Shown here: in pieces, positions 1-64,000 of the stretch
How the letters are laid out: every line of letters begins with the position of its first letter
Numbering within the stretch: the stretch's first letter is position 1
DNA from: Bacteroidales bacterium
Lineage (GTDB): Bacteria; Bacteroidota; Bacteroidia; Bacteroidales; UBA932
Length of the DNA: 64,000 bases
NCBI GenBank assembly: GCA_022653675.1
Contig: JALCST010000003.1
Span: forward strand, 124,001-188,000
Direction of reading: 5' to 3'
Made by a program: the position numbers and the translations under genes
The notes under the pieces: generated by a model
Seen by the model: the letters and a program-made list of their open reading frames with translations, nothing else
Told to the model about the DNA's origin: nothing
Databases searched by the model: none

Positions 1-272
1 CACAATGGCAAAAGGGCATATTCCGGGTCACTTTCCAGGTCTACCTGGTCGATGATACAAGTCTCAAGTTCTTTTATCAGAGAGGATGGGGCGGCGAATT
101 CGGCTCCACCGACAGCTACTCCTCCTACCAGAGCGACCTGGTAACCCTGACGGATTCCGGCAACTTCGACTGCACCCTCGACCCGAACCCACTGGCAAAC
201 GATACGTTTTACACCGTCACCATCGATGCGACATCAACGCCGCTGAAGATGACCATGGCCAAAGCCGAATAG
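1..272 (+). CDS. C-terminal fragment of a SusE/SusF-like outer-membrane glycan-binding protein (5' end outside window)
   Basis: The frame is open from the first base and stops with TAG at 270-272, leaving about 89 codons. The visible end (VTFQVYLVDDTSLKFFYQRG ... FYTVTIDATSTPLKMTMAKAE) alternates polar and aromatic residues and closes on a short beta-strand module, the pattern seen at the end of SusE/SusF-type starch-binding lipoproteins. The GH3 gene begins 6 bp after the stop, so the two are almost surely co-transcribed as the tail of a glucan-type utilisation locus lying to the left. The family call rests on this fragment alone; another surface glycan-binding or Ig-like protein is possible. 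Confidence 0.5.
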   Translation, partial: QWQKGIFRVTFQVYLVDDTSLKFFYQRGWGGEFGSTDSYSSYQSDLVTLTDSGNFDCTLDPNPLANDTFYTVTIDATSTPLKMTMAKAE

Positions 273-278
273 CGACAG

Positions 279-2594
279 ATGAAGTCACGTGTACTGATAC
301 TTTCAACCATTTTACTGTCGGCGCTTTTGCTCCCCGGATGCAATCCGGGGAGGGGCGGCGGCAATGCCGGATCAAAACCCGCATATCTGGACGACAGCAA
401 ACCCCTTGAAGAACGCGTCGAAGACGCACTCGCCAGGATGACCCTGGAAGAGAAGGTCGCGATGTGCCATGCACAAAGCAAATTCTCCTCCCCCGGAGTT
501 CCACGCCTGGGTATTCCGGAAGTATGGTGCGACGACGGCCCTCACGGCATAAGGGCACAAGTCTACTGGGACCGCTGGGACCAGGCCGGATGGACGGACG
601 ACTCATGCATGGCATTCCCCGCCCTGACCTGCCTTGCCGCCTCCTGGGATACTTCCATGGCCCGCCTGTACGGGAAAAGCATAGGCGAAGAGGCCAGATA
701 CCGCAACAAGGACGTTCTACTCGCTCCGGGCGTCAACATTTGCAGGACACCTCTCGGGGGACGCAACTTCGAATATATGGGCGAGGATCCGTTCCTTATC
801 TCTTCCATGGCCGTTCCCTATATCCAGGGAGTCCAAAGCAACGGTGTTGCGGCTTGCGCAAAGCATTTCGTGCTCAACGATCAGGAAAAATACCGCCACC
901 AGGTGGATGTCTATGTGGACGACCGCGCATTGAATGAGATATACCTCGCGCCGTTCAAGGCCGCTGTCGAAGGGGGAGTTTGGGCGATAATGCCTTCCTA
1001 CAACCTTTACCGCGGTTCCCATCTATGCGAGAACGGATTCCTCCTGAGCGGCGTATTGCGCGACAGGTGGAAATTCGACGGGGTCTCGATTTCCGACTGG
1101 GGCGGGGTCTCGTCCACCGACTCGACGGCCCTGGCGGGACTGGACATGGAATTCGGCACATGGACCGACGGCATGACCGAAGGCGAAAGCGGGGCATATG
1201 ACAAATATTACTTCGCAGCTCCCTTCCTGTCAAAGCTAAAGTCGGGCGAAATTCCGGTTTCCGTAGTGGATTCCAAGGTGCGCAACATTCTGCGCCTCAT
1301 ATTCAGGACCTCAATGAACCGAAAGCGCGGCTTCGGCAGCTTCGATTCGCCCGAACACAGTGCAGCCGGCCTGAAAATAGCCGAGAGCGGCATCGTCCTG
1401 CTCAAAAACGACGGCGATTTGCTTCCCGTCGACCTGTCCAAGGTAAAGAAGATCCTCGTCGTCGGTGAAAACGCCACGAAACGGATGACGATCGGAGGAG
1501 GCAGCTCCTCCCTCAAGGCAAGGTACGAGATATCACCACTGGAAGGCATCAAGGAGCGCGCCGGAGCGGATGCCGACGTCACCTACATGCCCGGCTACAG
1601 CAACGGGATGCCGACGTACGAAGATCCGATGGGAACGGTCTACGACGTCAATGTCAACCACCTCTCTCCCGAACGGTTACGCGCCGAGGCCGTGGAGGCA
1701 GCAAGGAATGCGGACATAGTGCTTTATTTCGGAGGATTGAACAAGAATCCCAACCAGGATTCCGAAGGCGACGACCGGCTGCAATACGAACTGCCTTACG
1801 GCCAGGACAAGCTGATTTACGGTTTGGCCGAAGCCAATCCCAATCTCGTAGTGGTACTGATCAGCGGCAATGCCGTCGCGATGCCTTGGCTGGATTCCGT
1901 ACCGGCCCTGATGGAGGGTTGGTACTGCGGTTCCGAAGCAGGACATGCCCTCGCAGCCGTCATATTCGGCGACGTCGACCCGTCCGGCAAACTGCCGTTC
2001 ACGATCGACGCCCGCCTCGAAGACTACGGACCCCTTTCTTTCAGGGATCCATCCGTCTATCCGGGAATCGTTCCCGGCAGGGCCTCCGGCTATACTCCCT
2101 CCCCTGCCGATACCGTCAGAGAAAATTACCGCGAAGGCATCTATGTCGGATACAGGTGGAACGAAGCCAAAGGCATAAAACCCCTTTTCCCGTTCGGATA
2201 CGGACTTTCATATACCTCATTCGAATATGGTAAGGCTAAGATTTCCAGTTCTTCCATGAAGGCTGGCGGAAAGATAAAAGTCACAGTTCCGGTCACCAAC
2301 ACCGGTTCCCGCGAAGGCAGCGAGGTCGTCCAGATGTACATACATGACTGCAAGAGTTCGACCGACCGTCCATATAAGGAACTTAAGGGATTTTCCAAGA
2401 TTTCGCTCGAACCGGGAGAAACAAAAAAAGTATCGTTCGAAATAAATGAAGGAATGCTTCGTTTCTACGATACTTCCGTTTCCGAAAAAACCGGTGAAGT
2501 ACGCGGGTGGCATTCGGAGCCTGGCGATTTCGACGTGTTGATCGGTACGTCTTCGGCATCGGTTCCCGCCACCGCCCGCTTCACCTTGAAATGA
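279..2594 (+). CDS. GH3 family beta-glucosidase, lipoprotein
   Basis: A 771-residue GH3 enzyme predicted to release terminal beta-glucose (or xylose) from oligosaccharides at the outer membrane or periplasm. The N-terminus has a lipoprotein signal with lipobox LLPGC (Cys21). The (beta/alpha)8 domain covers about 45-330, with the KHF motif near 205 and the catalytic nucleophile Asp273 in VSISDWGG. The alpha/beta sandwich follows (about 365-600) and a fibronectin type III-like domain ends the protein (about 655-765). Length and domain order are normal for the family. It starts 6 bp after the SusE/F-like fragment, indicating an operon. Substrate preference within GH3 cannot be read from sequence; beta-1,4 or beta-1,3 glucosidase is most likely. 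Confidence 0.92.
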   Translation: MKSRVLILSTILLSALLLPGCNPGRGGGNAGSKPAYLDDSKPLEERVEDALARMTLEEKVAMCHAQSKFSSPGVPRLGIPEVWCDDGPHGIRAQVYWDRWDQAGWTDDSCMAFPALTCLAASWDTSMARLYGKSIGEEARYRNKDVLLAPGVNICRTPLGGRNFEYMGEDPFLISSMAVPYIQGVQSNGVAACAKHFVLNDQEKYRHQVDVYVDDRALNEIYLAPFKAAVEGGVWAIMPSYNLYRGSHLCENGFLLSGVLRDRWKFDGVSISDWGGVSSTDSTALAGLDMEFGTWTDGMTEGESGAYDKYYFAAPFLSKLKSGEIPVSVVDSKVRNILRLIFRTSMNRKRGFGSFDSPEHSAAGLKIAESGIVLLKNDGDLLPVDLSKVKKILVVGENATKRMTIGGGSSSLKARYEISPLEGIKERAGADADVTYMPGYSNGMPTYEDPMGTVYDVNVNHLSPERLRAEAVEAARNADIVLYFGGLNKNPNQDSEGDDRLQYELPYGQDKLIYGLAEANPNLVVVLISGNAVAMPWLDSVPALMEGWYCGSEAGHALAAVIFGDVDPSGKLPFTIDARLEDYGPLSFRDPSVYPGIVPGRASGYTPSPADTVRENYREGIYVGYRWNEAKGIKPLFPFGYGLSYTSFEYGKAKISSSSMKAGGKIKVTVPVTNTGSREGSEVVQMYIHDCKSSTDRPYKELKGFSKISLEPGETKKVSFEINEGMLRFYDTSVSEKTGEVRGWHSEPGDFDVLIGTSSASVPATARFTLK

Positions 2595-2603
2595 ACCTGC
2601 AAA

Positions 2604-2643
2604 AAAGAGGATTCTGAAAAATCTTTTTTTCAGGATCCTCTTT
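2604..2643. terminator. Bidirectional rho-independent-type hairpin between convergent genes
   Basis: Arms at 2604-2617 (AAAGAGGATTCTGA) and 2630-2643 pair over 14 bp with one mismatch around an A/T-rich loop. Outer segments GAACCTG and CAGGTTC (ending near 2654) extend the symmetry imperfectly. A-runs on the left and T-runs on the right give U-tracts in both directions. The hairpin lies just downstream of the plus-strand GH3 gene and just downstream of the minus-strand aldolase gene. Confidence 0.75.
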
Positions 2644-2665
2644 ATGTCAGGTTCGTCAAGCCTCT

Positions 2666-3553
2666 TTACTTGATGGAGGCGCCGTAAATCTCTTTTATGG
2701 AATCGGTCAGCATTTTGTTAAATTCCCCGTCGGTTTGGCGGGCATTCAGCCCTTCGGCCAATGCACGGGAAAAACTTGCTATGAGACCGTGGTTTTTCGC
2801 AAGCTTTTCGACAGCTTCGGCCCTGGTGTAGCCACCGGACAATGCCACCACCCTGACGACATGCTTGTCTTCCATCAGGTCGGCATAGAAGTTATCCCTG
2901 GTAGGAATAGTCACCTTGAACATTACCTTGTCCTCTTCCCCGAGGGTCTTGAGGTTTTCCAGGATACACTTCTTGAGATACTCTTCGCATTTTTCCTTTT
3001 CGGGACTGTGGATATCGACTTCGGGTTCCATTATAGGAACGAGGCCATAGGCGACGATCCTCTTCGCGATCGCATACTGCTGGTCAACGATCTCCTTGAT
3101 TCCCTTCTCGTCGGCTTCCTTTATCACCGAACGCATCTTGGTACCGAATATGTTTCTGGCCACGGCCTTCTTCAGCAGGTCGTCGAGATTCGGTATATCT
3201 TTCATTACCTGTACGCCGTCGTTCAAAGGGGCCAATCCCTTGTCCACTTTCAGAAAAGGAACCACACCCTTCTCGTTCCAAAGGTAATCCGCAGTGTACT
3301 GGTCGTCGATCTTGCGGTCCATGGTATTCTCGAACAAGATGGCGCCTATGATGCTGTCACCCTTGAATGCCGGGCTCTTTATGATTCTCGTCCTCATCTT
3401 GTGAACGATGTCGAACATTTCAGTATCATTGCCGTAGGCATTCTCGTCTATACCGTATGCCTTCAATGCTTTCGGAGTGCTTCCGCCACTCTGGTCCAAT
3501 GCAGCGATGAATCCTTTTGCGGATTTCATCTGTTCAAACTGTTTCTTATTCAT
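2666..3553 (-). CDS. fda: Class I fructose-bisphosphate aldolase
   Basis: A 295-residue cytoplasmic aldolase that interconverts fructose 1,6-bisphosphate with dihydroxyacetone phosphate and glyceraldehyde 3-phosphate. The N-terminal [17 protein letters not shown] signature and the Schiff-base lysine, Lys213 in MFKVTIP, match the bacterial class I type found in staphylococci and Bacteroides. [10 protein letters not shown] near 171-180 carries the conserved Glu region. Length is normal. The gene stands alone between a convergent terminator and the repair gene upstream (66-bp gap), so it probably has its own promoter there. A housekeeping glycolysis/gluconeogenesis gene. Confidence 0.95.
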
Positions 3554-3619
3554 AATCGCTTTTCTTAAAAATTTAACCTGAAATACTATAATAATTCAGT
3601 TGCGTAAAGATACCAAATA

Positions 3620-4099
3620 TTAAGTAACGCTGTTCTCCGTCTCCCTTCTTTCGATGTCCAACAGCATACGCTTCATCATAATGCCGCCCGCATATCCAGT
3701 CAGCTCCCCGTCAAAACCTATCACCCGGTGACATGGAACGATTATGGCAATCGGATTCCTGTTGCATGCCATGCCGACCGCACGGCAAGCCTTCGAATTC
3801 CCGACAGCGCAGGCTATCTCCCCGTAAGTCTTCGTATGTCCATAAGGTATGTCAAGCAGCGCTTTCCATACTTCCATCTGAAAATCCGTGCCATGAAGCT
3901 CTAACGGAACGGAAAATATCCTGCGTTGCCCGGCAAAATACTCTTCCAATTGTATGAAAACATCATCCGTCAACGAAGTAGGATTGCCGGCACCGACCGT
4001 ATCGGAACCGGATTTCCTAAGCAGAGTTATCTTACCCTCTTCATATTCCATAAGCAGCGGGCCTAAAATACTTCGGTAAACGGCGAAGTTATTTTTCAT
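3620..4099 (-). CDS. ogt: Methylated-DNA--[protein]-cysteine S-methyltransferase
   Basis: A 159-residue suicide repair protein that removes alkyl groups from O6-alkylguanine. The active-site motif PCHRV is present with acceptor Cys123 and the context AIIVPCHRVIGFDGELTGYAGG split as expected for Ogt-type proteins. The winged-helix DNA-binding part (about 72-115, VWKALLDIPYGHTKTYGEIA) precedes it, after a short N-terminal domain. ATG start at 4097-4099. It is divergent from the Fur-family regulator, with about 30-65 bp between the starts. No Ada domain is fused, so it is unlikely to be a transcriptional activator. Confidence 0.95.
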   Translation of the reverse strand: MKNNFAVYRSILGPLLMEYEEGKITLLRKSGSDTVGAGNPTSLTDDVFIQLEEYFAGQRRIFSVPLELHGTDFQMEVWKALLDIPYGHTKTYGEIACAVGNSKACRAVGMACNRNPIAIIVPCHRVIGFDGELTGYAGGIMMKRMLLDIERRETENSVT

Positions 4100-4127
4100 G
4101 ATATCTTTCCATTAAATATAAAAAATA

Positions 4128-4159
4128 TTTGCAACATCGTTGCATTTGCCATACATTTG
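4128..4159 (+). promoter_or_regulatory. Bacteroidota-type promoter with a palindromic operator candidate, upstream of the Fur-family gene
   Basis: A -33 box TTTG (4128-4131) and a -7 box TACATTTG (4152-4159) are separated by 20 bp, an exact fit to the Bacteroidota consensus. Between them lies the palindrome TGCAAC-ATC-GTTGCA (4130-4144). A repressor bound there would cover the promoter, which suggests autoregulation by the Fur-family product. The predicted transcription start is at about 4165, at or next to the GTG proposed as start codon, so the mRNA may be leaderless. Confidence 0.55.
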
Positions 4160-4164
4160 CATTC

Positions 4165-4590
4165 GTGAAAGCAGCGGAAATATTAGGTGACCATAACCTG
4201 AAGCGGACAAGTTGCCGCGAAGACATAATCAAAGCCATCATGGGCAGCGACGTAGCTCTCTCGACCGACGAGATCAGAAAGAGAATGGCCGGCGACTATG
4301 ATCGCACTACCCTTTACCGTTCTTTCAAAACCCTGGAATCCAGTCATATCCTTCACAAGATAGTCGTCGACGGCCAAACGGTGAAATATGCACTCGGAGA
4401 CACCGGGCCCGAAAATCCAGGACACGTACATTTCTATTGCAACAAATGCCATACCGTTATCTGCCTGGAAGACGTTCCGAATCTTAAATATGACTTACCC
4501 GACGGTTTCTCGTACAATGAAACCGATGTGTTAATAAAAGGCATATGCCCGAGATGCAGGGAAAAAGGAGAAGACGATGCTGAAAATTAG
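4165..4590 (+). CDS. Fur-family metal-responsive transcriptional regulator
   Basis: About 141 residues from GTG at 4165. An in-frame TTG at 4129 is rejected because it lies inside the -33 box. The winged-helix DNA-binding domain occupies the first half (LKRTSCREDIIKAIM ... LSTDEIRKRM ... DRTTLYRSFKTLES), and the metal/dimerisation half contains HVHFYCNKCHTVICLE and CPRC, two CxxC pairs typical of the structural zinc site. The product should repress or activate genes in response to Zn, Fe or peroxide; the subtype (Zur, Fur or PerR) cannot be decided by eye. Its last codons overlap the next gene by 14 bp, and a TonB receptor follows, so a metal-uptake role is likely, with Zur-type favoured by context. 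Confidence 0.85.
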   Translation: MKAAEILGDHNLKRTSCREDIIKAIMGSDVALSTDEIRKRMAGDYDRTTLYRSFKTLESSHILHKIVVDGQTVKYALGDTGPENPGHVHFYCNKCHTVICLEDVPNLKYDLPDGFSYNETDVLIKGICPRCREKGEDDAEN

Positions 4591-4927
4591 GCGCATGACA
4601 GCCGTTTTCCTGCTGGCGGTTTTTTCAATGCCGACGCTTTTCCAGCCTCTGCACATTCTTTGGCACCACTCCGTATCAGGCTACGAATACATCACCGCCC
4701 GTGTCCCCTTAAAGGCTGGCACCAGCGAATGGGCTGCGGAAGAAGACCATTTCTCATGTCCGCTATGCGAATTCCAGTTTTCCACAAGCGACAAACCGGA
4801 GACGGCCATTCTGAAGGCCCTTACCGCAAGGAAGAGAACGGTCTTGCATTTGCTGAATCCGAAAAAGCCGGTTCAGCGCTTCCTTCTGGTAAAATCATCC
4901 CGCGCATCCCCTTCATTTTCTTTTTAA
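4577..4927 (+). CDS. Small exported CxxC/histidine-containing protein, putative metal-binding
   Basis: A 116-residue protein of no recognised family. Residues 1-24 form a signal peptide (basic MLKIRR, then a hydrophobic stretch), placing it in the periplasm or membrane. After it come His-rich segment HILWHHS and the motif DHFSCPLCEF, which could coordinate Zn or Cu. The C-terminal third is basic. It overlaps the regulator by 14 bp and precedes the TonB receptor by about 140 bp, so the three probably form one metal-homeostasis unit. It resembles DUF2946-like small proteins in layout, but that is only an impression. A periplasmic metal chaperone or receptor accessory is the best guess. Confidence 0.65.
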   Translation: MLKIRRMTAVFLLAVFSMPTLFQPLHILWHHSVSGYEYITARVPLKAGTSEWAAEEDHFSCPLCEFQFSTSDKPETAILKALTARKRTVLHLLNPKKPVQRFLLVKSSRASPSFSF

Positions 4928-4949
4928 CGTAATAAATGCCAAATAAATG

Positions 4950-5024
4950 CGGTGTTTCAACACCGTGATGCATCTTAAGCCATTCAAGTCCATTGTCATG
5001 CAACGGCAAGATCTCGTCAATGGA
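4950..5024 (+). promoter_or_regulatory. Structured leader before the TonB receptor gene
   Basis: Two inverted repeats lie in the 141-bp gap. CGGTGT-TTCA-ACACCG (4950-4965) is a compact perfect 6-bp stem with a 4-base loop. TCCATTG (4989-4995) pairs with CAATGGA (5018-5024). No T-run follows the first hairpin, so it is a weak terminator at best. It may attenuate or stabilise the mRNA between the small protein and the receptor. Confidence 0.35.
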
Positions 5025-5068
5025 TTTCATTGAGAACCATATAAATATTAATTATTAACGATATCAAA

Positions 5069-7441
5069 ATGAAAAAAAGAATTTTGTTTTTGATTTTCAT
5101 GCTATGCGTTCAGGTCATGAATGCGCAGAATTCGAAAACCGACGCCAACATAATGGGGCACGTGCTGTCCGGTGGCAAACACCTGCCTTTCGCAACGGTA
5201 TTCCTCAAAGGGACTACCACGGGAACCTCCACCGATGAGACAGGCCACTTCCTGTTGACCAACCTGCCGGTCGGGGATTTCATACTGGAAGCCCAGATGA
5301 TGGGTTACAAACCACAGGAAAAAACGGTAGAAATCCGGAAAGGAAAGACCATAGAGGTGAAGTTCAACCTGGAGGAAGACACCCTGGGTCTGGAGGCGGT
5401 GGTAGTAACCGGCGACCGCAACGAAAAGAATCGCCGGAGTTCCTCCGTCATAGTCAATACGGTTACTCCGAAGATATTCAATACCGTCAATGCGGTCACC
5501 CTGAGCGACGGACTGAATTTCACCCCCGGGGTGAGGATGGAAGACAACTGTGAGAACTGCGGCTTCACCCAGGTCAGGATGGATGGCATGGAGGGACCCT
5601 ATTCCCAGATACTGATAAACGGCCGCGCCATCTTCAGCGGCTTGGCCGGGGTTTACGGACTGGAGATGATCCCTTCCAACATGCTCGAGAGGATAGAAGT
5701 GGTCCGCGGCGGAGGTTCGGCACTCTATGGCAGCAATGCCATAGCGGGAACCATAAACCTGATACTGAAGGATCCGGCGTATAATTCCTACGAAATCGGA
5801 ACCAACGACAACCTCATTGGGACGGGGTTGAAAGGTTCCGGAGGTATCAGGAACGATTACAGCGTCGATGCCAATGCCACGGTTGTCTCCCCGGATGACA
5901 GGACCGGCATGTCCATATACGGTTTCCACCGTAACCGCCAGCCGTTCGATGCAAACGGAGACGGGTATTCCGAACTCGTCAAAATCGACAATACGACCTT
6001 CGGTACGCGCCTGTTCCACCGTTTCGGAATGAGAAACAAGCTCACCGTGGATTTCTTCAACATAAAGGAGGATCGTCGCGGAGGTGACAAATTCGATTAT
6101 ACGGTACACGAGGCGGATATAGCCGAAGCCGTGAGCCATGACGTAACCACGGGTGCCGTCACCTACGAACAGTTCCTGAGAACATCCGACGTATGGTCGA
6201 TCTACTTCTCCGGGCAGAACATATCGCGTGATTCGTATTACGGAGCCGACCAATCACTGGAGGATTACGGCAAGACCCACGGATTCACCTGCGTGGCAGG
6301 TAGCCAGTACAACATGAAATTCGAGCGTTCCGATCTTACCTTCGGCATCGAGGACAGGGAGGAGTGGCTCAAGGACATGAAGCTCGGATATCCCGATATC
6401 GCGAATGCGGTGATCGAAGGCGTTGAAATAACGGATATTCCACATACGGACAACGTGGTGATAGCAAATCAGAAGAGCGATATCCTCGGAGCCTTCGCCC
6501 AGTACGAGGCGAAATTCGGGAAGCTGGATGCTTCCGTAGGAGGACGTTTCGACCATTACGGGATAACCGACAATTCCGGAGACGGCTCGGATAAAAGCGG
6601 CAACGTGTTCAGCCCCCGTGTAACGTTGAAATACGACCTGTTCGATTGCCTCCAGGCACGCCTCAGCTATTCGCACGGCTACCGAGCGCCTCAGATATAC
6701 GACGAGGACCTCCACGTGGAATCCTCCGGCGTAAGACAGGTAATACACAGGAACGATCCCGACCTGAAGCCTGAAACCAGCCACAGTCTGATGGCGTCCC
6801 TGGACTTCAACCGGAAAATAGGGCATACGGCGGTAGGGCTGCTTGCCGAAGGATTTTATACGCAGTTGAACAATGCTTTCGTCAACGATTACGGCACTCC
6901 CGATGAGGACGGGGTAGTCATTTACACCCGTACTAATGCCGCAGGGGGAGCAATCGTCAAGGGAGTAAACCTGGAACTCAACGTAATCCCCGGCAAGAAA
7001 TTCTCCTTCAAATCCGGTTTAACCATGCAATCAAGCAGTTACAGGGATGCACAGGAATTCGACGAGAAACGGTTCTTCCGCACCCCAAACAACTACGGAT
7101 ACTGGAATATGGACTGGAAACCTGTACCATCTCTCGGGATATCATCCTCGGCCGACTATACCGGAAAGATGCTCGTGCCGTACTTCGGTCCGACACTGGC
7201 GGATCCCGACGAAGGGGAATTGCGGGAATCGGACCCCTTCTTCGACCTTGGCATAAAGGTGCGTTACAATATAAGGTTAGATAACCTTACCCTACAGGTT
7301 TTCACGGGGGTCAAGAACATATTAGACTCTTACCAAAAGGATTTCGACGAAGGAATGGATCGAGATTCCGGATACATCTACGGTCCCAGCCTGCCACGCA
7401 CAGTCTATTTCGGGATAAGGATCGGAAACTCCCTGAATTGA
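5069..7441 (+). CDS. TonB-dependent outer-membrane receptor (CarboxypepD_reg-like N-domain), probable metal or metallophore uptake
   Basis: A 790-residue receptor with signal peptide (cleavage after MNAQ, about residue 20), a CarboxypepD_reg-like domain (about 22-105), a plug domain (about 115-230, with NCENCGFTQVRMDGMEGPYS and RVEV-like ERIEVVRGGGSALYGSNAIAG) and a 22-strand-type barrel ending in aromatic-rich strands. It has no SusD partner, and the plug resembles receptors for small metal complexes more than SusC. It lies downstream of a Fur-family regulator and a CxxC protein, so zinc, iron or a metallophore is the expected ligand. The paired Cys in NCENC could contact metal. The convergent gene starts 22 bp after its stop. 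Confidence 0.85.
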   Translation: MKKRILFLIFMLCVQVMNAQNSKTDANIMGHVLSGGKHLPFATVFLKGTTTGTSTDETGHFLLTNLPVGDFILEAQMMGYKPQEKTVEIRKGKTIEVKFNLEEDTLGLEAVVVTGDRNEKNRRSSSVIVNTVTPKIFNTVNAVTLSDGLNFTPGVRMEDNCENCGFTQVRMDGMEGPYSQILINGRAIFSGLAGVYGLEMIPSNMLERIEVVRGGGSALYGSNAIAGTINLILKDPAYNSYEIGTNDNLIGTGLKGSGGIRNDYSVDANATVVSPDDRTGMSIYGFHRNRQPFDANGDGYSELVKIDNTTFGTRLFHRFGMRNKLTVDFFNIKEDRRGGDKFDYTVHEADIAEAVSHDVTTGAVTYEQFLRTSDVWSIYFSGQNISRDSYYGADQSLEDYGKTHGFTCVAGSQYNMKFERSDLTFGIEDREEWLKDMKLGYPDIANAVIEGVEITDIPHTDNVVIANQKSDILGAFAQYEAKFGKLDASVGGRFDHYGITDNSGDGSDKSGNVFSPRVTLKYDLFDCLQARLSYSHGYRAPQIYDEDLHVESSGVRQVIHRNDPDLKPETSHSLMASLDFNRKIGHTAVGLLAEGFYTQLNNAFVNDYGTPDEDGVVIYTRTNAAGGAIVKGVNLELNVIPGKKFSFKSGLTMQSSSYRDAQEFDEKRFFRTPNNYGYWNMDWKPVPSLGISSSADYTGKMLVPYFGPTLADPDEGELRESDPFFDLGIKVRYNIRLDNLTLQVFTGVKNILDSYQKDFDEGMDRDSGYIYGPSLPRTVYFGIRIGNSLN

Positions 7442-7463
7442 CTTCATGCCGGACAAAACATGT

Positions 7464-8738
7464 TCATAACCCGCATAGGATCCGGCTTACCCTTTCGAGG
7501 AGAGACGACACGAACCCGCTGTCCGTAGATGGATCATAATAAGACGAGCATAATGTGAGCACATCATCAAAAGTGCTGGCTCCCATCATGAAGGAAGGCC
7601 CTACGAAAGCAGGCGGGACCAGATACATATCGGCAGGTGCGATCCGTCCGAAACAAATTCCATCCCCATCCAGCCGTCCCATGTTGGAGATCATCGGGGT
7701 ACACAGACCGGTCGATTTCACCTTTTCCCAATCGCTTTCGTAGAAACCGGCCGAAGCCTTGAACCCCAAAGGTCGCATCATTTCGCAAGACAAAAGGCTT
7801 TGTACGAGATGCTCGGGACGAAGTACCTTATCAATAGCTGTTTTCGCGGCATGTACCAGGAACTCCATGTTTCCGGAAACAGGTAAGTTTGCATTGAGTA
7901 TCGTGGACAGATTGCATGCCGAGTTCATGTTGCCTTTCTTGGAATATTTTCGCAAATCGACCGTGAACTGTATTTCCTTTGCATCCTCCGCAGGATTCAG
8001 CAATTGCACCAAAGCCCTGTGGTAGGCTGCAGTCAAAGTAGCATTTACCGAACCTCCGTTTCTTTTTGCGAATGTCCTTATGGCTTCCAGCCTTTGATTT
8101 CCCAGCCGCAGAATGCTGAATCGGAAAGACTGGGGTACCTCCGCATTTCCAACGGGTATTCCCCATGTCGATTCCATATCCAATTCAGAAGGATCGAAAA
8201 CCGGCATACTCTCCCCGAAGCCGAAATATTCGTAAAACGCATCGGTACTTCGTCTGTGAACCTGCGGAACCGGCATGAAGCAGGCGTCCTGTTCCAATGC
8301 GGTATACATTTCCGCCAGCAAGCGTACTATGTTCAAAGCTCCTCTACCATCACATAGGGCATGATGAAGTGTAACGACGAGAATATCCCCTTCCTTTTCC
8401 GAAATCAGGGCTACTCTGAAAGGACATTCCCTGTCGGCATATGTCCTTTCTGCGAGAATAGCCTCCATGTCCTCATTATCACCGGTCACATGACTGCACA
8501 TATCCGCCGCAGACCGTCCTGCAGGTACCCATTCGGGGACATCGTCCTCGGGTTTAAAAAGAAAACCAAGCAATGGTTCCGCGACCATGCAGCATCCGAC
8601 GGCATGTTCCAGCAGCCTGTAATCCAGCCGGGAATCGAATCGCAACACATATCTTATCAATGCGTTCGAGTTGTATTCCTGGGCCGTATAATTGAACCAG
8701 TCAAGTGGTGTTGTCTCAAATTTCACTGTTTTCGGCAT
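7464..8738 (-). CDS. Orphan condensation/acyltransferase-superfamily protein (HHxxxDG)
   Basis: About 424 residues from the ATG at 8738. An upstream in-frame GTG (8771) is rejected because a -7 box overlaps it. The active-site motif HHALCDGRG is the HHxxxDG of NRPS condensation domains, alcohol acetyltransferases and WS/DGAT enzymes, followed by the usual second-half features (LAEMYTAL, later DLRKYSKKGN and SNMGRLDG). No adenylation or carrier-protein domain is attached or nearby. It is a soluble protein with no signal peptide. A cytoplasmic acyl-CoA-dependent transferase making an acylated lipid or sugar is likely; the substrate is unknown. It is divergent from the GH5-like/epimerase gene. 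Confidence 0.7.
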   Translation of the reverse strand: MPKTVKFETTPLDWFNYTAQEYNSNALIRYVLRFDSRLDYRLLEHAVGCCMVAEPLLGFLFKPEDDVPEWVPAGRSAADMCSHVTGDNEDMEAILAERTYADRECPFRVALISEKEGDILVVTLHHALCDGRGALNIVRLLAEMYTALEQDACFMPVPQVHRRSTDAFYEYFGFGESMPVFDPSELDMESTWGIPVGNAEVPQSFRFSILRLGNQRLEAIRTFAKRNGGSVNATLTAAYHRALVQLLNPAEDAKEIQFTVDLRKYSKKGNMNSACNLSTILNANLPVSGNMEFLVHAAKTAIDKVLRPEHLVQSLLSCEMMRPLGFKASAGFYESDWEKVKSTGLCTPMISNMGRLDGDGICFGRIAPADMYLVPPAFVGPSFMMGASTFDDVLTLCSSYYDPSTDSGFVSSLLERVSRILCGL

Positions 8739-8758
8739 GAATAAATTTCCTGTAGGGA

Positions 8759-8766
8759 CAAATTTA
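8759..8766 (-). promoter_or_regulatory. -7 box of the condensation-like gene
   Basis: On the minus strand TAAATTTG exactly matches the TAnnTTTG consensus and sits 20 bp upstream of the ATG at 8738. No good TTTG was found 19-21 bp upstream of it. The opposite strand carries a weaker TATATTTA at 8788-8795 for the divergent gene starting at 8817. Confidence 0.4.
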
Positions 8767-8816
8767 GGCACTCGTTATGAATTTGAGTATATTTACGCGA
8801 ACAAATCCACATCATA

Positions 8817-11006
8817 ATGAGAAACAACCTTATTCTTTGCCTTATTGCAGCGGCGGCATTTCTTACGGGCTGCAACGGAGGAGGCGGGACCTCGAACCGA
8901 AGGAATTCCGCAGATTACGAACCAAATGGCCGCTGGACAGTTGCCAAAGCAGCAAAATGGAAGGCCGAGACCGGCTGGAAAAGCGGTTGCGACTACATTC
9001 CCGCCAATGCCATAAACCAGATAGAAATGTGGTCCGATTCAACGTTCGACCCTGAGACGGTCGACAAGGAACTCGGTTGGGCCCAGGATTTGGGATTCAC
9101 CACTATGCGCGTTTTCCTGAGCAGCGTGGTATGGGAAAATGAACCCGAAGCGTTCAAGGGCCATATAGGCGATTTTCTGACTATTGCAGGCAGGCACGGA
9201 ATTTCCCCCATGTTCGTTTTCTTCGACGATTGCTGGGATCCTCATTCCGCGTACGGAAGGCAACGCGAGCCGAAAGTCGGGGTGCACAATTCGGGATGGG
9301 TCCAGGATCCTTCGGAGGAAGTGCGCGCGGACAGCACGAAAATGTTTGCGGAGATGGGAAAATATGTGAAAGACATACTGGCCACATTCAAGAACGACAA
9401 GCGCATCTATTGCTGGGACCTCTATAACGAGCCAGGCAACAGCGGACACGGCATGACCACGTTTCCCCTTCTCCGACATACGGTGGAATGGGCACGTGAA
9501 GTCAACCCCTCGCAACCGGTGACTGTAGGATTGTGGACCGAGGATTTGCCAGCACTTAACAGGTTTCTGGTAGAGAATTCCGATGTAATATCATACCACA
9601 ACTATTCAAACCCCGGCAACCATCGCCATGAAATAGATTATCTCTCGATGTTCGGACGTCCCATGATATGCACGGAATATATGGCTCGAAAATTCGACAG
9701 CAAATTCACCAATATCCTGCCGATGCTGCATGCCTATGACGTCTCCGCCATAAATTGGGGATTCGTTTCAGGCAAGACCAATACGATCTACGCATGGGGC
9801 GACCCCCATCCGAAAGGGGAGGAACCTAACCCATGGTTCCACGATATCTACCGTCAGGACCATACGCCTTTCGACACCAACGAAGTTTCGATAATCCGCA
9901 GGGTAAACTCGGAACTGACTGTTTTTCCAGAACGCGATTTTGAAATGGATATCAAGGATAGCGCCAAGGGGACGGAAAAGACGGAAATTTTCGTACTCAG
10001 GAACTTCCGTGGCATGACAGCCCAATTCACCTCATACGGCGCCCGTCTCGTATCGCTTTGGGTACCGGCGAAGGACGGCGTTTTCCGCGACGTTGTATGG
10101 GGATTCCCGAATATAAAGGGATATCTCGACGCCAAGGACATTTATTCGGGACCGATCGTCGGCCGTTACGGCAACCGCATAGGAAAATCTGAATTCAGCA
10201 TCGACGGTACCGAATACCATGTCGTAGCCAACGAAGGAGAGAACCACCTGCACGGAGGCGGGAAGAAAGGCTTCGGATGCCGCGTATGGAAGGGAGAATA
10301 TTGCACCGCCGCAAACGGCCAAAGGGGCGTCCGTTTCTCGTACGTCTCGCCGGCCGGAGAATGCGGTTACCCGGGCACCCTTACCGTTTCCGTCACCTAC
10401 TCCCTCGATTACGACGACGAGCTTTGCATAGACTACGAAGCCACCACAGATGCCCCTACCATACTGAATCCTACGCTGCACGCATACTTCAACCTCTGCG
10501 GCACGACGGATTCGAGAATAGACAACCACACATTCACAGTCGCTTCGGACTATTACACGGTAACCACTCCGGATCTGATCCCTACGGGGGAGATAGCCTC
10601 CGTAGAAGGCACCAAGATGGATTTCCGCAACCCAACCCGGCTCGGAAGCCGCATTTACGACGACAATTTCGTACTTCGCAAGCCCAAGGGTTCCGTGGTC
10701 GCGGATACTACCGCGTCATGGGGTTTCAGCAGCACGCCGGAATATGCAGCAACGGTTTACGAACCGTCGACTGGCATAGAGATGAAAGTCTACACCGACC
10801 AGCCCGGACTTCAGTTCTACAGCGGCGATTCCATGAATTGCACAGATATAGGAAAACGGGGAGAGAAACATCTCACCCGAACCGGATTCGCTTTCGAGAC
10901 ACAGAATTTTCCGGATGCACCGAACCACGACAATTTTCCGTCGGCGGTCCTGCGTCCCGGCGAAACCTATACCCAACACACCCGTTACCTTTTCGATGTA
11001 AGATAG
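8817..11006 (+). CDS. Lipoprotein fusing a GH5-like clan-A glycosidase to an aldose 1-epimerase
   Basis: A 729-residue two-domain protein. The signal peptide ends in lipobox LTGC (Cys19). Residues about 35-365 form a GH5-like (beta/alpha)8 hydrolase with putative acid/base Glu205 (WDLYNEPGN) and nucleophile Glu287 (MICTEYMAR). Residues about 385-729 are a full GalM-type mutarotase: NHLHGG at 476-481, catalytic His555 in LHAYFNL, PGLQFYSG near 663-670 and catalytic Glu694 in FAFETQ. The fusion would anchor a hydrolase and a mutarotase together in the outer membrane, so the released sugar could be anomerised at once. The hydrolase substrate is unknown; related proteins tend to be annotated vaguely as cellulase or xylanase. 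Its stop is 2 bp from the convergent reductase stop. Confidence 0.85.
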   Translation: MRNNLILCLIAAAAFLTGCNGGGGTSNRRNSADYEPNGRWTVAKAAKWKAETGWKSGCDYIPANAINQIEMWSDSTFDPETVDKELGWAQDLGFTTMRVFLSSVVWENEPEAFKGHIGDFLTIAGRHGISPMFVFFDDCWDPHSAYGRQREPKVGVHNSGWVQDPSEEVRADSTKMFAEMGKYVKDILATFKNDKRIYCWDLYNEPGNSGHGMTTFPLLRHTVEWAREVNPSQPVTVGLWTEDLPALNRFLVENSDVISYHNYSNPGNHRHEIDYLSMFGRPMICTEYMARKFDSKFTNILPMLHAYDVSAINWGFVSGKTNTIYAWGDPHPKGEEPNPWFHDIYRQDHTPFDTNEVSIIRRVNSELTVFPERDFEMDIKDSAKGTEKTEIFVLRNFRGMTAQFTSYGARLVSLWVPAKDGVFRDVVWGFPNIKGYLDAKDIYSGPIVGRYGNRIGKSEFSIDGTEYHVVANEGENHLHGGGKKGFGCRVWKGEYCTAANGQRGVRFSYVSPAGECGYPGTLTVSVTYSLDYDDELCIDYEATTDAPTILNPTLHAYFNLCGTTDSRIDNHTFTVASDYYTVTTPDLIPTGEIASVEGTKMDFRNPTRLGSRIYDDNFVLRKPKGSVVADTTASWGFSSTPEYAATVYEPSTGIEMKVYTDQPGLQFYSGDSMNCTDIGKRGEKHLTRTGFAFETQNFPDAPNHDNFPSAVLRPGETYTQHTRYLFDVR

Positions 11007-11008
11007 GC

Positions 11009-12343
11009 TTATTGCGCACCTTCGGATTTCAGGGCATCGCTCAGATCGCGTATGCGTTGAAGTTCCGAAGGTATACGTATGTGTTGCGGACATTTGCGGA
11101 TGCATCTGCCGCACTTGACGCAATGTTCGAACGTCGCTTTTTCTTCTATATGGGAAAAGGCGTTGAAAAAAGCCCTCTTACGGCGTTCGAAATCGTGCGT
11201 TCCCTTGTCACCGAGATAAGGTATCCTTTTGCTTTCCACGAGTTCGTTATAAATCCTGAAGTTGCCCGGGATATCCACTCCGAACGGACATGGCATGCAA
11301 TACCGGCAGGCAGTACATCCTATGGTCGGAGCATCCCTTATATACTTGGCGGCCTGCATAAGCGCATCTATTTCTTCCCCGCCAAGAGGTTTCGCATCCG
11401 ACAAGGTACATACGTTCTCCCTGACGTGTTCCATTGCACTCATTCCACTGAGAATGACCATGACATTAGGCTGTGTGGCCACGAAACGCAATGCCCAGGC
11501 GGCCGGAGTAAGTTTAGGATTGGTCTTATGAAGGATTTCCTTCGCATCTGCGTTTGGATGGGCCAGCATCCCGCCGCGGATAGGCTCCATGACGATTACC
11601 GGAATCCCCTTAGCCGTAACCATGCGGTACTTGATCTCGGCCTTCTCGTCTCCCTTCCAATCGAGGTAGTTGCATTGTATCTGAATCACATCCCAGGGAT
11701 AATTGTCGAGTAGCTTCTGAAGGAATCCGACGCTGCCGTGGAACGAGAAACCCAGCCTGCGGATTCTGCCGGCCGCCTTCTGTTCGTTCAGATAATCCAA
11801 TATGCCGTCTTCGATGTAAAGCTTCTGGAATTTCTCTTCGTCCAACAACGCATGCAGCAGATAATAGTCGAAATAATCAACCTGGCATTTCCGGAGCTGG
11901 GTCTCGAAAATATTCTTGGCATCCGCAAGATCCTTGACCACCGGCGTCGGCATCTTGGTCGTCAGATGGAACGATCCACGAGGATATTTTTTCAGCACCT
12001 TGCCGATAAAGATCTCCGATTCCCCTCCGTGGTAGGTCCATGCGGTATCATAATAATTGACTCCGTGAGCATACGCGTAATCAATCATCTTTTCTGCAAT
12101 TTGTTCATCTATCTTACCATCGCCGGCCAGCGGGAGACGCATGCAGCCGAAACCGAGAAGAGAGTTCTCGACTCCTGTAAACGGGTCCCTGCGCCTGTCG
12201 ACCACACATTCGCCGTCACCTCCATCCGCCTGTACACGGCCGTTGGCCAGTGTTTCCAACCTGGACGATGCGGCAACCAGTCCTAATGCTCCGGCGCCGA
12301 TATATCTGATGGCGTCCCTCCGGGTTATCTTGTCGTCTTTCAT
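11009..12343 (-). CDS. Aldo/keto reductase with C-terminal ferredoxin-type iron-sulfur domain and twin-arginine-like leader
   Basis: A 444-residue oxidoreductase. The N-terminus contains TRRDAIRYIGAGALGL, a twin-arginine-type signal, suggesting export of a folded cofactor-bearing protein. The aldo/keto reductase barrel follows (about 50-330; LLGFGCMRLPL, YAYAHGVNYYDTAWTYHGGESEIFIGK). The C-terminal part has two cysteine clusters, CTACRYCMPC near 335-345 and CVKCGRCIRKCP near 410-420, matching a 4Fe-4S domain. It is the last gene of the heptose/GH31 operon, 5 bp after GH31. The physiological substrate is unknown; an NAD(P)H- or ferredoxin-linked sugar or ketone reduction is plausible. Confidence 0.88.
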   Translation of the reverse strand: MKDDKITRRDAIRYIGAGALGLVAASSRLETLANGRVQADGGDGECVVDRRRDPFTGVENSLLGFGCMRLPLAGDGKIDEQIAEKMIDYAYAHGVNYYDTAWTYHGGESEIFIGKVLKKYPRGSFHLTTKMPTPVVKDLADAKNIFETQLRKCQVDYFDYYLLHALLDEEKFQKLYIEDGILDYLNEQKAAGRIRRLGFSFHGSVGFLQKLLDNYPWDVIQIQCNYLDWKGDEKAEIKYRMVTAKGIPVIVMEPIRGGMLAHPNADAKEILHKTNPKLTPAAWALRFVATQPNVMVILSGMSAMEHVRENVCTLSDAKPLGGEEIDALMQAAKYIRDAPTIGCTACRYCMPCPFGVDIPGNFRIYNELVESKRIPYLGDKGTHDFERRKRAFFNAFSHIEEKATFEHCVKCGRCIRKCPQHIRIPSELQRIRDLSDALKSEGAQ

Positions 12344-12348
12344 ATCAA

Positions 12349-14949
12349 TTATTCCTTTACTTTCATGTTGTGAACTTCGTTGGCATGCTTCAGGTCGGCC
12401 TCGAAATTCGGATTTTCGACGGTTTTGGCATACTGGTCGCGGAACAGGAATATGTTTTTGGCGAAATCTTCAGGGTAATATTCCAGTTTCCTGGGTGTTT
12501 CAGCAGCGGAAGACATGTCTTCAGGGAAAATCACATGATCGTTACGGTATTTCTCCTCTTTCAGCAAACGGCTCATCTTCCTGAATTCGGAGACAAGCCC
12601 GTCGTTGATTTCGACTTCCGTGAGATCCTTGAATTTCAGGACGACGGAACATCCGCTCCCGTTTGCGACCGAAATCGTATCGACGGTGATGCACAAGTTG
12701 TCGCCATCGTAGCCGTGCTTAACGGGAACGCCGTTTACCGTGACCTGTTCAGGTTGAGGATAGCCGAAAAACTTGAATTCCAAGTTCCGTACGCCTTTCA
12801 TCCCCTCGTAGGATCCCTTCCTTTGAGATACTATAAGCCGGAGCGTGTTGGGATCGTCGAAAAAGGTACTGAACGAGGTCTCGGCATAATGGTCGGCATA
12901 ATCCTTGTCATCGCCGGCATCTTCGTAAAGCGAACCTTCGCCCGTTGCGCCGGGGAAGACAGCAACCACTATGTTCGCAGGTTCGTTTTCAAGGTTATTG
13001 ACCGTTTTGTCGTACATCGGGATTATGGCGCCGGCCTTTACGTATACCGGATACTCATTTATCGCAAAGCTGCGTTCCACCGTCCGTCCCCCCTTCAACA
13101 TGGTACCTGTCTGCCATTCGTACCAGTCGTTGCCTTCGGGAAGCCATACGCTCACTTCGGAAAGTCCCCTCGCACTGTCCATCGGCGCCGTGATCGGCAT
13201 GATGAGCATGTCGTCGCCGAACATGTATTCGTCCTTTACATCATATGCGGTCTCTTTGTCCGGATAATCATAATACATGGGCCTGCACAAAGCGATCCCG
13301 GTGTCATAAAACTCGCGGGCCGTCGTATAAATGTAAGGAACGAGTTCGTAACGCAGGCGTATCGCACCGTAAAGGGCATCGTAATAGTCGCCCCTGAAGT
13401 TCCATATCTCCTTCTTGATGTTGGCATCCTTCGAGGAATGGGTTCGGAATATGGGAGAGAACGTGCCGAACTGCATCCAGCGCGCATACATTTCGGGATT
13501 CAGCTTCTTGTTCTTAACCCCCCTGAAATAGTGGCCCCCTATGTCGTGGCTCCAATATCCGTACAGCACATTGGAGGCACAGGCAGTGAAATAGGGCTGG
13601 AAATCGAGGGACGGCCAGTCGATTACGGCATCGCCGGAAAAACCGATCTGATACCTGTGGTTGCCTAGCCCTCCCCAGCGATGATACAGCATGGGGCGCG
13701 TGTGTCCGTGATGTTCTTTCTCCGTAAAGAACACGTAATTCAGCCACCATGTATTGCTCAATCCCTTAACTTGTTTGTCATACAGCCACTGCTGCCAGTC
13801 GAGCCACCAGAAATCCACGCCAGCCTTCTCCAGCGGATGTATCTCTATGTCGAAAAAGTTCTTGATGAACTTCTTGTTCGAACCTTGCCATGGAATATAA
13901 CGGCCGCCCGTCGTGTCGAAATCCATGGCCTTCGCCATCTCTGCGTATTTGTCCTCCCATGGCGCAAAACCGCTTGCGGGATGAAGGTTCAATGTGGTCT
14001 TTATATGGTTGTCTCCCATCCACTCGAGGAGGGCATCGGGATCCGGGAACAGTCCCAGGTTCCACGACCAGCCGGTCCAGCCGAGACGCTGCCCGAATTC
14101 ATCCTTACCCGCCTGGTAATAGGTCGGATGCCAGTCCATGTCGATGACCATCACGTCGAGCGGGACATCGAAACGTTTGAAATTATTTATCACATCACGG
14201 ACTTCGGTATCCGAATAACTCCAATAGCGGGACCACCAATATCCGAATGCGAACCTCGGAGGTAGCGGAACCTTGCCCGCGAATTTGGAAAAATCTCCGA
14301 GCGCCTGTTTGTAATCGTCTCCGTACGCCATGAAGTACCAATCCTGGGCTCCCTTGTCATCGGAATCCCCCCTTACATCCTCGCGGGTCGTAACCCATGA
14401 CCAGTCACCGGCACCGTCGAACAACAGGGAGTTGCTGTCATCGATAAGCGTCCAGCCGTCGCGGGCTACGAGTCCGTCTTCGATGGGCATCTCCTTCCCA
14501 TCCCTCATGTTGCCGTCATAACCGTCCAGTGTCCTGTAAGTCCCCTTGAGGTTGTCCTTCTGCTTCATGCCAGGCTTCCATTCGAAAGATGCGCCCGAAA
14601 GTCCCTTGGCGGAGACTATCTTCAGGTTTTTGTTGGTGAACTTGCCCGATCCTACTATATAGGTGACTTCCATGCGGGAAGTCGTTATGGCAAGACGTTT
14701 CCCGAAACGCCTGACTCTATATTCCGGTACGGGCAAATGGCGGTCGACTGCCACGAAGGATGAATTGTCAATGAATTTCCCGTCCGGAGCCCATTCCATT
14801 CTGATAGTACCTGCTGTAAGAATGGTGAAACGGACATCCTTGCCGGCCATTACCACGGCATCCGGATCGGGTTTGGAAATCTGCTGCGCATAACCCTGCA
14901 GCGAGAACAGAATCAGGACAAACAGCGGAATCAGATGTGTTTTTTTCAT
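12349..14949 (-). CDS. GH31 family alpha-glucosidase / alpha-xylosidase, secreted
   Basis: An 866-residue exported GH31 enzyme with a Sec signal peptide (cleavage after GYAQ, about residue 22). The N-terminal beta-sandwich spans about 25-225. The catalytic barrel has the nucleophile Asp384 in WWLDWQQW and acid/base Asp440 in FSGDAVIDW. C-terminal beta domains follow (about 590-770), and a polar tail of about 90 residues ends the protein, longer than in many relatives. It should release alpha-linked glucose or xylose from the non-reducing end. It overlaps the glycosyltransferase gene by 4 bp and lies in the heptose operon, an odd setting; it may trim a surface glycan, or simply be co-regulated. 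Confidence 0.9.
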   Translation of the reverse strand: MKKTHLIPLFVLILFSLQGYAQQISKPDPDAVVMAGKDVRFTILTAGTIRMEWAPDGKFIDNSSFVAVDRHLPVPEYRVRRFGKRLAITTSRMEVTYIVGSGKFTNKNLKIVSAKGLSGASFEWKPGMKQKDNLKGTYRTLDGYDGNMRDGKEMPIEDGLVARDGWTLIDDSNSLLFDGAGDWSWVTTREDVRGDSDDKGAQDWYFMAYGDDYKQALGDFSKFAGKVPLPPRFAFGYWWSRYWSYSDTEVRDVINNFKRFDVPLDVMVIDMDWHPTYYQAGKDEFGQRLGWTGWSWNLGLFPDPDALLEWMGDNHIKTTLNLHPASGFAPWEDKYAEMAKAMDFDTTGGRYIPWQGSNKKFIKNFFDIEIHPLEKAGVDFWWLDWQQWLYDKQVKGLSNTWWLNYVFFTEKEHHGHTRPMLYHRWGGLGNHRYQIGFSGDAVIDWPSLDFQPYFTACASNVLYGYWSHDIGGHYFRGVKNKKLNPEMYARWMQFGTFSPIFRTHSSKDANIKKEIWNFRGDYYDALYGAIRLRYELVPYIYTTAREFYDTGIALCRPMYYDYPDKETAYDVKDEYMFGDDMLIMPITAPMDSARGLSEVSVWLPEGNDWYEWQTGTMLKGGRTVERSFAINEYPVYVKAGAIIPMYDKTVNNLENEPANIVVAVFPGATGEGSLYEDAGDDKDYADHYAETSFSTFFDDPNTLRLIVSQRKGSYEGMKGVRNLEFKFFGYPQPEQVTVNGVPVKHGYDGDNLCITVDTISVANGSGCSVVLKFKDLTEVEINDGLVSEFRKMSRLLKEEKYRNDHVIFPEDMSSAAETPRKLEYYPEDFAKNIFLFRDQYAKTVENPNFEADLKHANEVHNMKVKE

Positions 14950-16094
14950 ATTTCCTTATTCTTTAAGTTCCTCATTTTTCCGCATTCCAGCAATACATCG
15001 CAGAAATGCGACCAGGTCAGGAGTTCCTTTTCATTGTGAATCGCATTCACGAACTGTTCCCTCGGCAATTTGAAGAAACGCCTTATGGCTGCGGCGACAG
15101 CCTCGGAGCTTATTTCATCAGCCACCAAACCGATTCCGGATCTGTTTATGTCATCGGGCAGGGAACCTACCGGTGTGGTGACGACGGGAACATCGAAAAA
15201 TTCGGAAACGGCTACTATGCCGCTCTGGGTCGCGGAACGGTATGGCAGCACGCAAAGGTCGGATGACGAGAAGAACAGCGCGACCTCTTCATCCCCTATA
15301 TAGCGGTTGAAGACCTTGATCCTGTCGGAATAGGCTGCATTGACCTGCTCTATCTGTTCCGCATACTTGTCGAAACTGCCATAAGTCTCGCCTGCTATGA
15401 CGAGCTGGTACGACATATCGAGGTGATTCATCGCATCTATCAGTATGTCCAGACCTTTATATTCGCGAATCAGGCCGAAAAAAAGCAGGATACGCTTTCT
15501 GGAATCCAGGCCTAGCTTCCTTACGGCATCGTCTCGCCTGATTATGTTGCCGAAATTCGTATAAAGCGGATGGCGAACGAGATGAACTGATGCCTTGGGC
15601 ACGAGCGAAAGCACGTCTTTCTTTTCCTTATCGCTCATTACCATAATTTCATCGCAACCCTTGATAAGCCAACCGGCGAAATTCCGCTCGAAAGGTTTTG
15701 GTTCGTGGGAAATTGCGTTGTCCACCAGACAAACCACCTTTACCCCATGTCTGTGCACGATCCTGGCTACGCGGCCCAGGGAAGGGGCGAAATAAGACAT
15801 CCAGTAGCGTATGAAAAGCATATCCGGTTTTTCCTTCAGAACGGCCCTGGCTGCATGGCGATAGGTAAACGGATTCGCAGGGTCGAGTACGGGGATGCTG
15901 TCTACTTTCATAGCCTTGTCCTTCTCGGTAACATATTGGGTCTTTCCCGGAAACAGCCATGACACGTACTGTCTAGTGAAAGTGAACGGGACCACCGTAT
16001 GGCCCTCGGATTCGAGCGCCATACACAAATTCGCATTGAACTGTGCTATACCTCCTCTGAAAGGATAGAATGTTGAAAGGAAACAGATTTTCAT
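14946..16094 (-). CDS. GT4-type glycosyltransferase
   Basis: A 382-residue GT-B fold transferase. The N-terminal half starts MKICFLSTFYPFRGGIAQFN, with the glycine-rich acceptor-side loop. The C-terminal half has RILLFFGLIREYKGLDILIDAM and SSDLCVLPYRSATQSGIVAVSEFFDVPVV, typical of the Glycos_transf_1 (GT4) nucleotide-binding domain with the E..F pattern. No membrane segment is present, so it acts at the cytoplasmic face. It sits directly downstream of the GDP-heptose genes (5 bp after the fused HddC-GmhB) and overlaps GH31 by 4 bp. It may transfer heptose, mannose or glucose to a lipid-linked or surface glycan; the donor is inferred from context. Confidence 0.85.
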   Translation of the reverse strand: MKICFLSTFYPFRGGIAQFNANLCMALESEGHTVVPFTFTRQYVSWLFPGKTQYVTEKDKAMKVDSIPVLDPANPFTYRHAARAVLKEKPDMLFIRYWMSYFAPSLGRVARIVHRHGVKVVCLVDNAISHEPKPFERNFAGWLIKGCDEIMVMSDKEKKDVLSLVPKASVHLVRHPLYTNFGNIIRRDDAVRKLGLDSRKRILLFFGLIREYKGLDILIDAMNHLDMSYQLVIAGETYGSFDKYAEQIEQVNAAYSDRIKVFNRYIGDEEVALFFSSSDLCVLPYRSATQSGIVAVSEFFDVPVVTTPVGSLPDDINRSGIGLVADEISSEAVAAAIRRFFKLPREQFVNAIHNEKELLTWSHFCDVLLECGKMRNLKNKEI

Positions 16095-16099
16095 AATTA

Positions 16100-17449
16100 T
16101 TATTTCAATGATGCGAACAGTCGGACCGACATTTCCTTCAGTGAATCGTAATGCGCAAGTATCTGCATTCCGGACATCTCTTCACGACTGTATTTGCCTC
16201 CAACCAGAATCGCGGGAATGCCGGCGTTGTTTGCGAAATCAACATCCGAAACGGAATCCCCCACCATTATGCTCTTCTTGAAGTCGATATCCGGGAAATC
16301 GCGCCTCGCCATCAAGGCCATTCCCGTATTTGGTTTGCGGTTGGGACTGTTCTCGTCCATGTCGGTACAGGAGTATATTTTGTCTATGCGTCCTCCGGCA
16401 TCTTTTATTTTTTCGACCATATATGAATTGACGCAGTTAAGGGCGACACGAGTCATCAATCCCTTGCCAACTCCCCTCTGATTCGTGATTATGATTATGC
16501 GACGAAAAAAAGGAGTAATCACCCGGATAGCCTCCAACACCCCGTTCAGGAACTCGAACTGGCCCGCATTCCGCACATAGTCCCCGATTATCTGTTTGTT
16601 GATAACTCCATCACGATCAAGGAACAAGGCATCGAAGATCGGATGGGAAGGGGCTGTTCCCTTTCGCTGTCCCATGACGTTCGAAGCCTGAACCATATTG
16701 AGGAAGGGTGTGGTGTCAGGATCCGAAAAATCGGCCTGGGCCTTGACATAATCCTCAGGTATGCCTATGTCTATGAAATACTTGTTCGCATCCCCGACAT
16801 AACCGCTAACTTTCCCCAGAGGTACAATCTTTTCGAAATAATCGTGCTCCAGGGAGAACGATTCCGGATAATCCGTCAACGCATCCTGGTTCAACAGATA
16901 GATTCCGGCATTTATTAGTCCGTACTTGCAATATTTCTTCTCCTCGAAACTCAGGATGCGGCAGGTTCCGTAATCGTAGCCTACGGCTCCGAACCTGTCG
17001 AAATCCATCATTTCCTTCAAGGCTATGGTAACCTGTGCGCCGGTTTTGCGGTGCAGGGCAAGCATTGCATTGAAATCGACCGAGAAAAAAGTGTCCCCGT
17101 TCAGGATGAACACCTCGTTTTCCTCGGCGTCCGTAACATTCTTGCCTACCCGCTTTTCGGCTGACATGCGCGCCAGAGCAAGCTTGACGGCTCCGCCGGT
17201 TCCCAAGGGGGTGTTTTCTACGATAAGCGAAATATTTGCAGAAAAGTTCAGGGTCGACAGCCACTTCTCCACCATTTCATGCTTGTATCCCAAAGAAAGT
17301 ATTATGCGATCGAACCCCTTGGCCTGCAAGTCATTTATCACATACTGCAGAAAAGGTTTGCCCGCAATCGGGGCCATACATTTCGGCACGTCGGAAACTA
17401 CGCTGCGCAGCCTTGTACCGAGTCCGCCTGCAAGGATTACGCATTTCAT
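16100..17449 (-). CDS. hddC: Fused heptose-1-phosphate guanylyltransferase (HddC) and heptose-bisphosphate phosphatase (GmhB-like)
   Basis: A 449-residue bifunctional protein. Residues 1 to about 240 are a nucleotidyltransferase (LAGGLGTRLRSVVSDVPKCMAPI, LNGDTFF near 117-122, GTGGAVKLA) that would attach GMP to D-glycero-alpha-D-manno-heptose 1-phosphate. Residues about 270-449 are a HAD phosphatase with DxD nucleophile FLDRDGV (Asp278/Asp280), TNQRG and MVGDSVSD, which would remove the 7-phosphate. The Cys/His zinc loop usual in GmhB is absent; only CTDMDENSPNRKP occupies its place. It overlaps gmhA by 4 bp. With HddA and GmhA it completes the GDP-heptose route. Fusions of these two steps are known in other bacteria. 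Confidence 0.88.
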   Translation of the reverse strand: MKCVILAGGLGTRLRSVVSDVPKCMAPIAGKPFLQYVINDLQAKGFDRIILSLGYKHEMVEKWLSTLNFSANISLIVENTPLGTGGAVKLALARMSAEKRVGKNVTDAEENEVFILNGDTFFSVDFNAMLALHRKTGAQVTIALKEMMDFDRFGAVGYDYGTCRILSFEEKKYCKYGLINAGIYLLNQDALTDYPESFSLEHDYFEKIVPLGKVSGYVGDANKYFIDIGIPEDYVKAQADFSDPDTTPFLNMVQASNVMGQRKGTAPSHPIFDALFLDRDGVINKQIIGDYVRNAGQFEFLNGVLEAIRVITPFFRRIIIITNQRGVGKGLMTRVALNCVNSYMVEKIKDAGGRIDKIYSCTDMDENSPNRKPNTGMALMARRDFPDIDFKKSIMVGDSVSDVDFANNAGIPAILVGGKYSREEMSGMQILAHYDSLKEMSVRLFASLK

Positions 17450-18042
17450 TTTCCCTTCTCTCCGAAAATATCCGCTTCAACGAGTTCGCAAATTACGTGT
17501 CCCATCGTTATGTGGCATTCCTGGATGCGAGGGGTATCTCCGGAAGGAACGTTAAGCAGGATGTCGCTCAATTCCTTCAACTTTCCCCCGGTAGAACCGG
17601 TAAAGCCGATGGTCGTGACGCCTTTCCGACGGCAGGTCTCGAAAGCATTCACTATGTTGGCCGAGTTGCCAGAGGTGGAGAGTCCCACCAGTACGTCGCC
17701 TTTTTTCCCCAGTCCTTCCATCAAACGGGAATAGATGAGATCATAACCGTAGTCATTGGCTACGGCAGTAACGTAAGAGGTGTTGCAATGTAAAGCTTCG
17801 CTCGGGAGCACACCCCTGTCGATATAAAACTTTCCGGAGAATTCGGCGGCAAGGTGCTGGGCATCGGCGGCGCTTCCGCCATTGCCGCAAAAGTAAACCT
17901 TTCCTCCGTTCCTGAAACAGCCGGCTATCACGTTCGCAGCCTTTCCTATTCTTGCCCGCATATCCCCGTCCGCAATGATATGCTCTATAACGAGCCGGTG
18001 TGCTTCAAGCCTGGCGCATATTGTTGCATCGATTTCCATCAT
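17446..18042 (-). CDS. gmhA: Phosphoheptose isomerase
   Basis: A 198-residue SIS-domain isomerase that converts sedoheptulose 7-phosphate into D-glycero-D-manno-heptose 7-phosphate. Motifs VYFCGNGGSAADAQHLAAEFSGKF and GLSTSGNSANIVNAF are the phosphosugar-binding signatures, and the C-terminal QECHITMGHVICELVE matches GmhA. Length is normal. Start is ATG at 18042; a second ATG follows immediately. It lies 9 bp downstream of hddA and overlaps hddC by 4 bp. It is the first committed step of the heptose pathway encoded by this operon. Confidence 0.95.
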   Translation of the reverse strand: MMEIDATICARLEAHRLVIEHIIADGDMRARIGKAANVIAGCFRNGGKVYFCGNGGSAADAQHLAAEFSGKFYIDRGVLPSEALHCNTSYVTAVANDYGYDLIYSRLMEGLGKKGDVLVGLSTSGNSANIVNAFETCRRKGVTTIGFTGSTGGKLKELSDILLNVPSGDTPRIQECHITMGHVICELVEADIFGEKGK

Positions 18043-18051
18043 TTACCTCCT

Positions 18052-19083
18052 TTATTCTTCCGCTGTCCAGGTATCCAGACCTTTCTTGCAGAACTCAAAA
18101 TTATAAATGGTTCCAACGTTCATATCTTCCAGAGCCTTTATTACATCATAGGAAGCATTCCCGGGACAGTAGAAAAACATGAAACCGCCACCACCGGCCC
18201 CGGAAATCTTGCCGCCTATGGCTCCGGCCTTCATGGCTTCGTCGTAAATCGAATCTATCAGGCCGTTAGAAATGGCAGAAGCCATCTTCTTCTTGCTCGT
18301 CCAGCTGACGTTCAAAGCCTTGCCAACTTCACGAAGTTCATTCTTAAGCAGACAGTCCTTTATTCTGAACGCTTCTTTCTTGACCCTGTGCATGGCATCT
18401 ATGCTAGGAGCGTTTTTCCTGTTCACATTGTTTATCTGCTCCTCTATGATCTTGGCGCTTTGGCGTTGCTTGTTGGTGTAAAGCAGTACCGTATTTATCG
18501 CAAGTTCCTGGAGTTCGTCGTCCGGAATATCCAGGGGATTCACTATTACCCTGTCGCAATCGCGGAACTCCATGAAATTCACCCCGCCGAAAGTTGCAGC
18601 ATACTGGTCCTGCTTGCCTCCGGCCATTTTCAAATCCACACGCTCGATCTCATAGGCGTAATGAGCTATGTCATACCTTCCGAGAGGAAGTTTAAGCCAT
18701 TCGTTGAAGGCGCCGATTATGGCGACCACCATAGTGGAAGAGGTTCCCAAACCGGAACCGCTCGGGACATCCATTTGCGTGGTCAGCTCGAAACTGAGCG
18801 GAATTCCGTTGTTATACCTCTTGACGATGGAGTTATAGACTCCTTTCTGCAGGATAAGGGGATCGCTCTCCGGAATCACGCTCACGGAATCGAATTCCTC
18901 TACGATGCCGTCGTTGATATGGACGAACCTTATCTTGCCGTTATTCAAAGGTCTTATGGATGCCTTAGCGTAAAGATTAATTGTAACGTTCAAAACCGCT
19001 CCCCCGTATATGTCGCAATAAGGGGAGAGATCGGTGCCTCCACCCGCAATGCCGAGTCTGAAAGGGGCTTTACTTCTGTAAAT
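18052..19083 (-). CDS. hddA: D-glycero-alpha-D-manno-heptose 7-phosphate kinase
   Basis: A 343-residue GHMP kinase that phosphorylates heptose 7-phosphate at C1 in the alpha configuration. The N-terminus IYRSKAPFRLGIAGGGTDLSPY is characteristic of HddA, and the GHMP ATP loop is PSGSGLGTSSTMVVA. SGAGGGGFMFF near the C-terminus is the third GHMP motif. The start is set at the ATG at 19083, 23 codons inside the longest frame, because the family begins there and a predicted promoter lies just upstream. First gene of the six-gene operon. The alpha specificity implies GDP-activated heptose, not ADP-heptose of LPS core. Confidence 0.93.
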   Translation of the reverse strand: MYRSKAPFRLGIAGGGTDLSPYCDIYGGAVLNVTINLYAKASIRPLNNGKIRFVHINDGIVEEFDSVSVIPESDPLILQKGVYNSIVKRYNNGIPLSFELTTQMDVPSGSGLGTSSTMVVAIIGAFNEWLKLPLGRYDIAHYAYEIERVDLKMAGGKQDQYAATFGGVNFMEFRDCDRVIVNPLDIPDDELQELAINTVLLYTNKQRQSAKIIEEQINNVNRKNAPSIDAMHRVKKEAFRIKDCLLKNELREVGKALNVSWTSKKKMASAISNGLIDSIYDEAMKAGAIGGKISGAGGGGFMFFYCPGNASYDVIKALEDMNVGTIYNFEFCKKGLDTWTAEE

Positions 19084-19115
19084 CATTTCAATCTTCCTTA
19101 TGCCAATAAAGTTTA

Positions 19116-19168
19116 CGAATGTAAGCGTTTTTGCCGTTTTGACCAAATGCATTTTCGGGTTATCTTTG
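19116..19168. promoter_or_regulatory. Back-to-back divergent promoters of hddA and the HAD phosphatase gene
   Basis: Plus strand: TTTG (19138-19141), 19 bp, TATCTTTG (19161-19168), a perfect match, giving a leader of about 5 bases for the HAD gene at 19177. Minus strand: TTTG (19144-19147), 20 bp, TACATTCG (19116-19123), one mismatch, giving a leader near 27 bases for hddA. The two -33 boxes lie within 10 bp of each other, so polymerase binding on one strand should exclude the other. Confidence 0.6.
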
Positions 19169-19176
19169 CTGCAACA

Positions 19177-19962
19177 ATGAAAGCCATATTCTTTGATATC
19201 GACGGGACACTCGTTTCAACGGTAAAACACAGGATCCCCAAGTCTGCCGTCGATGCCCTTCTGGCGGTTCGGTTGGCAGGAAACAGGATATTCATCTCCA
19301 CGGGCAGAACCATACCCCAGTTTCCTTATCTCGAGGATATACCCTTCGACGGTTACATTACGATGAACGGAGCGTTCGAATGTACCGGAGACTATTCCGA
19401 GACTATTTTCAGCAGTGCTTTCCCCCAGGATACTGCGGAACGCATAGCGGAAAACGCCGAAGGGCCTGAGAGGTTCCCAATACTTTTCATGTCAGAGAAG
19501 CTTGTGACCATGAATTATATAGATGACAATGTCATCGAGTTCAACAAACTGGTAAACATAGACGCAGGCAAAATCAGGATAATGGATGCCAGGGAACGCG
19601 TGAGGTATCCGGTACGCCAGTTCTGCGCATTCGTCCCTCCGAAACGCGAAAGCGAAATCGTGGACGCCATGTTCGCCGGCTGCGACATTTCGAGGTGGAA
19701 TCCCTATTTCATGGATGTCAACCAGCGCGGCATTTCCAAGAGTTTCGGAATGGACAAAATCCTGGAGCATTACGGGATCCCCCTGAAAGATTCCATCGCC
19801 TTCGGGGATGGTGGAAACGACATTCCTATTCTGAAGCACGCCGCCCTAGGTATAGCAATGGCCAACGGGAACGATTCGGCCAAGGAGGCAGCCGATTATG
19901 TCACCGATTCTGTCGACGGGGACGGGATCAGCAAGGCCATTTACAAATTCGTACTCCGGTAA
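19177..19962 (+). CDS. Cof-type HAD-superfamily phosphatase
   Basis: A 261-residue cytoplasmic phosphatase with the type IIB cap. Motif I is FFDIDGTLVS near the N-terminus, motif II FISTGRT, and motif IV AFGDGGNDIPILKHA, with a C-terminal AMANGNDSAKEAADYVTDSVDGDGI typical of Cof/YidA proteins. ATG at 19177 is chosen because it is the first codon of the family and lies 8 bp after a perfect -7 box. The much longer upstream extension of this frame runs through hddA on the other strand and is not coding. Substrates in this family are broad sugar phosphates or nucleotide cofactors. It is upstream of the AraC regulator by 60 bp. Confidence 0.9.
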   Translation: MKAIFFDIDGTLVSTVKHRIPKSAVDALLAVRLAGNRIFISTGRTIPQFPYLEDIPFDGYITMNGAFECTGDYSETIFSSAFPQDTAERIAENAEGPERFPILFMSEKLVTMNYIDDNVIEFNKLVNIDAGKIRIMDARERVRYPVRQFCAFVPPKRESEIVDAMFAGCDISRWNPYFMDVNQRGISKSFGMDKILEHYGIPLKDSIAFGDGGNDIPILKHAALGIAMANGNDSAKEAADYVTDSVDGDGISKAIYKFVLR

Positions 19963-20022
19963 TCAATTTTTATATAAGCAAAATTGTATCATTTTGTGGA
20001 AAAATTCGTATTTTCGCACAGA

Positions 20023-20904
20023 ATGGAACAGCACATAATAAACGAGATACCCCCCCTGTCCGAAAAGGACTGTTTTTTCGTAACCGAGAGGTTCAAGACG
20101 GAATTCACATTCCCGCTTCACAGGCACAGGGAATACGAGTTGAATTTCATCCAGCACGGAGCCGGGGTGGTCCGCGTAATAGGAGACAGTATCGAGACCA
20201 TAGGAGACTACGAGCTGGTACTGGTAAGTGGGGAGAACCTCGAGCACGTGTGGGAACAGGGTTCGTGCAAATCCCCGATGATACGTGAAATCACCATTCA
20301 ATTCTCTCCGGAGCTGTTGTCGAACAACCTTTTGGAGAAAAACCAGTTCGACAGCATAAGAAAAATGTTCACGCTTGCCCAGCACGGACTTGCTTTCTCT
20401 CTTGATACCATAATCAGGGAATACTCGCTCATCGACTCCATACCGCGTGAAACCGATCCTTTCATCCAGTTCCTGAAATTGCTGAAACTGCTCCACGAAC
20501 TTTCGGTAAGCGAAGGCGCGAGGCAGCTCGCCACAAGCAGCTTTGCAAAGGCCGAAAGGAATACCGAGAGCCGCCGCGTATTGAAAGTGAAGGAATTCAT
20601 AAACGCAAACTACAGGGACGAGATAACGCTCTCGGAAATGGCCGCGATCGCCGACATGTCCCCGGCATCCTTCAGCCGTTTCTTCAAGCTTCGCACCGGA
20701 AAGAATCTAAGCAATTACATAATCGACATAAGACTCGGACACGCATCGCGCCTTCTCGTGGATTCCACCGACACTATAGCCGAAATATGCTACGAATGCG
20801 GCTTCAACAACATTTCGAATTTCAACAGGATTTTCAAGAAGAAAAAAAGTATGACTCCGAAGGAATTCAGACAACTTTACAAAAAAAGCAAAGTAGTCAT
20901 CTGA
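20023..20904 (+). CDS. AraC-family transcriptional regulator
   Basis: A 293-residue regulator. The N-terminal cupin-like sensor has HRHREYELNFIQHGAGVVRV and DYELVLVSGENLEHVW, the AraC ligand-pocket pattern. The C-terminal AraC/XylS domain (about 195-290) has two helix-turn-helix units, ITLSEMAAIADMSPASFSRFFKLRTGKNLSNYI and IAEICYECGFNNISNFNRIFKKKKSMTPKEFR. ATG 20023 is preferred to the upstream ATG at 19984 because a -7-like TATTTTCG (20009-20016) lies between them. It sits directly before the mannan operon, which has no hybrid two-component or ECF/anti-sigma pair in view, so it is the best candidate for its regulator. The inducer is unknown. Confidence 0.9.
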   Translation: MEQHIINEIPPLSEKDCFFVTERFKTEFTFPLHRHREYELNFIQHGAGVVRVIGDSIETIGDYELVLVSGENLEHVWEQGSCKSPMIREITIQFSPELLSNNLLEKNQFDSIRKMFTLAQHGLAFSLDTIIREYSLIDSIPRETDPFIQFLKLLKLLHELSVSEGARQLATSSFAKAERNTESRRVLKVKEFINANYRDEITLSEMAAIADMSPASFSRFFKLRTGKNLSNYIIDIRLGHASRLLVDSTDTIAEICYECGFNNISNFNRIFKKKKSMTPKEFRQLYKKSKVVI

Positions 20905-20953
20905 TCCACTCCAGAAAGCTATACAAGTCACTTATTGCTCCAAATAAGGAAAG

Positions 20954-20984
20954 TTTGGTCTCTACGATATTCCTGTTAAATTTG
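20954..20984 (+). promoter_or_regulatory. Distal promoter of the mannan operon
   Basis: TTTG (20954-20957), 19 bp, TAAATTTG (20977-20984): both boxes exact with canonical spacing. It would start transcription near 20990 and give a leader of about 200 bases containing the stem CCCGG-AAA-CCGGG (about 21059-21071). The first box is also the right arm of CCAAA...TTTGG, a possible operator. Confidence 0.5.
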
Positions 20985-21136
20985 AGCCAGCATGCGATTT
21001 TTTCGACATTTTTTTAACATATAATAATGAAATGCCGATACCTGTGGCCTATTCATTCCCCCGGAAACCGGGTGAAACAGTGCTATCCAGACCCAAAGGA
21101 GTCCTCAAATAAGTACATCTTTTTGATAAAATCATA

Positions 21137-21168
21137 CTTGATTGACCTGTGCAATCCAGATATTTTTG
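21137..21168 (+). promoter_or_regulatory. Proximal promoter of the mannan operon
   Basis: CTTG (21137-21140), 20 bp, TATTTTTG (21161-21168). The -7 box is exact, and the -33 box has one mismatch. It would start transcription near 21173, leaving about 20 bases before ATG 21192, and supports that start codon. Confidence 0.5.
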
Positions 21169-21191
21169 TACGAATGAAATTACGAACTGAA

Positions 21192-22523
21192 ATGAAAAAA
21201 CGGCTTAAAATCATCTTTTCCTTATCGCTTTTGGCGATTCTTTCATTTTCCTGTACTGAAAAACCCGATTATTACAAAGTCGTCGACGGGCAGTTCATTC
21301 ATGACGGATCCCCTTATTATTTCATAGGTACCAACTTCTGGTACGGCTCCATACTAGCTTCCGACGGCGAAGGCGGAGACAGGGCCCGGCTCTCGGCAGA
21401 ACTCGACACATTGAAATCCATCGGTCTGACTAACCTCCGCATAATGGTCGGAAGCGACGGAGAGAACGGGGTTCCCAGCAAAGTCGAGCCCACCCTTCAA
21501 AAAAGTCCGGGAAACTATAATGACACACTTCTAAGAGGGTTGGACTATATGATGTGCGAACTCGGCAAGCGCGGCATGAGTGCTGTCCTGTTCCTGAACA
21601 ACGCATGGGAATGGACCGGAGGCTACGGACAGTACCTCGAATGGGCCGGCTACGGGAAGGCCCCCATACCGAACATTGACGGCTGGGACAAATACCATGA
21701 TTACGTCAGTCAGTTCATTCGTTCGGACAGCGCGAAGGCGCTTTTCTCGAATTACGTGAAATACATCGTGGGAAGGAAGAACGGGATCACGGGCAAGCCC
21801 TACAGCGAAGACCCGGCGATTTTCTCCTGGCAGATCGGCAACGAGCCACGCGTATTCAACACCGACAGCGCAAGCAAGGCTGAGTTCGTAGACTGGCTCC
21901 GGTCTACCGCGAAGCTGATCAAGGGCATTGACGGGAATCACATGGTCTCCATCGGCAGCGAAGGCTACCACGGGTGCGAAGACGACTGGAACCTTTACGA
22001 ATCCTGCTGCTCGATCCCCGAAATAGATTATATAAACATGCACATCTGGCCATACAATTGGGGATGGATAGACAGGACAGACCCGGCGGCAGGCGTTACA
22101 GAAGACGATGCAAAATCAATCGACAGCACCAATGCATACATGGAAAAACATCTGGAAATAGCCGCCAGGGTCAAGAAGCCCCTGGTTTGCGAGGAATTCG
22201 GATATCCGCGCGACGGATTCTCCTTCTCTCCCGGATCCGCGACGGCCGCAAGGGACGCCTATTATTCCAACATGTTCGGGCATATCGTGAAATCCGGCAA
22301 GGAGGGTGGTTATTTCGCCGGATGCAACTTCTGGGGATGGGGCGGCCTCGCCAAGGCAAGGCACACTTTCTGGGAGAAAGGGGACGACTACACAGGCGAT
22401 CCGGCCCAGGAACAGCAGGGACTGAATTCCGTCTTCGCTACGGATACTTCCACTTTGGACGTCATCAGGAGAGCCTGTTCCAGGCTTCAGCAAACGATAA
22501 ACGAAACAAACAGTAAACTATGA
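21192..22523 (+). CDS. GH5 subfamily 7 endo-beta-1,4-mannanase, lipoprotein
   Basis: A 443-residue enzyme that cleaves internal beta-1,4-mannosidic bonds. The lipoprotein signal ends SFSC (Cys21), which fixes the start at 21192 instead of ATG 21027, since the longer form would bury the signal. The GH5 barrel has acid/base Glu218 in WQIGNEPR and nucleophile Glu335 in LVCEEFGYPRDG, both in the form typical of subfamily 7. NMHIWPYNWGW and GCNFWGWGG line the cleft. First gene of the mannan locus; the next gene overlaps by 4 bp (ATGA). Surface location would make it the initiating enzyme; periplasmic-facing anchoring cannot be excluded. Confidence 0.92.
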   Translation: MKKRLKIIFSLSLLAILSFSCTEKPDYYKVVDGQFIHDGSPYYFIGTNFWYGSILASDGEGGDRARLSAELDTLKSIGLTNLRIMVGSDGENGVPSKVEPTLQKSPGNYNDTLLRGLDYMMCELGKRGMSAVLFLNNAWEWTGGYGQYLEWAGYGKAPIPNIDGWDKYHDYVSQFIRSDSAKALFSNYVKYIVGRKNGITGKPYSEDPAIFSWQIGNEPRVFNTDSASKAEFVDWLRSTAKLIKGIDGNHMVSIGSEGYHGCEDDWNLYESCCSIPEIDYINMHIWPYNWGWIDRTDPAAGVTEDDAKSIDSTNAYMEKHLEIAARVKKPLVCEEFGYPRDGFSFSPGSATAARDAYYSNMFGHIVKSGKEGGYFAGCNFWGWGGLAKARHTFWEKGDDYTGDPAQEQQGLNSVFATDTSTLDVIRRACSRLQQTINETNSKL

Positions 22524-24952
22524 TAGAATCCAAGAATACACGTACTCTTCTTATTGCCGTCCTGGCCACCGCCCTGGCGATCCTTCCGGCATACGCACAG
22601 AAATTCGAGGGACTGGGCCGCACTCCCCAGATGGGATGGAACAGCTGGAACAAATTCGGCTGCAACATAGACGAAGAACTCATCCGCAAGACAGCCGACG
22701 AAATGGTCTCCAGCGGGCTTCGCGACGCCGGTTACATCTACCTGAACCTGGACGATTGCTGGCATGGAGACCGTGATTCGAACGGCTTCATCCAATGCGA
22801 TCCCGAACGTTTCCCGAGCGGGATGAAGGCCCTTTGCGACTATGTGCATTCAAAGGGACTCAAGATCGGAATCTATTCCGACGCCGGGACAAGGACCTGC
22901 GCGGGAAGAGCTGGCAGCCTCGGGCACGAATACCAGGATGCCCTGCAATATGCACGCTGGGGGTTCGATTATCTGAAATACGATTGGTGCAATACCAACG
23001 GCTTAGATGCCAAGAAAGCCTATACACTGATGCGCGATGCCCTATACGCCGCCGGACGGCCCATTTTCTTCTCGATATGCGAATGGGGATCCAACCATCC
23101 CTGGACATGGGCTAAAGACATAGGCAACTCGTGGCGCACGACAGGCGACATCCGCGCCTCGTTCGATGAAGACGAGGGTTATTCACACTCGGTTCTCGGG
23201 ATCCTCGACAAGCAGGACGGCCTGCGCGAGTTCGCCGGCCCCGGGCACTGGAACGACCCGGACATGCTCGAAGTAGGCAATGGAATGAGTGTCAACGAAG
23301 ACCGTGCCCACTTCACAATGTGGTGCATGCTTGCCGCTCCTTTGATCCTTGGAAACGACCTGACGGACATGACCGAAGGCACAAAAGCCATAATCCTTAA
23401 CAAAAAGATGATAGCCGTCGACCAGGACACCCTCGGGATACAGGGGCTGAGGATCGGCAAGGGAAACGGCATGGAATACTGGCTCAAGCCTCTCAGCGGA
23501 GGGGATTGGGCATTCGTCGTCCTCAACAGGAACAAGGAAGAGGGCACCTGTACCATCGACTGGGACAAAATGGAATTTCATGACCCGATGGCCGGTCGTT
23601 CCACGGATTTCAGCCAGATAATATACGATGCCGAAAACCTCTGGGATGCGACCGCAAGCACCAACACGGAAAGCGATGTCACCGTCACCATACCGGGACA
23701 CGATGTGGTGGCATACAGGCTGCATCCTACGGCCCGCGGAGGACTGGTATTCGCAGCAGGTGCCGGAAACGACTCCCTGTACACGAAAGGCGAAAATGCC
23801 ACGGTAAGCTTTACGGCATACAATGCCGCCCGAAAGAGTGTCAGGGGCAATTACATGGTAAAGGTATTCACGGACAAACACGAGGAATACAAGACCATTA
23901 CAGGAAAGGTCAATGTCGGGCCCGGTGCTACCGAAAGCTTCAGCGTATCCTTCGGACTCGAGCCAGGATTCTACGACATACGATTTTACAAGGGTACGGC
24001 GAAGCATAACGCCCTTGTGAGGGAGTTCAACATAGGCTGTTCTCCCGAGGATGTCGTCTCGGCTACGGATGCACAGCCGGACTTCGACTCCTTCTGGAAA
24101 AGTACGATATCCGAACTGGAGAACACCGCTCCGAATTACAGCATGATAAGGGACGATTGCAAATCGGGCGAGGGAAGGGACCTTTACGTAGTCAGGATGA
24201 CCTCCTACGGAGGTGCGGAAATCGGCGGATTCCTCGCCGTCCCTAAGGACGCCAAAGCCGGAAGCTGTCCGGTCCGCATATCCTACATGGGTTACAACAG
24301 CGACCCATGGTATCCGGATACCTCTTCCGACACAAATTGGATAGATTTCGTGCTCTCGGGCAGGGGACAGGGCGTTTTCAAGTCTACGAACACCTACGGC
24401 GACTGGGTCGCCTACGGAATCGACGACAAGGACACATATTATTACAGGGGCGGATACATGGATGTCATAAGGGCGATCGACTTCGTTTGCACATTGCCTG
24501 AAGCGAACAAGAAGGAAATCTTCGCCGAAGGCGACAGCCAGGGGGGCGCCTTCACCCTCATAGCCGCCTCCCTCGACGGCAGGCTCAGGGCCGTATGCCC
24601 CGGCGTACCGTTCATGAGCGACTTCAGGGATTACTTCAAGATCGTAAAGTGGCCGGCCACTCCGGTCCTGGAAGCCGCCAGCAAGCTGGACATGCCGGAA
24701 GAAAAACTTTACTCCATCCTGTCATACTTTGACGTGAAGAATTTCACCTCGAGGATCAAATGCCCCGTACTGATGGCATTCGGCCTCCAGGACGGAGTAT
24801 GCCCTCCACATACCAATTTCGCCGCATTCAACAACATCGGTTCCACGGACAAGGAATGGGTCTGCTACCCGCATGCAGGCCATGACGTATGGCGCGATCC
24901 CACATGGAACGAAAGGAAGATGAAGTTTTATTCCAGATTCATCGGACAATAA
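22520..24952 (+). CDS. Bifunctional GH27 alpha-galactosidase - CE7 acetyl esterase
   Basis: An 810-residue exported protein (signal peptide to about AYAQ, residue 27). Residues about 32-400 form GH27: TPQMGWNSWNKFGC, nucleophile Asp155 in LKYDWCN, and the acid/base segment WNDPDMLEVG (244-253), with the usual C-terminal beta domain. A linker beta module spans about 405-505. Residues about 515-810 are a CE7/acetyl-xylan-esterase alpha/beta hydrolase with nucleophile Ser673 in GDSQGG, Asp758 in FGLQDGV and His788 in PHAGHD. It would strip alpha-1,6-galactose and O-acetyl groups from mannan oligosaccharides, clearing the backbone for the mannanases. The ATGA overlap with the GH5 gene suggests translational coupling. 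All catalytic residues appear intact in both halves. Confidence 0.9.
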   Translation: MIESKNTRTLLIAVLATALAILPAYAQKFEGLGRTPQMGWNSWNKFGCNIDEELIRKTADEMVSSGLRDAGYIYLNLDDCWHGDRDSNGFIQCDPERFPSGMKALCDYVHSKGLKIGIYSDAGTRTCAGRAGSLGHEYQDALQYARWGFDYLKYDWCNTNGLDAKKAYTLMRDALYAAGRPIFFSICEWGSNHPWTWAKDIGNSWRTTGDIRASFDEDEGYSHSVLGILDKQDGLREFAGPGHWNDPDMLEVGNGMSVNEDRAHFTMWCMLAAPLILGNDLTDMTEGTKAIILNKKMIAVDQDTLGIQGLRIGKGNGMEYWLKPLSGGDWAFVVLNRNKEEGTCTIDWDKMEFHDPMAGRSTDFSQIIYDAENLWDATASTNTESDVTVTIPGHDVVAYRLHPTARGGLVFAAGAGNDSLYTKGENATVSFTAYNAARKSVRGNYMVKVFTDKHEEYKTITGKVNVGPGATESFSVSFGLEPGFYDIRFYKGTAKHNALVREFNIGCSPEDVVSATDAQPDFDSFWKSTISELENTAPNYSMIRDDCKSGEGRDLYVVRMTSYGGAEIGGFLAVPKDAKAGSCPVRISYMGYNSDPWYPDTSSDTNWIDFVLSGRGQGVFKSTNTYGDWVAYGIDDKDTYYYRGGYMDVIRAIDFVCTLPEANKKEIFAEGDSQGGAFTLIAASLDGRLRAVCPGVPFMSDFRDYFKIVKWPATPVLEAASKLDMPEEKLYSILSYFDVKNFTSRIKCPVLMAFGLQDGVCPPHTNFAAFNNIGSTDKEWVCYPHAGHDVWRDPTWNERKMKFYSRFIGQ

Positions 24953-24989
24953 CTGCAATAAAAGATAAACTAACTCAAAAAAAACCAAA

Positions 24990-27900
24990 ATGAAAAGAAA
25001 AGGACTATTGTTACTGATGTCTTTGTTTCTCTTCGGCATTTCTATCTCGGCCCAGACTGTCACCGGCATCGTTACCGACGCCGCCAACAATGAACCTCTG
25101 ACGGGAGTATTCGTAGGAATAAAGGGAAACACGACTGTCGGAACTACCACAGACACCGACGGAAGTTACGTCCTGAACGGCGTAAAATCCAATTCCGTCT
25201 TGGTATTCAGTCTTTTGGGCTACACCACAGTTGAACTGCCAGGACAAGGCAAAGCCAGGATCGACGTGGCGATGAAATCCGAACTGACCGAACTCGACCA
25301 GGTAGTAATCGTCGGATACGGTTCAATGAAAAAATCCGACCTGACCGGGTCCATCGCTTCCGTTTCAAGTGATAAACTGCAACAAAGCATCGCGACCAAT
25401 GTCGACCAGATGCTTCAGGGCAAGGTGTCGGGAGTGCAAATAACACAGAATTCAGGCGCCCCCGGAGCAGCTACCTCCATCCGAATACGCGGTGCGAATT
25501 CCATCAACAACTCAAACGAACCGCTCTACATCATAGACGGGATCCCGATGTCGGGAAGCGGGGATAAAATCATAGGGTTCGACTGGGCCGGCGGGACCAA
25601 CGGCCAGAACACCATCAACCCTCTGTCGAGCATCGCCCCGAGCGACATAATTTCCATCGACATACTGAAGGATGCATCCGCAACCGCAATATACGGAGCG
25701 AATGGCGCCAACGGCGTCATTCTAGTCACCACCCGCAGAGGCAAGAAAGGCAAGGCGGTCATAACATACGACGGATACGTAACCCAACAAAAGATAGGCA
25801 AGTATCTTGACATGATGAACTTGCAGGAATATGCCCAATACGAGAACGAAATGGGTGCATTCACATCACAGGACGTTGACGCATCCTACGGAGATCCTTC
25901 CATACTCGGCGAAGGCACGGATTGGCAGAAGGAAATCTTCCGCACGGCGTACATGCAAAGCCATCAGGTATCGGTCAGCGGCGGATCCGACGCCGGCACA
26001 TTCGCCGCAAGCGGCGGCTGGACGAAACAGGACGGTGTCGTGATAGGATCCAACTTCAAACGCTTCAACGCACGTCTCAACGCCGATGCAAACATACGCA
26101 CGTGGCTACATGGAGGAGCCTCGCTCGCCTTCACATCCACAAACGAGACAATTACCAACAATGACGGCGCTGACGGCGTAATAATGCAGGCGCTGACAAT
26201 GCAGCCATCGATTCCGGTCTACGATTTCGACGGTAACTACGCAGGCCCCAACAACGTCAACGGAGCGTCCCAGTACAATCCAGTATGGCTGGCTCTTATG
26301 AAAACCAACGATTTTACCAGCCACAAGGTAATGGGCAACTTCTACCTGACCGCCGACATCACCCCACATCTGAACTTCCGTTCGGAATACGGCTACAACC
26401 TGTCCGACAACAACTCCATGTGTTTTGTCCCGACTTACTCATTCGGTGTCATAACCAACAACACCAACAAGATATACCGTCGGGACGATCACTCGAATTA
26501 TTGGATTTGGAAGAATTATGCAACCTGGGACAGAAGCTTCGGCAAGCACAAGTTCGTAGTTATGGCCGGCACGGAACTGTCCAGAAACTCATGGAGCGGC
26601 AATACCATAAACAAGCAGGGCCTTTCCACCGATGAAATAAAAGTTGTCACCACCGACGGAGATTTCGTTTCGAACAGCGGATGGAAAGATGCCTCAACCA
26701 CGGCTTCATTCTTCGGACGCATTAACTACAACTTCGATGAAAGATACCTGTTGACCGCTACCTTAAGAGCAGACGGCTCATCCAAATTCGGTGCAAACAA
26801 CAAATTCGGCATATTCCCTTCCGCATCTTTCGCATGGAGAATCAATCAGGAAGATTTCATGGAGGACATTACCGACATCTCCAACCTGAAGTTGCGTATC
26901 GGCTACGGACAGGTCGGAAACTCCAACATCGACCCATACCTGTACGGAGCGACTATGAATTCGATAACCACACCGATGGGAACGGCCTATTTCATGAGCA
27001 ACATCGCCAATCCAAACCTCAAGTGGGAGGCGACCGAAAGCTGGAACCTCGGTGTCGACCTGGGACTGTTCAACAACCGCATTTCATTAACCGTCGACGC
27101 TTATCAGAAACAGACGAAGGATCTGCTAATGCAGATTACCGTACCTTCCTATCTGGGAGGCACCACCACATATGACGATATCGCCACACCTATGGTCAAT
27201 ATCGGCAAGACCCGCAACCGCGGCGTCGACATAACCCTCAACACCGTCAACATCGACAACAAGAACTTCCAGTGGTCCAGCAATCTCGTCTTTTCTCTCA
27301 ACCGCAACATGGTAATAGCCATGAACGACGATTCACAGGTCATATACGGAGCCGTGGACTGGTACTCCGAATACCAGAACGCGACAGAGATCAAGGTTGG
27401 CCAGCCTATCGGAGTATTTTACGGATACGTCGTAGACAGGCTTTTCACTTCCGAAGAAGACATACTGAACAGCGCCGTGCAGGTGGAAGACCCGTCAAAT
27501 CCGGGGAAGAACCTATATAACAAGACAACTGGCGTTTATGTGGGAGATATAAAGTTCAAGGATCTCAACAACGATGGCGTAATAGACGATGATGACCAGA
27601 CCGAAATAGGCGATCCGAACCCTGATTTCACATTCGGATTGACCAATACCTTCGATTTTTACAATTTCGAAGTCGTATTGGGCCTTTCGGGAGTTTACGG
27701 CGACGACATCCTGAATTTCACACGATATTGCACTGAAAACATGACTTCAATCTGGGATAACCAGTCGGCCGCAGTGGTCAACCGCGCAAAGGTCGGAACG
27801 GATGCGAACGGAAACGCATATCTCATCAATACCGACACCTCCATCCCCCGCACTTCCACGAACGATTTCAACCGCAACAACAGAATGTCCACCAGATTCA

Positions 27901-28154
27901 TAGAGGACGGTTCCTATCTGCGTATCCAGAACCTGTCCATCGGATATAAAATCCCGGTGAAAATCTGCGAAAGGATCGGATTGCGTAACCTGAAGGTTTA
28001 CCTCAACGGCCAGAACCTATATACTTTTACGAAATATTCCGGATATGATCCCGAAATAGGGGCCTACAACCAGAATGCTTCGCTGCAGAATATAGACCGG
28101 GGCCGTTATCCTACCCCTCGCAGTATAACGTTGGGCGTAAACATAGGTTTCTAA
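24990..28154 (+). CDS. SusC-type TonB-dependent glycan transporter
   Basis: A 1054-residue outer-membrane importer. Signal peptide (to SISAQ, about 22), CarboxypepD_reg-like domain (TVTGIVTDAANNEPLTGVFVGIKG, 23-100), TonB-box-like LDQVVIVGYG near 105, plug (about 120-235; LQGKVSGVQITQNSGAPGAATSIRIRGANSI is split here only in description) and a 22-strand barrel ending RSITLGVNIGF. It forms the SusCD pair with the next gene, whose product acts as lid. It lies 37 bp after the GH27-CE7 gene. Within this locus the cargo should be manno-oligosaccharides, linear or galactosylated. Length and layout are typical. Confidence 0.95.
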   Translation: MKRKGLLLLMSLFLFGISISAQTVTGIVTDAANNEPLTGVFVGIKGNTTVGTTTDTDGSYVLNGVKSNSVLVFSLLGYTTVELPGQGKARIDVAMKSELTELDQVVIVGYGSMKKSDLTGSIASVSSDKLQQSIATNVDQMLQGKVSGVQITQNSGAPGAATSIRIRGANSINNSNEPLYIIDGIPMSGSGDKIIGFDWAGGTNGQNTINPLSSIAPSDIISIDILKDASATAIYGANGANGVILVTTRRGKKGKAVITYDGYVTQQKIGKYLDMMNLQEYAQYENEMGAFTSQDVDASYGDPSILGEGTDWQKEIFRTAYMQSHQVSVSGGSDAGTFAASGGWTKQDGVVIGSNFKRFNARLNADANIRTWLHGGASLAFTSTNETITNNDGADGVIMQALTMQPSIPVYDFDGNYAGPNNVNGASQYNPVWLALMKTNDFTSHKVMGNFYLTADITPHLNFRSEYGYNLSDNNSMCFVPTYSFGVITNNTNKIYRRDDHSNYWIWKNYATWDRSFGKHKFVVMAGTELSRNSWSGNTINKQGLSTDEIKVVTTDGDFVSNSGWKDASTTASFFGRINYNFDERYLLTATLRADGSSKFGANNKFGIFPSASFAWRINQEDFMEDITDISNLKLRIGYGQVGNSNIDPYLYGATMNSITTPMGTAYFMSNIANPNLKWEATESWNLGVDLGLFNNRISLTVDAYQKQTKDLLMQITVPSYLGGTTTYDDIATPMVNIGKTRNRGVDITLNTVNIDNKNFQWSSNLVFSLNRNMVIAMNDDSQVIYGAVDWYSEYQNATEIKVGQPIGVFYGYVVDRLFTSEEDILNSAVQVEDPSNPGKNLYNKTTGVYVGDIKFKDLNNDGVIDDDDQTEIGDPNPDFTFGLTNTFDFYNFEVVLGLSGVYGDDILNFTRYCTENMTSIWDNQSAAVVNRAKVGTDANGNAYLINTDTSIPRTSTNDFNRNNRMSTRFIEDGSYLRIQNLSIGYKIPVKICERIGLRNLKVYLNGQNLYTFTKYSGYDPEIGAYNQNASLQNIDRGRYPTPRSITLGVNIGF

Positions 28155-28173
28155 CCATCAATACTGAAATGCA

Positions 28174-29898
28174 ATGAAAAATATATTTAAAATATTGGCC
28201 GTTACAGTCCTCCTGATCTCGGCGGCATCCTGCCAGCAATTCCTGACGGTGACTCCCGTGGACTCTCTCGTGTCAGACAACTACTATACAAGCGCCGAAG
28301 CCCTGAGAGCCAATACGGCATCGCTTTACGGCCGGGCATGGTTCAATTATTTCGGCAGGTTCATGTACCAGACCGGAGACATGCTCTCGGGTGATCTGTA
28401 TTATACCTACGAACAGGAAGGCCACTTCTACTATAATGCCGTAAGTGCCGGCAATACGTACAACAACACTGGCTGGGTAGGGCTCTATCGCGTTATATCG
28501 TTCGCCAATTCCATCATCAACGACATGCCTGCGTCGGCCAAAGCCAACGGGGTCGCCGAAGCCGACATAAACCAGGCCCTGGCCGAGGCACGTTTCGTCC
28601 GCGGGACATGCTACTACCTCATAGCCGAATATTGGGGCGAAGCTCCCATCATCTCCAATTCCACAGAAATGATAACCTCCAGTGACCCTAAGGATATTTT
28701 AGCTTACAGGAATACCCAGAGCAACCTTTACAGGTTCGCCTGCGAAGATCTCGAATATGCCGCAAGCATACTGCCCGCTTCCGACGATGCGGGACGCCCG
28801 ACGGTATGGAGCGCATACGGCATGCTGTGCAAGGTTTACACCACACGCGCTGCATACGAGAAGAACGACGACTATTACGCGACAGCAAAGAGCTACGCCC
28901 TCAAGGTCATAGATGAAAGCGGACTCTCGATGTGGCCCGACTACAGCACGATGTTCGACGTGGGAGCCAACAATTGCGAGGAGTCTCTGTTTTCCATCCA
29001 ATGCATGGTCGGAAATTACGGCGACGGCAACACCCGCAACGTGGAATGGTCACGCAGTTCGAGAATAGCCGACCAGACTTGGGGCGCGGGCAAAGGCCCA
29101 ACGCTCTCGCTGCAGAACCTCTATTCTTCCAACGATCTGAGAAGAAAATGGATATTCATGACCAACGGGGATTATTATTCCAACCTCGACAAGGACGAGG
29201 GCGGCTACACCTACAATTACGTTTACCGCGATCCCAACGATCTCTCCACGGTAGTCGAAGCAGCCGACCCGATTCTCGCCCATATCAAGAAGTACATAAT
29301 CGGCAAGGCCGACGACTGCGACGGCGAAGTGGGACAAAACCAGGATGCGGGCAACAATATCTACATCCTGCGACTGACAGACGTATACATGCTTTACATA
29401 GAAGACTGCATAGCTTCAGGTTCATCCACGAGCGATGCCAAGGCCATCGAACTGATGGGCAAGGTGCTTTCGCGTGCGGGGCTTGAAAACGACTATACCA
29501 GTATAAGCTTCGAGGACCTTATCACCGAACGCCGCAAGGAATTCGCTTTCGAAGGCATCAACTGGTTAGATGTCAAGCGTTATTACTACAGAGATTCCGT
29601 AGCGGCACTTCAATATCTCAACGATATGAAACGCGACCAGATATATGCCTTGACCTACACCACGGAATACAACAACATGACCGATGCGGACAAATCCGTT
29701 TACGAAAACAAAAAGAGCAATTACCATCTTACCTGGCAGACCCTTTCTGACTCCGACGATCCCGATTCGAGGGTGGACAACATAGTATTCACCAGCGCTT
29801 CGATGTATTTGCCTATCCCTACCGCCGTAACGACTTCCGACCCTCTGCTGAGCCAGGACGCGGTGGACTATTACGCAAAAACAGATGACAATAAATAA
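28174..29898 (+). CDS. SusD-like outer-membrane glycan-binding lipoprotein
   Basis: A 574-residue lipoprotein (lipobox AASC, Cys20) with the TPR-based SusD fold. FLTVTPVDSLVSDNYYTSAEAL after the signal and ARFVRGTCYYLIAEYWGEAPII are the N-terminal SusD-like signatures; ERRKEFAFEGINWLDVKRY near the C-terminus is the RagB/SusD motif. It caps the SusC channel and delivers mannan oligosaccharides. Gap to SusC is 19 bp. Aromatic-rich segments (YYTYEQEGHFYY) could form the sugar platform, but no ligand residues are proven. Confidence 0.95.
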   Translation: MKNIFKILAVTVLLISAASCQQFLTVTPVDSLVSDNYYTSAEALRANTASLYGRAWFNYFGRFMYQTGDMLSGDLYYTYEQEGHFYYNAVSAGNTYNNTGWVGLYRVISFANSIINDMPASAKANGVAEADINQALAEARFVRGTCYYLIAEYWGEAPIISNSTEMITSSDPKDILAYRNTQSNLYRFACEDLEYAASILPASDDAGRPTVWSAYGMLCKVYTTRAAYEKNDDYYATAKSYALKVIDESGLSMWPDYSTMFDVGANNCEESLFSIQCMVGNYGDGNTRNVEWSRSSRIADQTWGAGKGPTLSLQNLYSSNDLRRKWIFMTNGDYYSNLDKDEGGYTYNYVYRDPNDLSTVVEAADPILAHIKKYIIGKADDCDGEVGQNQDAGNNIYILRLTDVYMLYIEDCIASGSSTSDAKAIELMGKVLSRAGLENDYTSISFEDLITERRKEFAFEGINWLDVKRYYYRDSVAALQYLNDMKRDQIYALTYTTEYNNMTDADKSVYENKKSNYHLTWQTLSDSDDPDSRVDNIVFTSASMYLPIPTAVTTSDPLLSQDAVDYYAKTDDNK

Positions 29899-29917
29899 TC
29901 TAACACATCATACGGAT

Positions 29918-31102
29918 ATGAAATACACAAAATATTTTATAATAGCAGCCGTTTCCCTGTTGGCTTTCGCCTCGTGCAGCATATTCGAGACCGACCCTAC
30001 CGAAAACACGGCCGTCCCGGTGATCAAGTACGTAAGACCCACTGTGGCGGCGGCAAGCGATTCACTCCTCAGCGAAGCTTCCATGGGAGCGACGGTAGCC
30101 ATAATAGGCGAGAATCTTTCGGGAGTCGACGAAGTCTGGTTCAATGACCGGGAAGCCAAACTTAATCCCGTTTACGTCACCAACACCTCCATAGTCTGCC
30201 AGGTTCCCGGTTCCATGCCGAGCGAAATCACGAACACCATAACGGCAAAGACAAAGGCGGGCAAGAGCTGCACATACGGCTTTTCAGTCATAATCCCTTC
30301 ACCGAAAGTCACAAGCATCGACTGCGAGTGGGCTGCCGACGGTTCGACCGTAACCATAACGGGCAACTATTTCTTCGGCGACGCTTCCGAGGTCAAAGTC
30401 CTTTTCCCGGGTAACGTCTATGCGGAAGTTACCGACGTAAGCACAACTTCGATAACCTGCGTCGTTCCGGAAGGAGCACTCGCCGGAACGATCTTCGTGA
30501 CATCGCTTTACGGAAAGGGCCGCAGCGAATTCACATTCCGCGATTCCGGAGTATGGTTCCTAGATTTCGAGAATACATCAACTTGGAATACATGGAGTTA
30601 CAGCGACTTTGAAACCGAGGGAGGAATCAGCGGCTCATACATGAACTTCGTGGGAACAGGAGGCAGTTGGGCATGGCCTAACAGCAACCTCTGTTTCTAC
30701 TATCACAACCCTACCCAGACATGTCTGGTCGACGGAGGAGATGTCGCAGACTACGCGCTCGCCTTCGAATACGAATGCGATTATTGGTCCGACACTCCTT
30801 TCTGCCTGATCTTCACCGCAACCGACAATTCCTTCGATGTCGATAGCGACAATGCACAATGGCATTGGGAACCTTACGTCAACGACGGGGTCTACAGCAC
30901 TTTCACCACGAACGGCGAATGGAAAACCATGATCGTCCCTCTCACCGATTTCAATACCAGCAAGGACGAGAGCGAAACCCGCAAGATAAAATCGGTCAAC
31001 GAACTGGTAAACATCAACGGAATCTTCTTCGGCGCTGCAGAAAGCGATACAGACAAAGCCATAAGCCTGAAGATAGACGATTTACGCATCATCAAGCTTT
31101 AA
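29918..31102 (+). CDS. Surface glycan-binding lipoprotein with IPT/TIG domains (SusE-position)
   Basis: A 394-residue lipoprotein; lipobox FASC sets the start at ATG 29918 (the frame opens earlier at 29885, inside susD). Two IPT/TIG immunoglobulin-like modules follow (about 25-115 with GATVAIIGENLSGVDEVWFND, and about 120-215 with GSTVTITGNYFFGDASEVKVLF). The C-terminal domain (about 218-394) is rich in Trp and Tyr (FYYHNPTQTC, WHWEPYVND), as expected of a mannan-binding module. It resembles the end of the next protein. Its role would be holding polysaccharide at the surface for GH5/GH26 enzymes. No known CBM family was recognised. Confidence 0.8.
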   Translation: MKYTKYFIIAAVSLLAFASCSIFETDPTENTAVPVIKYVRPTVAAASDSLLSEASMGATVAIIGENLSGVDEVWFNDREAKLNPVYVTNTSIVCQVPGSMPSEITNTITAKTKAGKSCTYGFSVIIPSPKVTSIDCEWAADGSTVTITGNYFFGDASEVKVLFPGNVYAEVTDVSTTSITCVVPEGALAGTIFVTSLYGKGRSEFTFRDSGVWFLDFENTSTWNTWSYSDFETEGGISGSYMNFVGTGGSWAWPNSNLCFYYHNPTQTCLVDGGDVADYALAFEYECDYWSDTPFCLIFTATDNSFDVDSDNAQWHWEPYVNDGVYSTFTTNGEWKTMIVPLTDFNTSKDESETRKIKSVNELVNINGIFFGAAESDTDKAISLKIDDLRIIKL

Positions 31103-31119
31103 TAATGGAGGACAATGAA

Positions 31120-33597
31120 ATGAGAAAGAATTTCAAGCACATCATTCTTCTTGCAGGAGCAATCCTATGTATCGGCATGACGGGAGGTTGTCAGAAGGAA
31201 AAAAATACCGTTCCCATGCTGGAAGCATTCGGACCTTGCCCAATACTGCGCGGGACTTCGATAACCTTTATTGGAGAGAACCTTGACAAGGTTACCAGCG
31301 TCACGTTCCCGGACGGGATCGAAGTCAGCGACCTCACGAAAGAGGGTACTACCAAACTTTCCGCAACCGTTCCCCAGGAAGCCGCAGTTGGAAAAATGAC
31401 CCTAAACTACGAAGGAGGAAGCATTACATCAGTTTCGAACATAAGCTATTCGGAACCCTATTCCATCTCTTCGATCTCACCTACCGACAATACAATACGC
31501 GAGGGAGACGTAGTGACCATCGACGGAGACTACCTGAACAACATAGTAGCCGTAGTATTCATGAGCAGCGCGAAGGTGGATTCCGCGGATTTCATATCGC
31601 AGTCCCGTTCCGAGATCACCCTCGCAGTGCCTAAGGAGGCGCAAAACGGCAAGATAAAAGTAGTTGACGCATCGGAGAACGAACTTTACTCCGATCAGGA
31701 ACTGACGATAGCCCAACCTGCAATTACCATGGAAGACCAGACCGTCAAGGCCGGGACCCTTCTTACCATTCCCGGGACAAACGTCGACCTGGTGGCTTCG
31801 GTCACGTTCGTGGGAGGAAGTGTAGTAAATGCGGAAGATTTCGCAGAAGTAACCACCTCAGCTATCAAACTGATCATTCCCGATGATGCACAGGACGGCA
31901 TAATAACCGCCACTTCGTATGCCGGGATCGAGATTCCTTCCACCGGATCCCTTACCATGCTTCTCCCTACCGTAAGCGGCGTCGAATCCTCTGCCTCTTT
32001 CAAGGCGGGAACCGATGTTAGGATAAGCGGTACCGATCTGGACCTCGTCACAGGAGTGACATTCAGCAACGGCAAGGAGGCCGATTTCAATTATGCCGAC
32101 GGCGTAATAACCGCAAAAATTCCTTCCGATGCCGTAGACGGAGCCATAACCCTTACTTGTGCATCTACCAAAACCATAGATACGGACGCGATAAACCTGC
32201 TGGAACCGACGATAATATCTTTCGATCCGGTATCGGTTGTCGCAGGGAATGATTTCACCCTCTACGGAACCGACCTGGACCTTGTTTCGACGGTAAAACT
32301 CGACGGCGAAAAGCTGGACTTCGAATTGATCGACAATTCCACCCTTACCGTCCACACCACAGCCACTTCGGCTTCCGGAACCATTGAAATAACGGCAGCC
32401 AACGGCGACGAGGTCGAATCCGCGGACCAGATGACGGTCACATACAACTCGTACGTCATAATAAGCTCGATGCCGGAATCGGCCGGAGTCGATGACGAGA
32501 TCACCGTAACAGGCTCCAACTTCAACATGGTGGACGAAATCTACTTCGGGGATACTCGCGTGACTTCCTATGTTTCGCGTACCGACACCGAAATGACATT
32601 CCGTATTCCGGACGTGGAAAGCGGAACCTACAATATGAGGTTCGTGCTCTTCTCCGGCGATTCGGAGACCTGTGCAAAGGCTATAAAAATAACGGGCAAG
32701 GTCGTCATAACCGAACTCTGGTCCGGCACTCTCGACCTGGGCACCAGCTGGGGTGTCTCGGCTTCAATCCCTGCGGAAAACTTCGCCGACATCCATCCGG
32801 GCGACAATGTTACAATGGAATTCTCGGAGAACAGCGACGCGACCTACTGGCAAGTCAAATTCATGGACGGAAGCTGGACTCCTCTGACCTCCCCTACGGA
32901 AAACAGGAACGATTGGGATTGCATCGAAATGACTGCAGGTGCCACGAGCTATACATTCACGATCAACTACGCAGACCTCGTCGACATAAAGGCCAACGGC
33001 ATGGTTCTCAGTGGATACGGTTGTACACTCACACGCATGTACTCAAGTTGCACCACATGGAAACGCGAATCCGTCAGCAGCGATGCCATAATGATCCAGG
33101 ACTACGAACCTCACGGGAGCCACGATGCATCGTGGGATACCGGCTGGAGCGGCGGTACGGAAATGATTACCGACGAAAACGGAACATACGAACGCCTTAC
33201 CAGCGATCTCGGAGGAGGTTGCTGGATTATGAACTGCAACCATCAGGCAAACGGCGCCCTTGCGCCTACCCTCAACGACTTCAACGGTTATGTAATAAAG
33301 CTCGACGTGCTGATCCCCAACGACATCGCTTACCCTACAGGACTCCAGTTCCAGTTCGTATACGGCGACGGGTGGTATTGGATCGGGGATGCGCTTTTCC
33401 CGAATACCGAAGGGGGAGTTACGACACACGGAGGATGGATCACCATCACGATCGACCCTGCCGACTTCGGCTGGACATGTACCGGAGACGGTACGAGCGG
33501 AACCAACGGACTGTTCATAGACGGTTCTTCGACATCCGGGGTAGTGCTTCCTGCGGGCACTTGCGTTGACAACATGCGTTTCGAGCCGAAAGATTGA
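31120..33597 (+). CDS. Large surface glycan-binding lipoprotein with six tandem IPT/TIG-like repeats
   Basis: An 825-residue lipoprotein (lipobox TGGC, near residue 22). ATG 31120 has GGAGG 8 bases upstream; ATG 31105 in the same frame would add five residues. Six Ig-like repeats of about 80 residues are visible to about residue 505, each with a variant of G-t-xxx-I-x-G-xx-L-xx-V-xx-V-xF. Two further modules follow: a beta-sandwich starting ELWSGTLDLGTSWG (about 510-625) and a Trp-rich C-terminal module (about 635-825) similar to the previous gene's end. The repeats probably act as a long spacer that lifts the binding modules off the membrane. Ligand assignment to beta-mannan comes from context. 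Confidence 0.8.
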   Translation: MRKNFKHIILLAGAILCIGMTGGCQKEKNTVPMLEAFGPCPILRGTSITFIGENLDKVTSVTFPDGIEVSDLTKEGTTKLSATVPQEAAVGKMTLNYEGGSITSVSNISYSEPYSISSISPTDNTIREGDVVTIDGDYLNNIVAVVFMSSAKVDSADFISQSRSEITLAVPKEAQNGKIKVVDASENELYSDQELTIAQPAITMEDQTVKAGTLLTIPGTNVDLVASVTFVGGSVVNAEDFAEVTTSAIKLIIPDDAQDGIITATSYAGIEIPSTGSLTMLLPTVSGVESSASFKAGTDVRISGTDLDLVTGVTFSNGKEADFNYADGVITAKIPSDAVDGAITLTCASTKTIDTDAINLLEPTIISFDPVSVVAGNDFTLYGTDLDLVSTVKLDGEKLDFELIDNSTLTVHTTATSASGTIEITAANGDEVESADQMTVTYNSYVIISSMPESAGVDDEITVTGSNFNMVDEIYFGDTRVTSYVSRTDTEMTFRIPDVESGTYNMRFVLFSGDSETCAKAIKITGKVVITELWSGTLDLGTSWGVSASIPAENFADIHPGDNVTMEFSENSDATYWQVKFMDGSWTPLTSPTENRNDWDCIEMTAGATSYTFTINYADLVDIKANGMVLSGYGCTLTRMYSSCTTWKRESVSSDAIMIQDYEPHGSHDASWDTGWSGGTEMITDENGTYERLTSDLGGGCWIMNCNHQANGALAPTLNDFNGYVIKLDVLIPNDIAYPTGLQFQFVYGDGWYWIGDALFPNTEGGVTTHGGWITITIDPADFGWTCTGDGTSGTNGLFIDGSSTSGVVLPAGTCVDNMRFEPKD

Positions 33598-33621
33598 CCT
33601 GACGGGATTATTTGAAAAAAG

Positions 33622-35097
33622 ATGAAAACGAGATTCCCGCTGATTGCCGCAACCCTGATCGCAATGGCCGTCCTGACCGGATGCCCGAATTCCGAAGGGC
33701 CCGAAACCGAACCGGTAACGCCTGAAATCACAAGCGTATCGATAGATGAAGGGGCCGAAGTGGAAATTACGGTGTCCAAAATCACCATCCTCTGGTCGGT
33801 GCCGGTTTCGATCAAGGATTCGACGGGAATCACGCTGAACGGAAACAAGGTCGCAGCCGTAGTTCAGAATCTGAACATGACCGTGACCTTAGGGAATCTC
33901 GGCTATTCGTCTTCCTACACTTTGAAACTCGCATCGGGAGCCGTCGTCAACAAGAATGACGGCGCTCCCGCGGCGGAGTTTTCACTCGACTTTTCGACCG
34001 GAGAGAAAGAACCGGAGAATCCCGAACTGCCCGACCAACTGAATTTCGACGGTATAAGCGATGCGCCGGTAAATTCCAACGCCACTGCGGAAACCAGAAA
34101 CCTATACTCCTATCTGAAGTCGGTTTTCGGCAGCAAGACCATTTCCGGCACGATGGCCAACGTAGCTTACGACGACGGCATGGCGGAATGGGTCCATGAC
34201 AAGACGGGGAAATGGAGCGCCCTGACCTGCTACGATTTCATCTTCTATACCCACCGTTCCGACATATACTCCTCCAGCTATAATTCCTGGGTAGATTACG
34301 ACGCCCTCGTGAATAATGCAAAGGAGTGGTGGAACAGCGGCGGGATAGTGGCTCTTATGTGGCACTGGCACGATCCCTCGAGAAGCGTCGACAACTTTTA
34401 TTGCAGCGGCGGCAGCGATGCGACCTCCTTCGACCTTACCGCAGCTCTCGCCGACACATCTTCGACGGATTACCACAACATAACAGCCGACATCGATACG
34501 GTTTCCAGATATATCGGCGACCTTCAGAAAGCCGGCGTACCGGTAATCTTCCGCCCCCTCCACGAAGCCGAAGGTTCCTACCGCTGGGGCGCATGGTTCT
34601 GGTGGGGCAACGGCCAGGGAGATGCGAGCGGAGAGGACGACGTACGGGCGGCAAGCTGCAGGAAACTCTACCGCCTCATGTATGACCGCATGGTCAACCA
34701 CAACGGCCTTAACAACATCATATGGGTCTGGACGGTTTCGATCGACGATTATGACTACCTTTGGTATGACGATGCGAAGAAATGGTATCCTGGGGACGAC
34801 GTCGTCGACATAGTCGGAATAGACATATACGACGACTCGGGTGTCGGACACGGTTCCCATCTCGATTTTTTCAAGAAAACCGCATTCGTCGGCGACTGCG
34901 ACAAAATGGTTACCCTGGCCGAAACCGCCTTCATACCGTCTGCCGAAGATATGCAAGGGAACGGCGACGTCTGGCTCTGGTATATGCCATGGTACGGGGA
35001 CTACACTAAATCGGAAGAATACAACGCCGACTACTGGGGCACATCGTTCTCGAGCGACGACATAATAACGCGGGACGAACTGCCATCATTAAAATAA
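33622..35097 (+). CDS. GH26 endo-beta-mannanase with N-terminal Ig-like domain, lipoprotein
   Basis: A 491-residue lipoprotein (lipobox LTGC, Cys21). Residues about 30-125 form a Big_5/SbsA-like Ig module (ITSVSIDEGAEVEIT ... LGYSSSYTLKLASGAV), then a Pro/Glu linker, then the GH26 barrel (about 150-490). Acid/base Glu315 lies in FRPLHEAEG, and nucleophile Glu434 in LAETAFIPS. WHWHDPSR near 248-254 is the conserved substrate wall. The Ig-like spacer and lipid anchor suit a surface endo-enzyme working beside the two binding proteins. Gap to previous gene is 24 bp. Confidence 0.92.
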   Translation: MKTRFPLIAATLIAMAVLTGCPNSEGPETEPVTPEITSVSIDEGAEVEITVSKITILWSVPVSIKDSTGITLNGNKVAAVVQNLNMTVTLGNLGYSSSYTLKLASGAVVNKNDGAPAAEFSLDFSTGEKEPENPELPDQLNFDGISDAPVNSNATAETRNLYSYLKSVFGSKTISGTMANVAYDDGMAEWVHDKTGKWSALTCYDFIFYTHRSDIYSSSYNSWVDYDALVNNAKEWWNSGGIVALMWHWHDPSRSVDNFYCSGGSDATSFDLTAALADTSSTDYHNITADIDTVSRYIGDLQKAGVPVIFRPLHEAEGSYRWGAWFWWGNGQGDASGEDDVRAASCRKLYRLMYDRMVNHNGLNNIIWVWTVSIDDYDYLWYDDAKKWYPGDDVVDIVGIDIYDDSGVGHGSHLDFFKKTAFVGDCDKMVTLAETAFIPSAEDMQGNGDVWLWYMPWYGDYTKSEEYNADYWGTSFSSDDIITRDELPSLK

Positions 35098-35132
35098 AAC
35101 CTAAATTGAACACATCACATATTTTCTGCGAA

Positions 35133-36227
35133 ATGAAAAAAAGCATATTGATCCCCCTGCTCGCCATAGTGCCTTTTGCCGCACTTGTCTCATGTACGGG
35201 AGAAAATAAGGTCTCCGGACGCCACTCCCAGGAGGCAAAACGTCTTCTGGAATTGCTCGACACGCTGGGCGATACGGGCCGGTACATGTACGGCCACCAG
35301 GATGACCTGTTTTACGGCAAAAACTGGAGCTTCAAGGACAGCAGCGATACAAAAGCCGTCTGCGGCGACTATCCGGCGCTTCTTGGAGCCGAAATAGGCG
35401 GAATAGAACTCGGAAAGCCGATATCGATCGACAGCGTCCCGTTCGACCTCATACGCAAGAAAGCAATAGAACAATATGGGAGAGGAGGAGTCGTCACTAT
35501 AAGCTGGCACATGGACAATCCGGTCACAGGAGGCAATGCATGGGACACAAGCGACTCTTCGACAGTTCATAAAATACTGAACGACTCCGCCTGCGAAGCG
35601 GCATTGGACGCTAATCTCGACATAGCGGCTAAATTCCTCTCATCGATAAGGACCAAGGAAGGAACGCCCGTACCGATACTTTTCCGTCCATGGCACGAGA
35701 TGAACTACGACTGGTTCTGGTGGGGCGAGAAGTTTTGCTCCGATTCGGAATACGTGGCTCTTTACCGCAAGACCGTCGACCGTTTCCGTTCAAAGGGGTT
35801 GGACAATATACTGTTCGTCTATTCCCCGAGCCAGGGATTCGAACCGGAAGATTACGAAAGCCGTTATCCGGGCGACGATTACGTCGACGTCCTTGCATTC
35901 GACGCCTACATGTACGGAACGAAGGAGGAATTTATCTCCATGGTCAGAAAGGAATTGGGCATCATAAGGGATATGGCCGGAAAACACGGCAAGCCGTTCG
36001 CAATTTCCGAGACCGGATACGAATCCATACCGGATCCAAATTGGTGGACCGGAACCCTCGCCCCAGCAATCAAGGGTACCGGAGCAAGCTATGTGCTGAC
36101 ATGGAGGAATGCCTGGAACAAGCCGGAACATTATTTCTCCACCTTCGCCGGAGAGAAGTCGGCAAGCGATTTCATCGATTTCTACAATTTGCCCGAGACG
36201 GTTTTCGCAGGCGACCTTGAAAAATAA
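35133..36227 (+). CDS. GH26 beta-mannanase, probable mannobiose-releasing type, lipoprotein
   Basis: A 364-residue lipoprotein (lipobox LVSC, Cys21; start ATG 35133, the frame opening nine codons earlier). The compact GH26 barrel begins directly after the signal: YMYGHQDDLFYG near 51-62, ISWHMDNPVTGG at 123-134, acid/base Glu189 in FRPWHEMNYDWFWWG, nucleophile Glu293 in ISETGYE. Sequence style and length match Bacteroides mannobiohydrolases such as ManA and BoMan26A, which release mannobiose. Mannobiose is exactly the substrate of the epimerase encoded downstream. It likely faces the periplasm; exo action is inferred from resemblance, not shown. Confidence 0.88.
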   Translation: MKKSILIPLLAIVPFAALVSCTGENKVSGRHSQEAKRLLELLDTLGDTGRYMYGHQDDLFYGKNWSFKDSSDTKAVCGDYPALLGAEIGGIELGKPISIDSVPFDLIRKKAIEQYGRGGVVTISWHMDNPVTGGNAWDTSDSSTVHKILNDSACEAALDANLDIAAKFLSSIRTKEGTPVPILFRPWHEMNYDWFWWGEKFCSDSEYVALYRKTVDRFRSKGLDNILFVYSPSQGFEPEDYESRYPGDDYVDVLAFDAYMYGTKEEFISMVRKELGIIRDMAGKHGKPFAISETGYESIPDPNWWTGTLAPAIKGTGASYVLTWRNAWNKPEHYFSTFAGEKSASDFIDFYNLPETVFAGDLEK

Positions 36228-36240
36228 AACATACCTCCTC

Positions 36241-37428
36241 ATGAATTTCGAAGAAAGACTAAAAGAACTAAAAGCATCATACGACGGACTAATAAACAGG
36301 AAGAACGTTCCTGTATTGCCGGACAACGGCATAGTTACCCGTTACGAACATCCCATAATCACAGCCGCACATATCCCGCTGGAATGGCGTTACGACTTTT
36401 CGCCTGAACGCAATCCCTATCTTCAGGAAAGGATCGGGGTGAACGCGGCTTTCAATGCCGGAGCAATATACCTGAACGGCAAATATGTCATAGCCGTAAG
36501 GATCGAGGGGACCGACCGCAAGTCATATTTCGCGATAGCCGAAAGTCCGAACGGCATCGACGGCTTCAGATTCCGCAGCCGTCCGATAACTATGCCCGAA
36601 TACGGGGAACCTGCTACAAACATCTACGACATGCGAATCACCGCCCACGAGGATGGTTGGATCTACGGAATATTCTGCGTCGAAAGGAAAGACCCCAAGG
36701 CTCACGAAGACGATCTGTCTTCGGCCGTTGCATGTGCTGGAATCGCGCGTACCAAGGATCTGGACAATTGGGAACGACTCCCCGATTTGGTCAGCAGGAC
36801 CCAGCAAAGGAACGTGGTTCTCCATCCGGAATTTTTCGACGGCAAATACGCCCTTTATACACGTCCTCAAGACGGATTCATCGAAACCGGAAGCGGAGGC
36901 GGAATATGCTGGACGCTCGTAGACGACATCACCCATGCCAAGGCAAAAAAGGAAACGGTCATAGACCCGCGCCTGTATCACACCATAAAGGAGGCGAAGA
37001 ACGGCGAAGGTCCGGCGCCTATAAGGACATCGAGAGGATGGCTTCATCTCGCACACGGGGTAAGGAACTGTGCTGCAGGATTGAGATATGTGCTATATTT
37101 GTATATGACGGCTTTGGACAAGCCGTGGGAAGTGATAGCCGAACCGGCCGGATACTTCCTGGCACCAAGAGGTGAGGAACGCGTCGGGGATGTTTCGAAC
37201 GTTCTCTTCTGCAACGGCTGGATATGCGATCCCGAAAAGCCCGGGACGGCCGAAGCCGACAGGAATATCCGCATCTACTACGGGTCCTGCGACACCAGGA
37301 TGCATATCGCAACCTCCACAGTCGGACGGTTGCTCGATTATTGCTTCAATGCTCCGTCCGACGGCCTGCACACGGGATCTTCGGTCGAGAACATAAACCG
37401 GCTCATAAGTGCCAACCAAGGGCTTTAG
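36241..37428 (+). CDS. mgp: GH130 4-O-beta-D-mannosyl-D-glucose phosphorylase
   Basis: A 395-residue cytoplasmic phosphorylase converting mannosyl-beta-1,4-glucose plus phosphate to alpha-mannose 1-phosphate and glucose. The GH130 catalytic Asp is Asp130 in ATNIYDMRITAH, in the position known for the Bacteroides fragilis enzyme. The phosphate-binding residues lie in ARTKDLDNW, NVVLHPEFFDGKYALYTRPQDGF and RIYYGSCDTRMHIAT. No signal peptide. Start ATG 36241 is 13 bp after the GH26 stop; the open frame extends upstream but overlaps it. With the epimerase and symporter it forms the known mannobiose catabolic route. A GH130_2 mannooligosaccharide phosphorylase is less likely given the neighbouring epimerase. 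Confidence 0.92.
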   Translation: MNFEERLKELKASYDGLINRKNVPVLPDNGIVTRYEHPIITAAHIPLEWRYDFSPERNPYLQERIGVNAAFNAGAIYLNGKYVIAVRIEGTDRKSYFAIAESPNGIDGFRFRSRPITMPEYGEPATNIYDMRITAHEDGWIYGIFCVERKDPKAHEDDLSSAVACAGIARTKDLDNWERLPDLVSRTQQRNVVLHPEFFDGKYALYTRPQDGFIETGSGGGICWTLVDDITHAKAKKETVIDPRLYHTIKEAKNGEGPAPIRTSRGWLHLAHGVRNCAAGLRYVLYLYMTALDKPWEVIAEPAGYFLAPRGEERVGDVSNVLFCNGWICDPEKPGTAEADRNIRIYYGSCDTRMHIATSTVGRLLDYCFNAPSDGLHTGSSVENINRLISANQGL

Positions 37429-37459
37429 GCGGATGTAACGAAAAACAGGCAGAACGTTT

Positions 37460-38902
37460 ATGGCCGAAAAAAAGAGACCCCTCATAAGTTTCCGCGAAAA
37501 AGTGGGTTACGGGTTCGGGGACATGTCCTCCTCGATGTTCTGGAAGATATTCGGAATGTATCTTCTTTTCTTCTACACCGACGTTTTCGGATTGACTCCC
37601 GCAGAAGCCGGCACCATGTTCCTTGTAACGCGAATCTGGGACGCCGTCAACGACCCTATCATGGGACTGATCAGCGACCGTACAAACTCCCGATGGGGCA
37701 AGTACCGTCCATATCTGCTTTGGGGTGCGATTCCGTTCGCACTTATAGGGGTTCTCACCTTCGTTACCCCGAACTTCAACCACGGCGGCAAACTGGCTTA
37801 CGCGTACATCACCTATACGCTGATGATGATGGTCTACACCCTGATCAACGTACCTTACGCCTCTCTTCTCGGAGTAATGTCCCCTTCCCCGAAGGATCGC
37901 AACGTGCTCTCATCCTTCAGGATGTTTTTCGCGTATGGCGGCAGTTTCCTCACTTTCCTGTTGTTGCAGCCGTTAGTGGACTTTTTCGGTGGAAAACTTG
38001 GATGGAGGACCGACGTTGGGGCGGCAGCGTCGAATGCCGACAGGATTTCAACGGTACCGGCAGCCTGGACGATCTCGGTCGCGATAATCGGGGTCCTATG
38101 CGCAATCCTCTTCTTCCTGTGCTTCAAATGGACCAAGGAACGGGTAAAACCTGTGGACGAGAGCAAGAACAAGGTCTCCGTATGGTCCGACCTCGGCAAG
38201 CTGGTGCACAACTCACCATGGTGGATCCTGCTTGCAGCTGGGGTCGCAGCTCTGATTTTCAATTCCATACGCGACGGGGTAGCGGTATATTACTTCAAGG
38301 ATTACGTTTCGGTCAATGCGAAGGTATGGCGATGGACCCTGCCTACGATCTATCTCATGATCGGGCAGGCCGCCAACATGTTAGGCGTGGCCCTGGCGGC
38401 GCCGGTAGCCAACAGGCTGGGGAAAAAGGCGACTTTCGCCTGGGCAATGTTTCTGGCTGCCGTGCTTTCCATATTGTTCTACAGGCTGAAGCCGGACCAG
38501 GTAGCATTGATCCTCGTATTCCAGATCCTTATATCAGTATGCGCAGGCAGCATATTTCCCTTGCTGTGGAGCATGTATGCAGACATAGTCGATTATCAGG
38601 AGCTCAAGACCGGACGTCGTGCTACTGGCTTGATATTCAGTTCATCCTCCATGTCACAGAAATTAGGATGGGCGCTCGGAAGCGCCGTCACCGGCTGGCT
38701 TCTCGGAGCGTTCAACTACCAGCCCGGCCTCGTATCCCAAGCCGGGTCGGCAGTAAACGGCATACGCATGATGATGTCATGGCTTCCTGCCGCAGGTTGC
38801 ATAATAGCAATCATAGCGATCCTGTTCTATCCTCTCGGTGAGAACAAGATGAAGGATGTAACCGAACAGCTCGCAGAACTTCGTAAAAAAAACGACCAAT
38901 GA
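37460..38902 (+). CDS. GPH-family sugar:cation symporter, probable mannobiose importer
   Basis: A 480-residue inner-membrane protein with about 12 transmembrane segments. The family signature VGYGFGDMSSSMFWKIFGMYLLFFYTDVFG at the start and the loop RIWDAVNDPIMGLISDRTNSRWGKYRPYLLW identify the glycoside-pentoside-hexuronide (GPH) group of the MFS. It should bring manno-oligosaccharides, mainly mannobiose, from periplasm to cytoplasm using a Na+ or H+ gradient. It lies between GH130 and the epimerase and overlaps the latter by 4 bp (ATGA). Confidence 0.92.
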   Translation: MAEKKRPLISFREKVGYGFGDMSSSMFWKIFGMYLLFFYTDVFGLTPAEAGTMFLVTRIWDAVNDPIMGLISDRTNSRWGKYRPYLLWGAIPFALIGVLTFVTPNFNHGGKLAYAYITYTLMMMVYTLINVPYASLLGVMSPSPKDRNVLSSFRMFFAYGGSFLTFLLLQPLVDFFGGKLGWRTDVGAAASNADRISTVPAAWTISVAIIGVLCAILFFLCFKWTKERVKPVDESKNKVSVWSDLGKLVHNSPWWILLAAGVAALIFNSIRDGVAVYYFKDYVSVNAKVWRWTLPTIYLMIGQAANMLGVALAAPVANRLGKKATFAWAMFLAAVLSILFYRLKPDQVALILVFQILISVCAGSIFPLLWSMYADIVDYQELKTGRRATGLIFSSSSMSQKLGWALGSAVTGWLLGAFNYQPGLVSQAGSAVNGIRMMMSWLPAAGCIIAIIAILFYPLGENKMKDVTEQLAELRKKNDQ

Positions 38903-40095
38903 CATTCAGGGAAGAATTACTGCACGAACTTACTTGCGACATACTCCCTTTCTGGGAAGGATGTGCCGATCATTTGAACGGAGGTTTCATAGGCAGGATC
39001 GACGGTCTCGGCTTGCGTCACCCGGAAGCCGACAAAGGTGCCATATTGAACGGCCGCATACTCTGGGCTTTTTCGGCCGCATACGGAGCGACACGCAATA
39101 CCACATATCTTGTTTATGCTTCACGAGCAGCACGTTATCTGATTGACCGTTTCATCGACAGGGATTATGGAGGAGTATACTGGTCACTGGATTGCAAAGG
39201 GAATCCAAAGGAAACCAAGAAACAGTTTTATGCATTGGGATTCGCCATATACGGCCTTTCCGAATATGCGAGAATTACTGCCGGCATTCGTGAAAACGGA
39301 CTTGTTCCGTCAGAGGAAGCACTCGAAAAGGCTATTTCGTTGTTCGGCGACATAGAGGAACATTCTTTCGACACTGTAGGCGGAGGCTATTTAGAAGCCC
39401 TTTCCCGCGACTGGAGACCCCTTGCAGATATGCGTCTAAGCGAAAAAGACGGGAATTTCTCCAAGACGATGAACACCCATCTGCACATAATCGAGCCCTA
39501 TGCGAATCTTTACAAAATATGGAAAAGCCCATTGTTGCACGACAGGATCCGGAACCTATTGGATATCTTTTTCTGCAAGATCGAAAATCCGGTTAACCAT
39601 CATCTCGGGCTATTCTTCGACGACGGCTGGCATGTACAGGACGGCGCCGAATCCTACGGCCACGATATCGAAGCATCCTGGCTGCTGTTGGAAACAGCAC
39701 AGATCCTCGGAGACGGGGATATGCTCGGAAAAGCGAAAAAACATACGCTAGACATAGCTGAAGCTGCTCTCCAGGGATTGCAGAAGGATGGTTCAATGAT
39801 AAACGGGCGACGTGCCGACGGATCTCCGGACCGCGACCGCGACTGGTGGGTCCAGGCCGAGACGGTCATCGGTACATTGTATCTTGCCCGATTCCACGAT
39901 ATTCCGGAAGGGTTTTCAATGTCCGGACACACTTTCGATTATATCATGACACGAATACGCGACTACGACAACGGGGAATGGATATGGTCAATCCGTGCCG
40001 ACGGCTCCCGCAATCTGTCAGATGACAAGACCGGTTTCTGGAAATGCCCGTATCACAACTCCAGGATGTGCATGGTTGCCTCTTCTCTACTCTGA
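38899..40095 (+). CDS. ce: Cellobiose/mannobiose 2-epimerase (AGE family)
   Basis: A 398-residue (alpha/alpha)6-barrel enzyme that epimerises the reducing-end residue of beta-1,4-mannobiose to give mannosyl-glucose. Diagnostic motifs are LNGRILWAFSAAY, MNTHLHIIEPYANLYK, YGHDIEASWLL and WWVQAETVIGTLYL, carrying the catalytic histidines. Length and motifs match Bacteroides fragilis CE. The product feeds GH130. Translational coupling to the symporter through an ATGA overlap suggests matched expression. Last gene of the mannan operon; the Fic gene begins 64 bp later with its own -7 box. Confidence 0.92.
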   Translation: MTFREELLHELTCDILPFWEGCADHLNGGFIGRIDGLGLRHPEADKGAILNGRILWAFSAAYGATRNTTYLVYASRAARYLIDRFIDRDYGGVYWSLDCKGNPKETKKQFYALGFAIYGLSEYARITAGIRENGLVPSEEALEKAISLFGDIEEHSFDTVGGGYLEALSRDWRPLADMRLSEKDGNFSKTMNTHLHIIEPYANLYKIWKSPLLHDRIRNLLDIFFCKIENPVNHHLGLFFDDGWHVQDGAESYGHDIEASWLLLETAQILGDGDMLGKAKKHTLDIAEAALQGLQKDGSMINGRRADGSPDRDRDWWVQAETVIGTLYLARFHDIPEGFSMSGHTFDYIMTRIRDYDNGEWIWSIRADGSRNLSDDKTGFWKCPYHNSRMCMVASSLL

Positions 40096-40126
40096 ACATA
40101 ACACGGCACCGGGTTTCAAGAATTAT

Positions 40127-40134
40127 TATATTTG
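40127..40134 (+). promoter_or_regulatory. -7 box of the Fic gene
   Basis: TATATTTG exactly matches TAnnTTTG and overlaps the palindrome TGCATGCA at 40133-40140. No good -33 box was found. It lies 26 bp before the start codon at 40160. Confidence 0.4.
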
Positions 40135-40159
40135 CATGCAATAACAAAAATTACATGCG

Positions 40160-41257
40160 ATGTATATCCATGAACATCCCGGGTGGTGGAATTTCAGATA
40201 CGATGCCAAACGGATAATCCCGATTCTCGCCGAGGTCAGGAACAGACAGGGCAGGCTTCTCGGAATCATGGGAAATGCCTCTCCTGAAGTGAGACACGAA
40301 GCATACGTCGACACTCTTTGCGATGAAATTTACTGTACCACCAGTTTCTCGGGTCGCAACTTCGACAAGGGGGAAATAAAAAAGGCAGTAAACATGGCTC
40401 TCGGACGCAAAACCCGGGATATTACCGGAATCCCCATAGTAAACGAACTCGAAGGAGAGGTACAGGTTACCTTGGATTCCTCTATGAATTATAAGGCGCG
40501 GTTCAACGAAAGGAGGCTGTTTGCGTGGTGCTCCAACCTGTTTCCAACCGGCTATAGCGGACTTATTAAGATAGAATCGGGGAAATACAGGACACACGAG
40601 ATGCAAGCGGCATTCGGAACACCGGGAGAAGAAAAAATTTACTACGAGGCACCGGCTCCCGAACGCATTCCGGGAGAAATGCAATGTTTCTTCAAATGGT
40701 TCGAATCCGGTAAAAGCCAACCCGTCGACTATATGCTGCGTGCCGCAATCGCATATTTCTGGATCCTGACCATACATCCTTTCGAAGATGGAAACGGCAG
40801 GATAGCCAGGGCGATATCCGATCTTCTGCTATCCAGGAGCGATAAGAGTAGCTTACGTTACTACTCCCCAAACATAACTCTCGTCGACGAACGCGAAAAA
40901 TACTACGGACGCCTGAAAGATGCGCAAAACGGTGACGGGGATTTGACCGAATGGATCATGGCATATTTGCAAAGCATAAACAGGTCCATGGAAAGACCCG
41001 AAATCCTTTTTTTTACAAGGAAAAGCCGCTTCTGGTCCATGAATGCCCAAAAATTCCTTAATATCAGGCAGATCTCCATTTTGAATGACCTGCTGGAAAA
41101 ACCCGGGTCGTCCGTGATCTCATCGACCGGGTACGCACGTCTATGCGGTTGCTCTCAAGACACTGCGCTACGGGATCTGCACGATCTGATTGACAAAGGG
41201 TTGCTGAAACAGTCCAAAGACGGGGGAAGAAACGCCACCTATATTCTGAAAATTTAA
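40160..41257 (+). CDS. Fic-domain protein with DUF4172-like N-terminus, autoinhibitory Glu apparently lost
   Basis: A 365-residue protein that probably transfers AMP (or another nucleotide part) to a target hydroxyl. The Fic core motif is HPFEDGNGR (His206 catalytic, Phe, Asp/Glu, Asn and Arg present). The N-terminus HPGWWNFRYD is the DUF4172-type opening. Class II Fic proteins normally carry (S/T)xxxE(G/N) near residue 60; here the matching segment is TTSFSG (60-65), with Ser64 in place of Glu, while the following DKGEIKKAVNMALGR keeps the family helix. A winged-helix-like C-terminus (SSTGYARLCGCSQDTALRDLHDLIDKGLL) could bind DNA. No antitoxin gene sits beside it. Monocistronic. Confidence 0.88.
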   Translation: MYIHEHPGWWNFRYDAKRIIPILAEVRNRQGRLLGIMGNASPEVRHEAYVDTLCDEIYCTTSFSGRNFDKGEIKKAVNMALGRKTRDITGIPIVNELEGEVQVTLDSSMNYKARFNERRLFAWCSNLFPTGYSGLIKIESGKYRTHEMQAAFGTPGEEKIYYEAPAPERIPGEMQCFFKWFESGKSQPVDYMLRAAIAYFWILTIHPFEDGNGRIARAISDLLLSRSDKSSLRYYSPNITLVDEREKYYGRLKDAQNGDGDLTEWIMAYLQSINRSMERPEILFFTRKSRFWSMNAQKFLNIRQISILNDLLEKPGSSVISSTGYARLCGCSQDTALRDLHDLIDKGLLKQSKDGGRNATYILKI

Positions 41258-41278
41258 AGTCCACTTTGAAGATTAGTT

Positions 41279-41309
41279 CATTATCTTTGCCGCCGATTCA
41301 AAGATAATG
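41279..41309. promoter_or_regulatory. Perfect 11-bp inverted repeat at the feoAB promoter
   Basis: CATTATCTTTG (41279-41289) and CAAAGATAATG (41299-41309) are perfect reverse complements separated by 9 bp. The left arm contains a -7 box TATCTTTG (41282-41289), so the repeat covers the expected transcription start and ends 3 bp before the feoAB ATG. This is what an iron-responsive repressor operator would look like; a 5' hairpin is possible if transcription begins further upstream. Confidence 0.55.
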
Positions 41310-41311
41310 AA

Positions 41312-43915
41312 ATGAAATTATCAGATTTACAAACAGGTGAATCAGCAATCATCATTAAGGTATCCGGTCACGGCGGTTTCCGCAAAAGAATTCTCGAAAT
41401 GGGTTTTGTGGCCGGGCAAAAAGTGAAAGTCTTACTTAATGCTCCTTTCAAGGATCCCGTTAAATATGAAATAATGGGATATGAAGTTTCGTTGCGTCGC
41501 AACGAAGCTTCGATGATAGATATCATAACCGAGAAAGAGGCTGAAAGCCAATTGGAGCGCTCGCACGCTGAAGGCACTTCGAGATTCGAAACCATAGAAG
41601 ACGTCATCTCCCACAAAAGGAATATAATCGACGTCGCTCTAGTAGGCAACCCGAATAGCGGAAAGACTTCCCTTTTCAATGTCATCTCCGGCGGGCACGA
41701 GCACGTCGGAAACTATAGTGGAGTGACCGTCGACGCAAAAACGGGCTCCCTTCAATACAAGGGATACACGTTCAATTTCACCGATCTTCCGGGCACATAT
41801 TCCCTTTCCGCCTATACTCCGGAAGAGATATATGTGAGGCGGCACATATTCAACAAATCACCCGACGTCATTCTGAACGTCACAGTCGCTTCGAACCTCG
41901 AGCGCAACCTGTTCCTGACTACCGAACTGATCGATATAAATCCCAAGATGGTGGTGGCCCTAAACATGTACGACGAGCTCGAAAGAAGCGGGACGAAACT
42001 CGATTACGACCAGCTTGGGAAAATGATAGGAGTCCCGATGGTTCCCGTTATCGCCAGATGCGGCCATGGAATACGCAAACTTCTGAACACGATAATAGCG
42101 GTCTACGAAAACCGCGACCCCCGTGTAAGGCACGTCCACATAACCCATTCTTCCGCCATCGAGAACGAGATCTCCAACCTGAGCAAGCCGATGCACGAAT
42201 GTACGGGCCTGCCCCACCAGTTTCCACCTCGATACTGGGCCATGAAGATGCTCGAACAGGACGAGGAAGTGGAGAGCATCCTAAAGAAATTGCCCGAATA
42301 TCCTTCATGGGCCGCTATTCGTGACAAGGGCATAGAAAGGATAAAAAAGACCTTGGGGGAAGATGTCGAAAGCGCCATCACATCCGAAAAATACGGATTC
42401 ATAGACGGCGCCCTGAAAGAGACCCTCATCCCCGGCCCCAACGATGTAAACAAGCCGACGAGATTGATAGACAAACTCGTCACGAATAAATGGCTCGGGT
42501 TTCCTATTTTCATCCTGCTGATGTACATAATGTTCTGGTGTACTTTCGAACTCGGTAAATACCCCCAGAACTGGCTCGGATGGTGCGTCCAGAAGCTCGG
42601 CGGATGGGTTTCGGCCATAATGCAGCCTGGACCGCTCAAGGATTTGATAGTAAACGGAATAATCGGAGGTGTAGGTTCAGTTATAGTATTTTTGCCTAAC
42701 ATCCTGATCCTTTACCTGTTCATCTCCCTGATGGAAGACTCGGGCTATATGGCGAGGGCGGCCTTCATCATGGACAAGCTAATGCACGGCATAGGACTGC
42801 ACGGGAAGTCGTTCATACCGCTTCTGATGGGGTTCGGCTGCAACGTTCCGTCCATTATGGCCACGAGAACCATAGAGAGCCGGTCATCCAGGCTGATAAC
42901 CATACTGATCAATCCCTTCATGTCATGCAGCGCCCGCCTGCCGGTATACGTACTTCTGACAGCGGCATTCTTCCCGAAACATGCCGCACTGGTCATGATC
43001 GGGCTGTACGCCCTCGGGGGTCTAGTAGCCGTACTGACGGCAAAACTTTTGAGAAAAACCGCATTCTCCAAGGAAGAAACCCCGTTCGTAATGGAACTTC
43101 CCCCATACAGGGTACCTACTTTCCATGCCACCATGAACCATATGTGGGAAAAATGCAAGCAGTATCTGAAAAAAATCGGGGGAGTCATCCTTATTGCATC
43201 CGTAATAGTCTGGTTTCTCAGTTATTATCCACATAAGAAACCTTCTTCACCTAACGGAACCGTGGTAGCGGAGCAACAATACGAGCAGTCATACCTGGGC
43301 CGGATCGGGAAATTCCTCGAACCTACGATGAAACCTCTCGGGCTCGACTGGCGCGCAAGCGTCGCATTGCTCTCAGGGATGCCAGCCAAAGAAATCATAG
43401 TCAGTACGATGGGTGTCTTATACCAGGACAGTTCCTCGTCCGAGGCAAAACCCCTCTCGGTCAGATTGAGGGAATCGGGGGCAATGACGCCACGTTCGGC
43501 ACTCGCACTGCTGGTATTCATCCTGCTCTACTTCCCTTGCATAGCTACGTTGGCCACGATTGCAAACGAAACGGGGCACTGGTATTTCGCAGCCGGTTCG
43601 GCCGTTTACAATACGCTAGTCGCCTGGCTTTTCGCCTTCGCAACTTACAACATCTACTCGTCGCAGAACTGGCAGGTCGCAGTATTGGTTATAATAGCCA
43701 TCCTGGTCGTATTGCAAGTCATCAAAAGGATCATACGACGGAGGAAATCGCCATGCCTGGGATGTCCGTCGGCAGGAAACTGCTCCTATCTCGAAGGCAA
43801 CGGGCATATCGATCCGAACAGCCGGGAATGGATGATGCACAGAAGGCGTTACGGACAGGGGAACGGCAATTGCCCGAGAGCAGGAAAGAGAATGGACCAC
43901 GGCCGGAGCAATTAA
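41312..43915 (+). CDS. feoB: FeoA-FeoB fusion, ferrous iron transporter
   Basis: An 867-residue inner-membrane Fe2+ importer with FeoA fused in front. Residues 1-73 are the SH3-like FeoA (MKLSDLQTGESAIIIK, RKRILEMGFVAGQ). A linker leads to the GTPase domain: G1 GNPNSGKTS (112-120), G3 DLPGTYS, G4 ALNMYDE, and the helical GDI-like region. The membrane part has two Gate domains with PFMSCSARLPVY and GMPAKEIIVSTMGVLY. The cytoplasmic tail has CLGCPSAGNCSY, a cysteine cluster seen in Bacteroidota FeoB. Single gene with its own promoter. The stop overlaps that of the convergent permease gene in the palindrome TTAA. Confidence 0.95.
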   Translation: MKLSDLQTGESAIIIKVSGHGGFRKRILEMGFVAGQKVKVLLNAPFKDPVKYEIMGYEVSLRRNEASMIDIITEKEAESQLERSHAEGTSRFETIEDVISHKRNIIDVALVGNPNSGKTSLFNVISGGHEHVGNYSGVTVDAKTGSLQYKGYTFNFTDLPGTYSLSAYTPEEIYVRRHIFNKSPDVILNVTVASNLERNLFLTTELIDINPKMVVALNMYDELERSGTKLDYDQLGKMIGVPMVPVIARCGHGIRKLLNTIIAVYENRDPRVRHVHITHSSAIENEISNLSKPMHECTGLPHQFPPRYWAMKMLEQDEEVESILKKLPEYPSWAAIRDKGIERIKKTLGEDVESAITSEKYGFIDGALKETLIPGPNDVNKPTRLIDKLVTNKWLGFPIFILLMYIMFWCTFELGKYPQNWLGWCVQKLGGWVSAIMQPGPLKDLIVNGIIGGVGSVIVFLPNILILYLFISLMEDSGYMARAAFIMDKLMHGIGLHGKSFIPLLMGFGCNVPSIMATRTIESRSSRLITILINPFMSCSARLPVYVLLTAAFFPKHAALVMIGLYALGGLVAVLTAKLLRKTAFSKEETPFVMELPPYRVPTFHATMNHMWEKCKQYLKKIGGVILIASVIVWFLSYYPHKKPSSPNGTVVAEQQYEQSYLGRIGKFLEPTMKPLGLDWRASVALLSGMPAKEIIVSTMGVLYQDSSSSEAKPLSVRLRESGAMTPRSALALLVFILLYFPCIATLATIANETGHWYFAAGSAVYNTLVAWLFAFATYNIYSSQNWQVAVLVIIAILVVLQVIKRIIRRRKSPCLGCPSAGNCSYLEGNGHIDPNSREWMMHRRRYGQGNGNCPRAGKRMDHGRSN

Positions 43916-46323
43916 TCCCGCTTCAGGTTGTCGCTCGGGTTCCTCGCCGCTATACCCCTTACGCACAGGAGTAACGTACCTATTATGACCGCATACACCG
44001 CTGCCGCGGAAAGTATGAAGATCAACGGGGAAAGTTCCGTCTTGAGCGCGAATCCGGTAAGCCAGCGGCGGCTGACGAACCACGAAACGACGACGCCGAC
44101 GATTACCGCAGGAACCGATACGAAGGTTATGCTCCTTGCGAAAAGCGAAGAAATGTCACTCGAAGTGGCACCGTTCACCTTCCTTATCGCTATCTCACGG
44201 CCACGGGAGGAAGCTTCGTCGTAGACGTATCCCAACAGGCCGATCAAAGCCAGGATAAGGGTGACGATACCCCCTAGGAGCACCGCGTTGCGGAAATGCA
44301 GTTCCGAAGCATACAGGGACCTGACCTTTTCGGCATAGGAATCCAGTTCGACGCGGGTATCCGGGACTATCTCCTTCATACGCGATATTACCGCACCGAC
44401 GGACGCCCGGTCCGGTTTCTGCTTTAATCTTACAAGCATGATATGGGGTCTCATGTAAGAAGCCCCGTTGTACGGGAAAATAACCGAGGGACGGGTATCC
44501 GGATAGGCTGCGGTCCCCATCTTTATATCCTCGTAGACTCCGCAGATCGTGAAGGAGTACTGCCTTTTTTCGCCGGAATGTTCGGTAACGCATATTTGCT
44601 TCCCTACGGTTCCGTCAGTCCATCTCCCTATCGCAGCAAGCTTCATACTGCAACTTCTGGACACCATCACCAGATTGTCGTTGGCAGCATCGTCATCAAA
44701 TGCCCTTCCCTCTACGACAGGTATGCCCATGGTGGAAAAGAAACCGTCCCCGACGAAATAAAAGTCGGCTACGTTGAATTCTTCGGAAGAAGCGCTTCCT
44801 GCCGGCAACGAGACATCGTTACCGCTCAACCCTTCTATAGGCAAGTTGCAGCAACTCGTCACGCTCGCCACCTCCGGCATTTTGGCCGTTTCTTTTATCA
44901 TCGTGGCGAACCTGGAACTATCCAGTACCCGAGGGGAATCGTAGTATTCCAGGTTTTGATATGAATAACCGGTATCATCGTTCACCATCACATCATATTG
45001 GCGGCTTATGACAGCAAGCAGGGATACGAGCACCGCTGTCGCGCAGAATTGCACGAACAGCAACCCCAGTTTCCAGTTTCGGCGGGAGGATTTGTAACCC
45101 CTGAATGCCGCAGCGACCGGGACCTTGGCATATATGTAAGCCGGTATTACCGACGTAGCAATGAATATTACCAATGCGACGAGCAGTATGATCCCGAGCA
45201 TCCTGACGGTGAAGATCGATGTGAGCGACGCCCCTACCAGGACCTCTATTTCACCCTTGAATGCCAATACCAAAAGAAATGCGACTATAAGCGAAAGCAC
45301 TACATGCAATGCGGCCTCCGCAGTAAATATCCCGAGGACTTCCCTGCCGGTGGCGCCATAGCATTTTTCCACCGCAACCTCCTTGGTCCGGCTCGCCATG
45401 GTTGAGAGTACGATCAGTATGTAATTCATCAACGCAGTGAAGATCAACAGGAATGCAAGAAGGGACAGCATCGTGACGGAATTGCGCACATCCTTTTGGC
45501 CGGAATATTCCTTGTCGTAGCGATGAAGGCTGTATTGCAACGAAATCCCGGCCTTGCTCATCCACTCCGCCTCCTCGGGAGAAATATGGGCGGCCAGCAT
45601 CCTGTCAATGGTCGGTTGCAGGGACCCGGCATCAGTACCCTTCGCGAGTCTTGCAAGCGTTATGTAACGGTCGTTTCCGATCCAGTTGTTCAGGCTCCAG
45701 TCTCCCATGACCTTAAGGGAAAACAGCATATCGAACTGCCTGGAGGAATTTTCCGGGATATTTTCGAATACCCCGCTTACGGTATAAATCCCGCCGAAAT
45801 CTTCGCTTTTGAACTGCTTCCCGACCGCCTCGGCAACTCCGCCGAATTTTTCAGCGACCCGGCGTGAGACCAGCACGCACTTGCGATCGTTCAGAAGCGA
45901 AGAGTCGCCGACCAGCATCCTGCTCCCGATGAAGTCGAAAACGTTCGGTTCGGCGGCATCGGCCCCGTTTACAATAATCATCCTGTTGTCCGGAACGGTA
46001 TATATCGTGGACCCGTCGCCCATGAAAAAGGTAAGCCTGGTTGCATCCTCAACCTGCGGGATTTCCTTCCTGAGTGCGGCGCCCACAGCTCCGCTGGATT
46101 GGGAATAGGTCCGATCATGTTCCTCTCCCTTCGACGAAGCCTTTTCCTTCACTATGTATATGCGCTCCTCATCCTTCCCTCCCCTGTCGAAAGAGCTTTC
46201 GAAGCATACCTTAGCGATCATCACAATCCCTAGCGCCAGCCCGACAGCCAGGGAGAGAATTTTTATAATGTTGTTCCTGCCCCTTTTGAAAAGCGAGCGG
46301 AAAGCGAGTCTTATTCCATTCAT
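43912..46323 (-). CDS. MacB/FtsX-type ABC transporter permease (third permease of the cluster)
   Basis: An 803-residue inner-membrane protein of the large Bacteroidota FtsX type: TM1 near residues 20-42, a long periplasmic MacB_PCD-like domain (about 45-275), three TMs (about 285-410), a fourth near 420-445 opening a second periplasmic domain, and three C-terminal TMs. EVAVEKCYGATGREVLGIF and REIAIRKVNGATSSDISSLF are the two FtsX coupling-helix motifs. It has no ATPase of its own and lies 23 bp downstream of the second permease, so it must use the ATPase encoded in the operon. Substrate unknown; macrolide-like, lipoprotein or peptide export are the family options. Confidence 0.9.
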   Translation of the reverse strand: MNGIRLAFRSLFKRGRNNIIKILSLAVGLALGIVMIAKVCFESSFDRGGKDEERIYIVKEKASSKGEEHDRTYSQSSGAVGAALRKEIPQVEDATRLTFFMGDGSTIYTVPDNRMIIVNGADAAEPNVFDFIGSRMLVGDSSLLNDRKCVLVSRRVAEKFGGVAEAVGKQFKSEDFGGIYTVSGVFENIPENSSRQFDMLFSLKVMGDWSLNNWIGNDRYITLARLAKGTDAGSLQPTIDRMLAAHISPEEAEWMSKAGISLQYSLHRYDKEYSGQKDVRNSVTMLSLLAFLLIFTALMNYILIVLSTMASRTKEVAVEKCYGATGREVLGIFTAEAALHVVLSLIVAFLLVLAFKGEIEVLVGASLTSIFTVRMLGIILLVALVIFIATSVIPAYIYAKVPVAAAFRGYKSSRRNWKLGLLFVQFCATAVLVSLLAVISRQYDVMVNDDTGYSYQNLEYYDSPRVLDSSRFATMIKETAKMPEVASVTSCCNLPIEGLSGNDVSLPAGSASSEEFNVADFYFVGDGFFSTMGIPVVEGRAFDDDAANDNLVMVSRSCSMKLAAIGRWTDGTVGKQICVTEHSGEKRQYSFTICGVYEDIKMGTAAYPDTRPSVIFPYNGASYMRPHIMLVRLKQKPDRASVGAVISRMKEIVPDTRVELDSYAEKVRSLYASELHFRNAVLLGGIVTLILALIGLLGYVYDEASSRGREIAIRKVNGATSSDISSLFARSITFVSVPAVIVGVVVSWFVSRRWLTGFALKTELSPLIFILSAAAVYAVIIGTLLLCVRGIAARNPSDNLKRD

Positions 46324-46346
46324 ATTGCTAAATCAAATCTATATTA

Positions 46347-48722
46347 TCATTCGGTACGTATGCAATTCACCGGATTTTCCGTCGCGGCACGCATCGAACG
46401 CAGTACCACGATGCACAATGTCACGGCCAGCACCAGTGCGTAGCTCGCCAGGAAAGCAGGCCAACCCGGGCTTATGTGATATGCAAAAGCATGGAGCCAT
46501 TTCTCCACAAGAAGATATGCGATCGGGCAAGCTATGACAAAGCAGACCGTCACGATCACGAAGTAACGCTTCGCGAACATGCCGAGTATCTGCTTTACGG
46601 AAGCGCCGTTTATCCTGCGCAGGCCTATCTCCTTGATGCGGTACTGCGTTTCGAACATCACCTGGGAAAATACTCCCATGAGCGAGAGCAGTATGGAAAT
46701 ACATGTGAAAATGGAAATAAGCGACAGAATTCTCTTTTCGCTCCTGTACCTTGCGGCGAGTTCGTCGCCGAATGTCCGTATCTTTACGCGTGACAGGTCG
46801 GTTTCAGGAAACATTTCCCCTACGCATTTGCGTATGAATGTCGACATATCCTTGAAGCCGGCGCCAGGTACGGTCCTTACATACATATAGCCTATGCCCC
46901 ACCAAGGATCCTTGCCAAAAACGTAAAGGCACAACGGTCCGCCGGCATATTGCAGAGGTTTGAAATTGAAATCCCTGCAAAACCCGGCGATATCGGCCGG
47001 TTCGTCCTTGTGGCCGGACAGCTTGTCTTCGAGCGTAAGACCGAACTTCTTCCTGGCCGTTTCATTGAATATGTATGTACCGTTCCCCTTCTTATCGTCG
47101 TCTGCGTTAAAATCCCTTCCTTCTTCAATAGGAATCCCGAAAAAATTCAAGAAATTATGGGAAACCACGTAACATTCGTAATGTATGTCCTTTCCCTTGA
47201 ACATACGGCCCCAGCCCATTCTGCCTGGACTGACCATAGAACCGGAAGCCCAGGTAACGTCCTTTACCCGCGGATTCTGCCTTATCCTGTTTTCAATGGA
47301 GACCCTCGACGCGCTGTCGAGGCTGCCGAGGCTGACCGAAAGCAGATTTTCGCGATTGAATCCCATATCATGGTCGTTCAGGAACCGGTATTGGCGGTTC
47401 ATTAACAACACCCCTATTATGAGGGCTATCGATATCACGAATTGCATTCCGACCAGGGCGTAACGCAGGGTCTTGCCAGCCGGGGTGGCCGAGAAGGATC
47501 CTTTTATGGCGAATGCGGGCGGGAAAGAGGTTATGTAACGTGCCGGATATATTACGGACACCAACGCCATCAGTACAGCCAGCACAACTACACCAGCTGC
47601 TACAAGCGGATGTTCCGGTATGGCCGGGGAGACGGAAATGTAACCGCCGAGCGCGGTGCGTCCGAATTCGGCCGTAATGCCCCATGCTAAAAGAAGCGCA
47701 ATACCGACGAAACACAATGCTTCTACGAAGAATTTTCTTATTAGTTCGCTTCGGGTAGAACCGAGGATCTTGTACGTATTCACCGATCTCATCCTCGCGG
47801 GCACGAGCGAAAAGAAGAAATTAAAGAAATTGATGAAAGCTATAAGAAATACGAGAAAGGCTATGCCGAGAAGGGTTCTCGTCGTATTGACATTGCCCCT
47901 CCGGCCGCTGCCAGCAGTATTTCTGTCGAAATATGTCTTTGAAACGGGCGAAAGCCTGAGCTTGTATTTCTTCTTTATCTGGGCTATCTCATCGTCGGTG
48001 AGCTTATCCGAAGATTCAATCAGGAAAGGCTGCATCAGTTTCTCTGCCGCTGCCACATCATCCTGGCTGCGAAGCTTTACATAGTAAGGGAAACTCCATT
48101 CCCTCGTGTCTTCCAGATAATCCTTCCCAATGTTTTCGAATATGTCGATCCCGTACAGGTCGCAGTTAGCCGGAAAATCCCTGAAGACGGCACAGACGGT
48201 GACGCTTCCTCCGGCGACTTCGATACGGTCGCCGGGCTTCACGCCGAGCCTTTTCGCAGCATTCGAGGAGACCAATACGTTATCCGGCTTGGCGAAATCG
48301 GACAGAAGGCCCGATTCGGCTTCGAAACCGAACATTCCGGGCGCCTTGCCCGATACCGACGTGACTATGGCCGTCATGTCTTTCCGGGAACCCGACGTAT
48401 CGACCGATACCTTGACATCTTCGGAATAGTAAATGGAGGCTTCGCCTCCCGTTTCGACGGACGGTATAGAGGATATTATCTTCTCCCCGAGCGGACGGCT
48501 TATGCAATCCGTATATTTGCCATCATCGAACATTCCGGTGAATTCGACCTTGAAAACCCTTTCCGAATCCTTGATGCAGCGGTTGTAACCATAGTCGTAA
48601 GTGACCTGGACTATGATTATGTAAAGCGTCGCCAAAGCCGCCGCAAGTCCCACGATGTTGAATATGGAGGGAGCGGGATAACGTTTTAGGGTATTGTTGA
48701 AATATCTGAAAGGATTCCCCAT
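46347..48722 (-). CDS. MacB/FtsX-type ABC transporter permease (second permease of the cluster)
   Basis: A 791-residue protein with the same eight-TM, two-FtsX layout: TM1 near 20-42, periplasmic domain, central TM block (LLGIAFLVFLIAFINFFNFFF onward), then a second half ending in three TMs. FtsX motifs SVNTYKILGSTRSELIRKFF and KEIGLRRINGASVKQILGMF are present. It is distinct from its neighbours except for this common pattern, so the three permeases are old paralogues. It starts 19 bp after the ATPase gene. Confidence 0.9.
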   Translation of the reverse strand: MGNPFRYFNNTLKRYPAPSIFNIVGLAAALATLYIIIVQVTYDYGYNRCIKDSERVFKVEFTGMFDDGKYTDCISRPLGEKIISSIPSVETGGEASIYYSEDVKVSVDTSGSRKDMTAIVTSVSGKAPGMFGFEAESGLLSDFAKPDNVLVSSNAAKRLGVKPGDRIEVAGGSVTVCAVFRDFPANCDLYGIDIFENIGKDYLEDTREWSFPYYVKLRSQDDVAAAEKLMQPFLIESSDKLTDDEIAQIKKKYKLRLSPVSKTYFDRNTAGSGRRGNVNTTRTLLGIAFLVFLIAFINFFNFFFSLVPARMRSVNTYKILGSTRSELIRKFFVEALCFVGIALLLAWGITAEFGRTALGGYISVSPAIPEHPLVAAGVVVLAVLMALVSVIYPARYITSFPPAFAIKGSFSATPAGKTLRYALVGMQFVISIALIIGVLLMNRQYRFLNDHDMGFNRENLLSVSLGSLDSASRVSIENRIRQNPRVKDVTWASGSMVSPGRMGWGRMFKGKDIHYECYVVSHNFLNFFGIPIEEGRDFNADDDKKGNGTYIFNETARKKFGLTLEDKLSGHKDEPADIAGFCRDFNFKPLQYAGGPLCLYVFGKDPWWGIGYMYVRTVPGAGFKDMSTFIRKCVGEMFPETDLSRVKIRTFGDELAARYRSEKRILSLISIFTCISILLSLMGVFSQVMFETQYRIKEIGLRRINGASVKQILGMFAKRYFVIVTVCFVIACPIAYLLVEKWLHAFAYHISPGWPAFLASYALVLAVTLCIVVLRSMRAATENPVNCIRTE

Positions 48723-48741
48723 CTTTCTTGTGATTTATACC

Positions 48742-49422
48742 TTACAGGTCCTGGCGGACATCGTCGACTATCTTGCCGTCGAAAAGGTTGATTACGCGCG
48801 AAGCGTACAGGGAATCGTGCTGGGAGTGCGTCACCATTATCACCGTGGTGCCCTCCCTGTTCAGTTCGGACAGAAGGTCCATTACCTCCTTGCCGTTCTT
48901 GGAATCCAGGTTGCCGGTAGGCTCGTCGGCCAGTATCAGCTTGGGATTGCATACTACGGCACGAGCTATGGCCACCCTTTGTTGCTGACCTCCCGACAAC
49001 TGCTGCGGGAAGTGGTTCGCACGGTGGCTCATGTTCATCCTAGCAAGGATGTCGTTCACGCGTTGCTTCCGTTCTGATGTCTTTATTTTCAGATAAATGA
49101 GAGGCAATTCCACGTTTTCGTAAACCGTAAGCTCGTCTATCAGGTTGAAGCTCTGGAACACGAACCCGATGTTGCCCTTGCGGAACTTCGTGCGATCCTT
49201 TTCCTTCAATTGCGAGACTTCCTGGCCGAGAAGCTGGTAGCTTCCCGAGGTGGGGTTATCGAGAAGCCCGAGAATGTTCATCAGAGTGGATTTTCCGCAA
49301 CCGGAAGGTCCCATCACGGCGAGAAATTCTCCGTCCTTGACTTCAAACGTTACGCCGTCGAGAGCTATGGTCTCAATCTCTTCCGTACGGAAGACTTTTT
49401 TCAAATTTTCAATTTTTAACAT
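48742..49422 (-). CDS. ABC transporter ATP-binding protein (MacB/LolD type)
   Basis: A 226-residue ATPase of the cluster. Walker A GPSGCGKST (38-46), Q-loop FVFQSFNLIDELTVYENVELPLIYL, signature LSGGQQQRVAIARA, Walker B LILADEPTGNLD and the switch His in VTHSQH are all present. The LolD/MacB subfamily pattern (short, with ENVELPL) fits FtsX permeases. It is the only ATPase among three permease genes, lying after the first and before the other two. It would drive mechanotransmission-type export through the adaptor and TolC-like channel encoded upstream. Confidence 0.94.
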   Translation of the reverse strand: MLKIENLKKVFRTEEIETIALDGVTFEVKDGEFLAVMGPSGCGKSTLMNILGLLDNPTSGSYQLLGQEVSQLKEKDRTKFRKGNIGFVFQSFNLIDELTVYENVELPLIYLKIKTSERKQRVNDILARMNMSHRANHFPQQLSGGQQQRVAIARAVVCNPKLILADEPTGNLDSKNGKEVMDLLSELNREGTTVIMVTHSQHDSLYASRVINLFDGKIVDDVRQDL

Positions 49423-49470
49423 TGTCGTTCTATATTTATATTAATATTTCAATTTTATACTTTACTCCCG

Positions 49471-51831
49471 TTACTCTTTCTTTATGGCGGTTACGGGATT
49501 TTCGTTCGCTGCCCCGAAGCTCTGCCAGAACACGGATGCCAACGCCAGCAGCGAGCAAAGCAGTCCTGAGACTATGAATATCAACGGATTGAGGCTTATG
49601 CGGTAAGAATAGTTCCTGAGCCATTGCGACATCAGGTACCAGGCTACAGGGCATCCTATGACGAAAGCGATCGCCACCAGTTTCACATACGAGACGATGA
49701 CCCTGCGCAATTCGTTGCCCGAAGTCGACCCGAGCACCTTGCGGATCGCGATATCCGGAAGGCTTTGCCTGATGTAATAGGTCGATATCGCGAAAAGCCC
49801 GAGAGACGACAATATCAGGGCTACCAATGTGAAAAGCCCGACCAGTTTCGAATCGGTCTCCTCCTTACCGAACTGTTTTTTCAATTCGTCCTCGAGATAG
49901 TTGCCGCCGCCGAGATCAAATCCGGTTACCTTGGCATACTCTTCATTGATCCGCCTGTATGCTTCCTTGTGATTGCCGATCGTCCGGATCAGCAATTCCC
50001 ATGGAGTCCGTTTCAAGGTATCGCGGTTGAGTTCGTCGAAATCTCCGAAGTCCCTCATAGCGACCGGAGGCTGGCTTCTGGTCCCGTTCCATACCTTGAA
50101 ATCCTTGCACATCCCGGCGGATTTCCATATCACGTCTCCGTTCTCTCCCAACCTGATTTCGGGCGAATCCTCCGGAGTTCCGCTTTCCTTGAACGCCTCC
50201 GGGTTGAAATAATAGGAATTGCTCTTGGTTATCTTGCTTCCGTCCGCCTTGGTGATCCCGAGCATCTCGAAATAGGCGTCATCGCCGTCCAGCATTTGGA
50301 AGGACATCTGCTTTTCGCCGCACGATATGGTGTTGTTGTTGCCGCCGGTCGTGGGAACCCCGCAACCGAATGCCGTCATCTTCACACAAGAAAGACTCTC
50401 GACCGATTTCTTGAAAGCGCTCATATTGCTGTAACTTCCGGCATAGCTCATGCTCAAATCGAGTATGTCCTTAGTATCATAACCGAGAGGGGCTTTGACC
50501 ATGTGCCTGGTCTGCATGCCGATAGTTATCGCACACGCAACCATCACGATACTTATCACGTTCTGAAGGGTTATGAGGATCTTTCCGTATGTGGTATTAA
50601 CCTTGCGCCTGAATGTACCACGTACCACTTCGACCGGTTTGCAGGACGATATCACGCCTGCCGGGATCGCTCCGGCGACTACTCCCACCGCTACTATCAG
50701 CAATATATAACTTGCGGCATGGATGAGGTCGAAATCCCTTATCATGTTTATGTTCCCATGGAGCAGTCTGTTCGCTTCAGGCTGGGCGGCCAGGGCCAGG
50801 AAGAATCCTATCACGAATGCGATCGCCGTCATCAAAATTGCTTCGAGGATCATTCTTCTGAATACAGCCCTCTTGGAAGATCCGACGAGCATCCTCGTAG
50901 CCATCTCCTTCGCCCTGAATCCCGATTGGGCTACTGAAAGGTTCACGTAGTTCAATATGGCGAAAAGCAATATGAAGAGAGCCAGGACGGCCATCAGGTC
51001 CATAGTCCCGCGTTCCCCCCTGTTCATGGATGATACGTCTTCTAGCGAGCTGAAATAGACATCCTTCAGGGGTATGAGCCTGACCTCTTTCCACATGTTG
51101 CGCTGGTAAGGCCAGAAGAATTCCTTGAAATATTTCTCCATATCCGGAATCTTGGCCTGCAGGTCGGACCCCTTTTTCGCAAGGATGAATACCGATGCGC
51201 TGCCGGCATTGTTCATGCTTGCCCAGACCAGGGAAGAATTGTAATATCCGGCCACGGAGAAATTCGCCATTATGTCGGTTTCCGGTATGACCGATTTCCT
51301 TATGTCGTCCAACACCCCGGCTATCGTATAGGCTTCCTCGTCCCTGCCGCATCCGATGAAATTTATCGTCTTTCCGACGGGGTTTTCGTTGCCGTACAGT
51401 TTCGCCGCATATGATTTGCTTATCAACACGTTGGTCTTCGAAGCCAGGACGCTGGCGCGGTCGCCTTCGAGCAGTTTGAACGAAAATATGTCCAGGAACG
51501 TGCTGTCGACGAACGAAACCTTGGCCCAGGATAATTTTCCGTTGTTTCTTATTTCGATCCTGTCGCTCCCGAACCCGGTCGTCTTCTCTATTTCGGGATA
51601 ACGCGATATCAGGTGGTCCTGGATCCTGTAGGCAGTTCCTATCATCTCCTCGTTCGCCAAGGCATATATCCTGTTGCCGTTTTTCTGTGAACCGTCTACG
51701 GTAAGCGAATCGTATGCGAAATTGGAAAGAAGTATGACGAACATGAGGGCAACCGAAAGCCCGAGCACGTTCACCAAAGTGTACAGTTTGTTCCTGCCGA
51801 AGAAATTGAATGTGGACTTGAAATATCCCAT
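49471..51831 (-). CDS. MacB/FtsX-type ABC transporter permease (first permease of the cluster)
   Basis: A 786-residue permease with TM1 at about 18-40 (LYTLVNVLGLSVALMFVILL), a periplasmic domain, central TM block and a second FtsX unit. Coupling motifs are AKEMATRMLVGSSKRAVFRRM and PDIAIRKVLGSTSGNELRRV. It directly follows the adaptor gene (10 bp) and precedes the ATPase by 48 bp. It has no close repeat relation to the other two at the nucleotide level by eye. Substrate unknown. Confidence 0.9.
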   Translation of the reverse strand: MGYFKSTFNFFGRNKLYTLVNVLGLSVALMFVILLSNFAYDSLTVDGSQKNGNRIYALANEEMIGTAYRIQDHLISRYPEIEKTTGFGSDRIEIRNNGKLSWAKVSFVDSTFLDIFSFKLLEGDRASVLASKTNVLISKSYAAKLYGNENPVGKTINFIGCGRDEEAYTIAGVLDDIRKSVIPETDIMANFSVAGYYNSSLVWASMNNAGSASVFILAKKGSDLQAKIPDMEKYFKEFFWPYQRNMWKEVRLIPLKDVYFSSLEDVSSMNRGERGTMDLMAVLALFILLFAILNYVNLSVAQSGFRAKEMATRMLVGSSKRAVFRRMILEAILMTAIAFVIGFFLALAAQPEANRLLHGNINMIRDFDLIHAASYILLIVAVGVVAGAIPAGVISSCKPVEVVRGTFRRKVNTTYGKILITLQNVISIVMVACAITIGMQTRHMVKAPLGYDTKDILDLSMSYAGSYSNMSAFKKSVESLSCVKMTAFGCGVPTTGGNNNTISCGEKQMSFQMLDGDDAYFEMLGITKADGSKITKSNSYYFNPEAFKESGTPEDSPEIRLGENGDVIWKSAGMCKDFKVWNGTRSQPPVAMRDFGDFDELNRDTLKRTPWELLIRTIGNHKEAYRRINEEYAKVTGFDLGGGNYLEDELKKQFGKEETDSKLVGLFTLVALILSSLGLFAISTYYIRQSLPDIAIRKVLGSTSGNELRRVIVSYVKLVAIAFVIGCPVAWYLMSQWLRNYSYRISLNPLIFIVSGLLCSLLALASVFWQSFGAANENPVTAIKKE

Positions 51832-51841
51832 GGTTTTCGGA

Positions 51842-53101
51842 TCACTTTAAGATCAGTTCGTCGTTGTCGCCGAAATTGTCGTAGGAGGAAACGATGACCT
51901 TCTCCCCGGAATCGAGCCCTTCGAGCACTTCGTAATATTGCGGATTCTGGCGTCCTATGCGTATGTTTCTCTTCACGGCCTTCGAACCGTCCTTCGATAC
52001 CACATATATCCATGCCCCACCAGTATTCTGGAAAAACGAGCCGCGGGGGATCACCAAGGCTTCCGTCGGTTCCCCAAGCTCCAGATTCATATAATAGGTC
52101 TGGCCCGTACGTATGTTTTCCGGACGTTGTCCCGAAAAGACGAGATCCGCCTTGAACTGCCCGTTGTGCACTTCGGGATAGACTTTCCTGATTTTAGTGT
52201 CGAAAGTTGAGCTTTGCCTTTCGAAAGAGGCTTCCAGCCCTTTATGTACGCGATCGATGTAATGTTCGTCTATTTCAGCCACGATCTTGTAATCGGAAAG
52301 GTCGTTCAGTTGCCCGACCTTCTGTCCCATCCCGACCGATTGCCCAAGCACCACGTCCAGTTGTCCCAGCTCGCCGTCTATAGGAGACTTCACGTTAAGG
52401 TTGGAGACGCGTTCCCGTATAAGCTTCATGTTGAGACGCATGTTGTCGAGGCTTTCCTGCATTTGGGAAGCCTGAACCTGCCTGTACAACGAATCCTGTA
52501 TCTGCCTGTCGAGGATCAGTTTGCGTTTTCTGACTGCAAGTTCGTAGTCCTCCTTCGATTGCAACCAGGTCTCCGTAGCAAGAAGAGTCTTGTCGTGAAG
52601 CACAGTATTCTGTTCGAAAACCCTTTTCTTCCGCTGTACGTCCAGATCGAGCTCGAGCTTTTCCTGTCTAAGCGTCAATTTCTCCTGCTCCATGCTTATT
52701 TGCGTGTTACGCAGCATGTCCTGCTTTTCGGCAAGCTGAGACTCGGCGTTCAGTATTTCGAGATTCAAGGTATTGTTGTTCAATACAAGTATGGTTTCCC
52801 CCTTGTGCACCATTGCTCCTTCCTCTACGGGAATGGATTCCACTATCCCGCTTTCCAAAGGGCTGATCTGCACCGTAGTGATAGGTTCGACCTGCCCGGT
52901 GATCCTCACGTAATCGTTGAATTCGCCTTTCATGACGTCAGCTATCGTAACGGTATCCGCATCGGTAACCAATACTTTCCTGTTAGGTCTTACTATCAAC
53001 CATACTATGAAAACGAGGAATATTACCCCCGCCCAATAGGGTAATGCTTTTTTGGTGAATATGCGGCTTATGCCCCTTTTCTTTTCGATCTTTATATCCA
53101 T
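51842..53101 (-). CDS. HlyD/RND-type periplasmic adaptor (membrane fusion protein)
   Basis: A 419-residue adaptor bridging the ABC permease and outer-membrane channel. One N-terminal TM (about 22-42) anchors it. After it come the barrel-sandwich (lipoyl-like) half-motif VEPITTVQISPLESGIVESIPVEEG split around a long alpha-helical coiled coil (about 115-235, rich in Lys, Glu, Gln, Leu), then the second half VKSPIDGELG and beta-barrel domains ending GEKVIVSSYDNFGDNDELILK. It sits 11 bp after the TolC-like gene. Length is typical of MacA-like adaptors. Confidence 0.92.
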   Translation of the reverse strand: MDIKIEKKRGISRIFTKKALPYWAGVIFLVFIVWLIVRPNRKVLVTDADTVTIADVMKGEFNDYVRITGQVEPITTVQISPLESGIVESIPVEEGAMVHKGETILVLNNNTLNLEILNAESQLAEKQDMLRNTQISMEQEKLTLRQEKLELDLDVQRKKRVFEQNTVLHDKTLLATETWLQSKEDYELAVRKRKLILDRQIQDSLYRQVQASQMQESLDNMRLNMKLIRERVSNLNVKSPIDGELGQLDVVLGQSVGMGQKVGQLNDLSDYKIVAEIDEHYIDRVHKGLEASFERQSSTFDTKIRKVYPEVHNGQFKADLVFSGQRPENIRTGQTYYMNLELGEPTEALVIPRGSFFQNTGGAWIYVVSKDGSKAVKRNIRIGRQNPQYYEVLEGLDSGEKVIVSSYDNFGDNDELILK

Positions 53102-53112
53102 TTCAATATCAT

Positions 53113-54501
53113 TTATTGTTCAGAAATCAATGGCCTGCCTGCATAATACTGCATCAGACGATATTTTATCATGTATTGAAGACGAGCATTCAGGTTCTCG
53201 CTCCTGGCCTGCAAAAGAAGGTTCGCGGCAGTCTGGAGTTCTATCGGGGAAGAAACTCCCTGGAGATACTTCTCCTGCTCGGCCCTATAGGCCGTTTCCG
53301 CCGCCTCGACTTTCTTAAGGGTTTGTGCGTACTCCTTTTCGAATCCCTTCATCTGTCCGTAGTTCTGTGCTATTTCGTTTGCTACGGTGCGCTTGGTCTC
53401 CTCATCGGTCTGTTCCGCTATCTTCATGGTATTGCGGGCACGGCGCGCCGCGGACTTATAGGAAAGCCCGTCGAAGATCGGAATGGAAATAGATACCCCC
53501 AAATATTGCCCTTCGTTGTTTTTCAGTTGCTCCATGAAGGAAGAGGCCTGTACGGTTGAACCGAGGTTCTCGTAGTACGCGGAATTGAGTCCGGCACCGA
53601 CATATATGGACGGAAACAACTTCCCCTTGGCAGCGGCATAATCGAGTCGAGATTTGTTCAGCCCGTATTCAGCACTCCTGATCCTGGGGTTGTTTTTCAA
53701 CGAATAACCCATAACCTCCTCCATGCTCGGCAAACCGGAGGAATATTCCGCCGCCGTCATGTCGGAGAAAGTTACATTGGTATCTATTTGCAGGTCCTTG
53801 TCCGAAGGATAATTCATTTTCTGTTTCAAAGTGGCCATCGCAAGATCCCTCGCATTTTCCTGCTTGACCAAAGTATACTCGTCGCTGCGGACCTGTGCTT
53901 CCACCTGAAGCACATCGGAAGTGTCCTTCATTCCGAGCGTCTCCTCGGTACTGTCCCTGACATATGTTTCGCGGCTGGCTTCGCATTGCTTGCGGGCGAT
54001 TTCCACGGCATCCGCATAAAACACGAAATCGAAGAACGCCTGCATGACGTCGAGCGCCGTCTGGTCTTTCGCCTGGTCCAGGTCGCTTTTGCCCATAAGC
54101 ACGCCCACGCGGCTCGAACGGTAGGAATTGATCGCCGAAAAACCGTGGAAAACCAGCATTTCGGAATAAAGGGAATAGCTGTTCCCGAAAGTGGCCGTGG
54201 TGGTATAGGTATTGGTTTCCGGGTCGACGTTGCGGCCGTAGCTCGTGGTGGCGGAACTGCTTCCGGAAAGCGAAGGGAACATAGAAGCCAGGGCTTCGTC
54301 CCGGTTGGCCCTGTAATTGTCGTTCAAGTATTTCTGTTTTTTGACAGTAGGGCTGTTCTCGACCGCATACTTCATGCATCCGTTCAAAGTGTATATCTTC
54401 GCCGAATCTGCATCCTGTGCCCCGACTTTCATCGGAACCACACACATTGCAGCCGCGACCAGCGCCATCATTACCATTTTATTCGTCTTCATCTCTTTCA
54501 A
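53113..54501 (-). CDS. TolC-family outer-membrane efflux protein
   Basis: A 462-residue outer-membrane channel with signal peptide (cleavage after KVGAQ, about 29). Two OEP repeats with long helices are seen: LNGCMKYAVENSPTVKKQKYLNDNYRANRDEALASMFPSL and the second half VMGYSLKNNPRIRSAEYGLNKSRLDYAAAKGKLFPSIYVG, followed by GVSISIPIFDG. These are read as two motifs split by about 250 residues. First gene of the export operon. ATG 54501 is the longest start; ATG 54492 is equally possible. A candidate sigma-54 promoter lies just upstream, facing the divergent sigma-54 activator gene. Confidence 0.92.
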   Translation of the reverse strand: MKEMKTNKMVMMALVAAAMCVVPMKVGAQDADSAKIYTLNGCMKYAVENSPTVKKQKYLNDNYRANRDEALASMFPSLSGSSSATTSYGRNVDPETNTYTTTATFGNSYSLYSEMLVFHGFSAINSYRSSRVGVLMGKSDLDQAKDQTALDVMQAFFDFVFYADAVEIARKQCEASRETYVRDSTEETLGMKDTSDVLQVEAQVRSDEYTLVKQENARDLAMATLKQKMNYPSDKDLQIDTNVTFSDMTAAEYSSGLPSMEEVMGYSLKNNPRIRSAEYGLNKSRLDYAAAKGKLFPSIYVGAGLNSAYYENLGSTVQASSFMEQLKNNEGQYLGVSISIPIFDGLSYKSAARRARNTMKIAEQTDEETKRTVANEIAQNYGQMKGFEKEYAQTLKKVEAAETAYRAEQEKYLQGVSSPIELQTAANLLLQARSENLNARLQYMIKYRLMQYYAGRPLISEQ

Positions 54502-54517
54502 ACTTTTTTCTCATGCC

Positions 54518-54543
54518 GCATCGAAGCGTGCCAAACAGATGCC
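54518..54543 (-). promoter_or_regulatory. Candidate sigma-54 (-24/-12) promoter of the export operon
   Basis: Reading the minus strand, CGGCAT (GG at 54543-54542) and TTGGCA (GC at 54531-54530) keep the exact GG-N10-GC spacing, with about 8 of 12 consensus positions matched. Transcription would begin near 54518, leaving a leader of 17-26 bases. CAGAT/ATCTG inverted repeats (54536-54540, 54557-54561) lie nearby. Support comes mainly from the divergent sigma-54 activator gene. Confidence 0.35.
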
Positions 54544-54599
54544 GTTATAGTTAAATATCTGTTTATAAGCGGAATACTATTAAAACGAATTTCGCCTTG

Positions 54600-54661
54600 T
54601 GTCAAAAATTTTGTCACTGGTGTATATTTTTTTGACATTGACGTTTAAAACCATAATTTTG
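54600..54661 (+). promoter_or_regulatory. Promoter and inverted repeat upstream of the sigma-54 response regulator
   Basis: TTTG (54631-54634), 19 bp, TAATTTTG (54654-54661) matches the Bacteroidota consensus exactly and predicts a leader of about 16 bases. The inverted repeat TGTCAAAAA (54600-54608) / TTTTTGACA (54629-54637), 20 bp apart, overlaps the -33 box and may be a regulator-binding site. Confidence 0.5.
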
Positions 54662-54682
54662 TTACAAACAATTGCTCTGGCC

Positions 54683-56059
54683 ATGCCAAAAGAAGGAACC
54701 ATACTCGCAATAGACGACAATCGCAGCATCCTTTCCGCACTCGAGATATTACTGCACCGTTATTTCGCCAAAGTCATAGTCATTCCCGATCCGAACCGCA
54801 TTCCGCAAATGCTCCGTGAAAACCGGGTGGACGTGGCATTGCTCGACATGAATTTCACGGCTTCCATAAATACCGGCAACGAAGGCATATTCTGGCTCGG
54901 CGAAATCAGGAAGCAGTCGCCGGACACGCAGGTGGTACTCTTTACGGCATATGCCGATGTTGATTTGGCCGTGAAGGGGATAAAGGAGGGGGCGACCGAT
55001 TTCGTGGTCAAGCCGTGGGACAATGACAAACTGGTCGCGGCGTTGCAGAACGCCTATATCCTCGGCAAGTCGAAAAGGCAGGTACAGCAGCTGAAAGAGA
55101 TAAAGAACGAGTTGCAAAACTCCCCCGAGATGTACTGGGGAACCAGCGACCCGATGAAAGAACTTAAGAAAACCGTAGAAAAGGTAGCCAAGACCGATGC
55201 CAACATCCTGATAACCGGAGAGAACGGAACGGGTAAGGAGATGCTGGCACGCGAGATACACCGCCGTTCGTCCCGGTCTTCGGAACTGATGGTCTCCGTA
55301 GACATGGGGTCAATTACGGAAACCCTCTTCGAAAGCGAACTTTTCGGCCATGTGAAAGGCGCATTCACAGATGCGAAACAGGACCGCGCCGGTAAGTTCG
55401 AAGTGGCCGACCATGGCACCCTGTTCCTGGACGAAATAGGTAACCTCCCGTATCACTTGCAAAGCAAACTGTTGACCGTACTTCAAAGCGGAAAGGTGGT
55501 GCGGGTGGGAAGCAACGACCCCATCGACATAGATATCCGGCTCGTATGTGCGACAAACAGCGACATATTCGAGATGGTCAGGCAGGGCAAGTTCAGGGAA
55601 GACCTGCTCTATCGCATAAATACCATTCACCTGAACATTCCTCCGTTGCGCCAGCGCAGGGAGGACATTCTGCCGATGGCGTCCATTTTCCTGAAACAGT
55701 TCTCTTCCAAATACGGCAAGAATTTCGAAGGGTTTGACGGAAAAGCCGAAAGCGAACTTGAAACCAACGTATGGAGCGGCAACGTCCGCGAACTCCAGCA
55801 CACTGTGGAGAAGGCCGTCATAATGGGAGATGGTAGGCAGATCACCGGTAAGGATTTGTTCCTCAAATCTTCGGAATCGGTTTCCCCCGATGCGGGACGC
55901 AGCCCGGATACGGCTCCTTTCACCACGCTGGAACAGATGGAAAGGGAGATGATCCGCAATTCCATGGACCGGAACGGAGGCAACCTTTCGCAGGTGGCCC
56001 AGCAATTGGGAATAACCCGCCAGACACTTTACAATAAGATCAGGAAATACGGGCTTTGA
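54683..56059 (+). CDS. Sigma-54-dependent NtrC-type response regulator
   Basis: A 458-residue regulator: receiver domain (1-125; acidic pocket Asp11/Asp12, phospho-acceptor Asp55 in LLDMNF, Lys110), AAA+ domain (about 150-385) with Walker A GENGTGKE (179-186), Walker B LFLDEIG, and a C-terminal Fis-type helix-turn-helix ([24 protein letters not shown]). The sigma-54 contact loop reads GAFTDA (226-231) instead of GAFTGA, a form that appears common in this phylum. ATG 54683 is chosen over TTG/ATG further up because the receiver begins there, 21 bp after a perfect -7 box. It likely activates the divergent export operon after phosphorylation by the next gene's product. Confidence 0.93.
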
Positions 56060-56072
56060 CGCCCACACCTCT

Positions 56073-57359
56073 TTGAAAAAGGGTTCGTTCATATTATGGA
56101 TATCATTGCTTGCGGTCTCTTCAGCAGGGATTGCGTTTTGCATCTCATACGGAAAGTGGGGATTGCTGGTGCTTTGCGGTTTTTCTGCACTTCTTTCGGG
56201 ATGGAAGCTCCTGCGTCTTTACGGCGAAACCGGCCGTAAGGTCAAATACCTGCTCGACTCCGTGCGCAGCGGCGATTTCTCCTTCAATTTCGCCAGCGGA
56301 AGGAGAAACGACAATATCTACATCAACCGACAGCTGAACGAGATAAGGGACATAATCCGCAAAGCGAGGGAGGATGCCGTATCGCGCGAAAAATATTACG
56401 AACTCATACTCGACAGCATAAAGACCGGAGTGATAGCCACGGATGAAAAAGGCAACGTTTACCAGAGCAACGATGCCGCCCGGAAGATCTTCGGGCTGGA
56501 AGTCTTCACGAACGTGGCGCAGACCCGTTCCCTCTCCCCGCGATGCGCGGAATCCCTTCTTTCCATAAAGCCCGGGGAGAAAAGCAACGTGCCGGTGATA
56601 AACGAAAAGGGGGAATACAACATATCGATGCACGCTTCCACGGTATTCGTGGGAGAGAAATCCCTTAAGGTCGTCGTGGTCTCCGACATCAACAGCGAAC
56701 TTGCGGAAAAGGAACTCGATTCATGGCAGAGGCTGATCCGCGTCATGACGCACGAAATAATGAACTCGCTCTCCCCGATCACCTCCCTCAGCTCCTCCCT
56801 GATGGAAATATGCCCGGACAAGGATAGCGACATGGCTAAGGGTCTCGCCACCATCAATTCCACGGGCCGTTCCCTTATCTCCTTCATCGACGACTACCGC
56901 CGCTTCACGCATCTCCCAGTCCCTAGGAAGAAAGCCTTCCTGCTTTCCGAATTGATTGGCAGGGTAATAGCACTCCAGAACGAAGAGGCCCGATATGTTA
57001 ACGTAAGCGTGGAACCCGAAGACATAATGCTTTACGCCGACGAGGACCTCATAGGGCAGGTGCTGATGAACGTCATAAAGAACGCATTCGGTGCGATGGA
57101 AGGCATGCCCTCCCCCGCCGTGGACATCCGGGCCCGACTCGACGCCGACGAAAACCCGACGGTGGATATCACAGACATCGGGCCCGCCATACAGCCCGAC
57201 TCAGTCGAGAACATATTCATGCCGTTCTATACCACGAAACCCAACGGGAGCGGCATAGGACTCAGCCTTTCGCGCCAGATAATGCGCCTGCACGACGGCT
57301 CCATCCGCCTTACGTCCAACCTCCCCGGCCGTGTCACCTTCACACTGAAATTCGAATGA
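56073..57359 (+). CDS. Membrane-bound sensor histidine kinase
   Basis: A 428-residue kinase, partner of the preceding regulator (13-bp gap). It starts with TTG at 56073; no in-frame ATG precedes the two N-terminal TMs (about 5-24 and 29-46), which are joined by a very short loop, so it has almost no periplasmic sensor. A HAMP-like stretch and a PAS domain (about 105-205; IKTGVIATDEKGNVYQSNDAA) follow. The phospho-acceptor is His227 in MTHEIMNSLSPI, and the ATPase domain has MNVIKNAFGAM and GSGIGLSLSRQIMRLHDG. The signal is probably sensed in the membrane or cytoplasm. Confidence 0.92.
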   Translation: MKKGSFILWISLLAVSSAGIAFCISYGKWGLLVLCGFSALLSGWKLLRLYGETGRKVKYLLDSVRSGDFSFNFASGRRNDNIYINRQLNEIRDIIRKAREDAVSREKYYELILDSIKTGVIATDEKGNVYQSNDAARKIFGLEVFTNVAQTRSLSPRCAESLLSIKPGEKSNVPVINEKGEYNISMHASTVFVGEKSLKVVVVSDINSELAEKELDSWQRLIRVMTHEIMNSLSPITSLSSSLMEICPDKDSDMAKGLATINSTGRSLISFIDDYRRFTHLPVPRKKAFLLSELIGRVIALQNEEARYVNVSVEPEDIMLYADEDLIGQVLMNVIKNAFGAMEGMPSPAVDIRARLDADENPTVDITDIGPAIQPDSVENIFMPFYTTKPNGSGIGLSLSRQIMRLHDGSIRLTSNLPGRVTFTLKFE

Positions 57360-57368
57360 ACGGGCCCC

Positions 57369-57643
57369 AAACCTCCGGTTTGATTCCCACTGTGAGCGAA
57401 TCAGCCTTGGGAAGATAGCTATGGCCCAGATCCCGGATGCAGGTTTGATTCCCACTGTGAGCGAATCGGCCGTGGAGGGCAGTCCGAGGTCTGCGTGGGA
57501 ACCGAAGCTCGTGAGAGCGCAGCACTTTTCTTTCAAATAGCTTGTAGTCTGTCTTTTAGAAGGATGTCACAGGTGTGGATGTGGCAGGTTCGTCCTGTGT
57601 AAATATTTGATTATCATACATTGGGGATAAAAGTGCTGCGCTC
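57369..57643. repeat. Repeat R1, copy A (with a duplicated first 40 bases)
   Basis: R1 begins AAACC-TCC-GGTTT and continues through GATTCCCACTGTGAGCGAATC to a 15-bp perfect inverted repeat GAGCGCAGCACTTTT (57515-57529) / AAAAGTGCTGCGCTC (57629-57643) enclosing about 99 bases. In copy A the opening segment occurs twice (57371-57403 and 57443-57473). TTCCCAC and GTGGGAA add an outer pairing. Copies B (59002-59225) and C (59497-59707) share the design in the same orientation. Frames beginning MKEKCCAL across it are not genes. Confidence 0.8.
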
Positions 57644-57651
57644 GAAAATTT

Positions 57652-57799
57652 TCACCGTAGGTAAATCTGGCAAACCTGACCTGCATGTGCCTCTCGAGAC
57701 AGTTTGGAAACCGGACGCATCTCTCGGAAACCAATATATGGTCCTACAATAGGATAACTTGCTGATTGACAATAGCAGTGCCAGAATCACCTACGATGA
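57652..57799. repeat. Repeat R2, copy A (MITE-like, 148 bp)
   Basis: It opens with TCACCGTAGGTAAATCTGGC and closes with the near-reverse complement ending CACCTACGATGA, giving imperfect terminal inverted repeats of about 20 bp. The interior carries TTGCTGATTGACAATAGCAG, matched in copy B. It is joined to R1 copy A by GAAAATTT. No coding frame is present. Confidence 0.65.
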
Positions 57800-57841
57800 A
57801 TGGTGGTTCCACTCCTGAGAAACCGTCATTTTTTTACAATT

Positions 57842-58339
57842 TTACTGCCCCGCTTCCCACGCTTTCAGGTCGTCGTCGGTGACGGTATATGTCCAGCTTC
57901 GGTAGGAATAGTAGTCTTTCTTTCCATTTAGGTCCTGAAACCATGACTTCTCGGTCCAATACGACTCCGAGAACAGGAACTTATGTCCTGTGGGGTTATC
58001 AGCTTCCGATTCATGCCAGCCCTTTATCAGCGATTTGAATTCGGGATCCCTGTAGAATCCAACGTAAGCACTTGGGTAAGTAACGTTAGTGTGAGCAATC
58101 TGGTCAAATTTGAGATCTTTCTCATATGGATAATCTGCCTTAACAAGGAATGTGCTATCTCCCGGTTTGATCAAAACGCTATCTGCCTTAAAAGTGACAG
58201 TGGAAGCCAGAATGTATAAATTCTGGCTGGCGTCATTCCGGACATACCAGATCCCTACATATGGAGGTTGTAAGTATCGCTCAGGATCGCAGGAGCAGAG
58301 CAGAACCAGCATGGAAACGAACAAAAGTATTTTTTTCAT
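57842..58339 (-). CDS. Hypothetical lipoprotein (tandem paralogue 2)
   Basis: A 165-residue lipoprotein of unrecognised family. The signal MKKILLFVSMLVLLCSC gives lipobox LCSC (Cys17). The mature part is beta-rich with GIWYVRNDASQNLYI and ends WTYTVTDDDLKAWEAGQ. It is clearly homologous to the neighbour at 58408-58932: the shared segments PPYVGIWY, YRDPEFKSLIK, SEADNPTG and the whole C-terminus are nearly identical. The pair is enclosed by R1/R2 repeats. Location is an outer- or inner-membrane lipid anchor; function unknown. Confidence 0.8.
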   Translation of the reverse strand: MKKILLFVSMLVLLCSCDPERYLQPPYVGIWYVRNDASQNLYILASTVTFKADSVLIKPGDSTFLVKADYPYEKDLKFDQIAHTNVTYPSAYVGFYRDPEFKSLIKGWHESEADNPTGHKFLFSESYWTEKSWFQDLNGKKDYYSYRSWTYTVTDDDLKAWEAGQ

Positions 58340-58383
58340 TGGGAATTAAATTAAAAACCATAATGTGAAAAAGTGGCATTCCT

Positions 58384-58400
58384 CCAAACCCGGGGTTTGG
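58384..58400 (-). terminator. Small perfect hairpin between the two lipoprotein genes
   Basis: CCAAACC (58384-58390), loop CGG, GGTTTGG (58394-58400), directly after the stop of the upstream lipoprotein gene. No immediate U-run follows, so termination is uncertain. Its sequence resembles the AAACC-TCC-GGTTT start of R1. Confidence 0.4.
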
Positions 58401-58407
58401 ATGGCAG

Positions 58408-58932
58408 TTACTGCCCCGCTTCCCACGCCTTCAGGTCATCGTCGGTGACGGTATATGTCCAGCTTCGGTAAGTGTAGTAGTCGTCTTTCTTGTCTCCGAG
58501 GTTCTCATGCCATGGATCGCTACTGATCCACGACGATTCCGAGAACAGAGACTTATATCCAGTGGGGTTATCCGCTTCCGATCCGTACCAGCACTTTATC
58601 AGCGACTTGAATTCGGGGTCCCTGTAGAGTTTAAAGTAAATGTCTTCATCGACAGTGGCATTTTGAGCTATACAGCTGAAGTAGAGATCCTTTTCGTATG
58701 TAGCATCAATCCTTACAAGGATAGCGCTATCTCCCGGTTCAACCGAGATGCTATCCACATATCCTGGGTTGCAATTGATAGTGTAAGCCCTAATGTATAA
58801 GTTTGGGGTAGCGTCATTTCGGATGTACCAGATTCCTACATATGGAGGGGTTAAAAATCGCTGTGGATCGCAGGAGCAGAGCAGAACCAGCATGGAGATA
58901 AGCAGAAGTATTTTAATTGGTGTGGGTTTCAT
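58408..58932 (-). CDS. Hypothetical lipoprotein (tandem paralogue 1)
   Basis: A 174-residue lipoprotein with signal MKPTPIKILLLISMLVLL and lipobox LCSC (Cys20). It shares its C-terminal 20 residues and several internal blocks with the gene at 57842-58339, but the middle differs (insert with CNPGYVDS, SWISSDPWHENLG), showing divergence after a tandem duplication. Family not recognised. The two genes are 68 bp apart in the same direction and likely co-transcribed. Immunoglobulin-like or surface-exposed adhesive roles are possible but unproven. Confidence 0.8.
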   Translation of the reverse strand: MKPTPIKILLLISMLVLLCSCDPQRFLTPPYVGIWYIRNDATPNLYIRAYTINCNPGYVDSISVEPGDSAILVRIDATYEKDLYFSCIAQNATVDEDIYFKLYRDPEFKSLIKCWYGSEADNPTGYKSLFSESSWISSDPWHENLGDKKDDYYTYRSWTYTVTDDDLKAWEAGQ

Positions 58933-59001
58933 AATTCAAGAAATCAGAGTCTTTAATATAATGCTTAAAATGGTAAAATGCTGCATCTTAAATAACTTTG
59001 T

Positions 59002-59225
59002 CAAACCTCCTGTTGGGTTCCCACTTTTGGAGAATCGGCCTTGAAGGACAGTCTGAGGCCTGCGTGGGAACCGAAGCTCCGGATGGGCCTTTGCGAGAGC
59101 GCAGCACTTTTCTTTCAAATAGCTTGTAGTCTGTCTTTTAGAAGGATGTCACATGTGTGGATGTGGCAGGTTCGTCCTGTGTAAATATTTGATTATCATA
59201 CATTGGGGATAAAAGTGCTGCGCTC
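59002..59225. repeat. Repeat R1, copy B
   Basis: Opening CAAACCTCC at 59002; arms GAGCGCAGCACTTTT (59097-59111) and AAAAGTGCTGCGCTC (59211-59225). Between the arms it differs from copy A at about one base (CACATG for CACAGG), so A and B are recent copies. The 5' third is more diverged (GGTTCCCACTTTTGGAGAATC). Confidence 0.8.
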
Positions 59226-59233
59226 GAAAATTT

Positions 59234-59382
59234 TCATCGTAGGTAAATCTGGCAAACAGGTTCCATAGATGTCTTCAAAGCCGATTTTGGGAACTGAGTC
59301 AGACGATAAATGATCGATATATGGTTCCAAATAGGGCTAATTTGCTGACTATCAATAGCAGTTCCCAATTTACCTACGATAA
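59234..59382. repeat. Repeat R2, copy B (MITE-like)
   Basis: Opens TCATCGTAGGTAAATCTGGC and ends AATTTACCTACGATAA, the inverted partner. The interior shares TTGCTGACTATCAATAGCAG with copy A but is otherwise diverged. It follows R1 copy B with the same GAAAATTT junction, so R1-R2 behaves as a compound unit. Confidence 0.65.
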
Positions 59383-59409
59383 AATAGTCCTCTTCTTTCG
59401 GGAACGATT

Positions 59410-59432
59410 TTTACCGTAGGTAAATCTGGTAA
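59410..59432. repeat. Partial R2 end
   Basis: TTTACCGTAGGTAAATCTGG followed by TAAAC is the left terminus of R2 without a recognisable right end. The core TTTACCGTAGGTAAA is itself nearly palindromic. Confidence 0.5.
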
Positions 59433-59496
59433 ACGGGCCCCATAGCTATCTCAAGGGCTGGTTTTGAAGGACCTATTTGAGGAACCTGTTGTTTGT

Positions 59497-59707
59497 CAAA
59501 CCTCCGGTTTGATTCCCACTGTGAGCGAATCGGCCTTGGAGGGCAGTCTGAGGCCTGCGTGGGAACCGAAGCTCGTGAGAGCGCAGCACTTTTCTTTCAA
59601 ATAGCTTGTAATCTGTCTTTTAGAAGGATGTCACAGGTGTGGATATGGCAGGTTCGTCCTGCGTATATATTTGATTGTCAGGCATCGGGGAGAAAAGTGC
59701 TGCGCTC
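59497..59707. repeat. Repeat R1, copy C
   Basis: Opening CAAACCTCCGGTTTG at 59497; arms at 59579-59593 and 59693-59707 are identical to those of copies A and B, while the enclosed part has about eight differences. Conserved arms with a drifting interior suggest the stem matters. It is followed within about 30 bp by a RhuM-like remnant on the minus strand. Confidence 0.8.
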
Positions 59708-59808
59708 GTTACCCTCCATTTGAACCTGTCGGGAATTCCGATACGGACATCCAGCTTGACATTGCCTTCATCCGACCGGCATATTATAATATCGCCCTTA
59801 TCGTCCAT
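59708..59808 (-). pseudogene. N-terminal remnant of a RhuM-family gene
   Basis: Read on the minus strand from ATG 59808 the frame gives MDDKGDIII, then RSDEG and KLDVRI, the opening of RhuM-family proteins (usually followed by a WLTQ-type motif, missing here). After about 23 residues the resemblance stops (near 59739), and the frame runs into R1 copy C. The rest of the gene, normally about 330 codons, is gone. The remnant suggests a deletion or insertion at this repeat. Confidence 0.55.
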
Positions 59809-59902
59809 AAAGATTGTATTTTACGACAAAAAATATCATATGCTGGTACAAAATTAGCATTCTAATTTAAATCCATTTCTAATCCTCCCGAATTACCTCA
59901 AT

Positions 59903-62065
59903 ATGAAAATAATAATGCAGGGACATCATAAAATCGCCTTATTGATACTACTGTCGTCGCTAAGTGCCGATATCTCGTATGCACAGGTAACCACCGCGAA
60001 GGAAGATACCACCAAACCCATCAAACTGAACGAAGCCGTGATCACCGCCCACAACGAATTCATCAAGGCCAGCCCGAACGGATTCGAGGTCGCCATCGGC
60101 GGCAACATCGATATCAGGGGCAAGGAAACGACCGATATCCTGAAACAGCTTCCTACCCTGCACTCGAATGGCAATTCCCTGAACATGACGGGCAAATCGT
60201 CCGTAATAGTGTACATAAACGACAGGGAGATACCTCTCGACGGGCAGTCGCTGGTCGACTACCTCAATTCCCTGCCTCCCGACATAATAAAGTCCGTGGA
60301 AATCATGTCCACCCCTCCCGCGAAGTACGATGCCGAAGGCAATGTAGGGATCATCAACATTGTCACGAAGAAACACATCCTGCCCGGGTGGAAAGGGGAC
60401 GTCAAGGGCGGCTACGGGCTCAACACATACTCTTCGTATATGGGCTCCGCATTTGCAAGCTATACCGGCAAAAAGTTCTTCTTCGACGGGACGCTATCCT
60501 GCTACGACATCACATATCTGAACCAGTCCAGATACTCGAGCTACTATCCGGACGAAACCGTAACCACGTCCAACCCCAAGAAATGGGAACTCGCCTCGGC
60601 GACGGCTGACCTGAGTTTCGGATACGACTTCAGCGACAAATCGACCCTTATCCTCGATTTCCATGTTCCGTTGTACGACAGGGAAAAAATCGCCGATCTC
60701 GAAAACGAGACCAAATTCATCGACGCATCGTCCGGAAATCTCGACTCCACACTTTTTTCCACAGGCAAGTCGTCGAAGAGCGCATACACCTTCAACTCGG
60801 GATTGTACTTCAAACACAAGTTCAACGACAAGGCCTATTACATCATAAGCGCCAATTACCTGAACGACCGCGCAAGGACGGAGCGCAATTTCACATCCTA
60901 CTCCCAAGCCGGCGACATTTCATCCCCGAGGGAAGATTATGCCTCTTCCGGACAGATGAACTACAACATCGCCACGTCAAAGGCGGATTTCGTATTCCCC
61001 CTGTTCTCATGTACCGCCAATGCAGGTGCCAAACTGTCCTTCACAAATACGGCCTCGGACAACAATTTCACGGGCGACATCGACGCCTCGGACAAATTCA
61101 CCTATGAAGAAAACGTAGAGGCCCTCTATTTCAGCATGGAAAAAAACCTGAAAAAGTGGTCTTTCAAGGCGGGCGTACGTTCCGAGATCACCCGCACCTT
61201 CGGAATATCAGAGAGCACCGGCGAACGGCACGACAGCAGCTACGTCGACTTTTTCCCGACCGTCAGCATTTCGCACAGTTTCGGCAAATCGAATATCCTT
61301 TCGCTTCAATATTCCGACAGGATAGAAAGGCCGCCATACGGGTACCTCGACCCTTTCAAATGGTATATCAGCAAATACAGTTATTCCGTCGGGAACCCAT
61401 TTCTCAAGCCTTCCTATATGAAAAACCTGGAACTCACATACCTCCACGGGGATTCGTTCGAAGCGAAGATTTACTGCTCGAGCCAGAAGGACAAGGTTGG
61501 GAAACTCGTCGTACTCGACTCCACGGACTGTCTCAGCGACGTGGAGATAGCGAACAATTACCTGAACGTGAATTGTGTGGGAGTCAACGTCTATAAGTCG
61601 CTCAAACCGGCAAGCTGGTATGCGACCGTCATCCAGGGCGATTTGGTTTATCAGAAATACACGTCGAGCGAGGAAGAATTCGAGAATGTCTCCGGTTTCA
61701 TGGGAGCGGTAACGATGGACAATACGTTTTCGATAGGCGACAGTTTCAGGATAACATGCAACCTGACGGAAAGCTTTCCGGGCCTGTACGATTACAGGAC
61801 CTCTAAAAACGGGTTCCAGGCGGATATCGGACTGAACTACATAAACGACAAAAGCGGAATCCAAGTCAAGCTCTTCGTCACCGACCTCTTCAAGACGTCG
61901 AGCCCGGAATATACATACAATAGCGACGGCGTACGGCAGGTCTACAATAATTATTACGATTCACGCTCCGTGGAACTCTCCCTGACATGGCGTTTCGGCA
62001 ACTGGTACAACAAGACTCGCAAGTCGGCCCCGGCTTCGAACCAGGAAGAACAAAAGAGGTTGTAA
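59903..62065 (+). CDS. Outer-membrane beta-barrel protein, TonB-receptor-like (OMP_b-brl_3 type)
   Basis: A 720-residue outer-membrane protein with signal peptide (cleavage after SYAQ, about 28). It lacks a CarboxypepD_reg domain; a plug-like region follows directly (about 40-155; KLNEAVITAHNEFI, IRGKETTDILKQLPTLHSNG, VIVYINDREIPLDGQSLVDYLNSLPPD read in three pieces, and EGNVGIINIVTKK). The remaining 550 residues are barrel strands, with a C-terminal ELSLTWRFGNWYN. It belongs to the small receptors often encoded alone in Bacteroidales. The cargo is unknown. It is isolated on both sides, 94 bp after the RhuM remnant. Confidence 0.85.
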   Translation: MKIIMQGHHKIALLILLSSLSADISYAQVTTAKEDTTKPIKLNEAVITAHNEFIKASPNGFEVAIGGNIDIRGKETTDILKQLPTLHSNGNSLNMTGKSSVIVYINDREIPLDGQSLVDYLNSLPPDIIKSVEIMSTPPAKYDAEGNVGIINIVTKKHILPGWKGDVKGGYGLNTYSSYMGSAFASYTGKKFFFDGTLSCYDITYLNQSRYSSYYPDETVTTSNPKKWELASATADLSFGYDFSDKSTLILDFHVPLYDREKIADLENETKFIDASSGNLDSTLFSTGKSSKSAYTFNSGLYFKHKFNDKAYYIISANYLNDRARTERNFTSYSQAGDISSPREDYASSGQMNYNIATSKADFVFPLFSCTANAGAKLSFTNTASDNNFTGDIDASDKFTYEENVEALYFSMEKNLKKWSFKAGVRSEITRTFGISESTGERHDSSYVDFFPTVSISHSFGKSNILSLQYSDRIERPPYGYLDPFKWYISKYSYSVGNPFLKPSYMKNLELTYLHGDSFEAKIYCSSQKDKVGKLVVLDSTDCLSDVEIANNYLNVNCVGVNVYKSLKPASWYATVIQGDLVYQKYTSSEEEFENVSGFMGAVTMDNTFSIGDSFRITCNLTESFPGLYDYRTSKNGFQADIGLNYINDKSGIQVKLFVTDLFKTSSPEYTYNSDGVRQVYNNYYDSRSVELSLTWRFGNWYNKTRKSAPASNQEEQKRL

Positions 62066-62174
62066 CGCCGCCGGGTCAGAACCTGAAATTGCTCCCGATG
62101 ATGGAAAACCGCTTCTTCTCCAAGTAAAAACACCCCTCTACCCCTTTTATTGGCGGAAATATCAAAAAAAACCA

Positions 62175-62182
62175 TAACTTTG
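62175..62182 (+). promoter_or_regulatory. -7 box upstream of the GH78-like gene
   Basis: TAACTTTG is an exact -7 match only 7 bp before ATG 62190, with TTG (62150-62152) 22 bp further up, so the leader would be nearly absent. Confidence 0.4.
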
Positions 62183-62189
62183 ACAGGTT

Positions 62190-64000
62190 ATGACAAATTA
62201 TGTAAGATTTCCGTTGGCGGCGGTAGTCGCGTGTATGGTATTCATATCATGCAACAACAATGTCGACATCGTCGATATGCGTTGCGAATACCTGGATAAT
62301 CCCATTCAAATAGATATCACCAATCCTCGTTTCCAATGGAGGTATTCGGCAAATAAAGGGTTCTGCCAACAATCTTACGTTCTTGAAGTAGCGACCGGTG
62401 TGAATCTGCTAAAAAAGGGCAAGGCAGACGTCTGGAGCTCCGGCGTCATAGAGTCCGGCGATTGCCATACGGAAATGTATGACAATGTACCTCTTATGTC
62501 CATGACCGATTTTTATTGGCGTGTAACCGCAAGGGACAGCAACGGACGGAAAGTCGTATCGCCCGTTGCACACTTCGAGACTGCGAAGATGGAAGGCGAT
62601 TATTGGCGTTCGGTTTGGATAGCCGATTCTAGCAATTTGGAGTCGAATACCATCTCGTCAAATTTCCGAAGGGAATTCTCCGTCACGAAGGAGGTGACCC
62701 ACGCTTTGCTTTTCATGTCAGGAATCACGAGTTATAAAATATATATCAACGGGAAAACCGTAGGGAACAGCTTCTTGAACTTCGCTTTTGCTGACAATCC
62801 CAAACAGGTCTATTACGAGACATACGACATCACAGACAGAATCGTACAAGGCAAAAACGCTATCGCAGTAATTATGGGGAACAGCCTTCTCGACAATGGC
62901 AAGGGTTCCCGTGTATCTAGAAATCCTAAACATCAGATGCTTTGCGGCATAATCATGGAAAATGCCGACGGGACGCGTGAACAAGTTCCATGCGACGAAA
63001 AATGGAAATTTTCCAATGGCTACGTAACAAACGATAAAGACGGTGATATGGTCTATGACCTGCATAACGACCACAACGGATGGATGTTGCCATATTTCGA
63101 CGACAGCAAATGGGAAAGGGTTACTGAAATGGACAATCCCGCACCGAGTATCAAATCCCAGTTGGTACCTCCAATGAAAGAACAAATTGTCAAAGCCCTC
63201 GATAGCACGAGCACTGATTCCAATACCGGCATATATGACCTCGGCAGTGAGATAATCGGCACATACTCCATGTCGTTCAAAGCAAGTAAAGGTGCAAGCA
63301 TATCGGTTACCCTTTCTAACGATTATGACGGTGAAGGGCATCTGAAATCAGGAATGAAGGATATTTTTGTGGCCGATGCTTCCGATTCCCTCTATACTTT
63401 CCATCCATACATGAATTTCCGTCGTTACAGATATGCCGAGATTTCTTCCGACAAATCTATTTCGGATGTTTCATTTTCAGGAGAAAGAATTAGGCTAAAC
63501 CTTGCCAGGACAGGTTTTTCCTGCTGTTCGGATTCAGTTTTGAATGACATCTGCAGACAGGCAGATAAAAATTACGTTAACCTGACGACATACAGTTTTC
63601 CGGAGAATCATACCGGGTGCGACGAAAGTAATCTTTTCAATTCGTCAATTGATGCAGATTACGGCCTTATGGCTTACGATGCCATTCTTCTATACGAAAA
63701 TTTTGTGAAAGACATCATAAATAACCAGAATCCGGACGGCAGCATCGACAACCTGTTCCCAGGTATGCTCCGTCAATGTTTGCCTGCCGGGATATTGGAT
63801 GCAGTTGCAGCTTTTCACATCCCATGTTCCATTTATACGTTCTACGGAGATTCCAGATGCATGTCCGATGTCTTGCGGACTTGCAGGAGATATCTGGCAT
63901 ACATGGAAAAGAATATGGAACATGATTTTCTTGTGGACGGAAACCTCTTGGAAAATTGCGTTTATTACTACGACTACAGTTGCATTTGCAAGATGTCGGA
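62190..64000 (+). CDS. GH78-like (alpha-L-rhamnosidase family) lipoprotein, 3' end outside window
   Basis: The first 604 codons of a lipoprotein with signal MTNYVRFPLAAVVACMVF and lipobox ISC (Cys21). The N-terminal Ig-like domain has NPRFQWRYSANKGFCQQSYVLEVA split as PRFxW and QxxYxLxVA, plus VWSSGVIESG and FYWRVTARDSNG, as in bacterial rhamnosidases. A jelly-roll with IYINGKTVGNSFLNFAF follows, then the start of the (alpha/alpha)6 domain. In the place of the usual DCPxRExxGWTGD the protein reads HTGCDESNLFNSSIDAD, so key residues look replaced. The following NPDGSIDN is conserved. It may be a divergent GH78 or a non-rhamnosidase relative. Confidence 0.75.
   Translation, partial: MTNYVRFPLAAVVACMVFISCNNNVDIVDMRCEYLDNPIQIDITNPRFQWRYSANKGFCQQSYVLEVATGVNLLKKGKADVWSSGVIESGDCHTEMYDNVPLMSMTDFYWRVTARDSNGRKVVSPVAHFETAKMEGDYWRSVWIADSSNLESNTISSNFRREFSVTKEVTHALLFMSGITSYKIYINGKTVGNSFLNFAFADNPKQVYYETYDITDRIVQGKNAIAVIMGNSLLDNGKGSRVSRNPKHQMLCGIIMENADGTREQVPCDEKWKFSNGYVTNDKDGDMVYDLHNDHNGWMLPYFDDSKWERVTEMDNPAPSIKSQLVPPMKEQIVKALDSTSTDSNTGIYDLGSEIIGTYSMSFKASKGASISVTLSNDYDGEGHLKSGMKDIFVADASDSLYTFHPYMNFRRYRYAEISSDKSISDVSFSGERIRLNLARTGFSCCSDSVLNDICRQADKNYVNLTTYSFPENHTGCDESNLFNSSIDADYGLMAYDAILLYENFVKDIINNQNPDGSIDNLFPGMLRQCLPAGILDAVAAFHIPCSIYTFYGDSRCMSDVLRTCRRYLAYMEKNMEHDFLVDGNLLENCVYYYDYSCICKMS

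Follow-up and report, generated by a model that had tools for sequence, protein, structure and literature searches.

Gene content of the locus

The window, that is, the whole stretch of 64,000 nucleotides analysed here, contains a co-directional run of genes extending from an AraC-type regulator to a mannobiose/cellobiose 2-epimerase (Table 1). The second enzyme gene of this run encodes a protein that carries both a GH27 and a CE7 domain. With its SusC/SusD pair and its GH26, GH130, epimerase and sugar transporter genes, the locus is, judging from its predicted products, a complete mannan PUL. The solved structure nearest to the GH5_7-like lipoprotein encoded immediately upstream of the fusion is that of CmMan5A, an exo-acting mannosidase, and the stop codon of this gene overlaps the ATG of the fusion gene by 4 bases. 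No second CE7 was found in the genome from which the window comes, which is 85.8% complete.

Two other regions of the window carry sugar-related genes. The gene at 8817-11006 (+) encodes a lipoprotein-like product of 729 residues whose C-terminal domain (residues 392-724) is an aldose 1-epimerase; the N-terminal region of this product weakly matches a GH2 TIM barrel and has no sequence match among solved structures. On the opposite strand, consecutive genes at 14946-19152 (-) encode a glycosyltransferase, a nucleotidyltransferase fused to a HAD phosphatase (16100-17449) and, at 18052-19152, a GHMP kinase, a cluster that looks like one devoted to heptose or sugar-nucleotide synthesis.

Table 1. 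Genes of the mannan PUL and features of the GH27-CE7 fusion (window positions)
Feature	Position	Strand	Basis
AraC-type regulator, head of the PUL	19984..20904	+	Pfam HTH_18, HTH_AraC
GH5_7-like lipoprotein	21027..22523	+	closest solved structure CmMan5A (1uuq, E 8.8e-101)
GH27-CE7 fusion ORF, 810 aa	22520..24952	+	one open frame, 810 codons
N-terminal secretion signal, SPI-like (MIESKNTRTLLIAVLATALAILPAYA)	22520..22597	+	read by eye from sequence
GH27 (Melibiase_2) TIM-barrel domain, residues 35-303	22622..23428	+	Pfam, E 1.7e-74
Asp155 (KYDWC), presumed GH27 nucleophile	22982..22984	+	aligned to 1uas; invariant
Asp210 (RTTGDI), presumed GH27 acid/base	23147..23149	+	aligned to same motif of rice 1uas; conserved
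GH27 C-terminal beta-sandwich (Melibiase_C), residues 316-401	23465..23722	+	Pfam, above gathering cut-off
Hinge between GH27 and CE7 parts, residues 404-420	23729..23779	+	low model confidence; pLDDT <50 at 415-419
Ig-like 7-stranded beta-sandwich, residues ~409-507	23744..24040	+	model m39c833219edb, pLDDT 94.6
CE7 (AXE1) alpha/beta-hydrolase domain, residues 517-804	24068..24931	+	Pfam, E 3.2e-54
Ser673 (GDSQGG), predicted CE7 nucleophile	24536..24538	+	sequence; invariant
Asp758, predicted CE7 triad	24791..24793	+	sequence; invariant
His788, predicted CE7 triad	24881..24883	+	sequence; invariant
SusC-like TonB-dependent transporter	24990..28154	+	sequence; matches SusC genes of syntenic loci
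SusD-like lipoprotein	28174..29898	+	Pfam
Surface glycan-binding protein (SGBP), IPT/TIG and SGBP_B domains	29885..31102	+	Pfam
Second, larger SGBP (listed ORF start lies upstream of the true start)	30859..33597	+	Pfam
GH26, lipoprotein-like, both catalytic Glu motifs	33622..35097	+	Pfam and sequence
Second GH26, lipoprotein-like, both catalytic Glu motifs	35106..36227	+	Pfam and sequence
GH130 mannoside phosphorylase (listed ORF start lies upstream of the true start)	36109..37428	+	profile match
MFS sugar transporter	37460..38902	+	profile match
Mannobiose/cellobiose 2-epimerase	38899..40095	+	profile match

Domains and catalytic residues of the fusion protein

The presence of GH27 and CE7 domains in a single ORF, recognized in the initial annotation, is confirmed by Pfam matches far above the curated gathering cut-offs (251.2 bits for Melibiase_2, cut-off 23; 184.3 bits for AXE1, cut-off 21). 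The N-terminal signal, which ends in AYA-QKF, has the look of an ordinary secretion signal, and this SPI-like reading, made by eye, suggests a soluble periplasmic protein.

The best PDB matches of the GH27 half are alpha-galactosidases (6f4c, E 1e-108; 1uas, E 1e-106). Asp155 and Asp210 align with the catalytic Asp pair of both structures, and Asp155 is invariant in the 26 GH27-bearing rows of the alignment. From what is generally known of the family, we take Asp155 to be the nucleophile and Asp210 the acid/base. Both catalytic centres had been proposed to be complete, and their residues are indeed intact, with Asp155, Ser673, Asp758 and His788 at the positions assigned to them. The WNDPDML motif, which had been put forward as the catalytic partner of Asp155, is conserved but presumably does not hold the second catalytic residue, a role that would belong to Asp210 in the RTTGDI motif. 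In GH27, the Glu of the CEW motif of the galactose pocket distinguishes alpha-galactosidases from N-acetylgalactosaminidases. The fusion carries a CEWG motif, with Glu188-Trp189 as in 1uas and a Glu in 26 of 26 GH27 rows, which agrees with a predicted alpha-galactosidase rather than an N-acetylgalactosaminidase.

The closest solved structures to the CE7 half are those of Bacillus acetyl-xylan esterase/cephalosporin C deacetylase (E 9e-42), and the modelled CE7 fold superposes on 1odt (Z 39.7, rmsd 2.1, 301 residues aligned). The triad Ser673-Asp758-His788 is invariant in all 37 CE7-bearing rows of the alignment. Pfam names no domain in the stretch between Melibiase_C and AXE1; in the model of residues 404-810 (pLDDT 94.6, pTM 0.93), a seven-stranded beta-sandwich lies there, ahead of the esterase. 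This Ig-like domain, which the CE7 structures matched to the model cover barely or not at all, also precedes CE7 in unfused relatives and is therefore the CE7 gene's own N-terminal domain rather than a new linker; what is flexible is the hinge around residues 404-420. Members of the CE7 family form homohexamers whose active sites face inward. As the orientation of the domains is poorly determined in the full-length model (pTM 0.62), no geometry of the active sites is claimed here.

CE7 relatives and their gene neighbourhoods

With an alignment of the Ig-like and CE7 domains as the query, 378 relatives were obtained from 84,980 species genomes, and the best 80 of them were read with flanks of up to 10 kb. 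Relatives of GH5_7, GH26 or GH130 are present in 73 of these 80 loci and SusC in 66. The recurring gene order is AraC - GH5_7 - (GH27) - CE7 - SusC - SusD - SGBP - SGBP - GH26, and it comes in four arrangements: GH5_7 and CE7 apart, GH27 and CE7 apart but consecutive, GH5_7-CE7 fused, and GH27-CE7 fused. Separate, consecutive GH27 and CE7 genes occur in 12/80 loci, nearly all with GH5_7 ahead, and the spacing between the unfused genes ranges from -3 to 48 nt in all loci read. GH5_7 and CE7 are fused in 32 of the best 80 loci (L035-L114), none of which carries GH27, the two being mutually exclusive within this set. As seen from these arrangements, the usual fusion partner of CE7 is the gene directly upstream.

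Loci L113 and L143 add GH2 to the fusion partners of CE7. The L113 protein (6197-11128, +; 1644 aa) comprises F5/8C, a GH2 mannosidase-like part and a C-terminal CE7; in L143 (1-3285, -; cut by the contig edge), the domain order is reversed, CE7 preceding GH2. Other composite or extended proteins were observed in further loci. The 867-aa CE7 protein of L139 (4474-7077, -), adjoined by MFS and GH130 genes, has about 400 C-terminal residues without any Pfam match. In a genome of the same family as the window (G383), an alpha-N-acetylglucosaminidase (NAGLU) is fused to GH27 in a protein of 1100 aa (L135, 1652-4954, -), and an 861-aa protein of L138 (3916-6501, -) combines a 3-keto-disaccharide hydrolase domain, GH27 and cupins.

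Distribution and origin of the GH27-CE7 fusion

Only three genomes yielded a GH27-CE7 fusion, that of the window and two others (G002 and G269), all belonging to one family from which 399 genomes were drawn. The fusions of G002 and G269 share 53-54% identity with that of the window and have the same two-domain frame, devoid of stops. They are adjoined by PUL genes, GH130 in one case and the order AraC-GH5-fusion-SusC-SusD in the other, and the G269 contig matches JAQVBQ010000019.1, from a Bacteroidales MAG (L042), in content. Further draws at the level of the order (393 genomes) and of the phylum (395 genomes) gave no additional GH27-CE7 fusion; the sets drawn overlap, and the phylum search used a strict cut-off that very diverged or split matches could escape. 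None of the plasmid records covers most of the query, so they contain no fusion, and no GH27-CE7 protein is named in the open-access literature searched. A count of three genomes also runs against the possibility, raised in the initial annotation, that the fusion is already described as common. GH27-CE7 is a rare, new architecture of known families, and the recurrent pattern of CE7 fusion is a more general finding than this particular pair.

In the tree of concatenated GH27 and CE7 domains, the G269/L042 fusion is placed among unfused pairs of the Bacteroides type (support 100/99). The concatenated domains reject one origin shared by all three fusions (p-AU 0.002); neither domain taken singly does so (p-AU 0.23 for GH27 and 0.14 for CE7), long branches being in play, and quick trees of all CE7 and of all GH27 domains place the window's row poorly. 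The tree analysis points to at least two GH27-CE7 joining events. Furthermore, unfused CE7 proteins start with a signal peptide that is missing at the fusion junctions, and the simple loss of a stop codon is therefore an insufficient explanation. The fusion would have arisen from an operon with GH5_7, GH27 and CE7 next to one another, by the joining of CE7 to the upstream gene and the loss of the CE7 signal peptide.

Substrate and proposed function

Until recently, CE7 enzymes were known mainly from their action on xylan and cephalosporin C. A CE7-GH5-GH26-GH130 locus had earlier been predicted to target acetylated mannan (PMC5877837). In 2026, BcCE7, from a mannan locus of Bacteroides cellulosilyticus, was reported to deacetylate spruce AcGGM; this enzyme is broad, acting also on xylan and cellulose acetate, its deacetylation of mannan is partial, much of the axial 2-O acetyl being left to a separate CE25, and galactosylated chains are a poorer substrate (PMC13276840). 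The CE7 of a Segatella copri PUL deacetylates glucomannan (PMC12704710). Hence, the earlier statement that mannan acetyl is only a predicted CE7 substrate is out of date for the mannan-PUL group (PMC13276840, PMC12704710). Mannan acetyl is the likely substrate of the CE7 half studied here, because 73 of the 80 CE7 loci are mannan-type and deacetylation of mannans was demonstrated in 2025-2026 for two Bacteroidota mannan-PUL CE7 enzymes. The sequence, the surrounding PUL, the synteny of the 80 loci and the biochemistry of mannan-PUL CE7 enzymes (PMC13276840, PMC12704710) all speak for the proposed target, acetylated galactomannan or galactoglucomannan.

There is thus good reason to see in the gene product a two-module enzyme that strips side chains for a Bacteroidales mannan PUL and that is soluble and secreted, probably into the periplasm. 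We infer its activities, compartment, substrate and order of action as follows. Oligosaccharides released from acetylated galacto(gluco)mannan by surface enzymes would be imported by SusCD. The GH27 half would then take off alpha-1,6-galactose by a retaining two-Asp mechanism (D155 as nucleophile, D210 as acid/base) and the CE7 half O-acetyl groups by a Ser-Asp-His mechanism (S673-D758-H788), the bared chain passing to the exo-acting GH5_7, GH26, the epimerase and GH130. As galactose hinders BcCE7, GH27 acting first and CE7 second would be a sensible order.

Coupled machine or accident of gene order?

That the single frame results from an assembly or sequencing error joining two genes is extremely improbable: although many relatives encode the halves in two genes side by side, a stop-free GH27-CE7 frame at 53-54% identity in two independent genomes leads us to reject an error, and a simple lost stop would have kept the CE7 signal peptide that is missing at the junction. 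A generalist role of the CE7 half, with another acetylated glycan, for example xylan oligosaccharides, as the main substrate and only an incidental link to mannan, is also quite improbable. The structures that it matches bear the names of the classical CE7 activities, acetyl-xylan esterase and cephalosporin C deacetylase, and BcCE7 accepts xylan and cellulose acetate (PMC13276840); however, the mannan-PUL setting of 73/80 loci and the mannan-type fusion partners (GH27, GH5_7 and GH2 mannosidase-like) argue against this reading.

A more serious rival, to which we give a little less than an even chance, opposes the idea of a coupled machine, along the lines of the efficient debranching machine suggested in the initial annotation, and not the assignment of two activities: the fusion would be a near-neutral accident of operon order, the halves working independently as separate proteins elsewhere. 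Indeed, the partner of CE7 depends on gene order, being GH5_7 in 32/80 loci, all of which lack GH27, and GH27 where this gene sits between GH5 and CE7; when unfused, the genes lie very close together, and GH2-CE7 proteins exist too. Moreover, BeCE15A-Rex8A and other multicatalytic esterase fusions display no intramolecular synergy (PMC8417218). Against neutrality, the occurrence of at least two GH27-CE7 joinings, together with a widespread and maintained GH5-CE7 fusion, hints at a benefit, and BoCE6-CE1 does gain synergy from fusion (PMC7110780). Selection of the fusion for the ordering of steps, galactose removal by GH27 opening acetyls to CE7 on the same oligosaccharide, seems unlikely, albeit conceivable; if the CE7 hexamer were kept, the particle would consist of six alpha-galactosidases around one esterase ring.

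Whichever its origin, the side-chain remover proposed here is a natural candidate for the joint removal of galactose and acetate from acetylated mannans. More broadly, CE7 has repeatedly been joined to a neighbouring mannan enzyme (GH5_7, GH27 or GH2), and the existence of natural fused and unfused versions of one enzyme set makes a direct test of the fusing of catalytic domains possible.

Comparison with known systems

BcCE7 (EEF89986.1) is, like the CE7 half of the fusion, a CE7 of a mannan locus with an unannotated fold ahead of the esterase domain, and the spacing of its triad as described (S281-D363-H392) resembles that of S673-D758-H788 (PMC13276840). However, it is a stand-alone enzyme, and its organism has an alpha-galactosidase of family GH36 and a further esterase, CE25, that assists BcCE7 (PMC13276840). 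The GH5_7-CE7 fusions (for example that of L045, JAMPAT010000018.1) share with the GH27-CE7 protein the mannan PUL, the C-terminal CE7 with its Ig-like domain and the position before SusC, but their partner is a GH5_7 lipoprotein and their loci are devoid of GH27. The plant-type GH27 enzymes (rice 1uas; 6f4c) share both the catalytic Asp pair and the CEWG motif with the fusion, but they are single-enzyme proteins without esterase. Lastly, BoCE6-CE1 and BeCE15A-Rex8A also associate an esterase with a second catalytic domain in Bacteroidota PULs, but they belong to other enzyme families and are directed at xylan (PMC7110780, PMC8417218).
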